A stretch of DNA of 64,000 nucleotides from Candidatus Woesearchaeota archaeon (GTDB lineage Archaea; Nanobdellota; Nanobdellia; Woesearchaeales; GW2011-AR4), in NCBI GenBank assembly GCA_016180235.1, contig JACPBQ010000002.1, forward strand, positions 128,206 through 192,205, written 5' to 3'. The position numbers and the translations under genes are program-made. The notes under the pieces are model-generated. The model saw only the letters and a list, made by a program, of their open reading frames with translations. It was not told the origin of the DNA and did not search any database. Of the stretch, positions 1 to 64,000 are shown one piece after another; positions within the stretch are counted from its first letter, which is position 1, and the number at the start of each line of letters is the position of its first letter.

Positions 1-1
1 A

Positions 2-439
2 TACCAATACATAGAAATCAATAAGAAAAACATCAAGGATGAGGACATAAACAATGCTGTTATTGATTTTAAGGTGGAGAAAAAGTGGCTGATAGACAAC
101 GATGCAGATGAAAATGGTGTTGTTTTGAACAGATACATGGCCTTATGGGAAGAATTGGAAACGGAAAAAACAGGCTCTGATGCAGAATATGCCTATTACG
201 AGGCAGAAACGCCATCCTTCTCTTATTTCGCCATCGCTGTCAAGGAAAAAATTGTTCCTGAGGAAGTTGCTGAAAATGCAACGCCAGCTAATGTTACGGA
301 GCCGTTAGGAGAAATAAATGAAACCGAGGAAATAAAAGAGGAAGTTCCAAAGAAAAGCTATGGCTTATTGATAATAATGGCTGCTGTAATCCTGGCCGTT
401 TTAATCAGTTATTTTAACTATCGGAGAAAAAGAAGATGA
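2..439 (+). CDS. PGF-pre-PGF-type surface protein, C-terminal end (partial)
   Basis: The frame is open from the window edge, so the ATG at 74 in the ORF track is internal and the N-terminus lies outside. What remains resembles the end of archaeal PGF-pre-PGF domains: a W-x-x-x-N stretch, 'VVLNRYMALWEEL', a YYEAETPSFSYFAI block, then a charged Glu/Lys linker. It closes with one membrane helix (about the last 25 residues) and an RRKRR stop-transfer tail. It is probably a membrane-anchored exported surface protein facing outward. The usual TPGF signature reads TPSF here. The family call rests on remembered motif pattern, not a search. Confidence 0.6.
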   Translation, partial: YQYIEINKKNIKDEDINNAVIDFKVEKKWLIDNDADENGVVLNRYMALWEELETEKTGSDAEYAYYEAETPSFSYFAIAVKEKIVPEEVAENATPANVTEPLGEINETEEIKEEVPKKSYGLLIIMAAVILAVLISYFNYRRKRR

Positions 440-634
440 AATGGATAATGAGAGTCCAGAAAATAGGAAGAATACAAAGAAAAGTGATTTTGTGCTTATT
501 GAAGAAATAAAAGATAAAAAGCTAGTCTTTTGGTGTTGATAAAAAAGAAAAAATTAAAGGATAAAATAAAAAAGTGCTATGCTGCACTAGCAATGAAATA
601 AATATTTAAACAGTGCAGCATGAATCACAAAATA
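440..634. other. Intergenic spacer with promoter of the NFACT-R gene
   Basis: No convincing gene is visible. It is AT-rich, and a TATA-like box (tatttaaac, about 603-611) sits 27 bp upstream of the ATG at 635, the spacing expected for leaderless archaeal transcripts. Confidence 0.5.
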
Positions 635-1423
635 ATGACCAGATTGGTTCTTGATCTGAAAAAATCTATAGAAGAGAATGCGTCTGATTACTATGAGAAG
701 GCAAAAAAAATAAAGAAAAAAATAGCCGGGGCAGGGGAAGCATTGCAGAAAAGCCTCAAAAAGCTCAGGGAACTGGAGGCGAAAAGGGAAAAGCATGAGG
801 AAAAAGAGGAAAAGCTGAGCAAGGCGAAGGAAAGGAAAAAGGAATGGTATGAAAAATTTAGATGGTTCATAAGTTCTGACGGCTTTTTGGTTGTAGGAGG
901 AAGAGATGCTACATCAAACGAGATAATAATTAAAAAGCATGCTGAAAAAAATGACCTGGTACTGCATACGGACATGGCAGGAAGCCCTTTTTTTGTAATT
1001 AAAGCCGATAATAAAAAAATCCCTGAGTCCACGATAAGGGAGGCTGCTGACGCTACGTGTACCTTTTCCCGGGCTTGGAAGCTGGGTTTGCAGTCATCGG
1101 ATGTTTTCTACGTTTCTCCGGAGCAGGTAAGCAGGAAAGCCAAATCAGGGGAATACCTTACAAAAGGCGCATTTATGATATACGGCAAGACAAATTACAT
1201 GGAAAACAAAGCCAATTTAGCCATTGGCTTGGCAAAAGACAATGCAGTTATGTCGGGGCCTTTGGAAGCGGTAAAAAAACACTGTGAAAAATATGTTGTT
1301 TTAAAGCAGGGGGATGAAAAGGCAAGCAGCATAGCAAAAAAAATAAGTTATAAATTAGGCGGAAATCTCGATTTGGACGAGATAATAAGGGCTTTGCCTG
1401 CCGGAAATTTTGCTGTTTTCTGA
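635..1423 (+). CDS. NFACT-R (DUF814) domain protein, Rqc2/NEMF-like fragment
   Basis: The first ~75 residues are a highly charged coiled coil, followed by the NFACT-R domain with its signature 'FISSDGFLVVGGRDATSNE' and 'DLVLHTDMAGSPFFVI'. In archaeal Rqc2/NEMF homologues these form the C-terminal half of a protein of about 600-700 residues that binds the 60S/50S subunit and peptidyl-tRNA in ribosome rescue. Here the N-terminal NFACT-N and HhH regions are absent and no partner is adjacent, so it is either a split gene or a standalone RNA-binding version. I prefer ATG 635 to 620 because the TATA box at about 607 predicts transcription starting near 634. Confidence 0.8.
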   Translation: MTRLVLDLKKSIEENASDYYEKAKKIKKKIAGAGEALQKSLKKLRELEAKREKHEEKEEKLSKAKERKKEWYEKFRWFISSDGFLVVGGRDATSNEIIIKKHAEKNDLVLHTDMAGSPFFVIKADNKKIPESTIREAADATCTFSRAWKLGLQSSDVFYVSPEQVSRKAKSGEYLTKGAFMIYGKTNYMENKANLAIGLAKDNAVMSGPLEAVKKHCEKYVVLKQGDEKASSIAKKISYKLGGNLDLDEIIRALPAGNFAVF

Positions 1424-1493
1424 AAAATAATTGTTACTAAAAAGTGGTTAATTAATAGAAAGATTTATAAGGTGGAATTTTTCCAGTTTTAGT

Positions 1494-2420
1494 ATGCAAC
1501 CAGTATTAAAGCTGCATGGAGTAAGGGGATCTATTCCTGCAGCAGACAGGAAATTTATGGAGTACGGGGGTAACACGAGTAGTTATACCCTTAGAACCCC
1601 AGGTAATAGCTTGGTTTTTTTGGATGCAGGAGTTGGTATTCTTAATGCACTGAACGAACTTCACAATCCAGTAGCTGACAGGGTAGTTTTGGCTTTAACT
1701 CACCCTCATGCAGACCACATTCAGGGATTGGCCATGCCAAATGAGCGTGGTGTGGAAGCGCTTCCATGGCTAAGCCAAAATGAGGGATATGAAGGCAAAA
1801 AAGCGGCTTTAATAGGGCCTAAGGGAATTGTAGATGGCTTAAGAGCGTACTACGACAAGAAATTCATTTGGCCGGTTCCTCTGGAATGGATGCCTGGAAT
1901 TGATTTTGAAAACGTCACAGAGGCAAATGAAGGTGGCACTTTCTCTATCGATGATTCAACTAAAGTTACGACAATATACGGAAATCATCCCGTTGCTACC
2001 GGCGTTGTCCTCTACAGGTTCGATATGCAGCATGACGGCCAAAAAAAAGCATTTGTTTTCGCGACAGACCATGAATTTGATTATGTAGGGCCGAACAAGG
2101 AGAATCCGGACGCTGACAAGATAATGAGGAAATATATAGAGTTTGCCAAAGGTGTGGATATATTGTTGGCAGATGCGCAATATGACAGCCACCAATATAT
2201 GACTGGGGGGCCAAAAGACATACGAGGCTTTGGACATTCGCACGCCTACCAGATTATCGGAGCGGCTAATGAAGCTAAGGTAAAAAAAGTAGTATTAACA
2301 CATCACGACAGGAGAGATGACCAATCCATGAAGAACCTTGACAACGATCTCCAAGAAATGGGAAGGAATTTTGGTCTGGAAGTGATTGTCGCAAAGGAAG
2401 GCATGGAATTCAGATTTTAA
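1494..2420 (+). CDS. MBL-fold metallo-hydrolase (GVRGS type)
   Basis: A 308-residue metallo-beta-lactamase-fold protein. The N-terminal 'LHGVRGSIP' plus 'YGGNTSSY' pair is typical of the PhnP/RNase Z-like MBL branch often annotated as beta-lactamase-domain hydrolase. The metal-binding HxHxDH appears as 'THPHADHIQG', with later ligands likely in GNHP, 'ATDHEFD', 'LLADAQYDSHQY' and the C-terminal 'THHDRRDD'. Predicted cytoplasmic (no signal peptide). The substrate is unknown; cyclic phosphodiester or lactone hydrolysis is known for relatives. TATA (gatttataa, about 1462-1472) is placed for a leaderless mRNA starting at this ATG. Confidence 0.75.
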   Translation: MQPVLKLHGVRGSIPAADRKFMEYGGNTSSYTLRTPGNSLVFLDAGVGILNALNELHNPVADRVVLALTHPHADHIQGLAMPNERGVEALPWLSQNEGYEGKKAALIGPKGIVDGLRAYYDKKFIWPVPLEWMPGIDFENVTEANEGGTFSIDDSTKVTTIYGNHPVATGVVLYRFDMQHDGQKKAFVFATDHEFDYVGPNKENPDADKIMRKYIEFAKGVDILLADAQYDSHQYMTGGPKDIRGFGHSHAYQIIGAANEAKVKKVVLTHHDRRDDQSMKNLDNDLQEMGRNFGLEVIVAKEGMEFRF

Positions 2421-2460
2421 TCAAAAACCTTAAAATAGCATTGATATTTTTCTCTAATTG

Positions 2461-3261
2461 ATGAAGCTTCCAATGATAGAGCCGGAAAAAACTTTCCAAT
2501 GCAACCAGTGCGGTAGCTGTTGTTCTCATATTAGGGGCATGATGCCAAGGGACGATAAGGAATTTATACAAAAAATGGCTTATGGCAAATTGCCTTTAGT
2601 GCAGTTAATCCCGATAGAAAAAATGTCATTTCCCTTATGGGACTGGGAAGCAAAAAGGTTTATGGAGTGGCAGAAAGAGGTGGATGTTGATGCAAAAGTG
2701 AAGCCGTCCAGGGGTATTCTTGACTTAAATTCTAATAAAGCGATAATTGTTACTTATTATATGGACTCCGATGCATGCCCCCTACTCCAAGAAAAAAAAT
2801 GCTCAATATACCACAGAAAGAGAGCCTATGTATGCAGGCTTTTTCCTTTCCAGAGAGGCCCTTTCCTAAAAACAAGCCAGGAGCCGACAAAGCATAATAT
2901 GTTTGGGACTTGCGGCGCAATGGATCCATTGATGCCAATAATACCCGAAACTTATGAAGATATGGTAAAATTTTTGTCTAAGGCATTTCCCGACGGCTCT
3001 TTTGAGAATGCAGTGCAGTTCGATTACATAACGGAATGGGTAAACAAAACTATAATAGATTTGATGAGAAAAAAAATGCTCAGGCCTGCAATGAACTATC
3101 CATATGACTTGTTTTTAAAAAGGTTTCAAAATGCGGAAAAGGTTGATTTTACTGATTTTTTAGAGCAGTCAGGATATATAGAGAGTAAAGAAGAATTAAT
3201 AAAAAGTTTTGATGATAATAAGGATGCAAAACAGCTGATTGATGAGTTTTTGAGGCAATAA
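2461..3261 (+). CDS. YkgJ-like cysteine-cluster protein
   Basis: The N-terminus has 'FQCNQCGSCCSHIRG' and the middle has 'CPLLQEKKCSIYHRKRAYVCRLFPF', the two cysteine blocks of the CxxCxxCC (YkgJ, UPF0153) family, which are thought to bind zinc or an Fe-S cluster. The function of the family is not established. The C-terminal ~120 residues are helical and lineage-specific. The ORF track starts at a TTG (2458); I take the adjacent ATG at 2461, which lies 27 bp from a TATA-like cttaaaatag and would be leaderless. Confidence 0.75.
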   Translation: MKLPMIEPEKTFQCNQCGSCCSHIRGMMPRDDKEFIQKMAYGKLPLVQLIPIEKMSFPLWDWEAKRFMEWQKEVDVDAKVKPSRGILDLNSNKAIIVTYYMDSDACPLLQEKKCSIYHRKRAYVCRLFPFQRGPFLKTSQEPTKHNMFGTCGAMDPLMPIIPETYEDMVKFLSKAFPDGSFENAVQFDYITEWVNKTIIDLMRKKMLRPAMNYPYDLFLKRFQNAEKVDFTDFLEQSGYIESKEELIKSFDDNKDAKQLIDEFLRQ

Positions 3262-3348
3262 TGAAAACTGCACTAATCCTCAGGTTAAAGTCAGAGTTTT
3301 TTTATCAAGCAGTTTTCAGGATTGAAAATTCTTATACCGAATTTTCAA
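3262..3348. other. Two consecutive perfect hairpins after the Cys-cluster gene
   Basis: TGAAAACTGC (3262-3271) pairs with GCAGTTTTCA (3309-3318), and TTGAAAATTC (3322-3331) pairs with GAATTTTCAA (3339-3348) across a 7-nt loop. They immediately follow the stop codon and precede the promoter of nnrE. They may be 3'-end or processing structures; archaeal termination does not normally need hairpins, so the role is uncertain. Confidence 0.6.
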
Positions 3349-3384
3349 TAATTTAATAAATCCAAGTTATATCCTAATTAAAAA

Positions 3385-3984
3385 ATGATAACCGCTGCTG
3401 AAATGATGGAATTGGAAGCTGAATCTGGAATTCCGGTAATCAGGCTAATGGAAAATGCGGGAAAGGCATTTGCAGATGCCTTAAAAGAAAAAATAAATGT
3501 AAAAAACAAGAAGATCCTCATTGTCGCTTACCATGGCAACAATGCAGGGGATGGGTTTGTTGCTGCAAGGCATCTATGCGATGATTCTGAAGTCAATGTC
3601 CTGTTTGTTGGAGACGAGAAAAAAATGAAAAAGGAAACTTTGGCAAATTTCAAAAAAGTGGACAGCAACGGGAAAATACAGGTTCTGAATCTGGAATCTG
3701 TTGATTTCTCTGATTATGACTTGATAATAGATGCTATTTTCGGGACAGGGATAAATGGGAGCATAAACGACCCGTTAGCGACATTAATCAGCAACCTTTC
3801 AAAGTCAAAATCTTATAAAGTGTCCATAGATATGCCATCAGGAATCAATCCCGATACTGGGGAAAAAGCCAATGCCTTTTTTGAGCCGGATCTCATAATC
3901 ACAATGCATGATATTAAGAAAGGGCTTGAAAGCTATAAAGACAAGACGATTGTTGTTGATATTGGAATAAAAAAGAAAGAATAA
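3385..3984 (+). CDS. nnrE: NAD(P)H-hydrate epimerase
   Basis: A YjeF_N-domain protein of 199 residues. It equilibrates R and S forms of NAD(P)H hydrate so that the dehydratase can repair them. Recognisable features are the N-terminal 'AAEMMELEAESGIP..RLMENAG', the 'YHGNNAGDGFVAARHL' phosphate-binding loop, 'DAIFGTGING' and 'SIDMPSGINPDTG'. The stop overlaps the start of the next gene in TAATG, so epimerase and dehydratase, fused in many organisms, are here separate but translationally coupled. A TATA-like atttaataaat lies about 27 bp before the ATG (leaderless). Confidence 0.9.
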   Translation: MITAAEMMELEAESGIPVIRLMENAGKAFADALKEKINVKNKKILIVAYHGNNAGDGFVAARHLCDDSEVNVLFVGDEKKMKKETLANFKKVDSNGKIQVLNLESVDFSDYDLIIDAIFGTGINGSINDPLATLISNLSKSKSYKVSIDMPSGINPDTGEKANAFFEPDLIITMHDIKKGLESYKDKTIVVDIGIKKKE

Positions 3985-4853
3985 TGGAATATATATCAAA
4001 AAAAGATATTAAGCTGCCAAAAAGGAAAAAAGACGGCAAAAAAGGGGATAATGGCAGGATTCTTGTTATTGGAGGCTCTAAAGAATATGTTGGGGCGGTT
4101 GCCCTTGCAGGAATGGCTGCATTAAGAAGCGGAGCTGACTGGGTTACAATAGCGGCTCCTGAGAAAGTGGCATGGGCCATTAACTGTTTAAGCCCTGATT
4201 TGGTTACCAAAAAGTTAAGAGGTGATTATTTTTCTTTAAATCATCATAATACTATTTTGGATTTGTTAAAAAAGCATGATGTTGTTTTAATGGGCAACGG
4301 CATTGGATTGAAAAAGGAAACAAAGCAATTCCTGAAAAAAATAATTAAAAAAATAAAAAACCATAAAGTAATCGATGCGGATGCAATCAAAATTCTATCG
4401 GCAAACGACTTGGAAAATTCCATAATAACTCCGCACATCAGGGAATTGGAAATTTTCATGCAAAATTCCAGAATAAAAAAGCCATTGATTAAAAGAATAA
4501 TAAATGAAAAAAATATCCAAAAAAAAGCCTCATTAATAAAGCTGAATTTCCAGAAATTTTTAAATAGAAATAATGTAATTTTGCTAAAAGGGCATGTCGC
4601 AATAATAATATCTAAAAATAAAATCTATTGTAATATGACCGGAAGCCCGGGCATGACTAAAGCCGGGACTGGAGATGTTTTAGCAGGGCTAGTTGCAGGA
4701 TTTCTGGGGCAGGGCAGCAGCTTGCTGCAAAGCGCTGTAAATGCTTCATATTTTGGAAAGATTATAAGCGATATTCTGCTGAAAAAGAAAAAAGGCTTTA
4801 CTTATCTTGCTTCTGATATGGTTGATAATATAAAGAGAGTTCTAAAAAATTAG
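3984..4853 (+). CDS. nnrD: ADP-dependent NAD(P)H-hydrate dehydratase
   Basis: YjeF C-terminal (ribokinase-like) domain, 289 residues. It dehydrates S-NAD(P)HX at the expense of ADP (ATP in some lineages). Motifs seen: 'GRILVIGGSKEYVGAVALAG' near the N-terminus, 'MGNGIGL', 'VIDADAI..L', 'ITPH', 'KGHVAII', and the catalytic 'TGSPGMTKAGTGDVLAG' with the Asp of GTGD. It overlaps nnrE by one base and its 3' end overlaps the convergent Cys-rich gene by 4 bp. The pair is a complete nicotinamide-repair module. Confidence 0.9.
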   Translation: MEYISKKDIKLPKRKKDGKKGDNGRILVIGGSKEYVGAVALAGMAALRSGADWVTIAAPEKVAWAINCLSPDLVTKKLRGDYFSLNHHNTILDLLKKHDVVLMGNGIGLKKETKQFLKKIIKKIKNHKVIDADAIKILSANDLENSIITPHIRELEIFMQNSRIKKPLIKRIINEKNIQKKASLIKLNFQKFLNRNNVILLKGHVAIIISKNKIYCNMTGSPGMTKAGTGDVLAGLVAGFLGQGSSLLQSAVNASYFGKIISDILLKKKKGFTYLASDMVDNIKRVLKN

Positions 4854-7024
4854 CCGAACAGCCCAAACAGTCTCAAGAGTCCCTTTGATTTTTTCTCTTT
4901 CTGCTCAATTAATCCATTTATGTCCTGCATCTGCCTCTCTAAATCAGCCACTTGTGCCTTAAGAATTGCTTTTGCATTCTCGTCTGTCACCTGATCTGCC
5001 AGGCTGCTCAGGGATTTGATTGAGGATTCCAGGCTCTGCTTGCTTCTTTCCAGGCTCTGGATTTCGCTTTCTTCCATCTCTTTCGCAAAGCCCAAGAACA
5101 GCTTTATTTTATAGCCTAGGCTTTTCTCTTCTTCTCTCTGTCCAAGCTCTTCCAATGAATCAGAAACTTCAAGCAATCCGTTCGCTTCCTCGTCCAGTAT
5201 TCCGGTAAATTCTCCGGGAACTCCCCTCTGCTTAAGCTCAAGTATTTTCTCGACAACCTGCCTGGGCTTGTTGGAATAAACTGATTCTTTGAAATATTGC
5301 TCCGCAAATTTGCATCTTTTCTTCGCTTCTTTTATAATGAACTCCCTGAAATTGGATTCAGTAAGCCTTTCTTCGCACCTTTCCGAAATTCCTGAGAATT
5401 GGCCGCATCTTCTCTCTCCCTCTTCATAGCACTTAGCTGTCTCCTTCCCCATCCTCGAGCATTCCCTCTCCATCTGCCTTATCTGCTGCCTTGAATCAAG
5501 CTCGCATCTTTGCTCCGTTCTTGAAGATTCCCTCTCAAAGTCTTTTTTTCTCCGTTCCATGCAGCTGCCTATGAAATTATCCTTCCCGCATCCTTTAGGC
5601 ATCTGCCCGCAATACGCTTCCTGGTATTCCCATTCTTTCCTGCACTGGGCTTTAAAGTCATCATAATCATCCAAAACCTGCCGTCCAGTAATTCCCACTA
5701 CATTGCCCGTTATTCCATTGCCGCTGTCATCAATTGTACACCTGATATCAGTTATGCATTCCCCATCAAAGACTTTCTCCGGAGCGCCATTGTTGTTAAT
5801 GCATTCATTTGCCATTCTTTCGGCTTCTTCATTCGTAAAAGGGCATTGTTTTCCGCAGTCTGACTCGCAGCTTGCCTCATTTTCAGAATCAGCATTGCAT
5901 ATTCCGTCTCCGCAGGCTGCATTTTGCCTGCACTCATAGCCGACAACGCATCCTTTATCATCATATTTTAATTCCAGGCTCTCCCCTGCATTGCACTGGC
6001 CGATATCAGCCCTGGGGCAGCTTGCTTCTTTTTGCACGCACTGGTAATACATGCATCCGTTATTGTCATAGAAATCATCGGCATGGGCATTTTCTCCGCA
6101 TTCCGGCATTTTAGCATCGGGGCATTTGACTTTTTCAACAACATTTCCAACGCAAAAATATTCCTTTATGCAGCCTTTATCGTCATACTTCTGGTCCCAG
6201 TATCCGCTGCATTCTTCTTTGGGGTAGGGGACATCTTCGCATTTATACGCCCCCCATCTTATCATGCATTCTTCAATAAAATCATCCTCGTCGCATTTAG
6301 TGCTTTTCAGCTCAAGCTCGCAGTTCCTGTCCTGCTGCTGCCCGTAGTCTTCCCATTCATACCCGCACTCCTGCTCCAAAAATCCCTGCTGCTGCTCCAT
6401 GTATTCTTTTGAGCGGAAGACACACAATTTAATGATAGCTTCCTTGTTTACGGGGCACGAGTTTGCAAGAATCTCCATCTTCTCCAGCTCATCTCTTGCC
6501 TCTTCGATATTGCTACGGCCAAAAGAGCAATGGAATCCTATCTCTTCCCTGCAGCTTGCTTCCATTTCCCCTGCTTTATCGCATGCATTAGAAACATCTC
6601 CTATCTTATCTTTGGCTTTTCCGATTATGATGTCAGCAATCTTATCAGGATCATTGCAATAAGGCATGACTTCTGACTCATCAACCTCGTCTCCTAAAAT
6701 CTCAAAGACCATCTCAAATACCATATCATTTTTGCTTATGCCCTCAAAGTTTCTGCTGAATTCGCCTCTTGGCATTTCATCATCAAAGCCTTCAGGGCCG
6801 CGATTTGGGCCGCTTCTGTCCTCTGCAAAATCTTCTATTGTGCATCCGCAGCCGCTTTCATCAGAAAAGTACCTTCCTTCCTCGCAGTCAAATTTTATTG
6901 TCTTGCATACAGAAGGATCCTGGCTTACGTATTTTCTATCGCTAATGTCCTGGCCCAAAGAGGAATAAGCAGCAATGGCCATAAAGAATAACAGCAAAAA
7001 GGATATTCCAAGTTTGTTTCTCAC
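4850..7024 (-). CDS. Secreted cysteine-rich protein with C-terminal coiled coil
   Basis: 724 residues beginning with a signal peptide or anchor ('LGISFLLLFFMAIAAYSSLG'). The extracellular part carries many cysteines in short repeats of the type C-x-x-G-E/Y-x-D-x-x-G-C-x-x-Y-x-C (for example 'YDDKGCIKEYFC' and 'YDDKGCVVGYEC'), as in disulphide-rich knot domains. Residues ~440-465 contain 'GITGNVVGITGRQV', an ITGxxV motif also found in other exported proteins here. The last ~150 residues are Glu/Lys-rich coiled coil. I do not recognise a named family. Likely a cell-surface or secreted protein of DPANN type. Confidence 0.7.
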   Translation of the reverse strand: MRNKLGISFLLLFFMAIAAYSSLGQDISDRKYVSQDPSVCKTIKFDCEEGRYFSDESGCGCTIEDFAEDRSGPNRGPEGFDDEMPRGEFSRNFEGISKNDMVFEMVFEILGDEVDESEVMPYCNDPDKIADIIIGKAKDKIGDVSNACDKAGEMEASCREEIGFHCSFGRSNIEEARDELEKMEILANSCPVNKEAIIKLCVFRSKEYMEQQQGFLEQECGYEWEDYGQQQDRNCELELKSTKCDEDDFIEECMIRWGAYKCEDVPYPKEECSGYWDQKYDDKGCIKEYFCVGNVVEKVKCPDAKMPECGENAHADDFYDNNGCMYYQCVQKEASCPRADIGQCNAGESLELKYDDKGCVVGYECRQNAACGDGICNADSENEASCESDCGKQCPFTNEEAERMANECINNNGAPEKVFDGECITDIRCTIDDSGNGITGNVVGITGRQVLDDYDDFKAQCRKEWEYQEAYCGQMPKGCGKDNFIGSCMERRKKDFERESSRTEQRCELDSRQQIRQMERECSRMGKETAKCYEEGERRCGQFSGISERCEERLTESNFREFIIKEAKKRCKFAEQYFKESVYSNKPRQVVEKILELKQRGVPGEFTGILDEEANGLLEVSDSLEELGQREEEKSLGYKIKLFLGFAKEMEESEIQSLERSKQSLESSIKSLSSLADQVTDENAKAILKAQVADLERQMQDINGLIEQKEKKSKGLLRLFGLFG

Positions 7025-7101
7025 TTACACACCTCTTTAGAGGTTGTTATTTTGACTTTTATTATTTAAAACTTATGGTTAGAAGGGCAATTCTTTTAGA
7101 A

Positions 7102-7112
7102 ATCTTTAAATA
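7102..7112 (+). promoter_or_regulatory. TATA box upstream of the AbrB-like pair
   Basis: tctttaaatac, about 27 bp before a predicted start site near 7134, giving a leader of about 58 nt for the gene at 7192. Confidence 0.5.
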
Positions 7113-7191
7113 CTATTCTTTTTAATAATATATAAAATTTATCATAAAATAATAAAAAAACTATTAAAATTAATAGTATAATGAAGGCAGC

Positions 7192-7347
7192 ATGGTAAAA
7201 GTCCAGAAACTTCCGTCGGGACAATTGGTAATAACTATCCCTAAAGTCCTTGCAGAATATGAGGGCCTGAAAAAAGGCATGCAACTGGAGTTTAAGAAGC
7301 ACAAGGACGGATTTGTCCTAAGCATAAAAAAAGAGGGCAGTAAATGA
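7192..7347 (+). CDS. AbrB/SpoVT-like small DNA-binding protein
   Basis: 51 residues, too short for the ORF track. The sequence 'VKVQKLPSGQLVITIPKVLAE' followed by a GLKKGMQLEF strand matches the swapped-hairpin AbrB fold (beta strand, 'IPK', short helix, strand). Such proteins act as antitoxin-type or general transcription regulators. Its stop overlaps the next start in ATGA, indicating co-translation with the following 53-aa ORF. A two-gene AbrB-led unit suggests a toxin-antitoxin-like arrangement, but the partner is not a recognisable toxin. Confidence 0.7.
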   Translation: MVKVQKLPSGQLVITIPKVLAEYEGLKKGMQLEFKKHKDGFVLSIKKEGSK

Positions 7348-7505
7348 GATTAAAAGAGCTGGCAGACTTAATGGAAAAATCAGTAGAAGAAGTAAAAATT
7401 ATGCTTGAGAAGAATGATATTATAGAGCTAAAGCTTACTGAAAGCAATAAGAATAAAATAAGCAAGAAAGAGGGCATCAGCATATCGGAACTGCGACTGC
7501 CTTAA
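7344..7505 (+). CDS. Small protein of unknown function paired with the AbrB-like gene
   Basis: 53 residues, 4-bp overlap with the preceding gene. The N-terminal half ('RLKELADLMEKSVEEVKIML') is an amphipathic helical segment similar in feel to the start of a helix-turn-helix or to translation-factor N-terminal helices; the rest is basic and polar. No family recognised. Its tight coupling to an AbrB-like protein is the main reason to believe it is real. Confidence 0.5.
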   Translation: MRLKELADLMEKSVEEVKIMLEKNDIIELKLTESNKNKISKKEGISISELRLP

Positions 7506-7546
7506 AAATTCAAATAAAATGCATTTTGAAAAAATAGGTGAAAATA

Positions 7547-9256
7547 ATGGTAGGCAATGAATTTATTGTTTTGAGCCTCATTCTGATTATAGCGGTTGTT
7601 GTGTCGTTGGTTATGAGGCTCCTAAAGCAGCCGCTTATAATCGGATACATAATAACAGGGATAATTGTAAGCCGCTATCTGATTCCGGAGTCTGCATTGT
7701 CTATTGCAACTTTTGCGGAAATTGGAGTGGCCTTGCTTCTTTTTCTTGTTGGCCTAAATCTGAATCCCAAGATGGTGAAAGAGGTCGGGAAAGTTTCGAT
7801 TATAACAGGAATCGGCCAGGTGCTGTTTACCTCGCTTATCGGATTTTTCATCGCTAGATATTTTGGCTTCTCCATTACGGAATCAGTTTACATATCAGTT
7901 GCCCTGACCTTCAGCAGCACCATAATAATCATGAAGCTGCTTTCTGACAAAAATGATCTGGAGACGCTTTACGGAAGGATTGCCATAGGATTTCTTATCG
8001 TGCAGGATTTAATCGCAATATTTATCCTTATGGCAATATCTTCGCTGTCTTCAGGCGCTGATTTTACAAGCATGGCTTTGCAGACAGTCTTAAAAGGTGC
8101 AGGGCTATCGATAGCTGTATTCGTGGCAGGAATATACATGCTGCCTAAATTAACCAAGGCAGTTGCGCGCTCCCAGGAATTTTTGCTGTTGTTCTCAATC
8201 ACCTGGAGCCTGGCAGTAGCCTCACTTTTCCTTTACTTCAGTTTCTCGATAGAAATAGGCGCATTGCTGGCCGGAATAACGCTGTCCTTGTCACCATACA
8301 GGTATGAGATAAGCTCCAGGATGAGGCCGTTGCGCGATTTTTTCATCGTGATGTTTTTCGTATTGATTGGCACCCAGGTGGTTTTCTCTGACATAAGCCA
8401 GTACATATATCCAATAATTGCTTTTTCGGCATTTGTTCTTATAGGAAATCCCCTGATAGTCATGATTTTGATGGGTTTGCTTGGATATACAAAAAAAAAT
8501 TCATTCCGGGCAGGCTTGACTGTTGCTCAAATAAGCGAATTTTCCCTGATCCTCATAGCTCTGGGCGTAAAGCTGGGCCATCTGCCATTGGAGATATTAT
8601 CTTTGGTGACTGCAGTAGGCATAATAACAATTACAGGGACAACTTACTTCATCACCTACGGAAACAGGATATATCCTTATCTTTCAAGGTACCTTTCTAT
8701 ATTTGAAAGAAAGGGCAAAAAAGTTGATGAGCACGCTTATCATAAGGATAAGGCGTATGATATAATTCTTTTCGGGCACAACAGGATTGGATATGATTTA
8801 TTGGAATCGTTTAAGAAATTAAGGAAGAAATTTCTGGTTGTTGATTATAATCCGGAAATAGTCATTAACCTTGCCAAAGAAGGCGTTGACTGCAAATACG
8901 GCGATGCAAGCGATTCCGAGCTTCTGAATGAGCTGAATTTAAACAAAGCCAAGGCGGTTATATCAACAATACCGGATATTGACACAAATTTGCTGCTGAT
9001 AAATAAGATAAAAGAAAGCAATGGTAAAGCCATTATCATAGTTGTAGCCCATAGGATTGAGGATGCTTTAAAGGTGTATGAGGAAGGCGCAACTTATGTT
9101 ATTATGCCGCATTTCCTGGGAGGCAAACACGCTTCTGTATTGCTGGAAAAGTATGGCTTCAACATCAATAAGTTTCTTAAAGAAAAAATCATGCATCTAG
9201 AGCATCTCAAAAGAAGAAAAGACCTGGGCCACGAGCATCCCACTCATGATTATTAA
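7547..9256 (+). CDS. Kef-type K+/Na+:H+ antiporter with RCK domain (CPA2)
   Basis: About 569 residues. Residues 1-380 are a multi-pass transporter domain with the CPA2 hallmarks 'ALLLFLVGLNLNPKMV' and 'IAIGFLIVQDLIAIFILM'. The C-terminal ~150 residues are a RCK/TrkA-N Rossmann domain: 'DIILFGHNRIGYDLLESF', acidic 'VVDYNPE', 'GDASDSELL'. Such proteins exchange monovalent cations for protons under nucleotide control. I chose ATG 7547 over the upstream GTG (7538) because ggtga lies about 6 nt before it. A His-rich tail (GHEHPTHDY) ends the protein. Confidence 0.88.
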   Translation: MVGNEFIVLSLILIIAVVVSLVMRLLKQPLIIGYIITGIIVSRYLIPESALSIATFAEIGVALLLFLVGLNLNPKMVKEVGKVSIITGIGQVLFTSLIGFFIARYFGFSITESVYISVALTFSSTIIIMKLLSDKNDLETLYGRIAIGFLIVQDLIAIFILMAISSLSSGADFTSMALQTVLKGAGLSIAVFVAGIYMLPKLTKAVARSQEFLLLFSITWSLAVASLFLYFSFSIEIGALLAGITLSLSPYRYEISSRMRPLRDFFIVMFFVLIGTQVVFSDISQYIYPIIAFSAFVLIGNPLIVMILMGLLGYTKKNSFRAGLTVAQISEFSLILIALGVKLGHLPLEILSLVTAVGIITITGTTYFITYGNRIYPYLSRYLSIFERKGKKVDEHAYHKDKAYDIILFGHNRIGYDLLESFKKLRKKFLVVDYNPEIVINLAKEGVDCKYGDASDSELLNELNLNKAKAVISTIPDIDTNLLLINKIKESNGKAIIIVVAHRIEDALKVYEEGATYVIMPHFLGGKHASVLLEKYGFNINKFLKEKIMHLEHLKRRKDLGHEHPTHDY

Positions 9257-9264
9257 TCGAAGCA

Positions 9265-9278
9265 GAAACATTTAAATA
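9265..9278 (+). promoter_or_regulatory. BRE/TATA promoter of the 9346 gene
   Basis: gaaacatttaaata is a near-ideal archaeal BRE+TATA. It predicts transcription near 9300, so the gene at 9346 has a short leader. Confidence 0.65.
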
Positions 9279-9302
9279 CTAAATCATATATTAATATACA
9301 TA

Positions 9303-9314
9303 TTAGTATACTAA
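9303..9314. promoter_or_regulatory. Perfect 12-bp palindrome at the predicted start site
   Basis: ttagtatactaa is self-complementary and lies at the predicted +1, preceded by a second palindrome tatattaatata (9287-9298). The position is right for a repressor operator, though AT-rich palindromes arise easily by chance. Confidence 0.35.
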
Positions 9315-9345
9315 ATTAGGAAAAAAAGAGGATTTTGAATTAGAA

Positions 9346-10761
9346 ATGGCTACAACAGCAGACCTTATGAAGTTCGGCTTCAAGCAGGAAGAGCTTGCAG
9401 AGCAGACTCGCGGCCAGTACTCTAAAACAGGCTTCCCGGTGCCGGCAAGGCGCTACAGGCTGCATTATGAAGGCTATAACATATCAATTGAGGAGCCTTA
9501 TTTCTATATTCTGCATTACCTAAGGTACTATGCGGGCTTTCCGAGCATAGACAAGATAACAGACATATTTGCTGCAGCAGAAAACAGCGCATTTTTCGGG
9601 GCTAACCAGCAGCGATTGGGAATGCAGCAGGACAAGGTATCGCAATTCCTGGCAACAATAGGAAAAATGGTCAAGGAGCTTTTCCAGCTGGTAAGGGAAT
9701 TAAGGGTTCTGGACGAGAGGCTGAGCTACTACGTAGACTCCTTTAAACCGGAAAGCAGGAGCAGGGAGAGTGCAGAGATTACATTAAAAGGCACATGGGT
9801 TGATTTAGTCGAGCAGGGAGCTAAAAATCCGGCATCCGTTTATGGGATGGCCAGGGAAGTGCAGTTTACAACTTTGCCTGACTTGTTTTTCTCGACGCAT
9901 CCATTAAGGCAGGAAGATGTTGATGAGATTGTGGATAGGGAAAGGGGAGCATTCAACAGAAAAGTCAAGGAAGTACTGAAAAGAAAGTTAAGGACATTTT
10001 TAGCCTGGAAAGAGCACACATTTGACGAGCTGAAAAACAGGAGAGTTTTTACATTGAAATACCTCAGGCAGCATTACGAGATCATAAGGATGTACATACA
10101 CTGGGTAAAGCCATACCTAAGGAATATACAGCGTTTGCAGCTGGACCAGAGCAAGACCGAAACTCCTGACTTATTGGTGGCTTTTGAAAGCTCGATGATA
10201 GAAGTGGAATTATTGGCGCGAAAGCCCGGAACAGTCAATCAGTGCCTCCTCATAAATTATCTTTTCAGGACAAGGCCGGAGATGTCTTACAATCAGGAAT
10301 ACCAGCGCGGCCCCATACATCTTGGCAGGGTTGAGATTGACATCAGGTGCTACGGATGGACAAGCCAGGAAATAGAAAACTACAAGAAGATGCGCGAGCA
10401 GGAAGATTTCCAGCTTTTGGGAATAATAGACGGCTCTGTCAAGGCTGCAATGGAAGCCCTGGGAGACGAGCTTATGAGATACCTGAAGGAAGCCGGAGAG
10501 GACATGGGGCCAAAGCCCGCTCAGCAGGCAGAAGGGAAAAAATCATCTTTCATGAGCCCTTATTCATCTGTTTTCAAAGGCTTTTCTGAGCTGTTTGGAA
10601 AGGCCAAAACGCCAAAAAAACAGCCAAGGCCGAAAAAGCCGAGCAAGACTGATTTAATGAAGATGTCTATGGCGAGGACCGGCGCAGAGGCAGGCGCAAA
10701 GTCTTATGCCTGGACAATCTATCACCATTTCAAAAAGCATCACGGAATGCTGAACTGGTAA
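9346..10761 (+). CDS. Conserved-looking helical protein of unknown function
   Basis: 471 residues, soluble, no signal peptide. I do not recognise the family. The N-terminal ~120 residues are aromatic-rich ('EEPYFYILHYLRYYAGFPS'), the centre is long amphipathic helix with many Arg/Lys, and residues ~390-430 are a low-complexity Lys/Pro/Ala linker ('KKQPRPKKPSKTD') before a short basic C-terminus ending HHFKKHHGMLNW. The strong promoter and long intact ORF argue for a real, expressed gene. The basic linker suggests nucleic-acid or ribosome association, which is only inference. Confidence 0.6.
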   Translation: MATTADLMKFGFKQEELAEQTRGQYSKTGFPVPARRYRLHYEGYNISIEEPYFYILHYLRYYAGFPSIDKITDIFAAAENSAFFGANQQRLGMQQDKVSQFLATIGKMVKELFQLVRELRVLDERLSYYVDSFKPESRSRESAEITLKGTWVDLVEQGAKNPASVYGMAREVQFTTLPDLFFSTHPLRQEDVDEIVDRERGAFNRKVKEVLKRKLRTFLAWKEHTFDELKNRRVFTLKYLRQHYEIIRMYIHWVKPYLRNIQRLQLDQSKTETPDLLVAFESSMIEVELLARKPGTVNQCLLINYLFRTRPEMSYNQEYQRGPIHLGRVEIDIRCYGWTSQEIENYKKMREQEDFQLLGIIDGSVKAAMEALGDELMRYLKEAGEDMGPKPAQQAEGKKSSFMSPYSSVFKGFSELFGKAKTPKKQPRPKKPSKTDLMKMSMARTGAEAGAKSYAWTIYHHFKKHHGMLNW

Positions 10762-10767
10762 ATAAAA

Positions 10768-11040
10768 TAAAAAAATGCCAATACGGTTAAGAAACAAGTT
10801 AACAATAATTTGATTATGTTTAAGATGATATAAAATTAATAATTAAACGCAAATAAAAATAATTCATATCCGGCGTTTTTGCAAAAACAATGCGGGAGGG
10901 CAAAAAACGCAGGTTATTATTTTGATTTTCATGAAAATCAGAGATTTTCAGGACACGGAAAATTTTAAATTTTCTCGTGTTTCATTGTCATAATGAAATA
11001 ATGTTTGCATTAAAATATGACAAAACAAATAGTTGGTAAC
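10768..11040 (+). repeat. Dispersed spacer element, copy 1
   Basis: One of three related elements in this window. Block order: 'atgccaatacggtt', a 'tcacaa/taacaat' block, 'tttgattat', AT-rich linker, then a stem CCGGCGTTTTTGC (10870-10882) with GCAAAAAACGCAGG (10900-10913), 'ttattattttgatttt', 'taatgaaataa' and 'aacaaatagttgg'. Copy 1 has about 60 extra bases carrying two palindromes. It fills the whole spacer between the 9346 gene and the 11076 gene, both on this strand. Confidence 0.75.
10924..10980. repeat. Two palindromes inserted in spacer element copy 1
   Basis: GATTTTCATGAAAATC (10924-10939) is a perfect 16-bp palindrome, and ACACG-GAAAATTT / AAATTTTC-CGTGT (10953-10980) is a near-perfect stem-loop. 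Neither is in copies 2 and 3, so they look like a secondary insertion or expansion. Confidence 0.55.
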
Positions 11041-11075
11041 TGATTGATTAAATGCTAATAATGAGTGACTAAAAA

Positions 11076-13265
11076 ATGAAATTTACAGACGGCTATTACA
11101 GCCACCATCCAATGGTTGATTATTTCAATTCCATGGAGCCGGAGTCATATGGGATGAAGGCAGACAACAGGCCTGATGTCAACCTCGGCATAAATGACAT
11201 AGGCATGTCTGTTCCGATGGGAATCTCTGCCCAGAATGTAGCCGGAATATATTCAAAAATAAGGATGGGCGCTGGCAAATTGGAGATACAGTTCCCGGGC
11301 TATAGGGTAGGAAACCGCAACCAGCAGACTCCCGAGATGCTTGGAGAGGACCAAAGGCAGGCATTGAGGGAAATGCAGATGGCAAACGAAGTAAGGTTCA
11401 ACACTCACGCTTCCTTCGGCCTTATGGGGATGATGGGCCGCGATGAGAGGGGGAATTTTTCGACTTATGGGGCTTACCAGGATCTTTTTGAGCTAAAGCG
11501 CGCAATTGACTTTCAGGCAGACATGGGCGGTGGAAGTGTGGTCATGCATTCAGGAGAATTTGAAAGGCCGATGACTGACATATTTATTGATGATGAAACT
11601 CACAGAAGAAATTTAGCGCGCGACTCAAGCGGAAGGCTGATGATAAAGCAGGCCCATACCCAGGAATTTGATGCCAAGTTTGACTTAATGGATGCAAGAA
11701 CAAGCCAAAAAATGGAGACAGTGCAGAAGGACAGGCTGGTTTCATACCCGGTATGGAAAAGGGCAAAAGAAAACTACACTGGGCTGGATATAAATGGGAA
11801 CCGTGTTTTAATCAGAAAAGGAGATTATATCGACTATGAGAACAAGAAGATAATTGACCCATGGGATGCTACAAAAGGAAGAGTCCCGGAATACAGCGAA
11901 AAAACAGGAAGATTTGAGGTTGCAAGGAGGCATTTTGATTATTTCAAGGAAGAAGCGCAGGAATATAACGAATATCTGAAGAAAAAAAAAGGAAGAGAGC
12001 TGAATTTCTATGAGAAAATCTATCCTGAAGAGATGTTTTTAAGGGCCACGTTAGAGACGCAGGAAGGCCACGCCCGCGGATGGGCGCTGCAGTATGGTGA
12101 AAGGGTTGATAGGGAACTGAAGACCTTGGAAAAGCTGAGAAAAGCAAAGGAATTTTATCAGAAACTGGAGAAAAACATGCCGGAAGACGAAAAATGGAAG
12201 ATAATGAAGCAAGTTTCAGACTTTGGCGAAGTTACAAGCACCCTTGTGCCTTCAGAAAGCAAACTGCCTACAAAAATACTTGACGATGCAATAAAAAACC
12301 AGGAAAAGGGCCTTGAATTTGCAAGGCAGGCTTCAACCTCACAGGAGCAGCAGGCATTCGACACCCATGAAACAAAAGAGAACCTCATCACGCCTATAAA
12401 AAGGCTAGAGCAGCACGGAGTAAGGATGTATGCGGAAGCAGGGATACATGCCCTGAGGAGGACAAAGGATCCAAATAATCCTGTTGTTGTTGCCATAGAA
12501 AACCTGTTCCCTGAAAGGTTTGGAGGCCATCTTGAAGAGCTGAAATGGGTAATAAAAAAATCAAGGGAAAGGATGGTTGAGATGCTTACTTCTCCAAAAG
12601 TGCAGCTGGGGGTCAGCAGGATGCCGACGGAAATGGACGAGGAAAAACTGAACGATGCCATGACTCCGGGAAGGGAAAGTATGCTGCAGGAAAATCCTTA
12701 TTATATGGGTATGGGGAAGGAGGAAGCGGAAAAAATTGCTGCAAGGCACATAAAAGCGACTTTGGACACTGGCCATCTGAACATGTGGAAGAAGTTCTGG
12801 CAGGAAGATCCGAGGCTTACAAAAGAGCAGAACGATACAAAATTCAGGGAATGGTACCTTAAGCAAGTGGAGAGTTTGGCAAAAGAAGGAATGGTCGGAA
12901 ACGTCCACCTTGCGGATAACTATGGTTTCCAGGATGACCATTTAAGCCCCGGGCAGGGAAATGCGCCGATAAAGGAAGCTGTGGCAATTTTGAAAAAATA
13001 CGGCTATGACCGCGCCATTACAGTAGAGCCAGGAGCGGATGCAACCACAGACCTAAGCGATTTCCATGGCCTGATGAAAACATGGAGATTATTCGGCAGC
13101 AGTGTCTACGGCATGGGAACCGGCGGCGGAGGACCTCAGGTGCCGCAGAGATGGGGGGATGTGCAGTATTCTTACTTCGGCCAGAACAGGCCCCCGTATT
13201 TCGTGTTTGGCGGATATGCGCCAAGCAACGACTGGACTTTATGGACTGCGGTTCCTATGGAGTAA
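11076..13265 (+). CDS. Sugar isomerase/AP-endonuclease-2-like TIM-barrel protein with large insert
   Basis: 729 residues, cytoplasmic. Both ends match the xylose isomerase-like/AP endonuclease 2 TIM barrel: 'AGKLEIQFPGYRVG' (strand 2), 'RFNTHASFGLMG', 'FQADMGGGSVVMHSG', later 'VVVAIENLFPERFGG', 'KATLDTGHLNMW', 'MVGNVHLADNYGFQDDHLSPG' and 'DRAITVEPGAD'. These supply the E, D, H, H, E metal ligands typical of the fold. Between strand 3 and strand 5 lies an insert of about 300 residues of charged helices, making it more than twice the usual 280 residues. Activity could be sugar-phosphate isomerase or endonuclease IV-like; the insert argues for something specialised. It is preceded by spacer element copy 1. 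Confidence 0.7.
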   Translation: MKFTDGYYSHHPMVDYFNSMEPESYGMKADNRPDVNLGINDIGMSVPMGISAQNVAGIYSKIRMGAGKLEIQFPGYRVGNRNQQTPEMLGEDQRQALREMQMANEVRFNTHASFGLMGMMGRDERGNFSTYGAYQDLFELKRAIDFQADMGGGSVVMHSGEFERPMTDIFIDDETHRRNLARDSSGRLMIKQAHTQEFDAKFDLMDARTSQKMETVQKDRLVSYPVWKRAKENYTGLDINGNRVLIRKGDYIDYENKKIIDPWDATKGRVPEYSEKTGRFEVARRHFDYFKEEAQEYNEYLKKKKGRELNFYEKIYPEEMFLRATLETQEGHARGWALQYGERVDRELKTLEKLRKAKEFYQKLEKNMPEDEKWKIMKQVSDFGEVTSTLVPSESKLPTKILDDAIKNQEKGLEFARQASTSQEQQAFDTHETKENLITPIKRLEQHGVRMYAEAGIHALRRTKDPNNPVVVAIENLFPERFGGHLEELKWVIKKSRERMVEMLTSPKVQLGVSRMPTEMDEEKLNDAMTPGRESMLQENPYYMGMGKEEAEKIAARHIKATLDTGHLNMWKKFWQEDPRLTKEQNDTKFREWYLKQVESLAKEGMVGNVHLADNYGFQDDHLSPGQGNAPIKEAVAILKKYGYDRAITVEPGADATTDLSDFHGLMKTWRLFGSSVYGMGTGGGGPQVPQRWGDVQYSYFGQNRPPYFVFGGYAPSNDWTLWTAVPME

Positions 13266-13360
13266 AAGGCAAGGTTTGGCTATATCCTGGATTTTTATAT
13301 AATTTTTAAGATAAATCTTTAAATTCTATTCACCAACCTTGCCATATTAACAAGCTTAAA

Positions 13361-13873
13361 ATGGCAGAAAACGAGGATATCAGGGAGCTGAAAAAGGAAT
13401 TAAAGAAATTAAAGCCTCAGGACAGGATAAAAAAGCTAAAGCAGCTTGAGGAGAAAAGGAAGGAGGAAATAACGGAGATAGAGGACTTGATAAGGGATTT
13501 TGAAAAAGAGATGAAGACGGACACAGTTGCAGAAGAAATTGCTCCGGAAGCAAGGGATGTGAATATTGCGCATTTGTTTGAGGAGGAGAGAGCAGGGCTT
13601 GAGTCTGCTGCAAAAAAAGAAGCGCCAAGGGACGATAAAAATTCAGGATATATCCCGATCAAGCAGTTATATGGAGACTATACAGCGCTTAAAGATATAC
13701 AATATGCGAGCATGACGGGCTCTTTGACGCCCTCACACCTGGAAAAAATGGACAGGATAGGCGAAAGGCTTGACAGGACCAAATACCATTCTGCAAGCCA
13801 GGATGTTGCCAATATACTGGTTGCAAGCAAAGCCACTTTGTACAAGATAAAGAAATATGCAGGTTTGGAATGA
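13361..13873 (+). CDS. Small coiled-coil protein of unknown function
   Basis: 170 residues with no recognised family. Residues 1-60 are an almost continuous Lys/Glu coiled coil ('ELKKELKKLKPQDRIKKL'), followed by a polar linker and a compact C-terminal region ('IPIKQLYGDYTALKDIQYA', 'HSASQDVANILVASKATLYKIKKYAGLE') that looks folded and helical. It has a TATA-like ctttaaatt about 40 bp upstream. The gene is tail-to-tail with the next gene with an 11-bp gap. Confidence 0.55.
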   Translation: MAENEDIRELKKELKKLKPQDRIKKLKQLEEKRKEEITEIEDLIRDFEKEMKTDTVAEEIAPEARDVNIAHLFEEERAGLESAAKKEAPRDDKNSGYIPIKQLYGDYTALKDIQYASMTGSLTPSHLEKMDRIGERLDRTKYHSASQDVANILVASKATLYKIKKYAGLE

Positions 13874-13884
13874 TTTCTTAGAAT

Positions 13885-14514
13885 TTATGCAGTAGAGCGT
13901 TTAAGGGCAAGCAGGGGCCTGTAAACGGACATCATATTCATCAGCCTGTATTTTTCCCATTCGCCTGAATCAATATTCAGCCCGACTGGAGGCACAAATC
14001 CTATATCTCCGGCAACTTCTCCCCTGACAAAATATTTAAAGTGCTTAGCAGCTTTTTCCATTGTTTCCTTGTTAATCATCTGCCTTGTGCTCTCCCCATT
14101 CCCCATAGCAGCTAAATTTTCATTTTCAGTTATTCTGTAAGAGCCATATGCAATGAATTGCCCAATATGGCCCCACATCTTATCATAATTTGCATAGATT
14201 GTGTATGCGGACATTCCGGCATAATGCTTTATGGTCCCATATCCCCCATGCACAGGCTTTTCTTCCTTGTTTTCTGATTCATCTTCAGCAGTATGATCTA
14301 AAGTTCCTTTACCCTGATTCTCATCAGTCTTTTCACTTACTTTCAAAGAATTGATTACTACACTTGCGACGATAGATGCAATAGAGGATTTATGCCTTGA
14401 AACCGTCTTATGGATCCTCTTATTGTTCATTGTTTTCCTGCCAGAATTATTAATTCTTATTTTGGTTAGGTTCATTAGAATTAATTCAACTAATGTTTCA
14501 TTTATTTTTCCCAC
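13885..14514 (-). CDS. Protein of unknown function
   Basis: 209 residues if the first Met is used; the true start may be the later 'MNNKRIHK'. A basic N-terminus leads to a weakly hydrophobic stretch ('SSIASIVASVVINSL'), a very acidic linker, then a tidy C-terminal domain ('TIKHYAGMSAYTIYANYDKMWGHI', 'GQFIAYGSYRITENENLAAMG'). I recognise no family. The hydrophobic stretch is too polar to call a membrane helix with confidence. Confidence 0.45.
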   Translation of the reverse strand: MGKINETLVELILMNLTKIRINNSGRKTMNNKRIHKTVSRHKSSIASIVASVVINSLKVSEKTDENQGKGTLDHTAEDESENKEEKPVHGGYGTIKHYAGMSAYTIYANYDKMWGHIGQFIAYGSYRITENENLAAMGNGESTRQMINKETMEKAAKHFKYFVRGEVAGDIGFVPPVGLNIDSGEWEKYRLMNMMSVYRPLLALKRSTA

Positions 14515-14600
14515 AAGACCACCTTATTGGATATTATATCCAGCAGGAACATTTCCGGTTATAAATAATTTATTATCCTGCAACAATACCTTTAAAGAAT

Positions 14601-15191
14601 CTATTTTAGCTTCTGCATGAGCCTTTTTAGGCTGCTGCTGGCCTCTATCGCGGCTGCAAGCGCCCCATATTCCGCAAGCTTGTAAGAGTCAGCATAAGCT
14701 ACTATGACCAAATCGGTTTTTGAGAGATTAAAATTAGCCTCTATACCCTTAAAATCGTATTGATTGGCATCTTCCAGTTCATAAAGCTTAAGATTTCCGT
14801 CATAATCGAGCACCAAAGCGCCGTCAGCTCCCGCCTTTACAGCAGTATCCCTGATCTCATAAGCCTTTCGCAGGCTTTTTTTGTTTTTAATGTGCTTGAT
14901 ATGGACTGCTATTCCCTTTTTACGGGAAAAAATAGAAGATAAGTCTGCTTTTGATGTCTTTATCTTTTTATTTGCCTCTATAAGCAGCTCTTTTCCTTTT
15001 TGGCTGAGATAATGCCCTTTTTTGTCCGATATTAGCAGCTTGCTTCCCTTTAATATATCAAGGATGCTCCTTACAGTGCCTTCGCCAAGCTCTAAGCTCT
15101 CAGATAGCGCAGACCTGCTTACAGGCTTTTCTATCCTGAACAGGCATCTCAAGACATCCAGCTTTGTAAAGTTTGGAAGGTTTCCAACCAT
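14601..15191 (-). CDS. Winged-helix regulator, DUF4443-like
   Basis: 196 residues from ATG 15191 (the ORF track begins four codons earlier). Residues ~8-75 form a winged helix: 'KLDVLRCLFRIEKPVSRSAL', then the recognition segment 'SLELGEGTVRSILDILKGS', then a wing 'GHYLSQKGKELL'. The C-terminal half ('AVHIKHIKNKKSLRKAYEIRD', 'AGADGALVLDYDGNLKLYELE') is an alpha/beta domain like that of archaeal DUF4443 proteins. Likely a transcription regulator of unknown ligand. It is transcribed away from the cruciform repeat copy L, which lies in its promoter region. Confidence 0.6.
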   Translation of the reverse strand: MVGNLPNFTKLDVLRCLFRIEKPVSRSALSESLELGEGTVRSILDILKGSKLLISDKKGHYLSQKGKELLIEANKKIKTSKADLSSIFSRKKGIAVHIKHIKNKKSLRKAYEIRDTAVKAGADGALVLDYDGNLKLYELEDANQYDFKGIEANFNLSKTDLVIVAYADSYKLAEYGALAAAIEASSSLKRLMQKLK

Positions 15192-15246
15192 GAAATGCAG
15201 CAACTTAAGTGCATATTTAAGTTTTGCCCCTTATAAAACAACAAAA

Positions 15247-15397
15247 TGTCAAAAACCACAATTCATATAATGGTGGCATGTTTCTTAGCGAAAAGCTAAG
15301 AAGTGGTTTTTGAGCATGCTCGGAAATATACCATAATTATTTATATTATAGTATTACTTCCATCAGTTATAAACTAAGGGTATATTTCCGACATATA
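15247..15397 (-). repeat. Cruciform-forming repeat, copy L (inverted relative to copy R)
   Basis: On the minus strand: GTCGGAAATATACC, about 41 bp, GGTATATTTCCGA, the palindrome GAGCATGCTC, then AAAAACCAC with an inner hairpin CTTAGC/GCTAAG and closing GTGGTTTTTGACA. It matches copy R (16928-17034) almost base for base over about 100 bp, in the opposite orientation. The 41-bp spacer is the main difference. It lies between the divergent DUF4443-like and methyltransferase genes. Confidence 0.85.
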
Positions 15398-15425
15398 AAA
15401 ACTTCCTTCAAATAGGGAAAAAACA

Positions 15426-15959
15426 ATGAAGCCGTTAGCATTCCAGCAGATAAAAAAAGAGTATGATGCTTTCTATAATGAGCTGCTAAGCCAGGGACAG
15501 CTCCCTCTGAGGTCCACAGGCAAAGGCTTTTGGGGTCATGTTCCAGCTGAAGATATTTATGAGGCATTTAAGCAGCTGAATTTGCAGGATCATAAAACAT
15601 TCATTGACATAGGGAGCGGTGATGGAAAAGTAGTTTTGATAGCTTCCTTGTTCTGCAAAAGAGCAGTTGGCATTGAGATAGATGACGAGCTGTTCAGGAA
15701 ATCCCTGGATATGCAAAAAAGCCTCGGCATAGGCAATGCGGCATTTTTTAATGATGATTTCTACAGCCATAGCGTCTCAGGATTTGATGCTGTATTCGTA
15801 TATCCTGACGAGCCTATGCACCGGAATTTGGAAAAAAAGCTTCTTAACGAGCTTACTGGGAAGCTGATACATTGCGGGCATCATTTTCATCCTGAAAACC
15901 TTAGGAAGCACAAGGACGTAATAGTGAATGGCACCCTGATGACAGTCTATACTAAGTAA
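15426..15959 (+). CDS. Class I SAM-dependent methyltransferase
   Basis: 177 residues. Motif I is 'FIDIGSGDGKVVLIASLF' (about 59-76) and the acidic end of strand 2 is 'VGIEIDDELF'. The usual catalytic signature after strand 4 is replaced by 'VFVYPDEP', so the substrate cannot be read off; it is not NPPF/DPPY. The N-terminal helix 'FWGHVPAEDIYEAFKQL' resembles small archaeal methyltransferases related to the lysine/Dot1-like group. It converges with the DUF483-like gene (8-bp overlap), and the pair is bracketed by repeat copies L and R. Confidence 0.7.
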   Translation: MKPLAFQQIKKEYDAFYNELLSQGQLPLRSTGKGFWGHVPAEDIYEAFKQLNLQDHKTFIDIGSGDGKVVLIASLFCKRAVGIEIDDELFRKSLDMQKSLGIGNAAFFNDDFYSHSVSGFDAVFVYPDEPMHRNLEKKLLNELTGKLIHCGHHFHPENLRKHKDVIVNGTLMTVYTK

Positions 15960-16794
15960 ATATCATAAATCCGGAATCATCTAAAATCTTATTTCCGATT
16001 TTCACTTTGTTTTTGCTTATTATTTCAATTTTTTTATTTTGGCTTAATTGGTTAAATAATTCATTTTTTATTGTTGGCATTATTTCATCGTATTCTAAAA
16101 TATTGTCCTTTAATTTATAATCCTTAAAAGCAAAAATCCCGTCATTCTCGGTGTAAAGGACAGCGCTTTTAAGCATATTCTCAAATTTGCCCGCTAATTC
16201 CGGGGAATATTTTTTTATTGTTCTCAGGTTCTCTTTGGCTATATTTACCGATTCTTTGCAGTTGAAATCATGCGGAAAATGGCTCAATAAAGTTATGTCA
16301 AAATACCTCATTGCATGGTTCGTATAGAATGGGAATTCAAAGCCATTAGAATTATTCAGGGTAGGGAGCATGTAATCATTTTGAATTTTTTCCTGTTTTT
16401 TCCTGTTTTTTGTAAAAAAATCAATGCAGCATTCCGGGTAGCCAAGTATTTCTCCAACAGCCCGGTCATCATTTTTGCTCTCTAGTATTTTGAGAAAGTT
16501 TGCTTTGTTTTTATCCCTGGATATATATAAATGATATAGCCCGGGATTTGCATTATTAATTGAAACTCTCTTGACTATATTGGCATAATTTCCTTTCCCC
16601 CGGTCAGCAGTTTTTACGACTTTAAAATCCGATATTTCCAAAAAAAGGTTATTTTTGCTGCAAAAATCTTTGATTTTGGCTAATTCATCTTGATTGGCAT
16701 CCAGCCTTACTGCCATCTTTAAATTATTAAGAAGATAAAAAATCTCCAATGATCGTGTATAATTAGCGAATATTTTCAATAATTCTTTCACCAT
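15952..16794 (-). CDS. DUF483-like protein
   Basis: 280 residues, soluble. The key motif is 'GEILGYPECCIDFFTKN' (about 117-133), the conserved 'GYPxCC..F' of archaeal DUF483 proteins, whose function is unknown; the two adjacent Cys may bind metal. The N-terminal 'ANYTRSLEIFYLLNNLK' and the mid-protein 'YHLYISRDKNKAN' also fit. It overlaps the methyltransferase tail-to-tail by 8 bp, and its promoter region holds a perfect hairpin and repeat copy R. Confidence 0.6.
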   Translation of the reverse strand: MVKELLKIFANYTRSLEIFYLLNNLKMAVRLDANQDELAKIKDFCSKNNLFLEISDFKVVKTADRGKGNYANIVKRVSINNANPGLYHLYISRDKNKANFLKILESKNDDRAVGEILGYPECCIDFFTKNRKKQEKIQNDYMLPTLNNSNGFEFPFYTNHAMRYFDITLLSHFPHDFNCKESVNIAKENLRTIKKYSPELAGKFENMLKSAVLYTENDGIFAFKDYKLKDNILEYDEIMPTIKNELFNQLSQNKKIEIISKNKVKIGNKILDDSGFMIFT

Positions 16795-16860
16795 AAAAGC
16801 TGATAAATAAGCCTATAATTAAAATCCTTTTGTTTATCCTGAAAGTAAGAGAAGGATATA

Positions 16861-16898
16861 GAAAATTCAACCAAAAGCATAAATCATGTTGAATTTTC
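16861..16898. other. Perfect 11-bp inverted repeat in the DUF483/MNT divergent region
   Basis: GAAAATTCAAC (16861-16871) pairs with GTTGAATTTTC (16888-16898) across a 16-nt loop. It lies between the DUF483-like start codon and repeat copy R, so it could be a leader hairpin or an operator for the minus-strand gene. Confidence 0.5.
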
Positions 16899-16927
16899 TT
16901 TATCATTTAAAGATAGTCATAAAGGTT

Positions 16928-17034
16928 TATATGTCGGAAATATACCATAGTATATTTCCGAGCATGCTCAAAAACCACTTCTTAGCGTTTAGCTAAGAAA
17001 TATGTCACCATTCTATGAATGGTGGTTTTTGACA
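16928..17034 (+). repeat. Cruciform-forming repeat, copy R
   Basis: Compact form of the element: stem 1 TCGGAAATATAC/GTATATTTCCGA with a 5-nt loop, the palindrome GAGCATGCTC, then an AAAAACCA/TGGTTTTT outer stem that encloses two hairpins, TTCTTAGC/GCTAAGAA and CCATTC/GAATGG. The whole would fold as a three-way junction in single-stranded DNA or RNA. Copy L is the inverted counterpart 1.5 kb away. Confidence 0.85.
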
Positions 17035-17060
17035 AATAAAATTACGGAAACTAAGATATA

Positions 17061-17858
17061 ATGAAATTTGACATCCCTAGGAAGGAGCATCCGAATATTG
17101 AGAAGTATGAGAGGCATGTTGTTGAGACAGCCCACAGGTTTGCAAACGAAATCTATAAGGAGATGGGTGCCCTTATAAGGGCAGTTGTTATTTTCGGCTC
17201 TGCTGCAAGGAAAACCACAACTTCAAAAAGCGATATAGATGTTCTTGTCATTCTCGATGACCTTACAATAAGCCTGAGTCCTGAGGTTGTTGAGGCTTAC
17301 AGGGTCATAGTCAACAGGTCCATTGTAAAAGTGTCCACAAACCTGCACATAACTACCTTGAGGTTCACTTCATTCTGGGAATATATAAGGAATGGCGACC
17401 CAATAGGCATCAACATATTAAGGGACGGTGTTGCCTTGATTGACTCCGGATTCTTTGAGCCTTTGCAGGCTTTGTTGAAAAAAGGAAAGATAAGGCCTAC
17501 ATCAGAAAGCATCTGGACATATTACATAAGGGCTCCTAACACCTTGCATAACAGCAAATGGCATTTGCTGCAGGCAACAATTGACCTTTACTGGGGCGTC
17601 ATTGATGCTGCCCACGCAGCCTTGATGAAGCACGGTGAAATACCTCCCACTCCGGAGCATGTTGCAGACTTATTGGAGCAGAAGCTTGTCAGGAAAGGGC
17701 TCCTTGAGCAGAAATATGTAACAACAATGAGGCATTTCTACAAGCTCATGAAGATGATTACTCACAGGGAGGTTAAAGAGATAAAAGGGGAAGAGTATGA
17801 CCGCTATTACAAGCACGCAGATGAATTTGTAAGAAGGATGAGGGAGTTTATTGAGTAG
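17061..17858 (+). CDS. Nucleotidyltransferase-HEPN-like protein
   Basis: 265 residues. Residues ~45-68 carry the Pol-beta nucleotidyltransferase signature 'VVIFGSAARKTTTSKSDIDV' (GS...DxD), the minimal nucleotidyltransferase (MNT) fold. The C-terminal half is helical and contains 'VIDAAHAALMKHGEIPPTPEH', which resembles HEPN domains. In many archaea MNT and HEPN are separate genes forming a toxin-antitoxin pair in which MNT AMPylates HEPN; here both seem to be in one chain. Repeat copy R occupies its promoter region. A role in nucleotide transfer to protein or RNA is inference. Confidence 0.7.
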   Translation: MKFDIPRKEHPNIEKYERHVVETAHRFANEIYKEMGALIRAVVIFGSAARKTTTSKSDIDVLVILDDLTISLSPEVVEAYRVIVNRSIVKVSTNLHITTLRFTSFWEYIRNGDPIGINILRDGVALIDSGFFEPLQALLKKGKIRPTSESIWTYYIRAPNTLHNSKWHLLQATIDLYWGVIDAAHAALMKHGEIPPTPEHVADLLEQKLVRKGLLEQKYVTTMRHFYKLMKMITHREVKEIKGEEYDRYYKHADEFVRRMREFIE

Positions 17859-17893
17859 TGATGTTTCATTTAGAACAAAAATTAGCCGCTTAA

Positions 17894-20800
17894 TTATTTC
17901 TTCAACACAATAAACGCTGATCCTATGATGAATGCTGCAGTTCCTATGAATATTACAATCATTATTGAAAGCAGTATGTAGTATGCATCCGTATTTACGA
18001 ATGATATCTCTATTGGCTTTTCAGGCTGCTCTTCAGCTTTTGGCGCAGGCGTAATCACTTCCACCTTTGGCTTCTCTTCCTGCACCCCTTCCCTGACATC
18101 TTTTACCTGCTCGCACTGCTGTGTCGCAAGGTTTACTGTCTCTGTACTGCTTAATTTGCCGTCATAGTATGTATTTACTTTTATCGGATATATTCCCGAA
18201 AGGAGGTCGTTGCTTATGGATGCCGTGGCTGTTTTTGTAAACCTGTTGTCATCGGTCCCTGAATCAAGCTCTATTGCATTTGTTACCGAGTTTATTCCCA
18301 GCTCTGGGCTCGATATCTCCAATGTTACATCATCCTCGTCATCCGCTCCTGTGTTTATTATCTCTGTATTAATGGAAACTGTCCTTTGGCATTTTATTTC
18401 TGAAGGGGTTGCAGTTGCCCTTAATACCCTTATCTCGTGGTTTTCTTTCTCAACATCAAGCTGAAGCTCCCATCTTATTTCATGGTTGGTCCCATTCTCG
18501 TCCCTTCCTTCAACCTCTATCAAAACATCAAAAGTGTCTTCATCAACTTCAAGAGGCACTTCAAAGTCAATTTTAACATTATCGTCTTTCTGCGCTTTTA
18601 GGTCAAATTCGCTGGCATCCCCGTCAAGATCGTCCCCATCATCAATGTCTTCTATTGTGATTTGCACATCTATGTCTTCTATCTCCAGGTCTTCATCATT
18701 TGTAAAGAAGTTCTTTATCTCTAAATCAAAGCTGATTTTGTCTCCCGGTGCTGCCTCTTTTTTTATCCTGCTGTTGTTCTGCACATTCTTGTCTGATTTG
18801 CTTCCCACTTTGATGTCCAAGTCAGTTATCCTTAGCCTTGCCCCCTCTCCCACGATAAGACTATAAGATTGTGTATCCGTTAGGTTTCCATCAGATACCT
18901 GCACTGAAACGCTGAAATTTCCTAATGATGCAGGGGTAAAGGTTATCAGTCCGGAGCCTGAGCTTATGCTCATTCCCGAAGGTGCGGTTGTCAGGGAGAA
19001 GTTTAGAGTATTGCCGTCAGGATCCGCTGCTTCCACGTCATACCTGTACTGCTGATTAAGTGTTGCAGAAGTTGATGCTGTTGAGGTTATCACCGGTGCT
19101 CCATTGGTTCCGTTCTGCTGCGTGAAGAATGTTGTAAAGTGCGCAACATTAAATCTTAGGATATCATTAGTGTTGTCATAAGTTATATTTGTGCATATTG
19201 TTGCCGGGCATAGCGCTCCGTTTGAGGTGCTCTCGAATCCAGATGCCATGAATATTAAAGGAGCTTTTGTGAAATTAAGCCCTTTCATCAGCAAAGAAGC
19301 TGACTTGTTCAGTCCAGGATATGTATTTGTATCAACAGATATGAGTCCATTGCTTATGTTGAAAGCATCTTCAAGGTTTGCTACACCGCTGAAGTTCAGC
19401 GTATTAGTCCCGAAATCAATGCCTCCGGATGTGCTTTGGTTTATTGTGATATTTGCAGCTGACTGCCTTTCTGTCTCATTCAAATTCAATATTGGGCTTG
19501 TCAGTTCTGTTGAATTGATGATGTCGCTGACAGTCAAAGTCCACCTGTTCCTTGCGGTTGCGCTTGCATTGTCAGTAACAATAGCGGTTATATTATAAAT
19601 TCCGACATTTAATCCTGTAACTGTTACATTGGAGGCATTTGAAGGCCCTATTGACGTGCCGTTCCTGAACCACGATGCAGTAGGCGTGTCTCCTGAATCC
19701 ACATCTGCGAATGTGATTTCAAACCTCTGGCTTCCCGTGCCTGATGCTATTGTCTTGTTCTGCGCTGGGGAGAATGAGGTTATTGTTGGCGCGTCATTTA
19801 CATTTAATACTGTTAAAGTCACTTGGTTGCTCGACGTGCTGTTTGTCCCGTCGCTTGCCGTGAATGTTATGGTGTTTGTTCCTGCAAAATTAGAGCTTGG
19901 AGTAAGAGTTACTGCATGAGTTGCAGAGTTTATTGAAACCGCAACATTTGAGGGTGTTGTTGATGTAAAGCTTAGTGCGTCATTATCCTGGTCTGAAAAA
20001 TAATTGTCCAGGTCTATTGAAGTGTCTGCCGTGTCTTCTGTCAATGTCACATTAGCTATAGTCCCATTATTTGCCGGAGCCCTGTTTGAAACTTCAAGGA
20101 ACTGGAATGTTGACGAATTGCTGCTGTTCAGGCTTCCATCGCTTGCTATAACTTTCCAGTAATATGTCTTTGCTTTAGTCAGATTATTGACAGTTATTCC
20201 AGTACTGGAAGTTGTTGCATTGAATGATGGAACGGAAGTATTTGAAAAGAATACGTAATAGATTATGCTGCTGCTCTCAGGGTCTGTAGAGGCTGACCAG
20301 TTAAGCGCTGTTGTGGTTGATGACACATTCGAATTGTTTGCCGGAGACGTTAAAGTTGGTGCTGTCGGAGCGTCGTTCACTGCGCTTACAGTGACTACAA
20401 CAGTGTCTGAGTCCGTGTTTACCCCATCGGAAGCGGTAAATATTATTGTCTCCTGCCCGTTGAAGTCTGATGCTGCGCTTACATTCAGCATCTTTGTTGT
20501 CTGGTTTATCTTTACTTTTACGCTGCTGTTGCCGAAAGCGCTTACGGTTATGTCATTTATCTGTGTATCCTGGTCCGTTATGAACTGGCTCAGGTTGACA
20601 GTTGCGTTATGGCCATCTTCATTGAAAGTTATGTCTGGAATGCCTGTTATCACAGGGCTGAATGAGCTTATTGATAATGTCAAGGCCTGGGAGCTGTTTG
20701 AATTTCCGACTTCGTCAAATGCTGTAACCAGCAGGGTGCATGAGCTGTCCAGGACTCCGGGGCATAGCTGGTAAGTTGCGTTTACTGTGCGCCATACATT

Positions 20801-23800
20801 GCCTCCGGTGTTATTCAGCTGAGTTCCGTTAATGCTTACATTGGAAACTGTGTTTGTGTCAGCAGCGGTAACATTTATCTTAAGTACAGTTATGTTATTG
20901 ACGTTTGTTGAGCTGTTTATGCTTATGCTTACATTAGGCGGAATGTCGTCAACAGTCAATGCCAAGGTTTGAGCGTTGTTTACATTTCCAACTATGTCTG
21001 TTGCTGTAAATCTTATTGTGCATACTGCATCGGTGCTTGAGCAATTAAACGCGCTTGGAGTTGTTGATAAGGACCATACCGTTGTCTGGTTTACTGTCGA
21101 ATTAAGGACCATTTGAACTGCAGTTCGGTTTCCAACAGTTACTGTTGAGCCTGAATCAAAGTTGGTGTCGTTTACTGTCACATTTATTCTAATTGAATCA
21201 GTGCTTCTTACCTTGAGGTCTGTATCACTAATATTAATGTTTGAAACGTTCGGGTTTAAATTATCGACAAGCAAGGTCAGGGTTACCGATTGGTTCAGGT
21301 TGCCTGCGCCATCCCTTGCATTAACTGTTATTGTGCAGTTTCCGTCAGCTGTGCATCCAAGCTGTGAAACATTGGTTGTTACAGCCCAAATATCTCCGGA
21401 AAGCAGAGACATTGCCACGGTGCTTGAATTTGAGATATTGACAGCTGCTATTCCCGCGGCTCCGTTGGTTACATTTACAGTTATATTAAGGGGTGTTGAG
21501 CTCTTTACTTTGCTGTCCGTGTCATTTTTGTTCAGGCTTGTGACTTTTGGATTTGACAAGTCAATAGTATAGGTCCAGAATACTGAGAGGGGGTTTCCTG
21601 CATTATCTTGCGCAGTTGCAGTGATATTTACCTTGGCTTCGTTGCTTCCCAAATCCACTGTTCCATTGGCAAAGAACCCATTGGATATTGAATCAAATGT
21701 TATTGAGTTGACTGAAAAAGTGAATCCTGAAAAGGTATATTTGAATGTGCTTGAGTTTATCGAGCTTGTTTTTACTCCGCTTGTGGCATCAGTTACGTTA
21801 AAGATTATTTGCTGGAAGCCGTTGTTGACGAATGAATTATTTGATGGGCTTACTACTTTTATTACAGGCAGTGTGTTGTCTATAGTTATTATCAAATTTG
21901 AATTTGTTGTTTTTCCTACGGTATCATTCGCAAACACGCTTATGTTGTATGAGCCGTCAGAGAATTGTGAGGTATTAAGGCTTTGGCTGTAGTCATTTCC
22001 GCTTTGGGTTGGGATGAAATTAAGCACAATGCCGCTGCCGTTCACTAAAGTTATTGAAAAATTAGCAACAGAGGTTGTAGCATCAGAGATTGTAACATTA
22101 ACAGGCTGGATTCCTGAAAGGTTTGCATTGCTTGCAGGAGTGATGAATGTTACCGCAGGCCCTGAATTATCAGCAGTTAAAGTCACAAAAAGCTCATTGT
22201 TTGAATTTCCTGCAAAATCTGTTGCATTTATTGTGAGGTTATGGTTTCCGTCAGTTAGGATGGAAGTGTCAAATTGCAGAGTCCAGTTTCCTGCATTGAT
22301 GTTGCCTCCAAGCAAAGACATAGACCCAAGATTTCCGCCTGTGCCGTTCCTGAGCGAGACTGTTTTCACTCCAGCAGTGCCCTCGCTCGCGGTTATTGTC
22401 ACGTTTATAGTGCCGCTGACATTAGTGTTGTTTTGCGGTCTTATGAAAAATACTGTTGGATTAGTGTTATCTGAAACAACCGTAAGGAATTTCTCTTTGT
22501 TGAGGTTTCCTGTAAAGTCAGTGGCATAAACAGTTATGTTGTGGCTTCCATCAGATAATGTTGCACTATCATGAGAAGCGTTCCAATCATTCGCATTATT
22601 GTTGCCTGCTGATAAGATTATATTGCTGCTGCCGTCTGTAATGTTGAAAAATACTGAATTTACTGCTGTTGCAGCATCTGTTACAGTTACATTAATGACG
22701 AAAGTCCCTGAAATATTGGTATTGTTTGATGGGGAGTTTATTGAAACTATTGGGGCAGTATTGTCTATTGTAATCTCGACAAATTCAGAAAAGTTATAAT
22801 TGCCAACAAAGTCTGTAGCATTAATTGTGAAGTTTGATTTCCCGTCTGAAAGAGCGCTTGTATTAATTACATAAGTCCAGTTATTGTTATTAAGATTTCC
22901 GCCCAATAAGGACATGCTTACAATATTGCTGCTGTTAGCACCGTTCTTCAAAGTAACAGTTTTTGTTCCTGTTGTTGTGTCTATAGAAGTTATTGTTATA
23001 TTAAGCATTCCTGAGACATTTGCTCCGCTGGAGATGGTCACAAAGCTTACGGAAGGGTTTGTATTGTCTACTGTTATGTTATATAGTATCGAAGTGGAAG
23101 CCAATCCTACACTATCATTAAAGGAGACAGTGAGATTGTATTTCCCATCAGTATTAAGCAAAGTGTTCCATGTGAAGTTCCACAAGTCTCCATCCTTATC
23201 CATTGAGAAATTTGAGTTGTTGAAATTGAGGAAAGAGGTGTTTACAGTATAAATCTGGTCTGTTATATTTACGGTTATATTGACGATGCTGCTTATGTTG
23301 GAATTATTTTTAAGGCCGTTAAGCCAGCTGTTGAATGTTGGGGGAAGATTGTCATTAGCCGCGCCTGGGGTTTGAACGGAAAGGTTGATTATGTTTGCAG
23401 AGCCATCAGGGAAACGGCCGGCAGAAATATTCGCATTTGATCCACCATAGGAGACATTATCCGTAACATTTCCAGAACTGTTAAAAAGCACTATAAAGTC
23501 ATCGCTATTAGTCAATATAAAACCAGAATTTTGTGAGCCATATTCAAAAATCCTTACACCGCTCTCATTCACTTCCGGGTTGGTATTGTTAAAAAAAGAA
23601 AAGTTATGCGCTAATACTGCAAATCCCTGGGGAGAGATAGTAAAAAAAGTGTCAATGGTAAAGTTTTGTTCAGAGGAAACTTCAACTACCCAATTGTTCA
23701 GGTTAACTTCGGAAGTTCCATTATTATATATTTCAATCCATTCTCCAAGTTTGTCTTCTGCACTACCTGTAAAATTAGAATCGGCCAAAAACTCATTAAT

Positions 23801-23893
23801 CAAAATCTCTCCTTTGGCAAAAGAAGCCATAGAAATAGATAGTATGACTATAAGAATTACTAATAATAAGCTCTTGGCACCCTTATTTTTCAA
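17894..23893 (-). CDS. Giant surface protein: lamin-tail domain plus Ig/cadherin-like repeats
   Basis: 1999 residues. A signal peptide ('LLLVILIVILSISMASFAKG') precedes a lamin-tail domain (about 28-150, 'ILINEFLADSNFTG', 'GEWIEIYNNGTSEVNL'). Then come many ~100-residue Ig/bacterial-type repeats of the form 'DNTNPSVSF..SGxNVSG..NITI..D', a fibronectin-III-like unit ('APTLTSPANNSNVSS'), cadherin-like units and a C-terminal region 'EIEDIDVQITIEDIDDGDD' shared with the next gene. It ends with one membrane helix and a short LKK tail. N-glycosylation sequons are very abundant. Probably an S-layer-like or adhesive stalk anchored at the cell surface. A TATA box (tatttaaata on the minus strand, near 23945) fits a short leader. 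Confidence 0.8.
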   Translation of the reverse strand: MKNKGAKSLLLVILIVILSISMASFAKGEILINEFLADSNFTGSAEDKLGEWIEIYNNGTSEVNLNNWVVEVSSEQNFTIDTFFTISPQGFAVLAHNFSFFNNTNPEVNESGVRIFEYGSQNSGFILTNSDDFIVLFNSSGNVTDNVSYGGSNANISAGRFPDGSANIINLSVQTPGAANDNLPPTFNSWLNGLKNNSNISSIVNITVNITDQIYTVNTSFLNFNNSNFSMDKDGDLWNFTWNTLLNTDGKYNLTVSFNDSVGLASTSILYNITVDNTNPSVSFVTISSGANVSGMLNITITSIDTTTGTKTVTLKNGANSSNIVSMSLLGGNLNNNNWTYVINTSALSDGKSNFTINATDFVGNYNFSEFVEITIDNTAPIVSINSPSNNTNISGTFVINVTVTDAATAVNSVFFNITDGSSNIILSAGNNNANDWNASHDSATLSDGSHNITVYATDFTGNLNKEKFLTVVSDNTNPTVFFIRPQNNTNVSGTINVTITASEGTAGVKTVSLRNGTGGNLGSMSLLGGNINAGNWTLQFDTSILTDGNHNLTINATDFAGNSNNELFVTLTADNSGPAVTFITPASNANLSGIQPVNVTISDATTSVANFSITLVNGSGIVLNFIPTQSGNDYSQSLNTSQFSDGSYNISVFANDTVGKTTNSNLIITIDNTLPVIKVVSPSNNSFVNNGFQQIIFNVTDATSGVKTSSINSSTFKYTFSGFTFSVNSITFDSISNGFFANGTVDLGSNEAKVNITATAQDNAGNPLSVFWTYTIDLSNPKVTSLNKNDTDSKVKSSTPLNITVNVTNGAAGIAAVNISNSSTVAMSLLSGDIWAVTTNVSQLGCTADGNCTITVNARDGAGNLNQSVTLTLLVDNLNPNVSNINISDTDLKVRSTDSIRINVTVNDTNFDSGSTVTVGNRTAVQMVLNSTVNQTTVWSLSTTPSAFNCSSTDAVCTIRFTATDIVGNVNNAQTLALTVDDIPPNVSISINSSTNVNNITVLKINVTAADTNTVSNVSINGTQLNNTGGNVWRTVNATYQLCPGVLDSSCTLLVTAFDEVGNSNSSQALTLSISSFSPVITGIPDITFNEDGHNATVNLSQFITDQDTQINDITVSAFGNSSVKVKINQTTKMLNVSAASDFNGQETIIFTASDGVNTDSDTVVVTVSAVNDAPTAPTLTSPANNSNVSSTTTALNWSASTDPESSSIIYYVFFSNTSVPSFNATTSSTGITVNNLTKAKTYYWKVIASDGSLNSSNSSTFQFLEVSNRAPANNGTIANVTLTEDTADTSIDLDNYFSDQDNDALSFTSTTPSNVAVSINSATHAVTLTPSSNFAGTNTITFTASDGTNSTSSNQVTLTVLNVNDAPTITSFSPAQNKTIASGTGSQRFEITFADVDSGDTPTASWFRNGTSIGPSNASNVTVTGLNVGIYNITAIVTDNASATARNRWTLTVSDIINSTELTSPILNLNETERQSAANITINQSTSGGIDFGTNTLNFSGVANLEDAFNISNGLISVDTNTYPGLNKSASLLMKGLNFTKAPLIFMASGFESTSNGALCPATICTNITYDNTNDILRFNVAHFTTFFTQQNGTNGAPVITSTASTSATLNQQYRYDVEAADPDGNTLNFSLTTAPSGMSISSGSGLITFTPASLGNFSVSVQVSDGNLTDTQSYSLIVGEGARLRITDLDIKVGSKSDKNVQNNSRIKKEAAPGDKISFDLEIKNFFTNDEDLEIEDIDVQITIEDIDDGDDLDGDASEFDLKAQKDDNVKIDFEVPLEVDEDTFDVLIEVEGRDENGTNHEIRWELQLDVEKENHEIRVLRATATPSEIKCQRTVSINTEIINTGADDEDDVTLEISSPELGINSVTNAIELDSGTDDNRFTKTATASISNDLLSGIYPIKVNTYYDGKLSSTETVNLATQQCEQVKDVREGVQEEKPKVEVITPAPKAEEQPEKPIEISFVNTDAYYILLSIMIVIFIGTAAFIIGSAFIVLKK

Positions 23894-23998
23894 TTTACTA
23901 AACCCCCAATCCTGAGAATAAGTTTAGAACCCGTATCCTTATTTAAATATTGTTGTGTTTAAGTGGTTATTTTAATTCGTCATAGAAAGGTGGTTAAT

Positions 23999-25450
23999 TT
24001 ATTGCAGTTTTTTTCCGGTAGCCTTGATTATAAGATAAGCTATGCCGGCAATAACCAAAACATTCAGTGCAATTATTGAAAACCAGAATCCGGACCTTTT
24101 TGTCAATGGAACTTCAGTAGTTGTCTCAGGCTTTAAAACAGGAACTTTAACCCCTTCTTCCATGGTTTCTTGCTGCGTTTCCTCAGCCTGCGCTGGAATT
24201 TCTTCTGCCTCCTCTGTTTCTTCCACTGCCTCAGTTTCAGGAGCCTCTTCCGCCGCAGCTGCATCAGAACAGCCTTCCACCACAAGGCTTACTGATTGTT
24301 TTTCCCAGACAATATCGTCCTGGATATAAGCTTTAACATCTATAGGGTAAGTCCCGGATTTTGTTTTGGCCCTGTCTGTGCTTATTGCCAGGCTCTTTGT
24401 GAACTCATTTGTATCGTCAAAAGGATCCTCTTCAAGCTCTATATTTCTCTGAAGGTAGCTTACCCCCAAATCTGAATTTACAATCTCAATGCCCGCATTC
24501 TCTTCTATTCTCGCGCCAAGGTTCTTTATCGTTGCAGTTAAGGTTGACGTTCCTCCGCACACCACTTTTTCCGGGAACAATGATGCATGTGTTACAACAA
24601 CCTCCCTTGGCTCTTTTTTGACAGTCATCTCCAGGTTCATTGTGGCTGTATGCACATTGTTATTGGTGTCTTCCCCTTCCACCTCTATAACTATGTCGTA
24701 TGCTCCCTCAGCAACCGAAAGAGGTATGTCAATAAAAACATCGACGTCCTGGCTTTTTCCGGAATCAACATCAAACTCCTGTGACTCCTCATCTATATCA
24801 TCGCCGTCATCTATGCTCTCTATTGTGACAGATATTGTTACCTGGTCTATGTCTATGTCATCATTCTCCTCAAAAGTATTCTCGATGTTAAAATTGAACC
24901 TTAACTCTGAGCCCGGTCCTACATCTTCCTCGCCAAAATCAAGCCTTCCTCCGTCGCTTACATCCGTATCAGCCTCATTCCCTGATGAGATAGTTCCGTC
25001 TGACCGGTGGGTTAGCCTTGTTGTAAGGAAAACATCAAGGTCTTCAATTATTAATCCCCCTACAACATCAGCCCTTATGCTGAATAAAGGTGATTTACTC
25101 AGCTCTGTAGAAACAAGGTTTACAGAACCTAAAGTAACATTTCCAGTAGAGGTAAGCGCAGGTATTGTTAATGTGAAATTTATATTTTCACTTGCGCCAG
25201 CTGAAAGGTTGAAATTTGTCTTGTTGAAGCTCAGGGTAAAATCACTGTCGCTGAAAGTGAATGTAACTCCAGTCAGGTTGACATTGCCGTCATTAGTCAA
25301 TGTGAATGTTCTTACTTTTGAAGTCCCAAGCGCCGATGTCCCCAGATCTATATTGTTAACAGTTGCTACACTGGCTGCAGCACTTGCGCTAAGGGAATAC
25401 AATGCCAGAACAAATATTGACAAAAACAAAAGCTTCTTCATTTTTACCAC
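23999..25450 (-). CDS. Surface protein paralogous to the C-terminus of the giant protein
   Basis: 483 residues: signal peptide, a beta-sandwich of the ASPM/SPD-2/Hydin-like type ('SVATVNNIDLGTSALG', 'RTFTLTNDGNVNLTGV'), then a region matching the end of the 1999-aa protein ('ISVTIESIDDGDDIDEESQE', 'VPLxVxEG/D.DVxIEVEG'), an acidic Glu-rich linker and a C-terminal membrane helix ('FSIIALNVLVIAGIAYLII'). The shared acidic beta-domain has Asp clusters that could bind Ca2+. It lies just upstream of the giant gene in the same orientation but has its own TATA box (about 25481-25490) placed for a near-leaderless mRNA. The two may form a surface complex. Confidence 0.78.
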   Translation of the reverse strand: MVKMKKLLFLSIFVLALYSLSASAAASVATVNNIDLGTSALGTSKVRTFTLTNDGNVNLTGVTFTFSDSDFTLSFNKTNFNLSAGASENINFTLTIPALTSTGNVTLGSVNLVSTELSKSPLFSIRADVVGGLIIEDLDVFLTTRLTHRSDGTISSGNEADTDVSDGGRLDFGEEDVGPGSELRFNFNIENTFEENDDIDIDQVTISVTIESIDDGDDIDEESQEFDVDSGKSQDVDVFIDIPLSVAEGAYDIVIEVEGEDTNNNVHTATMNLEMTVKKEPREVVVTHASLFPEKVVCGGTSTLTATIKNLGARIEENAGIEIVNSDLGVSYLQRNIELEEDPFDDTNEFTKSLAISTDRAKTKSGTYPIDVKAYIQDDIVWEKQSVSLVVEGCSDAAAAEEAPETEAVEETEEAEEIPAQAEETQQETMEEGVKVPVLKPETTTEVPLTKRSGFWFSIIALNVLVIAGIAYLIIKATGKKLQ

Positions 25451-25604
25451 AAGTGATATTATTATAGAGTAGTTAATTCATATATAAATATTATGGTTTT
25501 AACGGCAAATCTGGAATATAATATCTATTGTTTTTTTGTAATTGAATATCTTTGTAAAGTCGATATTTCCCTTTTCCTCAAACCCATCTCCCTTATGGTT
25601 GTTT

Positions 25605-26168
25605 TCATCTTTTTTCTTCAGCTTCGGAAATATCTTCTGAATCTCCATCTTGATTTTGCTCTGCATGCATCTCCGGATTTTCATCCCTTTCCTCAACTAT
25701 TTCATTTATCTCTTCATTGACGTGCGCTATTTCTTCCATTGCCCCTGCTATCTTATTGGGATTCTGCTCAGCCTCGGATAATTCTTCTTTTATTTCATTG
25801 ACTTCCTGCATCATCTTTCCTATTTTTTGCTTCTCCTGCTCTGCTACCTGCTCCGGTGTTACGCCAATCTCCTGCATAAGCTCGTTCAGGGAAGCAGTTT
25901 CCTGTGTTATGTCATAATCGTTATTTGAGAACTTGTTTAATTCTTCTAATGGATCATTTTCTTCATTTAGTCTTGCCTGAGGCTCAAAACCAATATTTGA
26001 ATCTGAATTTGGTTTTGGCATTTCTTTTGCTGTTTCGCGCCTCTCCTGATTATTTTGGCTCTTTATGTTCAGAATGCTCTTTGCCTTCTCCGTAGCCTCA
26101 TACGCAGATGCAGCCAAGCCCTGTTTTTTGAGCGTCTCAGCAAGCTGTTTTACCCTCTGATCTTCCAT
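25605..26168 (-). CDS. Acidic helical protein of unknown function
   Basis: 187 residues, soluble and very acidic. It starts with a compact motif 'VKQLAETLKKQGLAASAYEA', which looks like a small helical DNA- or protein-binding module seen at the N-terminus of several DPANN hypotheticals. A disordered Asn/Glu linker and a coiled coil ('EQEKQKIGKMMQEVNEIKEE') follow. No named family recognised. Confidence 0.55.
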   Translation of the reverse strand: MEDQRVKQLAETLKKQGLAASAYEATEKAKSILNIKSQNNQERRETAKEMPKPNSDSNIGFEPQARLNEENDPLEELNKFSNNDYDITQETASLNELMQEIGVTPEQVAEQEKQKIGKMMQEVNEIKEELSEAEQNPNKIAGAMEEIAHVNEEINEIVEERDENPEMHAEQNQDGDSEDISEAEEKR

Positions 26169-26210
26169 ATTTATGCTTTCTTTGCAGAAATATTATTTAA
26201 ATTTTGCTAA

Positions 26211-26687
26211 TTATAAGGTACAGATAAAGATCCAGTCTTTTTTTCCGTCAATAATCTTTAAAATCTCAAAATTTTTATTGATTTCATTCTCTATTGCTCC
26301 AAATTTGCTGCTTCTTTTGAGGATGCTGAAAGCAAAGTCTTTTTTCCCGACCCTTTTGATCTCTTCCATTCCTTTTTTGAAGTCATCGAAATTATGCATT
26401 GAAGAGATTGAAATTATCTTGTCAAAAGTCCTGTCCTTGAATGGCAGGTTTTCCGCTTTTGCCAGTATCTTGTTTGATTTATCATTCTGCACAATCATAT
26501 CCATCGATGGGTCTATTCCAATGACTTTGCAGTTGAAATCTGAAGAAAGCCCAGTACCGCATCCGACATCAAGCAGAAGTTCATTGTTTGTTATACTGAA
26601 ATTCTTTTTTATAATGCCTATTTTTATCCTCTGCTCCTCCCCATAAAGCCCATCATATCCTGCTGAGATTATTTTATAAAAGTCCAT
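26211..26687 (-). CDS. Class I SAM-dependent methyltransferase (Methyltransf_11-like)
   Basis: 158 residues from Met 'MDFYKIISAGYDGLYGEEQ', a typical opening for this group; the ORF track begins seven codons earlier. Motif I is 'LLLDVGCGTGLSS', motif II 'VIGIDPSMDMIVQN', the next segment 'KAENLPFKDRTFDKIISIS' and the final strand 'FSILKRSSKF'. The protein is short: the C-terminal beta hairpin region is minimal. Substrate unknown. Divergent from the aminotransferase-like gene at 26777. Confidence 0.75.
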   Translation of the reverse strand: MDFYKIISAGYDGLYGEEQRIKIGIIKKNFSITNNELLLDVGCGTGLSSDFNCKVIGIDPSMDMIVQNDKSNKILAKAENLPFKDRTFDKIISISSMHNFDDFKKGMEEIKRVGKKDFAFSILKRSSKFGAIENEINKNFEILKIIDGKKDWIFICTL

Positions 26688-26746
26688 TTTTTTGATTAAT
26701 TTAGGCAATATTATAAACTTTAATATTTTTAATTAGTTTCAAATGA

Positions 26747-26755
26747 TTTAAATAT
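26747..26755 (+). promoter_or_regulatory. TATA box for the 26777 operon
   Basis: tttaaatat, centred 27 bp before ATG 26777, which predicts a leaderless transcript. Confidence 0.6.
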
Positions 26756-26776
26756 TGCGGGAATTTTCCCAAAAAC

Positions 26777-27610
26777 ATGAAAAAAGGACAGTTAAGAGCC
26801 GAGATAATAAACTCTTTGAAAAAATATACAAGGCATGACAACGTTTTCCTTTCTCCCAGGGGCAATAAGGCAATTTTTGCAGCATTGAGGCTTGTCAGGG
26901 AAACAAGCCCAAAAAATTCCATTTTAATCCCAGACCAGGGCGGCTGGATTACCCATATCCAATATGCAGAAGATTTAAGGTTCAATATAAAAACGCTTGA
27001 TACAGATTATGGCGTCATCAGGCTGGATATATTAAAAGAAAACATGAAAGATGCCGCTGCCATAATCTACTCAAACCCCGCCGGCTATTATGCCGAGCAG
27101 CCTGTAAAAGAGATTTACGATTTTTGCAGGAAAAACGGGGTATTGGTGATAATGGACATAAGCGGCTGCATCGGCTCTGATTTTTATCATGGAAACTTTG
27201 CTGACATCATTGTCTGCAGCTTTGGAAGGTGGAAGCCTGTAAACCACGGTTATGGGGGCTTTATCTCGATAGCCAGTAGGGAAGTTTCTGAAAAAGATAA
27301 GAATATGCTGGAAAGTCTGGAGTTTGATGAAAAATACTATCCGGAATTATGCAAAAAACTGGAAAGCCTTAAAGGAAGATATGAAATGTACGGAAAGGCA
27401 AATAAAAAAATCAAGGAAGAATTAAAAAATTTCAATATTTTGCATAAAAGCAAAGAGGGTGTTAATGTCATAGCAAAATTTGCAGATGAGGACGAAAAAA
27501 GCAGGATAATAAGCTATTGCGAAAAGAATAAATACGAGTTCATTGTTTGCCCAAAGATGATAAGAGTCAATGAAAATGCAATAAGCATAGAGGTGAAGAG
27601 GATTGAATAA
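26777..27610 (+). CDS. PLP-dependent fold-type I enzyme (DegT/aminotransferase-like)
   Basis: 277 residues. The order of motifs is that of fold-type I: 'VFLSPRGNKAIFAALRLV' (cofactor phosphate site), 'ILIPDQGGWITH', 'AAAIIYSNPAGYYAEQ', 'VLVIMDISGCIGS' (Asp contacting PLP), 'IIVCSFGRWKPVNHGYGGFI' (the Lys of GRWKP is the best candidate Schiff-base residue). At 277 residues it lacks most of the usual C-terminal small domain, so it is a reduced form. It could be an aminotransferase, lyase or a DegT-like sugar enzyme. The next gene begins inside its final codons. Confidence 0.65.
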   Translation: MKKGQLRAEIINSLKKYTRHDNVFLSPRGNKAIFAALRLVRETSPKNSILIPDQGGWITHIQYAEDLRFNIKTLDTDYGVIRLDILKENMKDAAAIIYSNPAGYYAEQPVKEIYDFCRKNGVLVIMDISGCIGSDFYHGNFADIIVCSFGRWKPVNHGYGGFISIASREVSEKDKNMLESLEFDEKYYPELCKKLESLKGRYEMYGKANKKIKEELKNFNILHKSKEGVNVIAKFADEDEKSRIISYCEKNKYEFIVCPKMIRVNENAISIEVKRIE

Positions 27611-28178
27611 AACAATAATTTTTATTTTGATTTTTGGCTTGGCAGTTGTATATGGCTGCTCTTTCCAGCTGACTTTTGAGAAAGGAGTAAAAAAAATGGA
27701 CAAGCTCGACAATCAGTATGGTGCAAGCTTAAAATCTCCTCCGGATAATGCAGATAAGATTACCGGGCTGGTTGCAGGGCTGAATGATTTTAAGGCTGCA
27801 AACCCGGATATTCCGGATTCCCTTGCACTCCTAATAGACTTTAGGGTAAAATTCCTGGAATCTGCAAAGCTTGATTTGGAAGGCTGGCAGTGGGGGAAAG
27901 CAAGCACAACTGATTACGGCTTTGGATGCAGCAAAGGCTACCCAAGGATTACAGAATCAGCAAAGTTAAGGAATGCATCCGCGCAAAAGGGCAATGAAGC
28001 AGTAGCAATATTGCAGGAATTTGTGGACCGCTACCAAGCTGAAGCCCAAAGCCTCAATATATCCCAGAAGGATGTTTTAATCCTAAAGACAGAATATTTC
28101 ACAATGGAAGAAAAAGCAGCAAGGGATGCAAGAATCATGAGAAGCCTCTGCAAAGATCAGGCAAATCAGACAGGGTAA
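27603..28178 (+). CDS. Putative lipoprotein of unknown function
   Basis: 191 residues, starting at a TTG that overlaps the previous gene by 8 bp; no ATG lies early enough to keep the signal sequence. The N-terminus 'IIFILIFGLAVVYGCSF' has a lipobox-like VYGC, suggesting a lipid-anchored exported protein. The rest is helical and polar with 'FGCSKGYPRITES' and a C-terminal coiled helix. No family recognised. Confidence 0.6.
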   Translation: MNKTIIFILIFGLAVVYGCSFQLTFEKGVKKMDKLDNQYGASLKSPPDNADKITGLVAGLNDFKAANPDIPDSLALLIDFRVKFLESAKLDLEGWQWGKASTTDYGFGCSKGYPRITESAKLRNASAQKGNEAVAILQEFVDRYQAEAQSLNISQKDVLILKTEYFTMEEKAARDARIMRSLCKDQANQTG

Positions 28179-28179
28179 G

Positions 28180-28614
28180 ATGGAACTCAAAAAGCCCGGC
28201 AGCATGGAAGAATGCCTGTACTTTACAAACCGCTCTTTAGGTAACGAAGGGTATGCAATAGCATGGGTTTACAGGAAGCCCTGCCCAAAATGCAAAAATG
28301 CGCGATTAGGAAAACCAATAAAAAAAAATGGGAAGGCCGACAAGAAAGCAGCAGTTTATGAATGCCCATCATGCAAGTACCAGGAGCCGAATGAGAAAAT
28401 TGAATCAGAGTTAAAAGTCGAGGTAGAATACAAATGCCCCCATTGCAGCAATGAAGGCTTTGCGACAACAGAATACAAACGGAAAAGCTTTGAGGGCGTC
28501 CCTGCCTATGTCTTTGAATGCGAAAAATGCAGCAAAAATATAGGCATAACAAAAAAATTAAAGGGCTCTAAGAAAAAAGCAAGCAAGGCAGATGCTGATG
28601 ATGCAGATGAGTGA
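28180..28614 (+). CDS. Double zinc-ribbon protein
   Basis: 144 residues immediately after the lipoprotein gene (2-bp gap). It contains two CxxC...CxxC zinc ribbons: CPKC/CPSC (about residues 30-66) and CPHC/CEKC (about 87-113). The C-terminal tail is Lys- then Asp-rich. Soluble; probably binds nucleic acid or acts as a scaffold, but the fold alone does not say which. The tight spacing suggests co-transcription with the two genes before it. Confidence 0.65.
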   Translation: MELKKPGSMEECLYFTNRSLGNEGYAIAWVYRKPCPKCKNARLGKPIKKNGKADKKAAVYECPSCKYQEPNEKIESELKVEVEYKCPHCSNEGFATTEYKRKSFEGVPAYVFECEKCSKNIGITKKLKGSKKKASKADADDADE

Positions 28615-28730
28615 TTTCTTAGTTGTTAGGTAATTTTTACTATTTTGAGTGATTGTTTGTTATTGGCTTTAATGTTTGTTGGTTATTGTCTTATATTGGC
28701 ATGAGTCTTATAATTGGCTTTTTTGACAAC

Positions 28731-28740
28731 ATTTTTAAAC
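28731..28740 (+). promoter_or_regulatory. TATA box for metG
   Basis: atttttaaac predicts transcription near 28762, right at an aggtgg purine block, about 23 nt before ATG 28785. Confidence 0.55.
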
Positions 28741-28784
28741 AAAAACATTACTCTTAGCATAGGTGGTTTAATTCAAAAATAAAG

Positions 28785-30844
28785 ATGATAATAAAAAAAT
28801 AATTGTAACCTCTGCACTACCATATGCCAATGGGCCTTTGCATTTGGGGCATCTGGTAGAGTACATCCAGACAGACATATTTGTGCGCTTCTTGAGATTA
28901 ACAGAAAAAGATGTTGTTTACTGCTGCGCTGACGACACCCACGGCACTCCAATAGAGCTGAAGGCCAATGAGCTCAAGATAAAGCCTGAGCAACTCATTG
29001 CAAGGGTCTTTAAAGAGCATACAAGGGACTTCAAAAATTTCCTGATAAAGTTTGACAGCTACCATACAACCAACTCAAAGGAAAACAAGCATTTTTCTGA
29101 CTTGATTTTTTCTAGGTTAAATGAAAAAGGCCATATTTATACCAAGGATATTGAAGTAACTTATTGCGAGCATGATAAGAGGACCTTGCCGGACAGGTAT
29201 GTAAAGGGAAAATGCCCTAAGTGCGGAGCGGAAGACCAATACGGCGATGTCTGCGAGAAATGCAACGCAGCCTACAAGACAGTTGATTTGATTGATCCTT
29301 ACTGCATACTATGCAAAAAAGCTCCGGTAAAGAGAACCTCAAAGCATTATTTTTTTAGGCTATCCTCATTTTCAAAATTTTTAGAGGGATGGATAAAAGA
29401 TAACAAAAATCTGCAGCCGGAAATAAAGAATTTTGTATTGAACTGGATCAAGACAGGCCTGGAAGACTGGGACATAAGCAGGGACGGCCCTTATTTCGGC
29501 TTCAACATTCCCGGAGAAAAAGACAAATACTATTATGTCTGGCTTGATGCCCCGATAGGCTATATAGCGAGTTTTGCAAACTTAGTCGGAAATGTTGAAA
29601 AAGCAGAGAAAGAATGGAATAACTCAGAAATAATACATTTCATTGGAAAAGATATAACCTACTTCCACTTGTTGTTCTGGCCGGCTATGCTGCATGGCGC
29701 AGGATTCAAGCTGCCAAAGGACATTGTTGTCCATGGTTTCCTGACTGTAAATGGCGAAAAGATGTCCAAAAGCAGGGGCACATTCTTTACAGCAGAGGAA
29801 TTTTTGGAAAAATACGATGCAGAGCACCTAAGGTATTATTACGGCAACGTACTGTCAAAGAAACTGGCAGATATAGACTTGAATTTCAGTGAATTCAGGG
29901 AAAGGATAAATAATGAGCTTGTTGGCAATTTGGGAAATTTCTGCTATAGGATAATCAGCTTTGTAAATAAAAATTTCAATGGAAAAATAAAAAATATTGA
30001 CAGCAACAAGGATATAATTGGTGCTATAAATCAAAAAGTGGGCATAATAAAAAAGCACTATGAAGAGTTCAACTTTAATTTTGCCGTCAATGAGGCATTA
30101 TTATTGTCCGATATTGGAAATAAGTATTTCCAGCAAAATGAGCCCTGGAAATTGATTAAAGAAGACAAGGAAAAAACCCGGGAAATATGCGCATTATGCG
30201 TCAACATTGCGAAAGACCTCAGTATTTTGATCCAGCCAGTATTGCCAAAATTTTCTGAAGAACTGCAGAAGCAACTAAATGTCAAAAATCTGAAATGGAA
30301 GGATATTAACTTTGATTTAAAAAACCATAAGATTGGAAAGGAAAAGATTTTGGTTGAGAAGATTGCGGAAGAAAAAAAAGAGGTCTTTCCGCTAAACCTG
30401 AAAGTTGCTAAAATTCTTGATGTAAAAGACCACCCGGATGCAGACAAGCTCTATGTCCTGCAGATTGATTTAGGCAGGGAAAAAAGGCAGTTAGTCGCAG
30501 GATTAAATGGCCATTATTCCAAAGAGGAGCTGAAAAACAAGAGAATAATTGTGATCACTAATTTAAAGTATGCAAAATTAAGGGGCATTGAAAGCCAGGG
30601 AATGCTGTTGGCTGGAGATGACGGAAAAGAAGTAGGTGTTTTAACAATTAAAAACGCAGAGCCTGGAGCACAGGTTGGAATTGATAATTTTGAAAATTCC
30701 AATGAACAGGTTACATTTGAACAGTTCCAGAAATTAAAGATTGTTGTAAAAAATAATCATCCTTATTTTAATGGCAAGGAGATAAAAGCCGGTTCTGAAG
30801 GCATCAAGGTAGAGAAGGTAAAAGACGGAGCAGAGATAAGATAA
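28785..30844 (+). CDS. metG: Methionyl-tRNA synthetase (5' end apparently frameshifted)
   Basis: Charges tRNA-Met with methionine. The sequence shows HIGH-type 'PYANGPLHLGH', 'DDTHGTPIE', a zinc-binding insert with CEH, CPKC, CEKC and CILC pairs, 'YVWLDAPIGY', the catalytic 'KMSKS', an anticodon-binding helical domain, and a C-terminal EMAP/Trbp111 tRNA-binding domain ('VAKILDVKDHPDADKLYVLQ', 'LRGIESQGMLL'). The ORF track starts at TTG 28838, which would cut off the first beta strand. The frame is open back to 28772 without any ATG, GTG or TTG. ATG 28785 would give the expected 'MIIKK-IIVTSALPYANG' if the A7 run at 28793-28799 had one more A. This is a frameshift, slippage or assembly error, or the start is non-canonical. 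Confidence 0.93.
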
Positions 30845-30999
30845 TTATCTGTTACAAATAATAGAATAATTATTAATTTATTTCTATTATTAATATCAGA
30901 AAAATAAGTATTATTTTGATATTTCTATTATATATAACAGAAAAATCTGTAAATTATAACAGAAAAATATATAAATGGAAAGCCCGGAAATAATGATAA
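30845..30999. promoter_or_regulatory. Repeat-rich promoter region of locus A
   Basis: Two direct repeats, 30881-30907 and 30922-30949, each read TTTCT-N12-AGAAA, so each is an imperfect palindrome. A further TCTGT/ACAGA inverted repeat follows (about 30945-30964) and a TAATAGAA/TTCTATTA pair precedes them. The shared word cagaaaaat occurs at 30897, 30938 and 30959. This looks like an array of operator sites ahead of the 31000 gene and locus A. Confidence 0.45.
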
Positions 31000-31275
31000 A
31001 TGCAAAAAGAGGACCTTAACCATTGCATGCTTATTTTCTATACTTTAAAGTATATCCCGCAGAAAGAAAAAGTAAAGGTCCTGAGAGATCTCAATGGATA
31101 TAAGGAAAAAAAGCAGGGCAAAGAATACCATCATAGCGGCTTGGTGCAGAAAGCCAATGCGGAAAAGCTCGGCTCTAACGTCATTCTGGTCCCAATAGGC
31201 AGTTTCGCTGATTTTCAGAATTTTTTCAGCAAAAGCAATATAAGCATCAGGCTGAAAGAGGTCTTGGTAAAGTGA
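31000..31275 (+). CDS. Small protein of unknown function leading locus A
   Basis: 91 residues, no signal peptide. The sequence 'VKVLRDLNGYKEKKQGKEYHHSGLV' followed by 'NVILVPIGSFADFQNFFSKSN' suggests a small alpha/beta fold with a basic face; no family recognised. Its stop overlaps the GTG start of the pilin-like gene (GTGA), so the two are translationally coupled. By position it corresponds to the small regulators that precede loci B and C and may be their functional counterpart. Confidence 0.55.
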   Translation: MQKEDLNHCMLIFYTLKYIPQKEKVKVLRDLNGYKEKKQGKEYHHSGLVQKANAEKLGSNVILVPIGSFADFQNFFSKSNISIRLKEVLVK

Positions 31276-33362
31276 ATATTAAAAACAAAAGAGGCCAGGC
31301 AGCAGTTTTCATAATTATAGGGCTCATTATCCTGATTACTGCAGGAGTCATATTTTTCATCCAGAGAGAAGAAATAAAGCCTATTGAAAAAGAATCAGGG
31401 GAGCAGCCCCAGTTTGCAGGCCAGGCAGAACTGAAGAATTTTGTTGATAGCTGCCTGCAAAGCTCTGTTTTGCAGGGTTTGCAGATAATGAGCCTGCAAG
31501 GCGGCTATATAGATATTCCTGCTGATTCGAATATCTTGACAGCAGACGGAAATGATATCCCTTACTGGCTCACTGCTGACAGCGTAGCAATACCATCGCT
31601 TGATTTCATGCAAACAGAGCTGGAAAATTATGTTGTGAAAGAGCTTGAATCATGCGTCAGCGGTTTCAAGGATTTTAAAGATCAGGGCTTTGAAGTTAAT
31701 TACAGCAGCATAAAAGCAGATGCAGCCATGGGAAAAGCTGTTGTTGTGAATGTTGATTTCCCGATTATGCTGAAAAAAGAAGGAATAAGCTTTGAAGAAA
31801 AGGATTTTGTGTATACAGTTCCGATAGACATGGAGCTCATACAGAAAACCGCTTCTGGCCTTGCTGCTCTGGAAGACTTCCACACTTACCTTGAGGACCA
31901 TACAAAAAATCTGATTTCATTGTACTCTGGAGTTGACCAGAACAGGCTGCCTCCTTTTTCCCAGTCTACCACAAACCTTAATTGCAATTTTGTCAGCTGG
32001 AGCAAGGAGGAGGTAAAAAACAGATTAAAGAATATCCTTAATTTTAATGTTCCAAACTTAAAAATAGAGGGAACGAACTATAATTTAGCAGGTTCTGATG
32101 CTGTTTATGAAAGCTTCGTTTATGACTTGTTTAATGAAAATTTTCCAAACTTGAAGATTGATTTTATTTATGAAAACAGCTGGGAATTCCTGGCTTTTGA
32201 CATTGTCCCCAGCAGCGGAAATTCATTGATTCCGGAAAAAGTCGTTGGGACAAATATACCCATGCTGCCGCAGATTTGCGTTTTTAAGTATCCTTTCAAG
32301 TATACAATGCAGTATCCAGTTTTAATTAAAATTACTGATTTAAATTCGGCAAAAATAGACCCTGCGGCTGATGTTTATTATGAAAAACAGGGCTTTGCTT
32401 TCCAGTTCCCAATGGTTTCTTACTTATGCGGAAATCAGAACAGGAAATGCGTTGCTGGAAATTTTCCTCAAATTGATGTAACTTCTTTTGCCGTTGGAAA
32501 TACGACTTTACTGCCTCAAACTTTGTTCTGCAAACCAGAGCAGATGATAAGCAATGAAATAACAGTAAAGACTTTTGATTCTTTAACTGCAAATAGTTTA
32601 TCGAATGTTGATGTAAATTATTACTGCGGCAGCTACCAGAATGACTGCTTTATCGGAAGGACCGATGGGAATGGTGTTTTAAAGGCAAAATTCCCGCTAT
32701 GCATTAACGGGCAGATATACTTTGCAAAAGAGGGCTATTCAATTTTAGGCCAGGGCTTGACAACCCATGAAATTCCAAAGTCTGAGCTTGCATATTTCCT
32801 GAATCCGAAGAACAGCCTTAAAGTGGAAATGAAGAAAGTAAGTATTCTTTCATTAGTTCAGGATTATTTTGAAAATAATAAGTTAAATATTGAAAACAGT
32901 TTGCAGGATGTTATTGCTGGAGAGAAAGTTACAATAGTTTCTGATACAGGCTTATTTTACATTTATCCTGATCCTGCAGACAGGACTCTGCAGATTGGCA
33001 CCGGAAACCATAAGTTTGGGCTGCAGTTGACAGCGGAAAATGCAAGTTCGCTTGGATTTCTGAACGCTGATGCTTCGGTATCAAAAGAAGATTTGAGAAA
33101 AAGCAAGGTTGTATTTTATGTCTTTGAGGACAGCAGCACTGACTCTATTTTGAGGGCAGACGGGAATCTGGAAGCCGAGCTGTTGTATTCATGCGGGAAA
33201 AATGCAGACGATAGCTGTAATTTTGATTCATGCAGTTTTGCCGGCATAGACGGCTTAAATATACGGGACTTTAATGATAATTTGGAAACATGCGAAAAAG
33301 CATTTAATATTACGATAGCAAAAGAGCAGTACCGGGATTTAATAAAGCCCGTATTCAGCTGA
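31272..33362 (+). CDS. GQ-anchored (class III signal-like) surface protein, locus A
   Basis: 696 residues. The N-terminus 'KNKRGQAAVFIIIGLIILIT' is a short basic segment, G-Q junction and hydrophobic helix, like archaeal class III (pilin-type) signal peptides cleaved before the helix. The following region 'ELKNFVDSCLQSSVLQGLQI', 'GGYIDIP', 'IPYWL', 'LENYVVKELESCVSGF' and 'NRLPPF' aligns with the proteins at 38489 and 47939. The C-terminal third is predicted extracellular, with paired Cys and a carboxypeptidase-regulatory-like fold ('NSLSNVDVNYYCGSYQND..GRTDGNG'). The GTG start overlaps the previous gene. Likely a pilin-like or membrane-anchored external protein. Confidence 0.75.
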   Translation: MNIKNKRGQAAVFIIIGLIILITAGVIFFIQREEIKPIEKESGEQPQFAGQAELKNFVDSCLQSSVLQGLQIMSLQGGYIDIPADSNILTADGNDIPYWLTADSVAIPSLDFMQTELENYVVKELESCVSGFKDFKDQGFEVNYSSIKADAAMGKAVVVNVDFPIMLKKEGISFEEKDFVYTVPIDMELIQKTASGLAALEDFHTYLEDHTKNLISLYSGVDQNRLPPFSQSTTNLNCNFVSWSKEEVKNRLKNILNFNVPNLKIEGTNYNLAGSDAVYESFVYDLFNENFPNLKIDFIYENSWEFLAFDIVPSSGNSLIPEKVVGTNIPMLPQICVFKYPFKYTMQYPVLIKITDLNSAKIDPAADVYYEKQGFAFQFPMVSYLCGNQNRKCVAGNFPQIDVTSFAVGNTTLLPQTLFCKPEQMISNEITVKTFDSLTANSLSNVDVNYYCGSYQNDCFIGRTDGNGVLKAKFPLCINGQIYFAKEGYSILGQGLTTHEIPKSELAYFLNPKNSLKVEMKKVSILSLVQDYFENNKLNIENSLQDVIAGEKVTIVSDTGLFYIYPDPADRTLQIGTGNHKFGLQLTAENASSLGFLNADASVSKEDLRKSKVVFYVFEDSSTDSILRADGNLEAELLYSCGKNADDSCNFDSCSFAGIDGLNIRDFNDNLETCEKAFNITIAKEQYRDLIKPVFS

Positions 33363-33455
33363 ATGGCAAAAAATATGTCCAATATCTTGGACTTAAGTAC
33401 CAAAAATGGGACAAAGGAATAATAAGCAAGCTCAAATCGTCGATAAAAGGCAAAA

Positions 33456-34583
33456 ATGAACAAGATATTAAGAAAAAACATTGCAGTTTTTATGATTGCC
33501 CTGATTGCAACTATGCCTTTCTATGTAAGCAGCGCTTTTGCGCAGGGCAATGTCCAGAATCCTGCACAGAGCTGCATTGAGAAAAACCAGCAAGGGAAGG
33601 ATTTTGTAGAGTTCATGGACAGCGGTCCAATAAAAACCCTGGAAACCGTTGCCAGTACTTTGCATTTTACCTGCACTGCTTGGTCAACAGTGGATGTAGC
33701 AATTAGCATAACTCAGATTCCTCTGGGTTTTGTAAGTGATCCTGCAAACCCAGATCCAGCAGCCCAGGTTACCACTTGCGCCATAGCCCTAAAAACACCT
33801 GGTGTAAACTCTTTTGTCTTAGCAGCCTGTGAAGTTAACGAAGCTGTTAGACACGTAAGGACTGCTTTAGGTGTTGTATTTGACCCTCTTTGCAGCCTGC
33901 AGGAATGCGCTTTCTGCAATTCTAAGCCTGGTGACCTAAGCCCGGCAAAAGGCGTTACAAAAGCTGCTGATTTTGCCGGAGCCAGTCCAGAAACAGTTAA
34001 GAAAATACAGGGTGTGCAAAAATCTTTAGGTGAAACAAAAGACTTCTTCCAGTTATCTCCTTATGACAATATATATGTCGCTATGGCATGCATGTGCCCT
34101 GTTGGAATCCTGTTTAACCTAAGGAAATTAAAAACCATTTACCAGACTAATAACTGCTGCATAGAGCAGGCATGCGCCAACGGTGTTAGCGTTGAAAGCT
34201 GCGACAGGCAGTTTAGCGAAGCTACCTGCATGTATTGGCAAGGCTCTGTTTTCAGCATGCTGATTAAGATTATAATAAGCTTTATTGCAGATTATATAAT
34301 AAAAAATTTCCTGCCCAAAAAGATTGAGGAGCTTATAGGCGCAGGTTTTGCTTACGGACAGGCTATTTTCGCGCTTTTTAATGCCTATAACCATATACAA
34401 AAACTGCAGTCTTCCTTCAAGTGGATGAGCGAAACGTTTTCAGAGCCGGAATGTGATGATTTGGGCTTTGGCAAGATAAGGGATGAAAGGAGAGGGGAAG
34501 CAACATCAAAGTTCTGTACTTTAGTGCAGATAGATCTGAACAATGATGGAAGATTTGACAGAATAGTGCCAAGATGCCCATAA
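33456..34583 (+). CDS. Secreted/membrane protein with the locus-shared Cys module, locus A
   Basis: 375 residues. The signal peptide 'KNIAVFMIALIATMPFYVSSAFA' closely resembles that of the 1047-aa protein of locus B. The mature part is Cys-rich, and its C-terminal half contains 'CMCPVGILFNLRKLKTIYQT', 'CCIEQACANGVSVESC', 'ATCMYWQGSVFSML' and a hydrophobic helix, matching equivalent regions at 43430-43680 and about 54190-54410. This is the shortest version, essentially the shared module with a short N-terminal domain. Function unknown. Confidence 0.7.
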   Translation: MNKILRKNIAVFMIALIATMPFYVSSAFAQGNVQNPAQSCIEKNQQGKDFVEFMDSGPIKTLETVASTLHFTCTAWSTVDVAISITQIPLGFVSDPANPDPAAQVTTCAIALKTPGVNSFVLAACEVNEAVRHVRTALGVVFDPLCSLQECAFCNSKPGDLSPAKGVTKAADFAGASPETVKKIQGVQKSLGETKDFFQLSPYDNIYVAMACMCPVGILFNLRKLKTIYQTNNCCIEQACANGVSVESCDRQFSEATCMYWQGSVFSMLIKIIISFIADYIIKNFLPKKIEELIGAGFAYGQAIFALFNAYNHIQKLQSSFKWMSETFSEPECDDLGFGKIRDERRGEATSKFCTLVQIDLNNDGRFDRIVPRCP

Positions 34584-34589
34584 TACAAA

Positions 34590-35999
34590 ATGATTAACCT
34601 AAACAAGCAAAGGATTGCAGTTTATCTTTACCTTTTTTTAGTCTTCACCTTAATCTTCGGATTGAGCTTTACAGTCAAAGGGAACAAAATAACCGGAAAT
34701 TTTGTGTTGGAGATTGGAAATTTTGTCAATAGCATCAATATATCTTTTTTTGCTTTGATTGTGTTGGGGTTTTTATTGTCTTTGGCTTTTTCTTTGTTCA
34801 TAATAAGGCATGCTAGTGAAATAAAAAAAGAGATAAGTCATAAAAAAATAAAACCGATTTTAAGCACAATAGTTATTTTGTTAATTATTTCGTCTTTGGG
34901 TTTTGGGATTTATTTTGGAAATGAAAATAAAATAACAGGGTACGCTGTTGCTCTTACCAATACATATAAAATAGTGGAAGATCGTGGAGACGGGCTAATG
35001 CATGCACCTCTTAGCTTTTGGAATAAAATAGAAGGCCATCGCTATTGGATAGGAAAAACAGAAGCAGACGATAGCTTATCATACGACGCTTATGTTATTA
35101 CAGCAAATAATAAAGTATTCAAATGCGGATTATTTACATGTTCAGAGCAGGATAATGCAATAACGGATGAAATTTTAAATGTAGTGTATCCACCACCGGT
35201 ACCATCAACACCATCACCGCCTACACCAGTAGTGCCAGCAGTACCACAACCAGCAGCAGCGCCTGTGCCTGTATCATCAGCACCACCCCCAATAAAAGAT
35301 ATTACAGATATTACAGATGAATTCAAAGATTTAGGAGAATTCTCAAGGGTATTTCAAGACAATGAATATAATTTATATGCTCTATCAAAAGAAGACGGAA
35401 AAATATATGTTGTATCAGGAATAAAGGGTGGCCCTGTAAGTAAATCAGACACCGAACCTTTAAGAGAAGAGGCAACATCTTCAAAACTGATAACTAAAAA
35501 ACTGGCAATAGAGTCGCAAGCTTACAACGCAGTTTGGCAGCTTCTTGACCTCACATTAGGCCAGTTTGCATTTGGCTATGTGGAAGACTACTGCAAAGCC
35601 CAATATGACAGCTCAGACTATGAGGGAGGCCAAACAGCATCATCCTACGCCACAAACACACAATCATTATTATCAGGGCAAACCACTCCAACAACTAATA
35701 ACTGCATAGGCAACCAAACAACCATGACAGCCCAGGCCCAGAAATCCATAATTGCAACAGGTTTTACTTACCAGACTTCATGGACAGTAACACCATGCAA
35801 GGAAAATGTCCAGTACACTATCTATCTGGCAAACAGCATTAATGACAGCATAGGAATAGCAACAGGAGTTGCCAATAAGGGAACAACACAGTCAGAATCA
35901 AAGCAGTTCAGCTATGCAAAAAATTACCAGTTCATCTGCATGCAGGTGTCAGACACTTCTATAGGAAATAATGGCTATGCATGCTTTAATGTTGTTTAG
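34590..35999 (+). CDS. Membrane-anchored protein with two ITGxxV motifs, locus A
   Basis: 469 residues. Three hydrophobic segments near the N-terminus are each interleaved with a motif: 'KGNKITGNFVLE' after the first helix and 'ENKITGYAVALT' after the third. A Pro/Ala/Val-rich linker (PPPVPSTPSPPTP and so on) leads to a C-terminal, probably Ig-like, domain with pairs of Cys and Ser/Thr/Asn-rich stretches. It occupies the same position in the locus as the 868-aa protein of locus B, which also has one N-terminal helix followed by KITAAAV and a Pro/Ala linker. No family recognised. Confidence 0.65.
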   Translation: MINLNKQRIAVYLYLFLVFTLIFGLSFTVKGNKITGNFVLEIGNFVNSINISFFALIVLGFLLSLAFSLFIIRHASEIKKEISHKKIKPILSTIVILLIISSLGFGIYFGNENKITGYAVALTNTYKIVEDRGDGLMHAPLSFWNKIEGHRYWIGKTEADDSLSYDAYVITANNKVFKCGLFTCSEQDNAITDEILNVVYPPPVPSTPSPPTPVVPAVPQPAAAPVPVSSAPPPIKDITDITDEFKDLGEFSRVFQDNEYNLYALSKEDGKIYVVSGIKGGPVSKSDTEPLREEATSSKLITKKLAIESQAYNAVWQLLDLTLGQFAFGYVEDYCKAQYDSSDYEGGQTASSYATNTQSLLSGQTTPTTNNCIGNQTTMTAQAQKSIIATGFTYQTSWTVTPCKENVQYTIYLANSINDSIGIATGVANKGTTQSESKQFSYAKNYQFICMQVSDTSIGNNGYACFNVV

Positions 36000-36020
36000 A
36001 GTTCTTAAGTTATTAAGCAG

Positions 36021-36035
36021 AAAAGTTTATATATT
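36021..36035 (+). promoter_or_regulatory. TATA box and operator region of the VapBC-like pair
   Basis: aaaagtttatatatt is the TATA element; downstream, gtaatacgtaggtaatacct holds a repeated gtaatac and the palindrome aggtaatacct, plausible as a site for autoregulation by the AbrB-like antitoxin. Confidence 0.45.
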
Positions 36036-36076
36036 TGGTGTAATACGTAGGTAATACCTAAACATTGAGGTTAAAA

Positions 36077-36283
36077 ATGGCAATATCAATAGTAAGGAAA
36101 TCGGGGAACAGCACAGTATTAGTTTTGCCTCCGGAGTTCGTCAGGGAAAGGAAACTAAGGATAGGGGAAACAGTAGAATTTGAAGTATTCAAAAAAACAG
36201 ATTTAAGTAAGCTTTGGGGCATAAGCAGGCATTTGAAAATAGATGCCCAAAAGGCAAAAAATGAACTTAGGAAAGAATGGTAA
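36077..36283 (+). CDS. AbrB/MazE-like antitoxin
   Basis: 68 residues from ATG 36077, with gagg six bases upstream; the ORF track starts at a TTG four codons earlier. 'ISIVRKSGNSTVLVLPPEFVRE' and 'RIGETVEFEVF' give the swapped-hairpin DNA-binding fold, and the C-terminal ~25 residues would bind and block the toxin. It overlaps the PIN gene by 7 bp. A typical VapB position and size. Confidence 0.82.
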   Translation: MAISIVRKSGNSTVLVLPPEFVRERKLRIGETVEFEVFKKTDLSKLWGISRHLKIDAQKAKNELRKEW

Positions 36284-36645
36284 TTTTTCTTGATACTTAT
36301 GCGATAATAGAGATAGCAATAAGCAGCCCAAACTACAAAAAATATGCTCTGGATTCAAAAGATGCAGTAACTACAGTTTTTAATTTAATGGAAGCGCACT
36401 TTTACTATTTAAAGAATTTTGGCAAAGAAGAAGCAAACAAAACTTATAGTGTTGTAAAGACGTTAGTAATACCTATAGACGATTCTACAATCAAAGAGGC
36501 CAATGAGTTTAAGCTTGCAAACCTAAAAAAACGCTTAAGCTTTGCAGATTGTATTGGTTACTCAACAGCCCTGAAATATAAGGCCAAATTCCTGACAGGG
36601 GACTATCAGTTCAAAGGCATGGAAAATGTGGAGTTTGTCAGATAA
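36277..36645 (+). CDS. PIN-domain ribonuclease (VapC-like toxin)
   Basis: 122 residues, the normal VapC length. The acidic quartet can be seen as D6 in 'VIFLDTYAIIEI', E near 'NLMEAHFYY', and 'SFADCIGYSTALKYKAKFLTGDYQFKG' for the C-terminal pair. Such proteins cleave RNA, often tRNA or rRNA, and are neutralised by the upstream antitoxin. The pair is isolated between locus A and the TM/Cys-repeat gene. Confidence 0.82.
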   Translation: MVIFLDTYAIIEIAISSPNYKKYALDSKDAVTTVFNLMEAHFYYLKNFGKEEANKTYSVVKTLVIPIDDSTIKEANEFKLANLKKRLSFADCIGYSTALKYKAKFLTGDYQFKGMENVEFVR

Positions 36646-36663
36646 AAAGGTTTAATTTGTTGT

Positions 36664-37806
36664 TTAAATCAGCTCAAATAAGCTCTGGTTAATCAAGCTT
36701 TCATAGAAAGCAACATCAGTTATGTTCAATTTGCTTAATTGCTTTAGGCTCTCGCAGCTCTGCTTCAGATACTGGTTAGTTACCTTATCGCACACAGTAT
36801 AATCTTTCTTGTCAATGACAAAATTCATGTAGCAGGAATCTTTCCTGCTGTCCTTGCTTATTTCCTCGCATACCTCGCTCCTTCCGACTATTTTTGCAAC
36901 ATTGCTCAGGCAGACATCCTTTGTCCTTTCATCAGCTATTTTGGCGCAGTAAGCCCTGTCGCCTAAAACCTCGCCGATTTTATTGAAGCACAGGTCTCTT
37001 GAAGTCTGCAATTCCAGCTGATTGCACAATCTTTCCGCTTCCTGCCTGTTTTGCCCTGCTATCTGCTCGACTTTCTCCAGGGTTTCAAAAGTCGTAATTG
37101 CAGAATTTCCTGGAGTTGTTTCTTCATCTGGCACAGGTTCTTCTCCAGTTTCTTCAGGAGTTTCGGCAACTGGCTCTTCTGTAATTTCTTCTTCTATTGG
37201 CTCATCACCAACCGACCCTTCAGCAACCTGCCCCACTATCTTTACAGGCAATGTTGCAACAGCCCTCTGGCCATTATAAGTCGCTATAGCCCTTAAGACA
37301 TAATCCCCAGCCGCAGCATCAGGAGGAACTTGCATGTTAATCTGATTTGAGCCTTTTGTTTCTATGGCCCTTGTCTCTTCCTTGAACGTAACAACATCAT
37401 TTGTCTTTATATTGATCAATTCATACTTCAGGCTGACATCATACCTCCTTGCAGAGCCTAAATTATCAAGTTCGGAAATAAACGTTATATCTTCACCGCT
37501 ATTAACCGTTGTCTTTACGCTTTCCAGGTTTAAATCAAGCAGTGTTCCAGGCGCTTTGCTGCCGGCAAAATTAAAAAATACGAAAGAGACAGCCACTATC
37601 CCGATAAAAATTGCTGCAATTCCTATTAAGGCAGCGGGAGAAAAATGTATTATATGCCTTACTTCAGGGCTGGAAATATACCTTATAGCTTCATCAATAT
37701 CTGCAGGAGAATAGCCATATTTTAAAAGATAATTCCTTATTGTCTGTACATCAAAGCCCCTTTTTATCTGCTCTTGTATGTAATCAACAAGCTTCGTATT
37801 TGCCAT
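36664..37806 (-). CDS. TM protein with N-terminal helical module and C-terminal Cys repeats
   Basis: 380 residues. A cytoplasmic N-terminal module ('LVDYIQEQIKRGFDVQTIRN', 'YGYSPADIDEAIRYI') resembles a small helical domain common in DPANN membrane proteins. One membrane helix follows (about 55-80), then a beta-sandwich of the CARDB type ('DLNLESVKTTVNSGEDI'), an acidic Thr/Glu/Pro linker, and a set of ~25-residue helical repeats each with two Cys ('CNQLELQTSRDLCFNKI', 'CAKIADERTKDVCLSNV', 'CEEISKDSRKDSCYMNF'). These look like disulphide-linked helical hairpins. A TATA box 27 bp upstream (37826-37845) predicts a leaderless mRNA. Unknown function. Confidence 0.65.
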   Translation of the reverse strand: MANTKLVDYIQEQIKRGFDVQTIRNYLLKYGYSPADIDEAIRYISSPEVRHIIHFSPAALIGIAAIFIGIVAVSFVFFNFAGSKAPGTLLDLNLESVKTTVNSGEDITFISELDNLGSARRYDVSLKYELINIKTNDVVTFKEETRAIETKGSNQINMQVPPDAAAGDYVLRAIATYNGQRAVATLPVKIVGQVAEGSVGDEPIEEEITEEPVAETPEETGEEPVPDEETTPGNSAITTFETLEKVEQIAGQNRQEAERLCNQLELQTSRDLCFNKIGEVLGDRAYCAKIADERTKDVCLSNVAKIVGRSEVCEEISKDSRKDSCYMNFVIDKKDYTVCDKVTNQYLKQSCESLKQLSKLNITDVAFYESLINQSLFELI

Positions 37807-37825
37807 TGAATCTTTCTTTTTCTTA

Positions 37826-37845
37826 TTATATATTTAAATGTTGTT
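37826..37845 (-). promoter_or_regulatory. TATA box of the 380-aa gene
   Basis: On the minus strand, caacatttaaatatata, with a centre about 27 bp from ATG 37806. Confidence 0.6.
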
Positions 37846-38322
37846 TTAATTTTGCTAAAACTCAATACTATTTTAATATACCTTATTTATACTTTAGTTA
37901 TACTTAATTTTGTATAAATAATACTCTATAAATACTTAAAATATACTTTAATTATACTATTTTTTGTATAAATTATTAAAATAAAGCTGATTTATAATAA
38001 AAATATTTATATACTAGTATACAAATTATATCCTAATTATGACAAAATATAGGATAAAATCAGCATAGATAAAGGCTTTAATGACTAAAATAAATTAAAA
38101 TTTCCAATTTCATCAAAAAAGCCAAAAACAAAGAAAAACTGATTTCCATTATAATAGGCGAGGTCGAGCGTGTGCGTGAGATGCGAGTGAGCAAGTAGTA
38201 AAGCTATAAGTGATATACTCAATTATTCACTCGCTCACAATTCACTGACAGCGAGACCGAGCACTATATTTTGTGAGCGAAGCGAACAGGCTAAAAATTT
38301 TAAAAAATTAATTTAATCAAAA
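37846..38322. other. Intergenic region upstream of locus B
   Basis: About 480 bp without a gene. The first 200 bp are AT-rich with repeated ttatact and taaata words and a strong TATA candidate (aatatttatatactagtatac, about 38003-38025). The second part holds the CGAG-rich repeat described separately. Confidence 0.5.
38157..38295. repeat. CGAG-rich repeat, long copy
   Basis: Begins gcgaggtcgagcgtgtg and ends gacagcgagaccgagcacta followed by gtgagcgaagcgaac. An inner inverted repeat gcgagtg / cactcgc spans about 44 bp. The two ends match the short copy at 40659-40700. GC-rich words stand out against the AT-rich surroundings. Confidence 0.6.
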
Positions 38323-38487
38323 ATGCCAACCATCCAGATAAGAATTACGGTTTCTAAAGAAATTAATGACTTATTGGAAAAAGCAGCCAAAAAGCTTGGC
38401 AAGAAAAAGTCAATGCTGGCCAGGGAATTAATGGAACAAAAATTGTATGACCTAAATTTAATACAAAAGGAGCTGAAGGAAATCTAA
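38323..38487 (+). CDS. Ribbon-helix-helix (CopG/Arc-like) regulator leading locus B
   Basis: 54 residues, too short for the ORF track. 'TIQIRITVSKEINDLLEKAAK' and 'KKSMLARELMEQKLYDL' give the strand-helix-helix pattern of RHH DNA-binding proteins, which bind operators as dimers. Its stop is one base before the ATG of the pilin-like protein, so it is co-transcribed and could autoregulate locus B. Confidence 0.75.
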   Translation: MPTIQIRITVSKEINDLLEKAAKKLGKKKSMLARELMEQKLYDLNLIQKELKEI

Positions 38488-38488
38488 G

Positions 38489-40609
38489 ATGGGAACAAAG
38501 GCGCAGGTTTCAATATTCATCATTTTTGGGATCGTAATTTTAGCGGCAGCTGCAGTTGTGTTTTACATAAATACATCCGGGCAGAAAGAGGAGATTGCTC
38601 CCGGAGTTTTTATTTCAACTCAGGAAATACCAACTCAGCTTGACCCTGTAAGCAGTTTTGTCACGCAATGCCTTGATGATGTGGCTGTCAGCGGCCTGAA
38701 GCTGATAGGCGAGCATGGAGGCTATATAGACACCAACAGCCCTGAACTCACAAAGCAGAATTTCAAAATAAGCGATGACCCGACTGAAAGCGATGCTGTT
38801 GCTTTTGCACCAGGAAGCGAATTTAAAATCCCGTACTGGTGGTATCTGGAAAGCAATAATAATTGCGAGGGGACATGCAGGTTTTCAAGCAAAAGACCGG
38901 AATTAAGGGATGATGATGGCTCAATAGAAAAGCAACTCAACAGGTATATAGAAAAAAATATGCCGGAGTGCATAAATAATTTTGAAAGCTTAACCGGGCA
39001 GGGATTTGAAATCAGCGGATTAAGCGCAATAAAAGCCAATGCAAAAGTTGCGGAAAGCGATGTTGTCGTAGTCATGGACTATAGATTAAGCGCAAAAAAG
39101 GAAGGCATTACATCCACTTTGGACCAGTTCTTTGTGAGGGTTCCGGTTGACCTGGAAAAAATCTACAATCTTGCCACAGAAATAACAAACTTGCAGCAGA
39201 AATACCGCTTCCTCGAAAGGCAGACTATGAACCTTGTGTCTTCTTTCTCGTCAGTCGATAGCAATAAGCTGCCTCCGGTTACAGACATGAGGTTTGAGTT
39301 CGGAAGCACTACAAGCTGGAGGAAATCGGATGTAAAAAACAGTATCATGCAGGTACTGGCAAGCTACATCCCCATGTTCCAGGTAGATGGCACAAGGAAC
39401 TTCAATCGCGACTTTTACTCTTCGGAATTAAAGCAGAGGCTTTATGACAGCATGATTGTTCCCGTTGCAAATCAGGAATACAACAATTTGGATGTGACAT
39501 TCAATTATCTTGACTTCTGGCCGATATATTTCAGCATTAATTGCAACGGGGAAATTTGCCAGCCAGAATCAGCTTCCTCGAACCTGCTGGCCCTTATAGG
39601 GCTGCAAAGGTATGATTTTGCATACGATGTTTCATTTCCGGCATTAGTCGGGGTTTTTGACCAGGACGCATTGAACGGACAGGGCTATAATTTCAATTTT
39701 TTCCTGGAAGCCAATGTAAGGAACAACCGCGAGCTGGAGTCAGAGTTTGTGCCTTTGCAGACAGCCGATATTCCTGCCGCATCTTTCCTCTGCGATTTAA
39801 GCAACAGGAACAGCGCTGAAGTGACAATCAAGGTGATTGATGCAGTTGAAGCAAAGCCGCTGGATGGTGTAAGCGTTACTTTAGGAGTTGCAGGAGAAAA
39901 CTGCTACATCGGAAGCACAAACGAGAATGGCACTTTGGTTGCAAAATTTCCAGCCGGGACAGCAGGCGCACTCATTAGCTTATTGAAGCCTGACTATATC
40001 TCAAAATCGCAGTTGTTTGACGCGAGCCCTGACAGGAAACTTTCTCTGGAAGCGAAGCTTGACCCTGTCAAAGAAAAGAAGATAACAATAAAGAAAAAGC
40101 TGCTCGAAAAAACAAGCAGAGGCTGGGAGTTTACAAACAAAATTTCTGACTTAAAGCCGGATGAGGAGGCATTTGTGACGCTGACAAGATTAAGCCCGCT
40201 TACAGAGGAGGATTTTGATGCTGTTGCAAGCATAAAGGGGCCCAACGAGGAGCAGATCAGGCTGGCTCCGGGAAAATATGAGGTTAATATAAACACTTTC
40301 CTGAGGGAAAACATAAGGATACCTGAAAAGAAAGTGAGGAAAAAAACCGGTTTGTTCTCGGAAGAGGAATTTACCATCCCCGGATTTGAGTTTAATGCAA
40401 ACAATCCTTATCCTTCCGGAGGCTTAAGGATGAATGTTACGATAACAGAAGAGGACCTAAAGAAAGACACCATCACATTTTTTGCGGTAAGCCCGGCTTT
40501 GGAGAATGTTCCTGAGCAGCAAAGGTCAATTGATGATTTGAATCAGGCGGCAAATATTGACGAGTATTCAAGAGTTTTTGCAGCATTGTTGGCTCCAGTA
40601 TTCCAATAA
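38489..40609 (+). CDS. GQ/AQ-anchored (class III signal-like) surface protein, locus B
   Basis: 706 residues. The N-terminus 'GTKAQVSIFIIFGIVILAAA' is a variant of the pilin-type anchor, with A-Q instead of G-Q. Shared motifs with loci A and C: 'VSSFVTQCLDDVAVSGLKLI', 'GGYIDTN', 'IPYWWYLES', 'LNRYIEKNMPECINNFES', 'SNKLPPVTDM'. The C-terminal ~250 residues are predicted beta-rich and include a carboxypeptidase-regulatory-like segment ('VEAKPLDGVSVTLG', 'ENCYIGSTNENGTLVAKF'). It is one base downstream of the RHH gene. Confidence 0.76.
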   Translation: MGTKAQVSIFIIFGIVILAAAAVVFYINTSGQKEEIAPGVFISTQEIPTQLDPVSSFVTQCLDDVAVSGLKLIGEHGGYIDTNSPELTKQNFKISDDPTESDAVAFAPGSEFKIPYWWYLESNNNCEGTCRFSSKRPELRDDDGSIEKQLNRYIEKNMPECINNFESLTGQGFEISGLSAIKANAKVAESDVVVVMDYRLSAKKEGITSTLDQFFVRVPVDLEKIYNLATEITNLQQKYRFLERQTMNLVSSFSSVDSNKLPPVTDMRFEFGSTTSWRKSDVKNSIMQVLASYIPMFQVDGTRNFNRDFYSSELKQRLYDSMIVPVANQEYNNLDVTFNYLDFWPIYFSINCNGEICQPESASSNLLALIGLQRYDFAYDVSFPALVGVFDQDALNGQGYNFNFFLEANVRNNRELESEFVPLQTADIPAASFLCDLSNRNSAEVTIKVIDAVEAKPLDGVSVTLGVAGENCYIGSTNENGTLVAKFPAGTAGALISLLKPDYISKSQLFDASPDRKLSLEAKLDPVKEKKITIKKKLLEKTSRGWEFTNKISDLKPDEEAFVTLTRLSPLTEEDFDAVASIKGPNEEQIRLAPGKYEVNINTFLRENIRIPEKKVRKKTGLFSEEEFTIPGFEFNANNPYPSGGLRMNVTITEEDLKKDTITFFAVSPALENVPEQQRSIDDLNQAANIDEYSRVFAALLAPVFQ

Positions 40610-40658
40610 CAAAATCACGGAAACAAAAAAACAATGAAAAAAATTCCAACAATAAATC

Positions 40659-40700
40659 GCGAGGCGAGCGATGTGTAGAGACAGCGAGCCGAGCACTAAA
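40659..40700. repeat. CGAG-rich repeat, short copy
   Basis: gcgaggcgagcgatgtg followed by gacagcgagccgagcacta, the two ends of the long copy joined with the centre missing. It lies between the first and second genes of locus B. Confidence 0.6.
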
Positions 40701-40762
40701 ATTGCGGAGAATTTTGAAATCAGACAAAAAAGTTTCAATAATAAAAAACACTAAAAAATAAA

Positions 40763-43700
40763 ATGATTAAAATGGCCGGAAATCACAAGCAAAAAATTGC
40801 AGTTTTAATGGTCTTATTAGTTATTATGCTGCCTGTTTATTCTTCTCTGGCATTTGCCGACCTGTCGAAGATAGAGGCAAGGGGAAAGGATAATGTAAAC
40901 AACTACATAAGGGAAAGTGATTTCATAACATTCAAGGCTACTGCAACAGTTCCCGGAGACACTGCAATAACCGCAAGCCAGGTGCTTTTGGGCTCTAACC
41001 TGCAGTTTGACAGCTGCAAGGCGGGAATAGACGGCTTCGACTGCACATTAAGGTTCCCTGGAAACGGGACGACGTTGTTTGATGCAAAAGCAATCCCGTA
41101 CACAATAACCTTAAAAAATGATGCAGGAAATGTTGTGCAGACAAAAACAGACAGCATTTTCGTCGATAACCTTCCTCCGCAGATAACTTCTTTCACTGTC
41201 GACCAGGCCCTTATAAGCTCGGGCATCGTGCGGTTCAGCTTTGATGTTTTGGATAATGCCTGCGCCGCCTCAAGCTGCGCCGGAAAATGCTCCGGAATTA
41301 AAAGTGTGGAGCTCTCTGACACCAAAAGCAGCTACAAGGACACCATCACTTTCAACACGGATTCGTGCACAGTCTCCAGGACTTTTGAAACATCTGCATT
41401 GCCATTCTCAGAAGGCCAGCATGTTATACTGGCAAAGGCATTTGACAGGTTTGACCAAGTATCAACAGCAGCATCAGCAACATTTCAATTTGACAAAAGC
41501 GCCCCTTTCATCGACTTGAACACATTAAGGGTTGTTGATGGCCTGGATATAGACTTAAGCTCTTTTGGAGCTGCTCCTGTGCCGGTAACGGTAAAGATTG
41601 ACATAAAGGATACCGATCTTAACAAAAATACTGTGTTTGCTGATTTAAGCGAGCTTAATAAAAACGCCAACCTTGGGAATGTACAGGCTTCCTGCGGGGA
41701 AACTCAAAACAGCATAACGGCATGCTCATGGAATATTGCTCTTGCTCCTGACGGTCCCGGACTAAAGAAAGTTACAATACTTGCTTCCGATATTTCCGGA
41801 AATAATGCAAAGACCGAAATAACAAAAAGTTTTGGATTGGATAGTGCAGGGCCTGTTGTCCTTTCTTTGGCCAGTGCACAGGTTGTGGATGGCCAGAACT
41901 TTGCTAAATTAAGCAATAATACCTTTGTTGCAACTTTGAGGGATGATGCTGGGGTAAAGGCTTCTGACATAAAGCTGCATGCGGATACTGTTGTTAAGGA
42001 AGCAGATTCGTGCTCCAAAGCAGTCGATATATGGCAATGCACCTGGAGCAATATCAATTTCCTGAATCCGGGAAAAATAAAAGTATCAATAGATACTGAT
42101 TCAAAAGACAGGCTTGGCAACCTAGTTACAGAGAAATTCGAGAAAGAAGTTATTGTTGATTCCATAAAGCCAAAATTAGTCCAGATTGTTGTAAAAGGCA
42201 TAGGCGGAAGCCAGGAAGCTCTTGAAGAGTTTATAACAACTGGAGACAAGCTGCAGGTCCAGGCAGTCATTGAGGATGATAGTCTGCAGAAAGCTTCTGC
42301 TGATTTCTCCAGGTTTATATTCAATGCAAGGGATGTGAATGCGGATACTTGCACAAAAACCGGAGCAAAAACATTTGTATGCTCATGGACAACATCATCT
42401 ATAGATATAGAGAGTTTTATTGATGATTTCATAAGGCTTCAGTTTACCGATATTGCGGGCAATACTCTGGAAGCCAAGGAGCCTCTAAAGGTCCTTGGGG
42501 TTACAGGAGGCGAGACCCCTGACTTCTGGCAAAGCTCGGTCAGATGCTCTCCGTCTTTGCTTGATAGGGAAACGCTGCCATTGATAAGCCAAAGGGCATT
42601 TTGCCTGGTTTCCCTAACTCCAAAGTCATTGGCAGGCAGCGCATTTGAAGATATAGAACCGGTAAGCGCAACACTTGGGGAATGCAGTGGCGATATGAGC
42701 TTTGTTGATTCTGTCAAGCTGGAAAACAACCAGTTCAGCAAGGAGCCATTGCTCAGGATAAATTTCAAAAGGCAGGATGCAAGGGTTGACAAGATAGATC
42801 TTCTTTGCCCTGTTGACATAATATCCAGGAAAGGCAATAATATCGTTACAACTCCGGAAAAAGAGAATGTAGACATTAATTTCCAGCTCTACAACCAGCC
42901 ATTGGGAGAAGTCTCTGCTAACGTACAGAAGAAGATTGATGATGCAGTTGAGGATTCCGAAGGCATTTTGGATTATGTTGCCTGGATGAAAACTGTTTTC
43001 TTTTATGGGGAAAGGCTATGTAATGTTGGGAATATCGTTGTAAATATTGTCGCTTTATATAAGGCAGTAGGCATATTTTGGGCAGATTTTGATCTGTTAA
43101 CTACAGGAACCCCTGCAAATGCAGCAGCCAAAGCTGAAAGGATATCCTGGGACACTTTGACTGAAGAAGCAAGGCAGGAAACTCTCGGAAAATTTCCATT
43201 AATCACAAAAGCATGCAACCTTGTCAACTGTAAATCCGTTGTAGATAAGAATGCAATAACTTTCGATTTTGAAGGTCCTGAATCTATTTTAGGGAAATGG
43301 AGGCAGGGAGGAAAAGACATACTAGGAACCTTAGATGTTGGCGGCATTGTAAGCAAATATGTCGGTGAAAAAGGAAAAGAGTCAGATCCAACCAGGTTCA
43401 TGAATCCAAAAGACAGCATAGTGGTTGCATCTTTGACTGCATGCATTCCCGGCATTATCTACGGCCTGGACAAATACAGGCAAATTCAATGCATGTATGC
43501 TGATTGCTTGCAAACAGGAGTTGGCAAGCAGGGATTGCCTGTGTTTGCATGCGAGGACCAGAAGAGCTATGCAACCTGCAAATATGTTGTTGGGGAAGTA
43601 TTCAAAGTAATACCAATAACAGCGGCATTTGATTATTACGCAAATCTGATAAAATCAACTTTAGCCAATCCGTTCAAGATATTGGGTGCAGGAATAGCAG

Positions 43701-43906
43701 TTGCATGTGATCCAAAGATTGTAGGTGAACCTTTCAGCTATAATGTTTGTGCAGGAGTAAAAATAGTATCATTGCTTGGTGTAACAATACAGGAAGTAAC
43801 CTCGATATTTGACGCAGACACATGGACAATACAGGAAGACTTCTGCGACAGGCTGGAAAAAGCAGAAGATTCGGACAGCGAAGAAAGCGGAGGGTTATTC
43901 GGATAA
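40763..43906 (+). CDS. Large secreted protein with Ig-like repeats and the shared Cys/membrane module, locus B
   Basis: 1047 residues. A signal peptide ('KIAVLMVLLVIMLPVYSSLAFA') is followed by about five Ig-like beta domains ('FVDNLPPQITSFTVD', 'DSAGPVVLSLAS'), each with conserved Cys pairs ('ADSCSKAVDIWQCTWSNINF'). The C-terminal ~250 residues form the module shared by loci A and C: an amphipathic/hydrophobic 'WMKTVFFYGERLCNVGNIVV', then 'ACIPGIIYGLDKYRQIQCMY', 'YATCKYVVGEVFKVI'. ATG 40772 is an alternative start. Its cell-surface location is inferred from the signal sequence. Confidence 0.75.
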   Translation: MIKMAGNHKQKIAVLMVLLVIMLPVYSSLAFADLSKIEARGKDNVNNYIRESDFITFKATATVPGDTAITASQVLLGSNLQFDSCKAGIDGFDCTLRFPGNGTTLFDAKAIPYTITLKNDAGNVVQTKTDSIFVDNLPPQITSFTVDQALISSGIVRFSFDVLDNACAASSCAGKCSGIKSVELSDTKSSYKDTITFNTDSCTVSRTFETSALPFSEGQHVILAKAFDRFDQVSTAASATFQFDKSAPFIDLNTLRVVDGLDIDLSSFGAAPVPVTVKIDIKDTDLNKNTVFADLSELNKNANLGNVQASCGETQNSITACSWNIALAPDGPGLKKVTILASDISGNNAKTEITKSFGLDSAGPVVLSLASAQVVDGQNFAKLSNNTFVATLRDDAGVKASDIKLHADTVVKEADSCSKAVDIWQCTWSNINFLNPGKIKVSIDTDSKDRLGNLVTEKFEKEVIVDSIKPKLVQIVVKGIGGSQEALEEFITTGDKLQVQAVIEDDSLQKASADFSRFIFNARDVNADTCTKTGAKTFVCSWTTSSIDIESFIDDFIRLQFTDIAGNTLEAKEPLKVLGVTGGETPDFWQSSVRCSPSLLDRETLPLISQRAFCLVSLTPKSLAGSAFEDIEPVSATLGECSGDMSFVDSVKLENNQFSKEPLLRINFKRQDARVDKIDLLCPVDIISRKGNNIVTTPEKENVDINFQLYNQPLGEVSANVQKKIDDAVEDSEGILDYVAWMKTVFFYGERLCNVGNIVVNIVALYKAVGIFWADFDLLTTGTPANAAAKAERISWDTLTEEARQETLGKFPLITKACNLVNCKSVVDKNAITFDFEGPESILGKWRQGGKDILGTLDVGGIVSKYVGEKGKESDPTRFMNPKDSIVVASLTACIPGIIYGLDKYRQIQCMYADCLQTGVGKQGLPVFACEDQKSYATCKYVVGEVFKVIPITAAFDYYANLIKSTLANPFKILGAGIAVACDPKIVGEPFSYNVCAGVKIVSLLGVTIQEVTSIFDADTWTIQEDFCDRLEKAEDSDSEESGGLFG

Positions 43907-46513
43907 ATGAAAAACAGCAAATCGAAAAAAGCCCACAGTGTTGGAAGTGCTTTGATAGTTGTTATTTTGATTATGTCCATTTTCGCTTTTGGATTGTATA
44001 CCGGGAATAATAATTCAATAAATTATAATAATCAGAATAATGAAAACAATCAAAACAAAATTACTGCGGCTGCTGTTGGGATGGAGAAGATAAGTGGAAT
44101 GGCTGAAGATCAACCACCAACAACGGCTCCAGCACCAGCAGCATCTGCACCACCACATGCGACAAGCAATATAAATCCTAATGACCCAATCGCAAAAATA
44201 ATTGAAGATGTTAATAAAAAAACTTCCAGTAGTACCACGCCCACTGGCACTTCAAAAATGGCGAGTTCGCAGGAAATAAGCAGATTTAGAGACATCGCTA
44301 GTAGATGGACACAATGCTTAAGCAGACCAAATGACTGCAGGAATTACGAACAGTTAGAAAAGCAATATTATGATGAAAAAACAAAATTTGAGTACAGAAC
44401 CAAGTCTCCTGAGGATTTATTTGATATTACACGAGAAGAAGGAACAGACAAATCACTTGCGCAGAATGCCCTTGATTGGAAATTAAAAAACAGGGATGGT
44501 GCTACTATCACTTATCTGTTTGATGAAGAATCTGGAGAAGGGCAAAAACTTTTGGCAAGGACTATTGGAAGGGATAAAGGCCTTGAGAATGTTTTAAAAA
44601 GAGATTATCTAAATCAATATAATGAACTAAAAATCGGTATAGAAGAAGACAAAGCAGCAAAAGCTCAGAGCCTTACATATGACAGCACCAATCAAGTTTA
44701 TGTGGATAGGCAAGGAAATGTATATGAGCCAACAGCAGGGACAACCGGAACTATTTTCAAAAAAACAGGAGAAAAAATAGAGGTAGCGACAACTGCAACT
44801 GGGCAAAAGGCTAATGAAAAATTAGAAGAATTAAAGGGACAAATAATAGGGAAGGAAGTAGATTATGGTGATGAAACTAGTTCAGAAATAGTAGAGGTTG
44901 TTGCCGTTGGCAATGAATTCAAGGCAAAGGATGCTAATGGTTTCCTTTACTCCATATCAAACAGGGGAGAAGTTTTGGAAGATTTGTGGAGCTATCCTCA
45001 ATCAATAAAAGCTGGAAACAACAAGGAAGCAAAACGTGTTGAAAATTTATTGCAAATGACAGACTACGAGTTTGCGGTTTACAAAACCTCTGATGGCACA
45101 CTTTATAATCAAAAAGGCGAGGCGATAACTGATAGTGTGACAAAAGTAGAAAAAATATCGGCTGATGTAAGAATTTTGGAAACAATAAAAGTTGATAAGG
45201 GAAAAGTGGGAAAAGATGTTACTACAACCAAGATTCAAAGCGGTGATTCAAATCCTATTGATATATCCCCTATTGTCAAGGCACAGGTAATCAGCGCCGT
45301 TAAAAGCGCTGGAAAGGAGCCAACAATTGAAGGAAGTCTAGATGATGATGGGAATGCACTCACAATATCGAACGAAAAAGGAGTTGTAAGTAAGATTACA
45401 AGAACCAGCGAAGGAGGCGATGAGATTAATGGCTTCAAAATAGAGAGTCAATTCCTTGATGATCAGCCACTTAATATCTTTAGGACAAGCCCAGATGGAA
45501 AAGTGACTCTAAAAGAAATTAAGGAATCTAAGGAAATTGAAACTGGACAAAAAGATGCTGATGGAAAGCCGATAAAGGAAAAGTATATTATAACAAAAGA
45601 ATGGATTAAGGAAGATGCTATAAATAAAGAAAGGATAGTTCGCACATATGAAGTTGATGAAAAAACAGGTAAGCAAAAAGATGACCAGTATAAAGAGCTT
45701 ATGACTAATTCTAAGACAGGAGAGCCAAAACAATTAAAATATTCTGAAAATCATCCCAGATTTGGTAAAGAAAAAGAAGATTTAGAAATCCTCAAAACCC
45801 AATACACTTCCAGGCAATACTTCGCCAAATTCGAATCAATCCTTACAGATTATGCAGGCCTTGGCTATTACGCAACCCTTTTCTTTGAAGATGAAGACCT
45901 TGATGCCTGGAGGGAAAATGTAGACAAGACATTTGCAACCCTATATTTAGGGACAGAATACTGGACCTCTGACATATGCGCCGTTTCCACGGACATTGAC
46001 AGGAGCAGCCAGGGAGTTGCATATGTTGACACAAAACTGGGATTGGCGGCGGTAGCAGCCCATATTGAAGCCTCAAGGAGCGAGCAGCTTATAGGCCCGG
46101 GAACAGAAGACAACAGCACGGGGATAGTAATGCCTACAAGAGAGTACTTATACAAGATAACCTTTAACGTAAAGAACGGTGATTATGAGTCCGATCCAAA
46201 AGCGTTGGAAATAATGAGATTCAACATATTCTTAAAAGGTGACAGGACTGCTAAATTATTCAGGAATGACGTTGAAGTTGAAAAAGGGGACCGGTTTGGG
46301 CATATTGGAAGAGCTGCTATTGTGCAGTATTCCCGCTTTTTCTATGACAAGATATGCATAGAGTTTGAAACTACGCCGTCATCATGGAGATTGGATGATG
46401 ACGAGCTTTGCAACACAATAATGGGGCCTTCAGGGCCAACAAGCGCAGGAACAGCCCAGCAGCAGCCTTCCCAGCAGCAGGAAAGCGGAGAAGGGGATAT
46501 TCTTGACATTTAA
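43907..46513 (+). CDS. TM-anchored protein with KITAAAV motif, locus B
   Basis: 868 residues, starting immediately after the previous stop. One N-terminal membrane helix ('GSALIVVILIMSIFAFGLYTG') is followed by an Asn-rich run, 'QNKITAAAVGM' and a Pro/Ala linker, the same layout as the locus A protein at 34590. The long centre is charged with Lys/Glu repeats such as 'KVTLKEIKESKEIETGQKDA' and beta-rich signatures. The C-terminal ~230 residues are a folded domain with Cys pairs and an Ig-like end ('YLYKITFNVKNGDYES', 'VEKGDRFGHIGRAAIVQYSR'). A GQQQPSQQQ tail precedes the stop. No family recognised. Confidence 0.68.
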   Translation: MKNSKSKKAHSVGSALIVVILIMSIFAFGLYTGNNNSINYNNQNNENNQNKITAAAVGMEKISGMAEDQPPTTAPAPAASAPPHATSNINPNDPIAKIIEDVNKKTSSSTTPTGTSKMASSQEISRFRDIASRWTQCLSRPNDCRNYEQLEKQYYDEKTKFEYRTKSPEDLFDITREEGTDKSLAQNALDWKLKNRDGATITYLFDEESGEGQKLLARTIGRDKGLENVLKRDYLNQYNELKIGIEEDKAAKAQSLTYDSTNQVYVDRQGNVYEPTAGTTGTIFKKTGEKIEVATTATGQKANEKLEELKGQIIGKEVDYGDETSSEIVEVVAVGNEFKAKDANGFLYSISNRGEVLEDLWSYPQSIKAGNNKEAKRVENLLQMTDYEFAVYKTSDGTLYNQKGEAITDSVTKVEKISADVRILETIKVDKGKVGKDVTTTKIQSGDSNPIDISPIVKAQVISAVKSAGKEPTIEGSLDDDGNALTISNEKGVVSKITRTSEGGDEINGFKIESQFLDDQPLNIFRTSPDGKVTLKEIKESKEIETGQKDADGKPIKEKYIITKEWIKEDAINKERIVRTYEVDEKTGKQKDDQYKELMTNSKTGEPKQLKYSENHPRFGKEKEDLEILKTQYTSRQYFAKFESILTDYAGLGYYATLFFEDEDLDAWRENVDKTFATLYLGTEYWTSDICAVSTDIDRSSQGVAYVDTKLGLAAVAAHIEASRSEQLIGPGTEDNSTGIVMPTREYLYKITFNVKNGDYESDPKALEIMRFNIFLKGDRTAKLFRNDVEVEKGDRFGHIGRAAIVQYSRFFYDKICIEFETTPSSWRLDDDELCNTIMGPSGPTSAGTAQQQPSQQQESGEGDILDI

Positions 46514-46535
46514 CTGATTCTATACCGATTTAAAA

Positions 46536-46549
46536 GAAACATTTATATA
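46536..46549 (+). promoter_or_regulatory. BRE/TATA promoter of the locus B membrane protein
   Basis: gaaacatttatata, centred 28 bp before ATG 46574, so a leaderless transcript separate from the upstream genes is likely. Confidence 0.65.
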
Positions 46550-46573
46550 AATCCGGAATTAAAAATTATCAAG

Positions 46574-47329
46574 ATGAAAGATAATTTCATAAAGCAAAAT
46601 TATGTTTTATTCATAAATTCCTTCAAAAAAATAAACTTAAAGTTCTTTTTAATACTGGCTTTTGACATTCTTTTTTACTTTATTTTCATGCAGATAGGGA
46701 ATTTTTTCATTAAAATCATAGAAAAAAAGGCGGCAAATGTCGATTTAACCCAGAATCTTCTTGGGTTGAACCAGCAGGCTGCTGCCGGCTTATTGGGCTC
46801 TGTAAGGGGATTTTTCTTCTTCCTAATTTTCTCAGCAATTTTATTTCTGCTGCTTATGGTAATAAACTGGAGCATCTTCAAGGGATTGATTTGGACAATA
46901 ACAGCAAATAAAAAATTCAATTTTAATTTCCTGAAAAAATTCTTTTTATTGAATCTTGTATGGCTGCCATTCTGGTTTTTGCTGATATTCCTTTTTGCCG
47001 TGATAATAAACCCCGCAACAGCCCCGATATTAATGATAATAACTGTAATAACTGCATTCTACTTCACCAATATACTCTACCCATTATTCTTAAGAGACAA
47101 TAAGCTAAGAAAAATAAAAGAGGCGTTTAAGCTTGGGATTAAAAAAATACACTATTTTATCGTGCCTTATGCAGTCATAGGTGTTTTGTTTTATATTATT
47201 TCAAAGGCATACAGTCTGATTGCGGCAAATATTGGCCTAAACCCGAATGTTTTCTTCGGAATCCTTTTGGTCTTTATAGCATGGGCTAGGTACTATTTTG
47301 TTGAGATTGTTGGCAGCCTGAGTAAATAG
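46574..47329 (+). CDS. Polytopic membrane protein, locus B
   Basis: 251 residues with about six membrane helices. After the first helix pair there is a hydrophilic loop ('IEKKAANVDLTQNLLGLNQQ') and further on a basic segment ('NKLRKIKEAFKLGIKKIHYF') before the last helices, ending 'LLVFIAWARYYFVEIVGSL'. The layout, the position of the basic segment and the final aromatic helix match the 56594 protein of locus C. Resembles archaeal integral-membrane proteins of unknown function. It has its own promoter. Confidence 0.65.
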   Translation: MKDNFIKQNYVLFINSFKKINLKFFLILAFDILFYFIFMQIGNFFIKIIEKKAANVDLTQNLLGLNQQAAAGLLGSVRGFFFFLIFSAILFLLLMVINWSIFKGLIWTITANKKFNFNFLKKFFLLNLVWLPFWFLLIFLFAVIINPATAPILMIITVITAFYFTNILYPLFLRDNKLRKIKEAFKLGIKKIHYFIVPYAVIGVLFYIISKAYSLIAANIGLNPNVFFGILLVFIAWARYYFVEIVGSLSK

Positions 47330-47388
47330 CTTTCTACAGAAAACTATATATATTATGATATAGGGGGATTACTCAAAAAGAGGTAAGC

Positions 47389-47520
47389 ATGATAAATTTC
47401 TATAAATTACGCTATAAACTGCCGGGTAAAGCGGATTCTTGCAATTTCACCAAAAGCCTTAAATATCCATATATAGCATATATATTAAAATTATATTTAT
47501 TAGATATAAAAAATATATAA
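47389..47520 (+). CDS. Possible 43-aa peptide in the locus C leader
   Basis: ATG preceded by gaggt at a good spacing (gaggtaagcATG) and by a TATA-like run. The translation is aromatic and Lys/Leu-rich ('MINFYKLRYKLPGKADSCNF') and could be chance in AT-rich DNA. No family recognised. Confidence 0.2.
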   Translation: MINFYKLRYKLPGKADSCNFTKSLKYPYIAYILKLYLLDIKNI

Positions 47521-47538
47521 TATAAATATAAAACATAT

Positions 47539-47694
47539 ATGAGATATACAAAAAAGGTAATCAAAACCTCTGGAGGCCTGGTAGTAAGGGTTCCAGCAGA
47601 TATTGTAAAGCTCCTTAATTTGACAGATAAAGACTATGTTGAGATTGATTTGACAAAAATAGACCTCAAAGAATTAAACAAAAAATCAAAATAA
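47539..47694 (+). CDS. AbrB-like small regulator leading locus C
   Basis: 51 residues, too short for the ORF track. 'YTKKVIKTSGGLVVRVPADI' and 'LNLTDKDYVEIDL' give the AbrB hairpin pattern, close in length and layout to the 7192 protein. It is followed by spacer element copy 2 and then the locus C pilin-like gene, so locus C, like locus B, is preceded by a small DNA-binding-type protein. Confidence 0.68.
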   Translation: MRYTKKVIKTSGGLVVRVPADIVKLLNLTDKDYVEIDLTKIDLKELNKKSK

Positions 47695-47915
47695 AAAAAT
47701 GCCAGTACGGTTCACAAACAGCTCACAATTATTGGGTTATGATAAAAGGTGATTCAAAATTAAAAATACAAAATAAAAAAAATCATTCCCGGCGTTTTTG
47801 CCTTAAATTAGCCATAATAGCAAAAACGCAGGCTATGAATTATTGTTTTCAATGCCCTAATGAAATAAAGCATGCATGTAGAAATGAGCTAGCAAATAAT
47901 TGTGAAAATTACCTA
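47695..47915 (+). repeat. Dispersed spacer element, copy 2
   Basis: Starts with 'atgccagtacggttcacaaa', almost identical to copy 1 ('atgccaatacggttaagaaa'). The core stem is CCGGCGTTTTTGC (47789-47801) with GCAAAAACGCAGG (47820-47832), then 'taatgaaataaag' and 'caaataattgtg'. It fills the spacer between the AbrB-like gene stop and the start of the locus C pilin-like gene, same strand as both. Confidence 0.78.
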
Positions 47916-47938
47916 AGATAAATTAATTGAAAAATAAA

Positions 47939-49816
47939 ATGTCCAAAAAAAGAGGTCAGGCAACTATTTTTATGGTAATGGCGATAATCATATTGCTTCT
48001 TGGATCTTTTTTCTTCTTTGCCCAAAGGGCTTCTCTGGAAAAAACCGAATTGATAAGCCCTGAAACAGCGCCTGTAAAAAGCTTCATAGACACGTGCATA
48101 ACAGATGTTGCGAGGCAGGGAATAACAATTTTAGGATTGAATGGGGGATATATAAATTTCCCGGATGAGATAGAAAGAAGCCCAAGGAGCTACCTGCAGC
48201 TTGGCCCCGTAAGCAGCATAAAAAACCCATACTGGTGGTATGACGGCATTGAAAGCGTCCCGTCAGAAAGCTTTATTGCAGGCCAGATAGAGGGCTATAT
48301 TGCCTCAAACCTTGACAGCTGCATAAGCGGCTTTACAGCCTTTAACCAGCTTGATTTAAAGCAAAAAGGAAAGCTTGAGGTAAAGGTAACGCTTAACGAG
48401 AATGATGTGACTGTAGATGTGAATTATCCCCTGGAGCTTGCAAACAAGCTTAACAGCACCACAATAATGCTGGAAAATTTTAAGGAAACCCTGCCAATCA
48501 GGCTGAAGAAGGCCTATGAGACGGCAAAAGACATCTATGAGTCTGAAAAAAGGAGTTTTTTCCTGGAGTTCAAGACAACAGACCTTATATCCATGGATGA
48601 GAGCATACCCACAACTGGCATAGAAACATCCTGCAGGGAGAAAACATGGCGCGTTGACCGGGTGCAGGAAAAGCTGAAGAGGCTCCTCAATGTAAACCTG
48701 CCTTATATCAACATAGTTAATTCTGACTTTAATGAAAATGCCTATGTGCCAAACCCATTCGGGGAAGACACCTATAAGGACTCTTACTATGAGAAGCACT
48801 ATAAGTGGCAGGTATCGGATAAGGATTATGCTGGTTTGAAGGTTTCATTCGCCTACGAGGAAAGCTGGCCAATGCAGTTTAACGCAAGGCCGAGCAGCAA
48901 TGGCATAATGAAATCAAATGCCCAGAAAAGCCAGGGCTTCCTCGATTTCTTCTGCCTGCATATATGGCACTTTACCTATGATGCGGTATATCCTGTAAGG
49001 ATTACCATAACAGACATTGCTCCTGAATCCGAGCCCTACCAGTTTAACTTTGCATTCAAGGTAAGCGTTGACCACAATCAGCCAAGGAGGGAAAATTTTG
49101 CATCGACATTATTCGAGCAGCCGGATTTAGGCAATCAGGAAGAATACTGCAACGATGTTGTAAATGACATTACAGTATACACCGTGGAAAACACAACAGT
49201 ACAGAAGGATGTGGCGCATGTCAACCTCACATTCGTCTGCGGGGTATTTAGCTGCAATATGGGGGAAACAGACTGGCTCAGCTTTGGCGCTGCAGCAGGC
49301 CTTACCAAAGCATTCCCTTACTGTGTAAACGGGATCCTTAGAGGCAGCAGGGAGGGGTTTGAGGATGGCCAGATGTTCATGCGCACAGAAACTCCGGGTA
49401 CATACATCCTTCACCTTAAGCCCGTAAAGGAATTCCAGTATTATGATATCGTTAAGCATGACTTTGACAATCCCATTGCAGAAAGCGGATTGAGGGAAAA
49501 TGAGAGAATATCAATAACAATAAAATCCCTGCAGGATAATTTTGAATCTTTTGGGGTTTATCCCATTGAAAGGGATTTCCCGATAAGGCTGCTCAATGAT
49601 AACCAGGAATATGAAGTGACGATCTACCTGTCAGACGAAGACAGCATCATTGGCGGCTACAAGGGAATATGGAAAGTTTCCCCTGAGCAGGTGGCAAGCG
49701 CAAAAAAAATAAGATTCCACGTCCTGGAAAAGCAAGGAAGCGAAGATGAAGCAGCGTTATTTGTTGCAGGGCTTGATTCATACTCCAAAAAAGTTCCGCA
49801 GCCGGAGCTGGTATAG
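47939..49816 (+). CDS. GQ-anchored (class III signal-like) surface protein, locus C
   Basis: 625 residues from ATG 47939; the TTG four codons upstream in the ORF track is less likely. The anchor is 'MSKKRGQATIFMVMAIIILL'. Shared motifs: 'VKSFIDTCITDVARQGITIL', 'GGYINFP', 'KNPYWWYDG', 'IEGYIASNLDSCISGFTAF'. Unlike A and B it lacks a clear 'LPP' segment. The middle contains Trp/Tyr-rich stretches and the C-terminal ~200 residues a beta-domain with Cys ('FVCGVFSCNMGETDW', 'KAFPYCVNGILRG'). The ATG lies about 24 nt downstream of spacer element copy 2. Confidence 0.75.
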   Translation: MSKKRGQATIFMVMAIIILLLGSFFFFAQRASLEKTELISPETAPVKSFIDTCITDVARQGITILGLNGGYINFPDEIERSPRSYLQLGPVSSIKNPYWWYDGIESVPSESFIAGQIEGYIASNLDSCISGFTAFNQLDLKQKGKLEVKVTLNENDVTVDVNYPLELANKLNSTTIMLENFKETLPIRLKKAYETAKDIYESEKRSFFLEFKTTDLISMDESIPTTGIETSCREKTWRVDRVQEKLKRLLNVNLPYINIVNSDFNENAYVPNPFGEDTYKDSYYEKHYKWQVSDKDYAGLKVSFAYEESWPMQFNARPSSNGIMKSNAQKSQGFLDFFCLHIWHFTYDAVYPVRITITDIAPESEPYQFNFAFKVSVDHNQPRRENFASTLFEQPDLGNQEEYCNDVVNDITVYTVENTTVQKDVAHVNLTFVCGVFSCNMGETDWLSFGAAAGLTKAFPYCVNGILRGSREGFEDGQMFMRTETPGTYILHLKPVKEFQYYDIVKHDFDNPIAESGLRENERISITIKSLQDNFESFGVYPIERDFPIRLLNDNQEYEVTIYLSDEDSIIGGYKGIWKVSPEQVASAKKIRFHVLEKQGSEDEAALFVAGLDSYSKKVPQPELV

Positions 49817-49817
49817 G

Positions 49818-52800
49818 ATGAAATCAAAAGGTACATTAATCCAGTTTATTGCATTGCTTTTGTTAGAGATAATAATATTGTATCCTGTAAGCTTTGTGCA
49901 TGCCTTGGACATTTCAAATGTTCAGATAACGGACGTAAGCTCCAGTTCTGCAAGGATAAAGTGGTTTACGGATGAGGTTGCGGATGGCAAGGTAAAGTAC
50001 GGCCCGACAAAAGACCTTGGGTTTACTTCCAGGCACAGCACTTTTATTTTTGAGCACAGCCAGCTGCTGCAGGGCCTTGATTCGGAAAAGACCTATTTCC
50101 TTGAGATAGAGTCATCAAACGTAAATGGAGACATTAAAGCAGACAACAACAACGGCCAGATGTATTCTTTCACCACAAAAGACATCACTCCTCCTGCAAA
50201 AGTGGAAGGGCTTGCAGTAACAGGCAAGACCAAAAGCTCCATAACGATGGCATGGCAGGCATCAGGCGCCCAGGACTTAAGCCGCTATAATATTTTCAGG
50301 AACAGCATAAGGATTGCAAATTCAACAGGCACGACATTCACAGACACAGGCCTTAATCCGGGATCGTCTTTTTCCTATAAAGTATCGGCAGTTGATGCGG
50401 CAGGAAATGAAGGTGCGCAGTCTGACACCGTGATTGTATCAACGGAAGCATCAGGCCTTTCCAGCCCGGTGATTAGCGATGTGGATATAGCGGAAATAAC
50501 TGACACAAGCGCAACAATAACGTGGCTGACAAGCAAAAACAGCACCTCGATTGTTTTCTTTGGGGCTGACCAGGCACTCGATAGGGTGGAAGAGATAAAG
50601 CAGCCGGCAAGGAACCATTCCGTAACTCTTGAAGATCTCGAAAAAGGCGCTTCTTACAGTTTTATTGCAGGCTCATGCGATAATGACAATAACTGCGCAA
50701 ATTCTTCGTTATCAACCTTTAAAGCCGGGCTTGGCGCGATAGCCCCGTCAATCAATGCAACAATCCCCATGTTTGTAAACAAAAAAGAGATTGGCATAGC
50801 AGGGTCGATAGAGCCTTTTTCGTCAGTTAAGCTTTTTGTAAATGACTTGAACTTCCCTGCAAGGGCATTGGACAGCAAGGAAACTTCAAAAGGCACATTT
50901 GAATTCCAGGATGTGCAGCTGCAGAAGGAGAATGTTATAAAGCTTCTTGCCACGGACAAGGCAGGCAATAAGAATGAGGCCATTTTCAGGGTAAGCGTCG
51001 ATACGGAAAATCCCGTTGTTATTATTGACCAGGTCCCGGGAATGACATCAAAGAAGAATTTGACAATTATAGGAACAGTAGACGAGCCTGTCTTCATAAA
51101 TTTCTTCCTGAGGTTCGGCTCGAAAGAAAAGCCGGAGAAGATAACAGGGCTTAAGGGCGCTGCAAAAAACAATTCGGTAACGCTGGAATGGAATGAGACA
51201 AAAGACAGGGATTTCAGCCATTATGTGGTCTACAGGAAAGATGTCGGGCCGATAGCGGTTGCAAAACCGGCATCATACGATACATATACGGACTTGCTCG
51301 TCAACAAGGGGCAGGAATACTCCTATTGGATTACCGCAATAGACAAATTCGGCAAGGAAAGCGACAAGTCTGATGCTGTTGCAGTAAAAGTCACTGAAGG
51401 AAGGCAGGATATACCAAAGCCGCAGCCTATAGACAGCCTCATCATAGAAAAGCCTGAGTTAAATATCAGCGTGAATAATTCTTTTTCAGGGTCATTAAAG
51501 CTTGAAAAAGATGGCGATTACACCCTGTTGATGGAGGTAATTGACAGGGCAAATAATAGGGTTACCGTCCAGAGAACATTGACATTGGACACAAAAAAAC
51601 CCGACATAAAGATTACAAATCCCCCGTCAGGCACGATGATATTTGAAAACTATGCAAATGAGATTGATATCAAAGGCATAACAGAGCCAAATGCAAAGGT
51701 TCATTTATACATAGAAAGGACTCCTTTGGGGCCGTTAAATAGATCAGCAGATATAGCTGGCTTGCCTGACGACATATTCAATATTGATGACTCTAAGCTT
51801 GACGCTGACTGCGCATTAAAGATTGGCGGGAAAAATTTCTGCCCGGAATCAGCTGATTTTTCCACCACAGCGGACAGCGCAGGCAATTTTGAGTTTGACA
51901 ATGTGGATATAACAAGCATTGCAGCTGCGGGCTTAAGCATAGAGCAGGTTCCCGGAACCCGGCTTATGGAAGAGATCAGGCCGGAAACAACGAAAACCTC
52001 AAGGCTTATTTTTATAGCGACTGACCCAGTGGGATTAAGAAATGCAAAAGAGCATACGGTAAGGGTAGGTACATGCTGGTCGGGGAACCAGAGCTGGGAC
52101 CTTATCCCATTGTCAGAATTCCAGAGCCCGACATTCCTCAGCCCCCAAAGGCTTGCTGAAAACAAGGAAAGCATTTATTTCTTCTTTAATTATTCCTATA
52201 TCGGCCGCGGCAAAGACGGGAAAATAGACAGCGTCTCTCTGCAAAAAGCCTGCTCAGGCACAGAAGTTTTAGGCGATAAGAGGTTTAACACAAGCTGCAA
52301 GATACTCCCATCGGGAGGCTTCTCGACTGCAGTGAATCCCGAAGGCACTGTGACATACACCCAGATTAAGCTGAACAGGGTCGAGAATATGGACAAGTTC
52401 CTGCAGAACGACTGGAATGACTTCTTCAATTCTTTGAGCAATGAACTGGCATTCCCCCTCAAGTTTACCATAAGGTACAGGCATACAGTAGACGGGAAAG
52501 AGATTGTTGAGACACAGACAACATGCCAGGAAGTGAGTTATGTCATGGACAACAGCATAATAGACCCAAGAGAGATTCTTCCGGACTGGCTTTTGTATGA
52601 TTTCGTTGATTTCCTGCAGAACTCAATAAAGGCAGTTAATGATATCAACGAGCAGCTTAGCAAAGTAGTTGATTTTGTGACTGTGGGCTGCGTTTCAAGC
52701 TTCGTTTTGAGGATACCGGTGCAATTTTACAGGCGCCTTATAACCTTCAGCGAGGAAAAGATATTCCAGCTTAAGGATATAAGCAAAAGCATCATCCCGG

Positions 52801-55800
52801 GGTCCAACAACCTTATAAAATTCAATGTTAAGACTGAGCAGGACCAGGAATACTGCAATGCTGTTGCAAACAGCGTCAAAACCCAGTACAAGCTAGGCGC
52901 AGAAAAAAATGCATTATTTGGCTTAAAGCTGAAATATTTCAGCGATAATGACTTGAAAAGATGCTTCCCGGAGGTTGCGGGCATATGGGATACTGAGGCA
53001 TCATTATACACTGCATACAGGTACACTTGCGACAGGATTTTCGGGCATCAGACTCCATCAGCATGGACTGAAAACCTGGATGATGAGAGGATATACCAGA
53101 GGATTCTGGAAGGCAGCCAATGCCCGAATGATCAAAGTGTTTATGGAAGGCCGATACAGGCTGTCAAATGCAGCGAGGCTGCCCCGCAATTCTTCGCAAG
53201 GCAGTTTTTTGCAGTGCAGAACCAGGATCGCTTTGGAGTGGATGATATCTGCTTTGTAGTCCCTATCAGCAACATAGGCACCGGGCAATTAGGCAGCGCC
53301 CAAAGAGGCAATCAGCTGTTCCAGTTAGGCAAGCTCGTTGAAGGGACTCAAAATATTTATGAGATTACAGGAGTAACCCAAATAGGCTATTCTACCGAAG
53401 TAAGGTATGCAATAAAGCAGACAGAAAAAAGCTTCCTCACAAACAGGCCGGAAACATGCGAGCAGTTATGCACTGGAAGCGCGCCTGGCTTGCAGAAAGA
53501 TACTGCTATAATGGACGGTAAAACTTATAACACTTACCCTATAAAAGACCTGAAAAAAGATCCAAGAAACCCGACCGATCCTAATAAGAAAGCTATTCCT
53601 GTATGTGAAACAGCTGCACGGTGCAATGAATGGGCTGCGCAGGCTGCACAGACTGGCCAAAAGGCAGAGATTGTACTTTCTGATAATTCCGGCAAAGAAG
53701 TGGTAGTAAATATAGACACTGCAAAAAGGCAGGGCTATACAAGCGACTGCTTTCCCCCGAAAACTGAGTTTTCAGATGTAAGCGACAATCCCCAGCAAAG
53801 GTATGAATGCTGCTGCTTAAACACAAAAAGCCAAACTGCTCCAACAGTATATTATCTTTATGATGATTTCAACAGGTACGAGGATGACAAAGGCGCAAAG
53901 CAGAGTTCATTCCAATCAAAGTCAGGTGAGGGAGTTCCTGCTGGTTTTAATGACATGCAGTGGAGCTACAGGTACTGGAAAGAAGGGTATATTACTTTAT
54001 CCAAACAGACTACACAATCAGGAAGGAATATCCAGCACAACCAGTACAATCCAAACAGGTACATAGAAGGGAGGGATTATCCTGCATGTTTTGGCCAGAA
54101 TAATTACCTGTATGATGGCGGCTTGCTCAGCCCCGGGCCTGCAGAAGGCGATGTTGGAAAGTTGGTCATGATAGATTCCAGGCAGCAGTTTGAAAGCGCA
54201 TTTTTCTGCGCCAATATCGCTGGCATACAGAACCGGCTTGTCATGCTGAATAATATGCAAAGCGCCCTGGCAAGCTGCCTCATAGATGTCAGGCAAACAG
54301 GGACCTCGGATGCTGCTGCATGCAAGGAATTCTTCACAAGATATGTATGCTCTTCAGTATGGCAGGCAATTAACTTCGCCCAAAGCTTGTTTACAGACTC
54401 ATGCTCATTATCGCCTATCGCGCTGGATGCAAATGCAACTGAAGATTATGCTGCTACAATAAGCGACGGCTTTAAGGCTGTGACGCAAAGCATTACAGAT
54501 TCCCAATCAGAGCTTGCAGGTGAATATGGAAATGCTGAATTGAATAATTTATTGGGGACGGGTACAGGAGAGATCGCAAGGAAAGTCTGCTTGGCAGCAT
54601 TCGGCTATGACTGGGACTTGAGCCTGCAGAATATTGTTGATGCTGCTTACTCCCAATCATTTGAAACCCTTGTGCAAAAAACAACAGGAACAAGAGAGTA
54701 TTTGACGATAGATCCGACAAGCGGCCAGGCAAGATACGATTACAGGTCTTCATGGATAATAAATCCGGGATGTGAAATTGAAAGCTATAGGGTGGAATTG
54801 GCATGCGTAAGCAGGAATGAATTGAATAGGGAAGGAGCCTTTGTTGATCCTTTATCCTCTATTGGAGTAGCTTCCAGAGGTATAAGATGCGATGCAGTAG
54901 GAAGTCCCGATGGGAATAACTGTGACTGCCTGAATCTTGACAAGGAGCAGACCAGGACATTTTTCACATCAAAAGGCAAATTGCTGCAGAACAAGTTTGT
55001 GCAGCAGGCCCAGGACGAGATTGTCTCCTCGCTATACAGGTATGACCACCTCAAGTTTACTTTAAGGCCAAGCCCTAAGCTGAAAGGCAATTTGAGAAGC
55101 ACCTGCTTCCCGCCGGGGCATGAGGACGGGGTATTCTATTTCCCGTTAAGCGACAAGACAGCCAGGGACATAGCTGCATGCAAGCTGGAGCCTATATCGG
55201 GAGTTTTCCAATGCACTGGTGCTCTTGACTTCTGGAGCAAGAAAGGGCTGGCTAATATAGTGGATGTCACAATAAACGGGGAAAAGCCAAAAGACAATTC
55301 ATTCACAGTATTCAGGGGAGATCCTCTAATATTGACACCGACAATTTTCAAGACTCCTGGTTCTCCGAGCAAATGTTTGGTGATGCAGCTTGAGAAGCAG
55401 GGAGTAGGGATAAATTATCCAAAGGTAGAGACCATAAACGTTGATGGCACATACCAGTACTCCCCTATAACGCTGGATGAGAATGTGCAGCCAGTCCAGA
55501 ATCTGGGGATTTTGCCGTCAGCACGATTTGATGGATGCGAATCAGTAGACAAGGCATCAAGGTTGTGCCAGGATATAATGTCAAGGCAAAGGCCAACTAT
55601 CGGGGTTTTGCAGAGAGGAAATATTCAGGATATTGATTTGGCTGTAACTTTCATTGATGAAAAACCCGAAGATGGAAGGATCGACACAAGTGAAAGCAGC
55701 CAGGATATAATGCAGGTAAGTATATTGGGAAGCGCTGTTGATTCAAAAGTATTGGGAAAAGGTGGTTGGTATGATGAAAGCAGGAAAAAGCCTGTTATCG

Positions 55801-56591
55801 ACAAGCCGGAATACAACATAAAACTGCAGATAAACAGCGTTCCTCCTTTTACATCTGAAGTCAAATCAGCGACGTATACGCAGCTGATACCTTCAATAAC
55901 CGGCAGTCAGACCGGCATAAGCTCAACTGGCATAAATACTTTTACTAATCTAAATACCCTCTCTGACAACATATGGCGCTTAAGGTTAAGCCTGTTTGAA
56001 GCAGATGAGAATACTTTCCTCTGCCAAAGGTATAATGCAGGTGAATTAGTGCAGTACCAGGGGACAAAGCAGGAAAAAACATACACAATAAGGGTTGCAG
56101 GCCAAAGCCTTGATGCAGACGCTCCCAGGGTAACGGTAAATGTTTTTCCTGCAGAAATTAAGCAAACAGGCGAAACAGCAAGATTGACTGTTGAGGCAAC
56201 TGATGAAACAAAGCTGGGAAAGATCAATTTTGAGTTGACAAAGCCCGGAGCATTTAGATCCAATTGGAATAATGTTAACAGCCAGCTTGAAAGCCTTTGC
56301 AGGTCGGATGCCTTGCAGGGGAGCGGGGACAGCAAAGTATGCCTGATAGATGTTGACGGCAGCAAGCTTGATGCTGATATACCCGGGACATACAGGGTTA
56401 CGGTAACAGTGCCTGATGAGGATAAAATATCCCATCTTACAACAAGGGAAGCGACAATCGAGGTCCTATGCGGCCCTTCATCTGACAATTCCTATGGGGT
56501 GTGCATGCAGGGAGGAAGGTGTAGCAATGTATTGAAAGATGTAGGCAACTGCCAGACAGGATTTGAGTGCTGCAGAAGGTTCCAGGGTTGA
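49818..56591 (+). CDS. Giant FN3/Ig-like secreted protein with Cys module, locus C
   Basis: 2257 residues from ATG 49818, one base after the previous stop; the ORF track start (49746) lies inside the upstream gene. A signal peptide ('FIALLLLEIIILYPVSFVHA') is followed by FN3-type units ('SSSSARIKWFTDEVADGKVK', 'SSITMAWQASGAQDLSRYNI'), Ig-like units ('VDTENPVVIIDQVPG') and another FN3 ('AKNNSVTLEWNETKDRDFSH'). The centre includes Cys-rich segments and the locus-shared module ('FFCANIAGIQNRLVMLNNMQ', 'CKEFFTRYVCSSVWQAINF'). It ends in a compact Cys-knot ('VCMQGGRCSNV', 'GFECCRRFQG'). By size and domains it is a fibrous extracellular protein. Confidence 0.78.
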   Translation: MKSKGTLIQFIALLLLEIIILYPVSFVHALDISNVQITDVSSSSARIKWFTDEVADGKVKYGPTKDLGFTSRHSTFIFEHSQLLQGLDSEKTYFLEIESSNVNGDIKADNNNGQMYSFTTKDITPPAKVEGLAVTGKTKSSITMAWQASGAQDLSRYNIFRNSIRIANSTGTTFTDTGLNPGSSFSYKVSAVDAAGNEGAQSDTVIVSTEASGLSSPVISDVDIAEITDTSATITWLTSKNSTSIVFFGADQALDRVEEIKQPARNHSVTLEDLEKGASYSFIAGSCDNDNNCANSSLSTFKAGLGAIAPSINATIPMFVNKKEIGIAGSIEPFSSVKLFVNDLNFPARALDSKETSKGTFEFQDVQLQKENVIKLLATDKAGNKNEAIFRVSVDTENPVVIIDQVPGMTSKKNLTIIGTVDEPVFINFFLRFGSKEKPEKITGLKGAAKNNSVTLEWNETKDRDFSHYVVYRKDVGPIAVAKPASYDTYTDLLVNKGQEYSYWITAIDKFGKESDKSDAVAVKVTEGRQDIPKPQPIDSLIIEKPELNISVNNSFSGSLKLEKDGDYTLLMEVIDRANNRVTVQRTLTLDTKKPDIKITNPPSGTMIFENYANEIDIKGITEPNAKVHLYIERTPLGPLNRSADIAGLPDDIFNIDDSKLDADCALKIGGKNFCPESADFSTTADSAGNFEFDNVDITSIAAAGLSIEQVPGTRLMEEIRPETTKTSRLIFIATDPVGLRNAKEHTVRVGTCWSGNQSWDLIPLSEFQSPTFLSPQRLAENKESIYFFFNYSYIGRGKDGKIDSVSLQKACSGTEVLGDKRFNTSCKILPSGGFSTAVNPEGTVTYTQIKLNRVENMDKFLQNDWNDFFNSLSNELAFPLKFTIRYRHTVDGKEIVETQTTCQEVSYVMDNSIIDPREILPDWLLYDFVDFLQNSIKAVNDINEQLSKVVDFVTVGCVSSFVLRIPVQFYRRLITFSEEKIFQLKDISKSIIPGSNNLIKFNVKTEQDQEYCNAVANSVKTQYKLGAEKNALFGLKLKYFSDNDLKRCFPEVAGIWDTEASLYTAYRYTCDRIFGHQTPSAWTENLDDERIYQRILEGSQCPNDQSVYGRPIQAVKCSEAAPQFFARQFFAVQNQDRFGVDDICFVVPISNIGTGQLGSAQRGNQLFQLGKLVEGTQNIYEITGVTQIGYSTEVRYAIKQTEKSFLTNRPETCEQLCTGSAPGLQKDTAIMDGKTYNTYPIKDLKKDPRNPTDPNKKAIPVCETAARCNEWAAQAAQTGQKAEIVLSDNSGKEVVVNIDTAKRQGYTSDCFPPKTEFSDVSDNPQQRYECCCLNTKSQTAPTVYYLYDDFNRYEDDKGAKQSSFQSKSGEGVPAGFNDMQWSYRYWKEGYITLSKQTTQSGRNIQHNQYNPNRYIEGRDYPACFGQNNYLYDGGLLSPGPAEGDVGKLVMIDSRQQFESAFFCANIAGIQNRLVMLNNMQSALASCLIDVRQTGTSDAAACKEFFTRYVCSSVWQAINFAQSLFTDSCSLSPIALDANATEDYAATISDGFKAVTQSITDSQSELAGEYGNAELNNLLGTGTGEIARKVCLAAFGYDWDLSLQNIVDAAYSQSFETLVQKTTGTREYLTIDPTSGQARYDYRSSWIINPGCEIESYRVELACVSRNELNREGAFVDPLSSIGVASRGIRCDAVGSPDGNNCDCLNLDKEQTRTFFTSKGKLLQNKFVQQAQDEIVSSLYRYDHLKFTLRPSPKLKGNLRSTCFPPGHEDGVFYFPLSDKTARDIAACKLEPISGVFQCTGALDFWSKKGLANIVDVTINGEKPKDNSFTVFRGDPLILTPTIFKTPGSPSKCLVMQLEKQGVGINYPKVETINVDGTYQYSPITLDENVQPVQNLGILPSARFDGCESVDKASRLCQDIMSRQRPTIGVLQRGNIQDIDLAVTFIDEKPEDGRIDTSESSQDIMQVSILGSAVDSKVLGKGGWYDESRKKPVIDKPEYNIKLQINSVPPFTSEVKSATYTQLIPSITGSQTGISSTGINTFTNLNTLSDNIWRLRLSLFEADENTFLCQRYNAGELVQYQGTKQEKTYTIRVAGQSLDADAPRVTVNVFPAEIKQTGETARLTVEATDETKLGKINFELTKPGAFRSNWNNVNSQLESLCRSDALQGSGDSKVCLIDVDGSKLDADIPGTYRVTVTVPDEDKISHLTTREATIEVLCGPSSDNSYGVCMQGGRCSNVLKDVGNCQTGFECCRRFQG

Positions 56592-56593
56592 AA

Positions 56594-57436
56594 ATGGCCT
56601 CTGAAAATAAAATTATAAGCTCGCTGAAAGAGTCATTTTTAATAATCAAAAAAAACAAGAGGATTTTTTTGCTGGTTTTTATTCTTCAGGTTTTATTCAT
56701 TTCATTTGTAATTGCGGCCAATGCATACTACGTGCCGCGGATATTGCAGAGCATACAGGATGCAATAGGCTATGCGGAAGCGCTGAATATAAATCCCGAA
56801 GCTGGGGATATCGGCATATTGCAGCAGAAAAGCCCCCTCGGCGAAGATCCATTATTGATAAGCAGAAATTACAGCCTAATTATTAAAAATTCCATTAGTT
56901 TATTGGTTCTTATTTTTTTGATATTTGCCGTTGTCAATGGCCTGGCATGGTATTTTGCATCCAATATAGCGGAAAAAAGGAAAAAATTGTTTTCATTGAA
57001 GGGCATTTTTCCTTATATGCTGAAATTTTTCATTATGTCGGTTTTTTTGTCATTTTTCATCTATTTATTGGCCTATAACCTTGTTAATATTGCATTCAGC
57101 GGCTACCTTTCAGTAAAACCTATGGATTTTATTCCGTTATTGTTGATAGTTGTAATGGCCATATATTTCATCCATATTTCGGTCCCGATACTTGATAAAA
57201 TCAGGCTTAAAGAAACGCCAAAAAAAATAATTCGATTGGGAGCAAAAAAATTTGTTCCGGTAATAATTTCCTATTTGATAATTTTAATTTTTATAATGGC
57301 CTCTTTGTTTTTGATTTTTTATTTTATAGAACTAAATCTGTTTTTATTGCTGGCTTCTGTCTTATTGTCAATTTTCGTCTTTGCCTGGAGCAAAATCTTT
57401 TTTGCTGTTATTATCAGGAAATTAAGCGGCTTGTGA
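56594..57436 (+). CDS. Polytopic membrane protein, locus C
   Basis: 280 residues from ATG 56594, two bases after the previous stop. Six hydrophobic helices; a soluble loop of about 50 residues after the first ('YYVPRILQSIQDAIGYAEAL'); a basic segment ('RLKETPKKIIRLGAKKFVPV') before the last helix pair; ending 'IFVFAWSKIFFAVIIRKLSG'. This layout is that of the 46574 protein, so the two appear paralogous. The 3' end overlaps the convergent HEXXH gene by 15 bp. Translationally coupled with the giant protein, suggesting that it anchors, exports or assembles it. Confidence 0.65.
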   Translation: MASENKIISSLKESFLIIKKNKRIFLLVFILQVLFISFVIAANAYYVPRILQSIQDAIGYAEALNINPEAGDIGILQQKSPLGEDPLLISRNYSLIIKNSISLLVLIFLIFAVVNGLAWYFASNIAEKRKKLFSLKGIFPYMLKFFIMSVFLSFFIYLLAYNLVNIAFSGYLSVKPMDFIPLLLIVVMAIYFIHISVPILDKIRLKETPKKIIRLGAKKFVPVIISYLIILIFIMASLFLIFYFIELNLFLLLASVLLSIFVFAWSKIFFAVIIRKLSGL

Positions 57437-58774
57437 TTCTTGGGCATTGTCGTTTGCCGGTCCTTGGTCATCTGCTGTCTCTGACGCCTCAGCCTTATTT
57501 GACTCATAATTATTTCCCGCACCATCAGGATTAGGCTCTCCATCTGCAGATTCTTCTATAGCCTCTTCCAGCCTGCTTTCTCCGGAATCGCTTTCTTCAC
57601 TTTCCTTGTTTTTGTCATACTCATTTACTTTATCGCTGACATAAGCCACTGCCTCTTCTCCTTCCAGCCCCATGTCCTCTGCCTCTTTAGCAGCTTCCAG
57701 CGCTATGGATTCCAGCTTGCTCATTCCTCTGGCCCTTCCTTCCTGAAATTCCTCTGCTGACGCATACCAGTGCCTTGATAATACATCGTATATCTTTCCC
57801 TGTGAAGTGCCCTCCCTTGAAGCTGCCCTTTTTGCATTTACCCTTCCGTGCATCATTCTAATGCCAGATTCAGAGTCTTTTTCAGATACCCCTTCCTCTT
57901 CGTAAAGATGCGCTGTCTCGTGCTCTATGACATTCGCAATATATGTATCCACAAATTTCTGTGCTGATATTCCTTTATATCCATGGGCATGTGCAAGTTT
58001 CCATGCTTCAGATACTAGTTTATTGGACAAAGCAATATGCTTCCTGTAGATTGTTACTGCGTGAGCATGCATCCTGTCCAAATCCCCTGCTCCAATTCCT
58101 TTGAGCTGCCTATCCTGGTCAAAACCTTCAGATAAAAGTGCATCTCTCCACTCCATTGCCCTGTCAGTAAAAGGCACATAGCCTAAGCCCGGGACATAAT
58201 TTAGCCTTTCTGAAAACAGGTATTTCCTGAAACTATGTTCCGCTGTTGCCGCTTGGCTTGTCATCTTGCCAAAATCATTATTCGCAATATTGCCATACAT
58301 AGTCATTAGCTTTATAGGCACATTAACATCAGTCATAGTGGAAAATCTGCTGTATTCCGGTGTTATTTCAGGGCCGAGTGTCATAATTCCGTGAGTTTGC
58401 GGCTTATGGCCGGTTGTAAGTATAGGATTTCCGGCAGTCCATGGAACAAAATAATTAGCCTTGTCTTCCCATGAGTATATATGCCCTAAAGCTGCCAGGT
58501 CTTTCTTGTCAACTTCAGTAGTCCTATAGCAGGTAGCTACCCTCAGCTTGCTGTTGTCGTTTGCAACAGAATAATAATGGATAGTATGGGCCATTAAAGC
58601 CTCAAAAGTCTGTGCAGCTGATGTGTTGTTCCAGGAGAATGAAGGCGCCCATGGTCCTTTGCTTGCCTTATTGCCAAAAACAGTAATAAAGTTTGCCGGA
58701 TTTTCTTTGCTGGGCTTCCCAGTATAATGATCACTGTATATCCCATAGGTCCCAAAACTATCAGGCAATCCCAT
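57422..58774 (-). CDS. Unknown protein with HEXXH metalloprotease-like motif
   Basis: 450 residues with no signal peptide. The central motif 'IANVIEHETAHLYEEEG' (HETAH at 285-289) fits the zincin HEXXH helix, with further Glu residues downstream that could be the third ligand. The N-terminal ~200 residues hold His/Tyr-rich stretches ('EALMAHTIHYYSV', 'HKPQTHGIMTLGPE'), and the last ~70 are very acidic and disordered. No named family recognised; peptidase activity is inferred only from the motif. A TATA box (minus-strand ctttatatac, about 58823-58832) predicts a short leader. Confidence 0.6.
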   Translation of the reverse strand: MGLPDSFGTYGIYSDHYTGKPSKENPANFITVFGNKASKGPWAPSFSWNNTSAAQTFEALMAHTIHYYSVANDNSKLRVATCYRTTEVDKKDLAALGHIYSWEDKANYFVPWTAGNPILTTGHKPQTHGIMTLGPEITPEYSRFSTMTDVNVPIKLMTMYGNIANNDFGKMTSQAATAEHSFRKYLFSERLNYVPGLGYVPFTDRAMEWRDALLSEGFDQDRQLKGIGAGDLDRMHAHAVTIYRKHIALSNKLVSEAWKLAHAHGYKGISAQKFVDTYIANVIEHETAHLYEEEGVSEKDSESGIRMMHGRVNAKRAASREGTSQGKIYDVLSRHWYASAEEFQEGRARGMSKLESIALEAAKEAEDMGLEGEEAVAYVSDKVNEYDKNKESEESDSGESRLEEAIEESADGEPNPDGAGNNYESNKAEASETADDQGPANDNAQESQAA

Positions 58775-58871
58775 TTTCCACCCAAAATACTATTATGTAA
58801 CTATCTTATAGTGGTAAAAGTAGTATATAAAGCTTTCGGTTTTTTAGAATATTTATTGCCAGAAATTGGAA

Positions 58872-59771
58872 TTATGCTGCATGTCTAAGCTCATAATTGT
58901 CATTGGCAGCGTCTCTAATATCACCAACCTTAACTTTATTGCCTTTCAATATCTTAGGCATTTCCCTATGGTATACTGCAGATTTAGGATTCTTGTGGTG
59001 AGGCGCATCAGGATTGTCAAGATACTGGCCCAGGATATTGTCTAATTCTCCCTTCAAGTCATTTAAAGAACGCATCTTATCAAAATTTGGTGCATATTGG
59101 CCCCCAGACGCCATCCTGCCTAATTGCCCAAGAACTACTTTATACGAGTCAAGCCTGTCAAGATCAGCATCTTCCAGATGTCTTGTGTTATAATGCAATG
59201 AAGCTTGGGTTAAATTGCTTACCAAGTCGCCTATCATAAGTTTAACTAAAAGAGCTCTTGCTTTTTTTCCATCAGGATTATTTTTCTGGGCATCATACCA
59301 CAATTCCCCTATGTTCTCCTCGCTCAGCTTATTTTTGGCTCCAATCTGGATAAGTTTGCCGTATAAATCCTGCGGTGATTTGTCTATCCACTCCCTATGC
59401 TCTGCTGTCTTTGCTATCTCATTCAGGAATTCCTGTAATCCGTTTTCACTTTCATTGTCTAATTCACTGTTTGCAGAGGCTTGCTCCAAATGCCTTCCTA
59501 ATTCCCTATATTTTGCCCGATAAGCATCAACATCCGCTAAAAAATTACCCAGGCCTTTTTTGTCCTCTTCATGTATCGGCGCTGTTAAAAGTTTGACAAG
59601 TCCCTTATTGCCCTTATACATTACACCATTATTGTCCTCAGAAGGACCAAACATATCAGCATAATTATCGAGCTGTTCTTCATGGTATTTTTTTCTTTTA
59701 GCTCTAAATTTTTCAAAATCTACTATAGGATCTATTACAGCTTCTTCGCCTTTTAATACTTTAGTCGGCAT
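58872..59771 (-). CDS. Protein of unknown function
   Basis: 299 residues, soluble and helical, with no recognised family. Segments include 'DFEKFRAKRKKYHEEQLDNY', 'LLVKLMIGDLVSNLTQASLH' and a C-terminal 'KVGDIRDAANDNYELRHAA'. The ANDN near the C-terminus is also seen in the adjacent HEXXH protein (PANDN), a small hint that the two are related in history or function. It has its own near-leaderless promoter. Confidence 0.55.
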   Translation of the reverse strand: MPTKVLKGEEAVIDPIVDFEKFRAKRKKYHEEQLDNYADMFGPSEDNNGVMYKGNKGLVKLLTAPIHEEDKKGLGNFLADVDAYRAKYRELGRHLEQASANSELDNESENGLQEFLNEIAKTAEHREWIDKSPQDLYGKLIQIGAKNKLSEENIGELWYDAQKNNPDGKKARALLVKLMIGDLVSNLTQASLHYNTRHLEDADLDRLDSYKVVLGQLGRMASGGQYAPNFDKMRSLNDLKGELDNILGQYLDNPDAPHHKNPKSAVYHREMPKILKGNKVKVGDIRDAANDNYELRHAA

Positions 59772-59799
59772 TTTTGTATCTCAATCATTAAACTTTGTT

Positions 59800-59814
59800 A
59801 ATATAAATGTTTCG
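59800..59814 (-). promoter_or_regulatory. BRE/TATA promoter of the 299-aa gene
   Basis: On the minus strand, gaaacatttatatt, centred about 33 bp before the ATG at 59771. Confidence 0.6.
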
Positions 59815-59899
59815 CTTTAAAAAAGCTGGTTTTTAGGTTTTGTTTATTTGTAACTACAATTTAATAGTAAAACTTCTATATAAACCTTCCGCTTTTAGT

Positions 59900-60532
59900 T
59901 TAAGATTGTCTAACAGAACCAAACTCCTCAAAGCTCCCGCACCTCAAAAAAGGATTGTTCTCTTTCTCATGCTTTATTGTAGAATGCTGAATAGAGCCAT
60001 AATCATGCCCCGGATAGACTTTAATGTTTTCATCCATGTCCTTAAGCCTCTGCAGACTTTCCCACTGCTTTTTTATATCTCCCCCGCGCATATCCACTCT
60101 TCCGCAGCCCTCCACAAACAAAGTATCACCAGTAATAAGCTTATCAGTGCCTATTAAAAAACAAACACAGCTGGGCTTATGCCCGGGAGTATGCAAAACG
60201 CTTATTTTTATTTTGCCTACATCTATTTCGTCCCCTTCGTCTATGGTTTTTATCTTTTTAATGCCTAAATTCCTGATGTCTTTTTCCCCGTTTTTATGGA
60301 CATAAACAGCTGCATTGGTAATATCAAATATTTCCTTTACGCCTTCTATATGGTCAAAATCAGCGTGGGTTATGAGGATTTTATTCATTTTCAGGCTGTG
60401 TTTTTTGGCTATATTAAGGATTTTGCTGAGTTCCCATGCCGGATCAACCACAGCAGCCTCTTTTGTCTTTTCATCTCCGATAACATAGGCAAAATTCTGC
60501 ATCTGCCCGACAGGAATCTGCTCGAAAATCAT
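59900..60532 (-). CDS. Glyoxalase II-like MBL-fold hydrolase
   Basis: 210 residues, the compact form of the hydroxyacylglutathione hydrolase/persulfide dioxygenase branch of the MBL fold. Metal ligands: 'ILITHADFDHIEG' (HxxxDH), 'HTPGHKPSCVCFL', 'LITGDTLFVEGCGRVDM', and the C-terminal 'KVYPGHDYG'. The conserved 'ENNPFLR' near the end is typical of the family. It would hydrolyse a thioester or related sulphur compound; the substrate is not decidable here. It follows spacer element copy 3 on the same strand. Confidence 0.82.
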   Translation of the reverse strand: MIFEQIPVGQMQNFAYVIGDEKTKEAAVVDPAWELSKILNIAKKHSLKMNKILITHADFDHIEGVKEIFDITNAAVYVHKNGEKDIRNLGIKKIKTIDEGDEIDVGKIKISVLHTPGHKPSCVCFLIGTDKLITGDTLFVEGCGRVDMRGGDIKKQWESLQRLKDMDENIKVYPGHDYGSIQHSTIKHEKENNPFLRCGSFEEFGSVRQS

Positions 60533-60551
60533 TTTCAGTAAATTTTGGTTT

Positions 60552-60769
60552 TATCCAATGCCAACAATTATTTGTTAATTCGTTTTTTGATTTCACTCTT
60601 TATCTCATTGTGCACTAAAATCAAAATAATAATTACCTGCGTTTTTGTTTTCAGTAGTTGTATAGCAAAAACGCCGGCTAAGATTTTTTGAATTTTTATT
60701 GCCTTTTTTTATAATTTGCAATTAATATTTATCTTAATCAAATAGTTGTGAATTCAGTTGTGAGTTTTA
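60552..60769 (-). repeat. Dispersed spacer element, copy 3
   Basis: On the minus strand: 'actcacaactgaattcacaac', 'tatttgattaagat', the core stem CCGGCGTTTTTGC (60665-60677) with ACAAAAACGCAGG (60636-60648), 'taattattattttgatttta', 'caatgagataaag' and 'acaaataattgttgg'. It fills the spacer between the end of trmI and the start of the glyoxalase-II-like gene, same strand as both. Confidence 0.75.
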
Positions 60770-60775
60770 TTGTTT

Positions 60776-61501
60776 TTAGATTTTCCTGACAAAGCTCAAA
60801 AACCCTGAATGCCCTATAGCCTGCGACCTTGGCCTGACTTTCCTCTCCTCAACTTCCCATTCCCTTTCAATGATTTCAGAAGTCTTGATGTATGCGAAAT
60901 TCTCATTCTTCCTGATTTCATTGACAAAATCCATAACCTGCGGGATTGTAGGGCTGTATGAAACCAAAAAGCCTCCGGCTTTGAGCGATTTTTCCGCGCT
61001 TTTCAGGGCTTTCCACGGCTCAGGCAAATCCAATGTTACCAAATCAACATTCTTCTCATCAATCCCGTTATAGATATCCTCGTTTTTTATTTTTATATTT
61101 TTAAGGCTTAGAAATTTGATATTGCCCTCGACTATTTTGATGAAGTCCTCTCTTAGCTCGTATGTAACCACTTCCTTTGCAATATTGGCCAAAAAGCAGG
61201 CCAAAGCTCCAGAGCCGGCACCGGCATCCACAACCTTGCTTTTATTGTTCACTCCGGTCTCGGAAACTATCAGGCCGATATCCTTCAGGGGGATAATCTG
61301 CGCGCCCCTCTTGATTTTCCTGTACAGATCAATGAAACTCGGCTCAAAAACAGAAAATTCCCTGCCTGTGTTTGTCTTGATTTTTCCTTTTTTTGCTTTC
61401 AGGCCTTCTTTTTTGAAGAAGCCGAATTTGGTATGAAAATCACTGCCGGGATCCCTGACTAAGAATTTGCTGCCCTGCCTGTCCATCAGAATTTTTGCCA
61501 T
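60776..61501 (-). CDS. trmI: tRNA (adenine-N1)-methyltransferase
   Basis: 241 residues from the ATG at 61501; the ORF track adds 35 unlikely residues. N-terminal beta region 'GSKFLVRDPGSDFHTKFGFF', then the Rossmann methyltransferase domain: 'KVVDAGAGSGALACFLAN' (motif I), 'TYELREDF', 'DLVTLDLPEPW' (the DxPxPW motif of the m1A58 enzymes), 'GGFLVSYSPTIPQV'. The archaeal enzyme methylates A57/A58 in the T-loop of tRNA as a tetramer. It lies about 2 kb from tRNA genes on the same strand whose T-loops are among its expected targets. Confidence 0.9.
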   Translation of the reverse strand: MAKILMDRQGSKFLVRDPGSDFHTKFGFFKKEGLKAKKGKIKTNTGREFSVFEPSFIDLYRKIKRGAQIIPLKDIGLIVSETGVNNKSKVVDAGAGSGALACFLANIAKEVVTYELREDFIKIVEGNIKFLSLKNIKIKNEDIYNGIDEKNVDLVTLDLPEPWKALKSAEKSLKAGGFLVSYSPTIPQVMDFVNEIRKNENFAYIKTSEIIEREWEVEERKVRPRSQAIGHSGFLSFVRKI

Positions 61502-61577
61502 TATTCTCCAGAATCCGCTGCAATTTAAAAACATTTTTATATCATTAATAATAAAAATAAGCATATAAAAGGGTATT

Positions 61578-61667
61578 ATGGCAAAAAAGTCAAGGAAAAA
61601 AGGCAAAACCCCGAAAAAAAGCTCAAATAAAAAAACATCAAAGCCGAAAGTATGCGAGTTTTGCTGA
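61578..61667 (+). CDS. 29-aa basic peptide with CxxC end
   Basis: Too short for the ORF track. Almost entirely Lys/Ser with a C-terminal 'KPKVCEFC', so it is a very basic peptide with one CxxC. TATA candidates precede it (tttttatatc and catataaaa). It may be a ribosome-associated or zinc/metal-binding micro-peptide or simply a leader ORF of the following operon. Confidence 0.4.
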   Translation: MAKKSRKKGKTPKKSSNKKTSKPKVCEFC

Positions 61668-61684
61668 AAAGAGGTAAATAGGTG

Positions 61685-62512
61685 ATGTTCAGGAAAAAGG
61701 TTTTTCTAATTGTCAGTATATTATTGCTATTGCTCTTTTCTATTGCTTACGCCCATGAAGAGGAAGAAATCCATGACGAAATCTCCGTAGATGCAGAAAG
61801 CCTCAAGTCAGCATCAATAAAATATATAAAAATTGCTTCATTTATCTCTATTTTTCTGATTATTGTTTCCCTTTATATCAAAGGCAAAAATGAAAAAACA
61901 AAATGGCTTTTATTTTTGGGAATAGCTGTCTCTATTGCGGCCTCGACTGCCTACCTTGCTTATTCTACAGTCTACCTAAACCTTGTTTCTGAAACACAGG
62001 GCCCAGTGCATTGGCATGCAGACTATGAGATATGGGTATGCGGCAAGCAAGTTGAGCTTGCCGGGCCAAAAGGCCTCTCGAACAGGATAGGAAGTCCTCT
62101 GTTCCACGACCATGGGGATAACAGGATACATGTGGAAGGTGTTGTAGCAGACACAAGAAATGTTGACTTGCATAGCTTCTTTGAGACTGTAGGCGGCAAT
62201 TTGGATGAAGATATATTGGAAATCCCGACAGAAAACGAAGTTATAAAAGTAAAAAATGATGATTCATGCAATGGGGAAGAGGCAAAGCTGCAGGCTTTTG
62301 TTTATAACGTGGCTAACCCGGATGAAAACAAAAACTGGATTTTTAACCAGAAAAAAATAGATAATTTTCCTGAATATGTTTTGTCTCCTCACTCAAATGT
62401 GCCGCCAGGAGACTGCATAATAATTGAATTTTCAGAGGAAAAGGAAAAAACAGGGCATATTTGTGCCACATACAAAGCAGCAACTGAAAGAGGTGAGCTG
62501 ATTGGCAGTTGA
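61685..62512 (+). CDS. Membrane protein with His-rich extracellular motif
   Basis: 275 residues from ATG 61685, with gaggt about 10 nt upstream. A signal peptide or first helix is followed by an acidic His segment ('HEEEEIHDEI'), two further helices (about 45-100) and an outer domain with 'GPVHWHADYEIWVCGKQVE' and 'GSPLFHDHGDNRIHVEGVV', a His cluster plausibly binding metal. A later Cys pair ('DSCNGEEAKL', 'PPGDCIIIEF') could form a disulphide. The next gene, a CcdA-like protein, starts inside its last codons, suggesting a shared redox or metal role. Confidence 0.65.
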   Translation: MFRKKVFLIVSILLLLLFSIAYAHEEEEIHDEISVDAESLKSASIKYIKIASFISIFLIIVSLYIKGKNEKTKWLLFLGIAVSIAASTAYLAYSTVYLNLVSETQGPVHWHADYEIWVCGKQVELAGPKGLSNRIGSPLFHDHGDNRIHVEGVVADTRNVDLHSFFETVGGNLDEDILEIPTENEVIKVKNDDSCNGEEAKLQAFVYNVANPDENKNWIFNQKKIDNFPEYVLSPHSNVPPGDCIIIEFSEEKEKTGHICATYKAATERGELIGS

Positions 62513-63212
62513 AGCTTACCTCCCATCTCTGGTAACAGTAGTAACGACAGCCGCTATTGATTCAATCAATCCATGTGCTATCGGCGTATTGATATTGATG
62601 GTTTCTGTCATGCTTGCCGGGAAGCAGTCGACCAAAAGGATGCTTATGCTTGGAAGCCTTTATGTGCTGTCCGTGCTTGTAGTCTACCTCCTGGCCGGTC
62701 TTGGACTAATGTATTACCTGTCTACATTGCCATTGTACCTTGCAGAATACATCTCAATAGCAGTTGGAATCCTTATAATACTTGCCGGCCTTCTGGAAAT
62801 AAAGGACTATTTCTGGTATGGAAGGTGGTTTTCATTGTCAATACCATATGCGGTTTCAAAAAAAATACACAAATACTCGTCAAAGACCACAATCCTCGGG
62901 GTTATATTCCTGGGGGCTTTTGTCTCTGCAGTAGAGTTGCCATGCACTGGCGCCCCTTATCTGGCTATAATAACCTTATTATCCCAAAATTTTGACTTTG
63001 CCGCATTTTTATTGTTGGTTTTATACAACATTATTTTTGTTGCTCCACTGATAATAATTTTGCTGATGGTGGCATCAGGAGTAAAGCTTTATGAGATAAA
63101 AAAATGGAAGCAGGGAGCAAGGCCTTACATGAGGTTATTGATAGGCTTGTTGCTGGTAGGCTTGGGATGGCTGTTGATGCTTATAGCTAACGGCACCATA
63201 AATCTGGGGTAA
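62502..63212 (+). CDS. CcdA/DsbD-like transmembrane thiol-electron carrier
   Basis: 236 residues with about six helices, starting at TTG within the previous gene (11-bp overlap). The hallmark CcdA motifs are 'AAIDSINPCAIGVLI' in helix 1 and 'LGAFVSAVELPCTGAPYLAI' in helix 4; the two Cys (in NPCA and ELPCTG) are the redox pair that carries electrons across the membrane from thioredoxin. No ATG is available early enough to keep helix 1. Confidence 0.82.
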   Translation: MAVEAYLPSLVTVVTTAAIDSINPCAIGVLILMVSVMLAGKQSTKRMLMLGSLYVLSVLVVYLLAGLGLMYYLSTLPLYLAEYISIAVGILIILAGLLEIKDYFWYGRWFSLSIPYAVSKKIHKYSSKTTILGVIFLGAFVSAVELPCTGAPYLAIITLLSQNFDFAAFLLLVLYNIIFVAPLIIILLMVASGVKLYEIKKWKQGARPYMRLLIGLLLVGLGWLLMLIANGTINLG

Positions 63213-63216
63213 AAAG

Positions 63217-63516
63217 ATGAAAAAAGCAAAAGAAGGGAAGATATGCAAATACTGCATTGTGAAAAGAAAGGGCCATACGGAGGAATTTGACGAAAGAAAG
63301 GTTTATGCAAGCTGTTATGCTGCCTGCTTAAACGCGCAGATAAGGCATGCAAAAGCAGAGAAAATCTGCGAGAAAGTTTCGAGGGAGCTTAAGGCATGGG
63401 CAATAAAAAAGAAATATGCAGACTCAAAGGAGATTTTCAAAAAAGTGGCAGCTGCTATGAAAAAGCATGACGAGAATGCGGCTTTCATGTACGAGACTCA
63501 TAGGGATATTTCTTAA
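63217..63516 (+). CDS. Standalone ATP-cone domain protein
   Basis: 99 residues, preceded by a purine-rich 'gggg' block at a 4-bp spacing from the CcdA-like gene. 'IVKRKGHTEEFDERKVYASC' and 'DSKEIFKKVAAAMKKHDENA' followed by 'AAFMYETHRDIS' match the ATP-cone, the allosteric nucleotide-sensing domain usually fused to ribonucleotide reductase or NrdR. Here it is alone with an extra N-terminal 'CKYC' pair and a Cys-containing 'YASCYAACL'. It could be a free nucleotide sensor. The 3' end is 8 bp from the convergent tRNA-Thr. Confidence 0.8.
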   Translation: MKKAKEGKICKYCIVKRKGHTEEFDERKVYASCYAACLNAQIRHAKAEKICEKVSRELKAWAIKKKYADSKEIFKKVAAAMKKHDENAAFMYETHRDIS

Positions 63517-63538
63517 AGGAAAAAAGCCCCTGACGAGA

Positions 63539-63575
63539 CATGCAGAAAAACTGTGTTTTTAACGCAGTTTTAAGT
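63539..63575 (-). other. tRNA-Thr T-loop intron (59/60)
   Basis: 37 nt. BHB: the exon TGCA (54-57) pairs with an intron TGCA, with 3-nt bulges AAA and TGT; the outer helix is the T-stem. The inner helix AAAACTG/CAGTTTT follows a small internal loop. Cutting after the second base of each bulge gives a 7-nt T-loop. Confidence 0.82.
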
Positions 63576-63597
63576 TTTGCACTCGCGACCTTTGCCT

Positions 63598-63618
63598 TTT
63601 AGGTTTAGGCCAACATAG
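63598..63618 (-). other. tRNA-Thr anticodon-loop intron (37/38)
   Basis: 21 nt at the canonical archaeal site. The exon TTGG pairs with intron CCTA with one T-T mismatch; bulges are TAC and AAA. A relaxed motif. Confidence 0.75.
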
Positions 63619-63627
63619 TACCAAGGC

Positions 63628-63649
63628 TTCGCGGATATTTTTGGTATCT
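63628..63649 (-). other. tRNA-Thr anticodon-stem intron (28/29)
   Basis: 22 nt. A textbook BHB: exon TGCG pairs with intron CGCG (one T-G), 3-nt bulges TTA and AAG, inner helix GATA/TATC with a 7-nt loop. Excision restores the perfect TTGCC/GGCAA anticodon stem. Confidence 0.88.
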
Positions 63650-63698
63650 AACGCAATAGCTACTATGCTACAGGGGCATAATAATCTGTAACTCAAGC

Positions 63699-63712
63699 TG
63701 TTTTAAAAATCT
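63699..63712 (-). promoter_or_regulatory. TATA box of tRNA-Thr
   Basis: On the minus strand, atttttaaaac preceded by a purine-rich BRE, about 28 bp upstream of the mature 5' end. tRNA-Thr therefore has its own promoter between the two tRNA genes. Confidence 0.6.
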
Positions 63713-63800
63713 TTTCTATATTGTTAAATCTAAGAATATTATTGAAAATAAAAGTGCGGGGGATGGGATTTGAACCCACGAATCCACTAAGGAACAGGAT

Positions 63801-63832
63801 ATCTTCTTTACACAGAAGTGTTCCATTGTAGA
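63801..63832 (-). other. tRNA-Leu anticodon-loop intron (37/38)
   Basis: 32 nt at the canonical site. CTT of the anticodon loop can pair with AAG near the intron 3' end, and TACA/TGTA forms the inner helix. The BHB is relaxed. Confidence 0.8.
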
Positions 63833-63848
63833 CTTAAGTCCTGCGCGT

Positions 63849-63896
63849 TTGGTCGGAAAACGGAGTTTTACGACCTCGAAAATCTCCGATTTCCCA
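63849..63896 (-). other. tRNA-Leu D-loop intron
   Basis: 48 nt. GGCC (exon) with GACC (intron, one mismatch), bulges AAT and AAA, and an 11-bp inner helix (GGGAAA-CGGAG / CTCCG-TTTTCC) directly adjoining. Excision restores the D-loop AAGCCTGGCCAAA. Confidence 0.78.
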
Positions 63897-63912
63897 TTGG
63901 CCAGGCTTCGCT

Positions 63913-63943
63913 CTAAGGATTCCAAAGCCATTGCTTATAGATT
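63913..63943 (-). other. tRNA-Leu insertion at position 8/9
   Basis: About 31 nt between U8 and A9/G10. Removal restores U8-A9-GCG. A weak GGGG/CCTT helix with bulges GTA and AGA can be drawn, but this is the least certain of the six introns. Confidence 0.55.
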
Positions 63944-63983
63944 ACCCCCGCAAATTGCCCGGCATGGAAAAAGAAAAGAAAAC

Positions 63984-63996
63984 CCTATTTAAACGT
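63984..63996 (-). promoter_or_regulatory. TATA box of tRNA-Leu
   Basis: On the minus strand, cgtttaaataggg, about 40 bp upstream of the mature 5' end. Confidence 0.55.
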
Positions 63997-64000
63997 TGCT

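Follow-up and report, generated by a model that had tools for sequence, protein, structure and literature searches.

A modular non-coding repeat in sense orientation before housekeeping genes of Woesearchaeota, with conserved addresses and exchanged occupants

Three copies of a modular element in a woesearchaeal genome

The stretch of DNA analysed here (the window; 64,000 nucleotides, G000:C5:128206-192205) lies within a 1.04-Mb metagenome-assembled genome (G000), and a window protein has its relatives in MAGs of Candidatus Woesearchaeota and Nanoarchaeota, with the highest identity, 89%, in isolate NC_groundwater_302_Ag_B-0.1um_38_13. It contains three copies of a non-coding element that share a left module, a hairpin and a right module, each filling the spacer between the stop of one gene and the start of the next on the same strand, as the earlier note had described.

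Copy 1 (10762-11060, plus strand) extends from just past the stop of a 471-aa ORF (9346-10761) to just short of the start, at 11076, of a gene encoding a 729-aa protein with a C-terminal xylose-isomerase-like TIM barrel (11076-13265, plus strand; Pfam PF01261). Its left module (TGCCAATACGGTTAAGAAACAAGTTAACAATAATTTGATTATG, 10776-10819) has 40/46 identities to the family consensus and includes the left inverted motif (10798-10812); the hairpin (10870-10913) consists of CCGGCGTTTTTGC (10870-10882), a loop and GCAAAAAACGCAGG (10900-10913), and the right module (10974-11041; E 2.3e-9 with the right-module model R2 described below) carries the right motif AACAAATAGTTGG (11024-11036). Hairpin-core model R1 and R2 together match this copy at G000:C5:139052-139145 and 139179-139246. 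Copy 2 (47695-47938, plus strand) runs from a stop codon (47692-47694) to the best start of the next ORF, the ATG at 47939, and comprises the left inverted motif GCTCACAATTATTGG (47721-47735), a hairpin (47789-47832) made of CCGGCGTTTTTGC (47789-47801), an 18-nt loop and GCAAAAACGCAGG (47820-47832), and a right module (47835-47918; R2 match E 1.0e-12) with the motif AGCAAATAATTGTGAAA (47891-47907); the gene that it leads (47939-49816, plus strand) belongs to no Pfam family. Copy 3 (60533-60775, minus strand) spans the interval from the stop of a 262-aa ORF to the start (60532) of a metallo-beta-lactamase superfamily hydrolase gene (59900-60532, minus strand; Pfam PF00753), with its hairpin at 60636-60677 (CCGGCGTTTTTGC at 60665-60677, a loop and ACAAAAACGCAGG at 60636-60648) and its right module at 60548-60634 (R2 match E 1.1e-14; motif AACAAATAATTGTT around 60564-60576).

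The asymmetry of the stem, 5' CCGG against 3' CAGG, is exact in all three copies, and the 3' arm ends in CGCAGG in each. Within the window, mismatch-free CCGGCGTTTTTGC is restricted to three positions, 10870, 47789 and 60665 (minus strand), all of them in the elements, while up to three mismatches give 41 matches against 15 expected. The right motif CAAATARTTG is likewise confined to the elements in the window, and its interpretation as a general leader motif of the genome was rejected.

Only copy 1 has an additional palindromic insert (10924-10985, plus strand), which is near-identical to that of copy g26b (L205) at a non-orthologous gene of G001. Palindromic repeats of this second kind (units like CGAAAATC..GATTTTCGGTGTCCTGnAAATC..GATTTCCATGA) are nested in several leader elements (window 10924-10985, g26b, L195, L199 and L200).

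A lineage-restricted family defined by its right module

The repeat is not limited to the three copies first noticed, since about 31 are present in G000. The survey combined model searches of genomes with selected genome stretches. A profile search of 99 genomes with R1 recovered about 14 loci in G000, and a similar number in its congener G001; G017 and G008 gave weaker loci, and the relatives beyond these four gave none. With R2, a sequence-only model of the right module for which copies were counted at E<1e-6 (excluding weak matches at E 0.01-0.5 in many genomes), about 31 copies were identified in G000 and 16 in G001, along with copies in G013, G015, G017 and G020, which belong to one other genus, and one good match each in G006 and G002. 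Other genera of the woesearchaeal family have fewer copies than G000 and its congener. Model matches as strong as E 1e-16, together with the excess of near matches to CCGGCGTTTTTGC, reject a chance origin. Among Rfam covariance models, none matched the window at gathering score and none matched ten element loci at E<=1, and a limited search of the open-access literature returned no account of such a repeat family in Woesearchaeota.

The left module (AATGCCAATAAGGTTCACAAACAAGTTCACAATTATTTGATTATG) follows directly after the upstream stop in many copies. The hairpin has a stem of the GCGTTTTTGC type and a loop of 17-19 nt (consensus yTTAAnAAAGCATGAag) that is recognisable across genera, and within the genus the 3' CAGG is nearly constant and the 5' side variable (CCGG, CCGAG, TCGG). 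Some copies are hairpinless, with CCCGGG, CCGGG or CCGGCAGG in its place, and in others GCGTTTTTGC is replaced by other stems such as GAAATTTTTC, or by different palindromes. What all these forms have in common is the right module (about 85 nt), in which TTTTTCAATGCC is followed by GATAAA or GATATTAAAAGTGAAAT and then by AATGACAAAACAAATAGTTGTGAACATAAGATAAAA, and which ends roughly 10-60 nt short of the start codon. The defining feature of the family is therefore the right module beside the gene start, rather than the asymmetric stem. The earlier note had taken the constant mismatch as the sign of a functional RNA or a recombination site; the mismatch itself holds in the three window copies, but the argument carries little weight, given a hairpin that varies and can be missing across the family.

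Inverted motifs (GTTCACAATTATTTG / CAAATAATTGTGAAC) are present in roughly half of the copies, some way in from the very ends of the element, about 170-190 nt apart and with a mean of 11/15 pairs. The left sequence AATGCCAATAA, also present in related spacers lacking the hairpin, may characterise these leaders more widely. At orthologous junctions (L106, L118, L233 and other spacers of Woesearchaeota), long A-rich spacers devoid of the hairpin element contain repeats of CAATAAAA and, after the stop, GCCAATAA; they may represent a general leader type in the woesearchaeal family.

Strict sense placement upstream of genes

The earlier note had regarded numerous additional copies, randomly oriented or within genes, as the mark of a mobile element. 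The pattern observed differs from this: the additional copies are numerous, but 73 of the 74 with a callable downstream gene (76 copies in total) are sense to that gene, and none lies inside a gene. Genes were called by a simple codon-score method rather than a full gene finder, and two seemingly antisense copies are gene-calling errors (the gene at g11 is S7, and j56 has a small sense ORF), leaving as sole exception m8, from a fragmented MAG. The junctions in G000 are codirectional (28) or divergent (4) and never convergent, against 6/47 convergent junctions in the window background; sense against antisense gives p 7e-9, and the absence of convergent junctions taken alone gives p 0.013.

Many copies occupy operon junctions (S12-S7, RpoA''-L30e, L10-P1, Nop5-fibrillarin, S24e-S27ae). 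The genes led by elements in G000 include ribosomal ones (P1, L10, S7, L30e, S27a and a KOW-domain ribosomal protein), transcription-related ones (Spt5, a TFB zinc ribbon, an Rpb1-type RNA polymerase and the termination factor FttA) and others (KH/KRR1, fibrillarin, a DRG GTPase, OapC, Sec61beta, DnaK, Lgt and PdxT), listed here as instances rather than as enriched functional classes. By eye, the sequence just upstream of the element leading Sec61beta (G000:C9, about 76500-77000; L192) is similar to archaeal RNase P RNA.

Addresses persist while their occupants are exchanged

G000 and G001 have 11 addresses in common (hypergeometric chance about 2e-14, assuming 1100 gene starts). Addresses are also shared across genera whose proteins are 60-80% identical, namely the OapC junction (G000, G001, G013, G017), the TIM-barrel gene led by copy 1 (G000, with orthologs in G001, G017 and G020), FttA (G000, G006, G013) and the KOW-domain ribosomal gene (G000, G013). 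The gene led by copy 2 has an element before its ortholog in G001 (g37), and a gene resembling it carries one in G002 (k2), while no element precedes the orthologs of the copy 3-led gene in G001, G002 and G003.

Presence and absence at orthologous sites are encountered at the pyrDK, spt5, w3, dnaK and S24e junctions. The pyrD-pyrK junction provides a clean empty site: the 241-bp spacer of G001 corresponds to one of about 4 bp in G000, and in G003 the two genes overlap. The element is absent from G001 at the w3 and dnaK junctions, and at secE-spt5 it is present in G000 and G017 and missing in G001.

Orthologous occupants resemble each other no more than permuted ones do, be it over full spacers (0.401 versus 0.387, p 0.18), right modules (0.60 versus 0.58, p 0.10) or right modules across genera (0.528 versus 0.520), on a scale where adjacent orthologous genes reach 0.59-0.75. 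Since addresses are shared and yet their orthologous occupants are no likelier to be alike, addresses persist while occupants are exchanged between sites. Part of this unlikeness could arise if all copies had diverged to saturation around one functional consensus. However, the insert of copy 1, almost unchanged in g26b at a different gene, and the subfamilies common to non-orthologous sites point to copying over saturation. The repeats form a real, lineage-restricted family of the small modular interspersed type, unusually strict in its polarity towards gene starts and exchanging its occupants at conserved addresses.

Stem maintenance and probable transcription

In a set of 47 hairpins, anchored on nothing but their T and A runs, the two arms agree in run length (p<0.0005, permutation), and the first outer pair is Watson-Crick in 45/47 (24.7 expected by permutation) and the second in 33 (16.7 expected); the hairpin stem is therefore maintained. 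Covariation, for which the earlier note had proposed to look, is present in the stem but strictly Watson-Crick, and so does not by itself prove RNA: the three outer pairs hold 2 G-U against 6 A-C cells, and without a G-U excess there is no sign of selection on a sense-strand RNA. The covariation could stem from DNA-level palindrome correction or from the copying of whole hairpin subtypes. Overall folding of copies 2 and 3 is only weakly better than that of shuffles (z -1.3 and -1.7), and an outer RNA helix between the inverted ends was rejected, as cis pairing is no better than permuted (p 0.31). The conservation shown for the right module is one of sequence rather than of structure. The asymmetry of the conserved hairpin loop suggests recognition of one strand, and the main argument for action at the RNA level is that the leaders lie strictly in sense.

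At secE-spt5, a promoter-like box (AAAGCTTTTAAATAG) identical in G000, G001 and G017 lies upstream of the element; the spt5 start codon follows about 55 nt past the box in G001, and in G000 and G017 the element sits between the two. Taken as the promoter, this box would make the element the 5' UTR of spt5, where it is probably transcribed as an mRNA leader. The layout at L40e (n5b) is similar. Nearly all right modules lack the canonical TATA (TTTAWATA). Most element spacers are also free of a canonical TATA, as expected inside operons. A conserved upstream mini-ORF (ATGACAAAACAAATAGTTGTGAACATAAGATAA) was rejected by eye, its ATG being unconserved and early stops occurring in many copies.

A proposed self-spreading leader and its alternatives

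The reading that we prefer, and to which we give about an even chance, is that of a dispersed BOX-like modular non-coding repeat spread by copying and kept in sense as a leader to housekeeping genes, with mRNA as its probable level of action. The repeat (left module, optional hairpin, right module) would be transcribed as a 5' or intercistronic leader and retained in sense only. Its right module, the constant and probably working part, would influence translation of the downstream message, its processing or its stability, and the hairpin with its conserved loop would be an optional, exchangeable insert. Copies would move among the gene starts of a partly conserved set, either by transposition or by gene conversion via the shared end modules, leading to inherited addresses and swapped occupants. 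The earlier note had left the choice between a cis-regulatory RNA, an sRNA and a mobile element. Sense placement of nearly all copies fits a transcribed cis leader and disfavours a free sRNA, whereas empty sites and exchange agree with mobility; each of the two readings, cis element and mobile element, is partly right, and they are compatible. It is possible, and we propose it tentatively, that these repeats constitute a new class of archaeal element, exchangeable mRNA-leader cassettes with fixed housekeeping addresses and swapped sequences, i.e., a concerted, self-spreading post-transcriptional leader.

Mobility without any function for the host, i.e., a parasitic MITE with degenerate inverted ends that inserts with fixed polarity at gene starts and otherwise decays, is a somewhat doubtful alternative. 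It would account for the AT-rich, non-coding, dispersed copies with inverted end motifs, for the empty sites, for subfamilies spanning non-orthologous sites and for inserts within elements. However, sense-only upstream placement, the lack of convergent copies and the conservation of addresses across genera are unexpected of a parasite, and the BOX, RUP and SPRITE repeats of pneumococcus behave in the opposite way, being in excess between convergent genes (PMC3049150). No clear target duplication is visible at the pyrD-pyrK and secE-spt5 empty sites, where the element ends are not exactly defined, and Y1_Tnp, the sole transposase family sought, yielded no transposase with matching ends, its own being unrelated.

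We consider it unlikely that the element is a terminator-promoter/operator cassette acting at the DNA level, in which the upstream transcript would terminate at the hairpin and T tract, and the downstream gene would have its promoter or a regulator site in the right module. Such a cassette agrees with the succession of A-rich sequence, stem and T-rich flank with a conserved T5-T6 run, with the GATAAA or GATATTAAA block that precedes a conserved motif by a constant distance, with the same motif inverted on the left as a possible paired protein site, and with ends whose lack of covariation suits DNA motifs; a promoter is also needed near the four divergent copies. Against it stand the rarity of TTTAWATA in right modules, a T run that begins 10-15 nt past the stem, unlike that of an intrinsic terminator, and hairpinless copies holding the same addresses, while at spt5 a terminator downstream of the conserved TATA-like box would silence the gene.

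That the element is an ordinary REP-type palindrome, mobilised by a Y1 transposase of the REP-associated kind, is very improbable: the short imperfect hairpin with its fixed mismatch, extragenic and oriented, and the one Y1_Tnp gene of G000 recall such a system, but unrelated hairpins flank that gene, which led us to reject a Y1 transposase/RAYT origin, the conserved unit is about 200 bp, hairpinless copies exist, and G017 (a MAG 67% complete) has elements and no Y1_Tnp match. The IS200-like Y1 transposase of G000 (G000:C9:194521-194868; L243) is probably near full length and has its own right-end hairpin (CCCCGCACTTTAGTGCGGGG). Viral carriers were rejected, exact-pattern scans of viral contigs giving none, as were integron attC sites, considered since copies follow stop codons: inspection by eye shows no GTTRRRY core, and the copies are scattered rather than arrayed.

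Relation to known repeats and leaders

In architecture and dispersal, the family resembles BOX of Streptococcus pneumoniae (boxA-boxB-boxC), in which constant end modules likewise surround an optional or changed middle hairpin and copies are dispersed and extragenic. BOX elements are co-transcribed with genes, and half of their insertions are conserved between strains; they are not tied to gene starts, and their over-representation between convergent genes has been read as a sign of parasitism (PMC3049150). In contrast, the woesearchaeal family is archaeal, unrelated by the tests made, upstream and sense in 73/74 copies and never convergent; it shares with BOX the end modules around a variable hairpin, and not the convergent excess without fixed orientation. 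ERIC and Correia/NEMIS resemble it in length (about 100-200 bp), AT-richness and inverted end motifs; they lie in transcribed intergenic regions, of which the sense intercistronic location of the present copies is reminiscent (PMC2229807, PMC2649163), and the orientation of ERIC matters for its effects on mRNA stability (PMC2229807), but here no TA duplication or known transposase ends were found, orientation is stricter and addresses are conserved across genera. REP/REPINs, reported from archaea too (PMC12306157), have a similarly imperfect extragenic hairpin with fixed asymmetry, as opposed to the long conserved flanks, dispensable hairpin and absence of a RAYT locus flanked by the repeat seen here. 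Riboswitch-like cis leaders are also sense, 5' of many genes and positionally conserved, but the present family has no conserved whole-leader fold and no Rfam match, and its downstream genes belong to more than one pathway.

Small interspersed repeats are usually viewed as tolerated parasites that accumulate where they are least harmful. The woesearchaeal repeats reverse this pattern, being placed in sense, before core genes and inside operons of a reduced archaeal genome. To our knowledge, gene regulation in DPANN archaea is almost unexplored; if the leader role holds true, a repeat family would have been turned into a shared regulatory leader in these archaea, and the family supplies natural presence/absence pairs suited to testing.

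Other repeats occur in spacers of the same genomes. Two divergent spacers of the window (15191-15426 and 16794-17061) have an inverted repeat block in common (TCGGAAATATACCATA ... TATGGTATATTTCCGACATATAAA, with AGCATGCTCAAAAACCAC and GGTGGTTTTTGAC), and a stretch like GGTGGTTTTTGAC is also present upstream of copy n5c (L201). GC-rich palindromic stretches of the GCGAGGTCGAGCGTG...CGAGACCGAGC type are found in AT-rich spacers of the window (37806-38489 and 40609-40763), and one of similar type lies in the RpoA''-L30e spacer of G001 (L115).

Follow-up and report, generated by a model that had tools for sequence, protein, structure and literature searches.

An Oriented, Imperfectly Palindromic Intergenic Repeat Family with a Preferentially Retained Gene-Proximal Half in a Woesearchaeal Genome

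The gap between a small AbrB-like ORF and the anchor gene of locus C, in the 64,000-nucleotide stretch of a groundwater Candidatus Woesearchaeota archaeon genome analysed here (the window), holds one copy of a family of interspersed, imperfectly palindromic DNA repeats of the MITE/ERIC-like kind, which fill the spacers from one gene's stop codon to the start codon of the following gene. We tentatively read this family as an intergenic repeat whose retained gene-proximal half may act in cis as a transcribed partial terminator or processing site. Our literature search for such repeats in DPANN, to which this archaeon belongs, found nothing on point.

Results

Copies and Distribution of the Repeat

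The covariance model located the element where the sequence-only reading had placed it, between the AbrB-like ORF and the locus C anchor gene (Table 1, copy 2). Copy 2 measures roughly 220 bases, and its 3' end lies almost at the ATG at 47939. Its similarity to other repeats is far above chance, since plain BLAST with copy 2 within its own genome returned further copies at E=3e-23, 6e-23 and 3e-19. Three copies had been counted at first; with the 3'-half model, the 1.04-Mb genome of the window (G000) holds 33, and the score gap after the 33rd is sharp (E=2e-6 to 0.015). Among the 36 genomes of the family searched with this model, 16 copies were found in G001, 15 in G017, 12 in G013, 11 in G020 and few elsewhere, with no match in most genomes of genus g10. 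An order-wide search of 353 genomes gave matches at E 1e-4 or better in nine, all within the one family. The repeat is thus short, non-coding and multicopy, as a MITE is, and all matches found were short copies.

Table 1. Coordinates of the repeat copies, their parts and the neighbouring genes in the window
Feature	Position	Strand	Basis and remarks
Copy 2, whole element	47699..47917	+	Covariance model R1, 180.5 bits (copy 2 in R1 training set)
Copy 2, 5' half (gene-distal; lost in many copies)	47699..47777	+	Model R3, 51.5 bits
Copy 2, 5' arm CTCACAATTATTGGG	47722..47736	+	Read from sequence; imperfect inverted copy of 3' arm
Copy 2, tip hairpin GCGTTTTTGC-N18-GCAAAAACGC	47792..47829	+	Pattern match
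Copy 2, 3' half (gene-proximal, most conserved)	47843..47915	+	Model R2, 51.5 bits, E=8e-15; alignment
Copy 2, TTTT tract in 3' half	47846-47849	+	
Copy 2, 3' arm CAAATAATTGTGAA in 3' half	47893-47906	+	
AbrB/MazE-like small ORF, 51 aa, upstream of copy 2	47539..47694	+	Pfam MazE E=7.8e-4, below curated cut-off
Locus C anchor gene, 625 aa, downstream of copy 2	47939..49816	+	ORF
Copy 1	10775..11051	+	Models R1, R2, R3; before gene with C-terminal xylose-isomerase-like TIM barrel (Pfam)
Copy 3	60550..60776	-	Models R1, R2, R3; before metallo-beta-lactamase-fold gene 59900-60532 (-)

The locus C anchor protein had no family match in Pfam and no match in a search against viral contigs. Its gene has matches in 33 of the 36 family genomes, paralogs included, and its pairing with the AbrB-like ORF is conserved across the family, as judged by synteny in the upstream regions of relatives. 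Distant paralogs (28-30% identity) lie in the window at 31272-33362 and 38489-40609. The window also carries two 45-nt direct repeats of operator-like appearance at 37878-37976, within a 682-bp divergent intergenic region.

Architecture

Aligned copies share one architecture. A 5' block (ATGCCARTACGGTTCACAAACAAGTTCACAATAATTTGATT) is followed by a stretch rich in A/T and, optionally, by a tip hairpin (GCGTTTTTGC-N16-GCAAAAACGC) with CCGG on one side and AGG on the other; the 3' block (TTTTTTATTGCC..AATGA.ATAAA..AATGAC..AACAAATARTTGTGAACATARGATAAA) terminates near the downstream ATG. The repeats typically measure about 180-250 bp; most copies fall within 183-332 bp, and nested inserts bring the length to 430 bp. 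The tip-hairpin pattern, for which 0 matches are expected in shuffled sequence, forms perfect stems in other copies. The outer arms (TTCACAATTATTTG and CAAATAATTGTGAA) are imperfect inverted copies of each other, and the R1 model therefore also matches some copies on the reverse strand. With regard to terminal inverted repeats, imperfect arms were seen in copies that are decayed and asymmetric at their outer ends; no target-site duplication was definable in the flanks and empty sites viewed by eye.

The near-identity of the 5' starts of copies 1 and 2, noticed earlier, was borne out, as their first 14 bases differ at one base (ATGCCARTACGGTT). This start had also been taken for the most conserved part outside the stem, which it is not: the 3' block is more conserved, and ATGCCA is missing from copy 3 and from the repeats of other genera. 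The highest conservation in the alignment falls on CAAATRRTTG...GATAAA in the 3' block adjoining the gene, where CAAATRRTTG is near-palindromic. A leader peptide was considered and rejected, because the frame of 12-13 codons (MPIRFTNKFTII-like) that the ATGCCA start yields in many copies is interrupted or missing elsewhere, both in further copies (copy 3 has no such frame) and in other genera.

Copy 1 bears an additional nested palindrome. Nested short palindromic repeats occur inside element copies at about 10915-10977 of the window and at L059, L067, L029, L058 and L060, and the insert types are two-hairpin units and a GTGGGGTGCAAAGCACCCCAC unit. A ATGATTGGTGGTTTTTGACAAAT hairpin in L068 resembles an 88-nt inverted repeat of the window (15247-15334 / 16947-17034, 92% complementary), which flanks genes at 15426-16794.

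Placement and Orientation

Nearly every copy occupies the gap from a stop codon to the next start codon, and the downstream ATG is most often 3-60 nt beyond the element. Each copy in G000 precedes a co-directional gene, and every downstream gene that could be assigned to a family shares the strand of its element (27/27). According to ORF calling, the upstream genes are mostly co-directional as well, with exceptions that include L066 and L068. Junctions holding the element include S12|S7, L1|L10|P1 and Nop5|fibrillarin, and also those of Spt5, RpoA' and aCPSF1. Among the downstream genes are those for S7, L10, P1, an L7Ae/L30e-type protein, S27ae, fibrillarin and Spt5, together with RNAP subunit A', aCPSF1, Hsp70, the lipoprotein transferase Lgt, OapC, Ogg and Sec61beta. 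In three genera (G000, G013 and G006; L129, L131 and L074), a copy also stands before the gene of the termination nuclease aCPSF1 itself.

The element had been suspected of being regulatory, tying locus C to the same signal as the TIM-barrel and glyoxalase-like (here metallo-beta-lactamase-fold) genes. Its position directly before a co-directional gene, the preferential retention of its gene-proximal half and the locus C position shared by G000, G001 and G002 speak for a regulatory part. A signal specific to these three genes is not supported, as about 33 genes of every kind are preceded by the element and the AbrB-locus C pairs of most relatives are without it; the three-gene idea is too narrow.

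Asymmetric Decay and Homogenisation

A 5'-half model with information content equal to that of the 3'-half model found 19 copies, every one of them accompanied by a 3' half. Solo 3' halves numbered 14 and solo 5' halves 0, a comparison in which the training set of the 3'-half model contained solo halves recovered with the full-length model. This asymmetry is the best evidence for the importance of the gene-proximal half. Taken together with the position directly before a co-directional gene, it points to a cis-acting role, although part of it might arise without function, if sequence close to start codons is simply better tolerated.

The tip hairpins are perfect stems and genome-specific (GCGTTTTTGC in genus g1, GTGTTTTGC in G013 and ATTTTTTGC in G017), although many of these copies sit at orthologous genes, which argues that copies have been homogenised within genomes. 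The identity of 3' halves was 0.637 for orthologous cross-genus pairs vs 0.636 for same-genome paralogs; within a genus it was 0.673 for orthologous and 0.624 for paralogous copies. Near-equal ortholog and paralog identity fits homogenisation but weakens the simple view that each site is under selection. The identity and hairpin patterns together suggest gene conversion, recurrent insertion at favoured sites or modular turnover of the tip.

Inheritance and Empty Sites

In the sister species, 10 of 15 copies lie between the same gene pairs as in G000 (68-97% protein identity), copy 2 among them. In genus g11, 30 copies have a downstream gene that could be identified, and in 10 of them this gene is an ortholog of one that follows the element in g1, whereas about 1.2 would be expected at random (P about 2e-7), an expectation that assumes about 900 genes, a number that is itself an estimate. 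G002 and G006 add one shared-position copy each, bringing the total for other genera to 12. The position of copy 2 before the locus C gene is occupied in three species of two genera. The repeats are old enough for different species and genera to have copies in common.

Where the element is present, the S12-S7 gap spans 277 and 239 nt; in eight genomes without it there (G004-G008, G017, G018 and G034), the gap is -4 to 13 nt. In G004, only about 14 nt separate the AbrB-like and locus C genes, and most relatives with this pair have no element between its genes. These tight gaps identify the elements as insertions and not as ancestral spacers. Since most relatives do without the element, no gene strictly needs it.

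The 6-kb contig L230 (JACOWB010000013.1) carries the gene pair too, separated by 77 nt that hold no element. It is labelled Aenigmatarchaeota and, unlike the rest of its genome, matches the window's genus at 82%; it is probably misbinned, because the core genes of that genome (G059, JACOWB01) are only 34-63% identical. The use of G059 as an element-free congener was accordingly withdrawn.

In genus g10 (L172-L221), the S12-S7 and AbrB-locus C junctions carry other, unrelated oriented repeats, which we term families B and C. Family B is 79-83% identical over about 120 nt between the S12-S7 and AbrB-C spacers. In 260 kb of G021 (L260-L272), family C occurs 22 times, in 18 cases with a co-directional downstream gene. 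As unrelated repeats occupy the same junctions in sister genera, operon junctions may commonly be opened by repeats in this archaeal family.

These observations bear on a plainer explanation, that the copies are selfish or relic MITE-like repeats which have no function and insert or persist only where they are harmless, in operon gaps, their shared positions being inherited or hot spots. The palindromic, multicopy nature and patchy distribution of the family, the empty sites in relatives, the genome-specific hairpins and the unrelated repeats at the same junctions are all as this would predict. Uniform orientation with the downstream gene, exclusive retention of the gene-proximal half and maintenance before the same genes across genera speak against it, and we consider it possible but less likely. 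Integron attC sites, an idea prompted by palindromes between co-directional genes, were set aside, as the copies are dispersed and sit at orthologous core operons.

Signals in the Gene-Proximal Half

A run of four or more T is present in 70/80 copies, and the alignment has two invariant T columns. The 3' half also contains A-runs of similar length, so the U-tract could be a matter of base composition. TATA boxes (TTTAWA) are not enriched in the element (9/45 vs 12.8 expected from shuffling), whereas 14/24 ordinary upstream regions have one. A Shine-Dalgarno effect was not clear either (11/74 vs 8/32).

The fixed spot 3-60 nt ahead of most start codons, the conserved near-palindromic CAAATRRTTG block and a neisserial precedent (reviewed in PMC10969869) would suit a promoter or operator module, in which the 3' half supplies the downstream gene with its own start site, like Correia elements in Neisseria. 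We regard this as unlikely given the TTTAWA counts; moreover, at the copy-2 locus a likely TATA-type promoter precedes the AbrB-like gene.

A structured regulatory RNA, acting as a riboswitch-like leader, might explain why tip hairpin stems are perfect and yet different between genomes. Searches of Rfam gave 0 matches at the gathering score and only chance-level matches at a relaxed threshold, no consensus fold of weight emerged and RNAalifold found no structure in the 3' half, folding gave equal z-scores for the two strands (-1.67 and -1.91), and solo halves have no hairpin, which makes such an RNA highly improbable. The equal z-scores and the missing 3'-half fold, with the absence of TATA enrichment, disfavour a structured RNA as well as a promoter of the canonical kind.

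Discussion

In this study, we tentatively favour the reading that the gene-proximal half acts in cis as a partial terminator or processing site. The insertion of a repeat would open an operon junction, after which the 5' half and tip hairpin would decay while the gene-proximal ~80 nt would be retained, since they would act on the downstream gene. Action at the transcript level appears most likely, considering the U-tract in the mRNA sense, the lack of TATA or Shine-Dalgarno enrichment and the lack of a conserved fold. The retained part would then serve as a partial aCPSF1-type U-tract terminator or processing site together with a leader, and expression of the downstream gene would be lowered or uncoupled from that of the upstream gene. 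For copy 2, this would set the expression of locus C relative to the preceding AbrB-like regulator. Internal operon termination at U-tracts with aCPSF1 has been described for ribosomal-protein and RNAP operons of Methanococcus maripaludis (PMC10450193), and we infer the terminator step from this precedent, the kept T-tract and the evidence against an RNA or promoter. As even ribosomal-protein operons are split, in uniform orientation, the repeat probably tunes the output of the downstream gene.

A bolder extension is that dispersed repeats distribute operon-internal attenuators and set the gene ratios of core operons via aCPSF1; the element at aCPSF1's own gene in three genera would then create a genome-wide, self-limiting termination circuit from mobile DNA, with unrelated repeats in the same role in sister genera. 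We consider this quite unlikely.

Small DPANN genomes are regarded as streamlined. Despite this presumed streamlining, tight core operons (S12-S7, L10-P1 and Nop5-fibrillarin) have been opened by oriented repeats in a lineage-specific manner. If expression is tuned by them, the repeats would supply operon regulation in mobile form to archaea that are not yet culturable or genetically manipulable, and because sister genera offer sites with and without the element, environmental transcriptomes could be used to test this.

Several known systems resemble this family. ERIC / RU-1 elements of Enterobacteria are likewise imperfect palindromes of about 100-200 bp, intergenic and dispersed in tens of copies, and they can affect mRNA processing; the repeats described here differ in their uniform orientation with the downstream gene and in their retained solo gene-proximal halves, and no sequence relation is expected. 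Correia elements of Neisseria are also small inverted-repeat elements directly upstream of genes and affect expression, but they carry promoters, whereas the present element has no TATA enrichment. Archaeal MITEs (Sulfolobus SM1-SM4 and others) are similarly short, palindromic, non-coding and multicopy, while element positions here are shared across genera. The ioTTS of M. maripaludis share a U-tract inside ribosomal protein and RNAP operons; those sites are single, whereas the putative sites described here are copies of a dispersed repeat.
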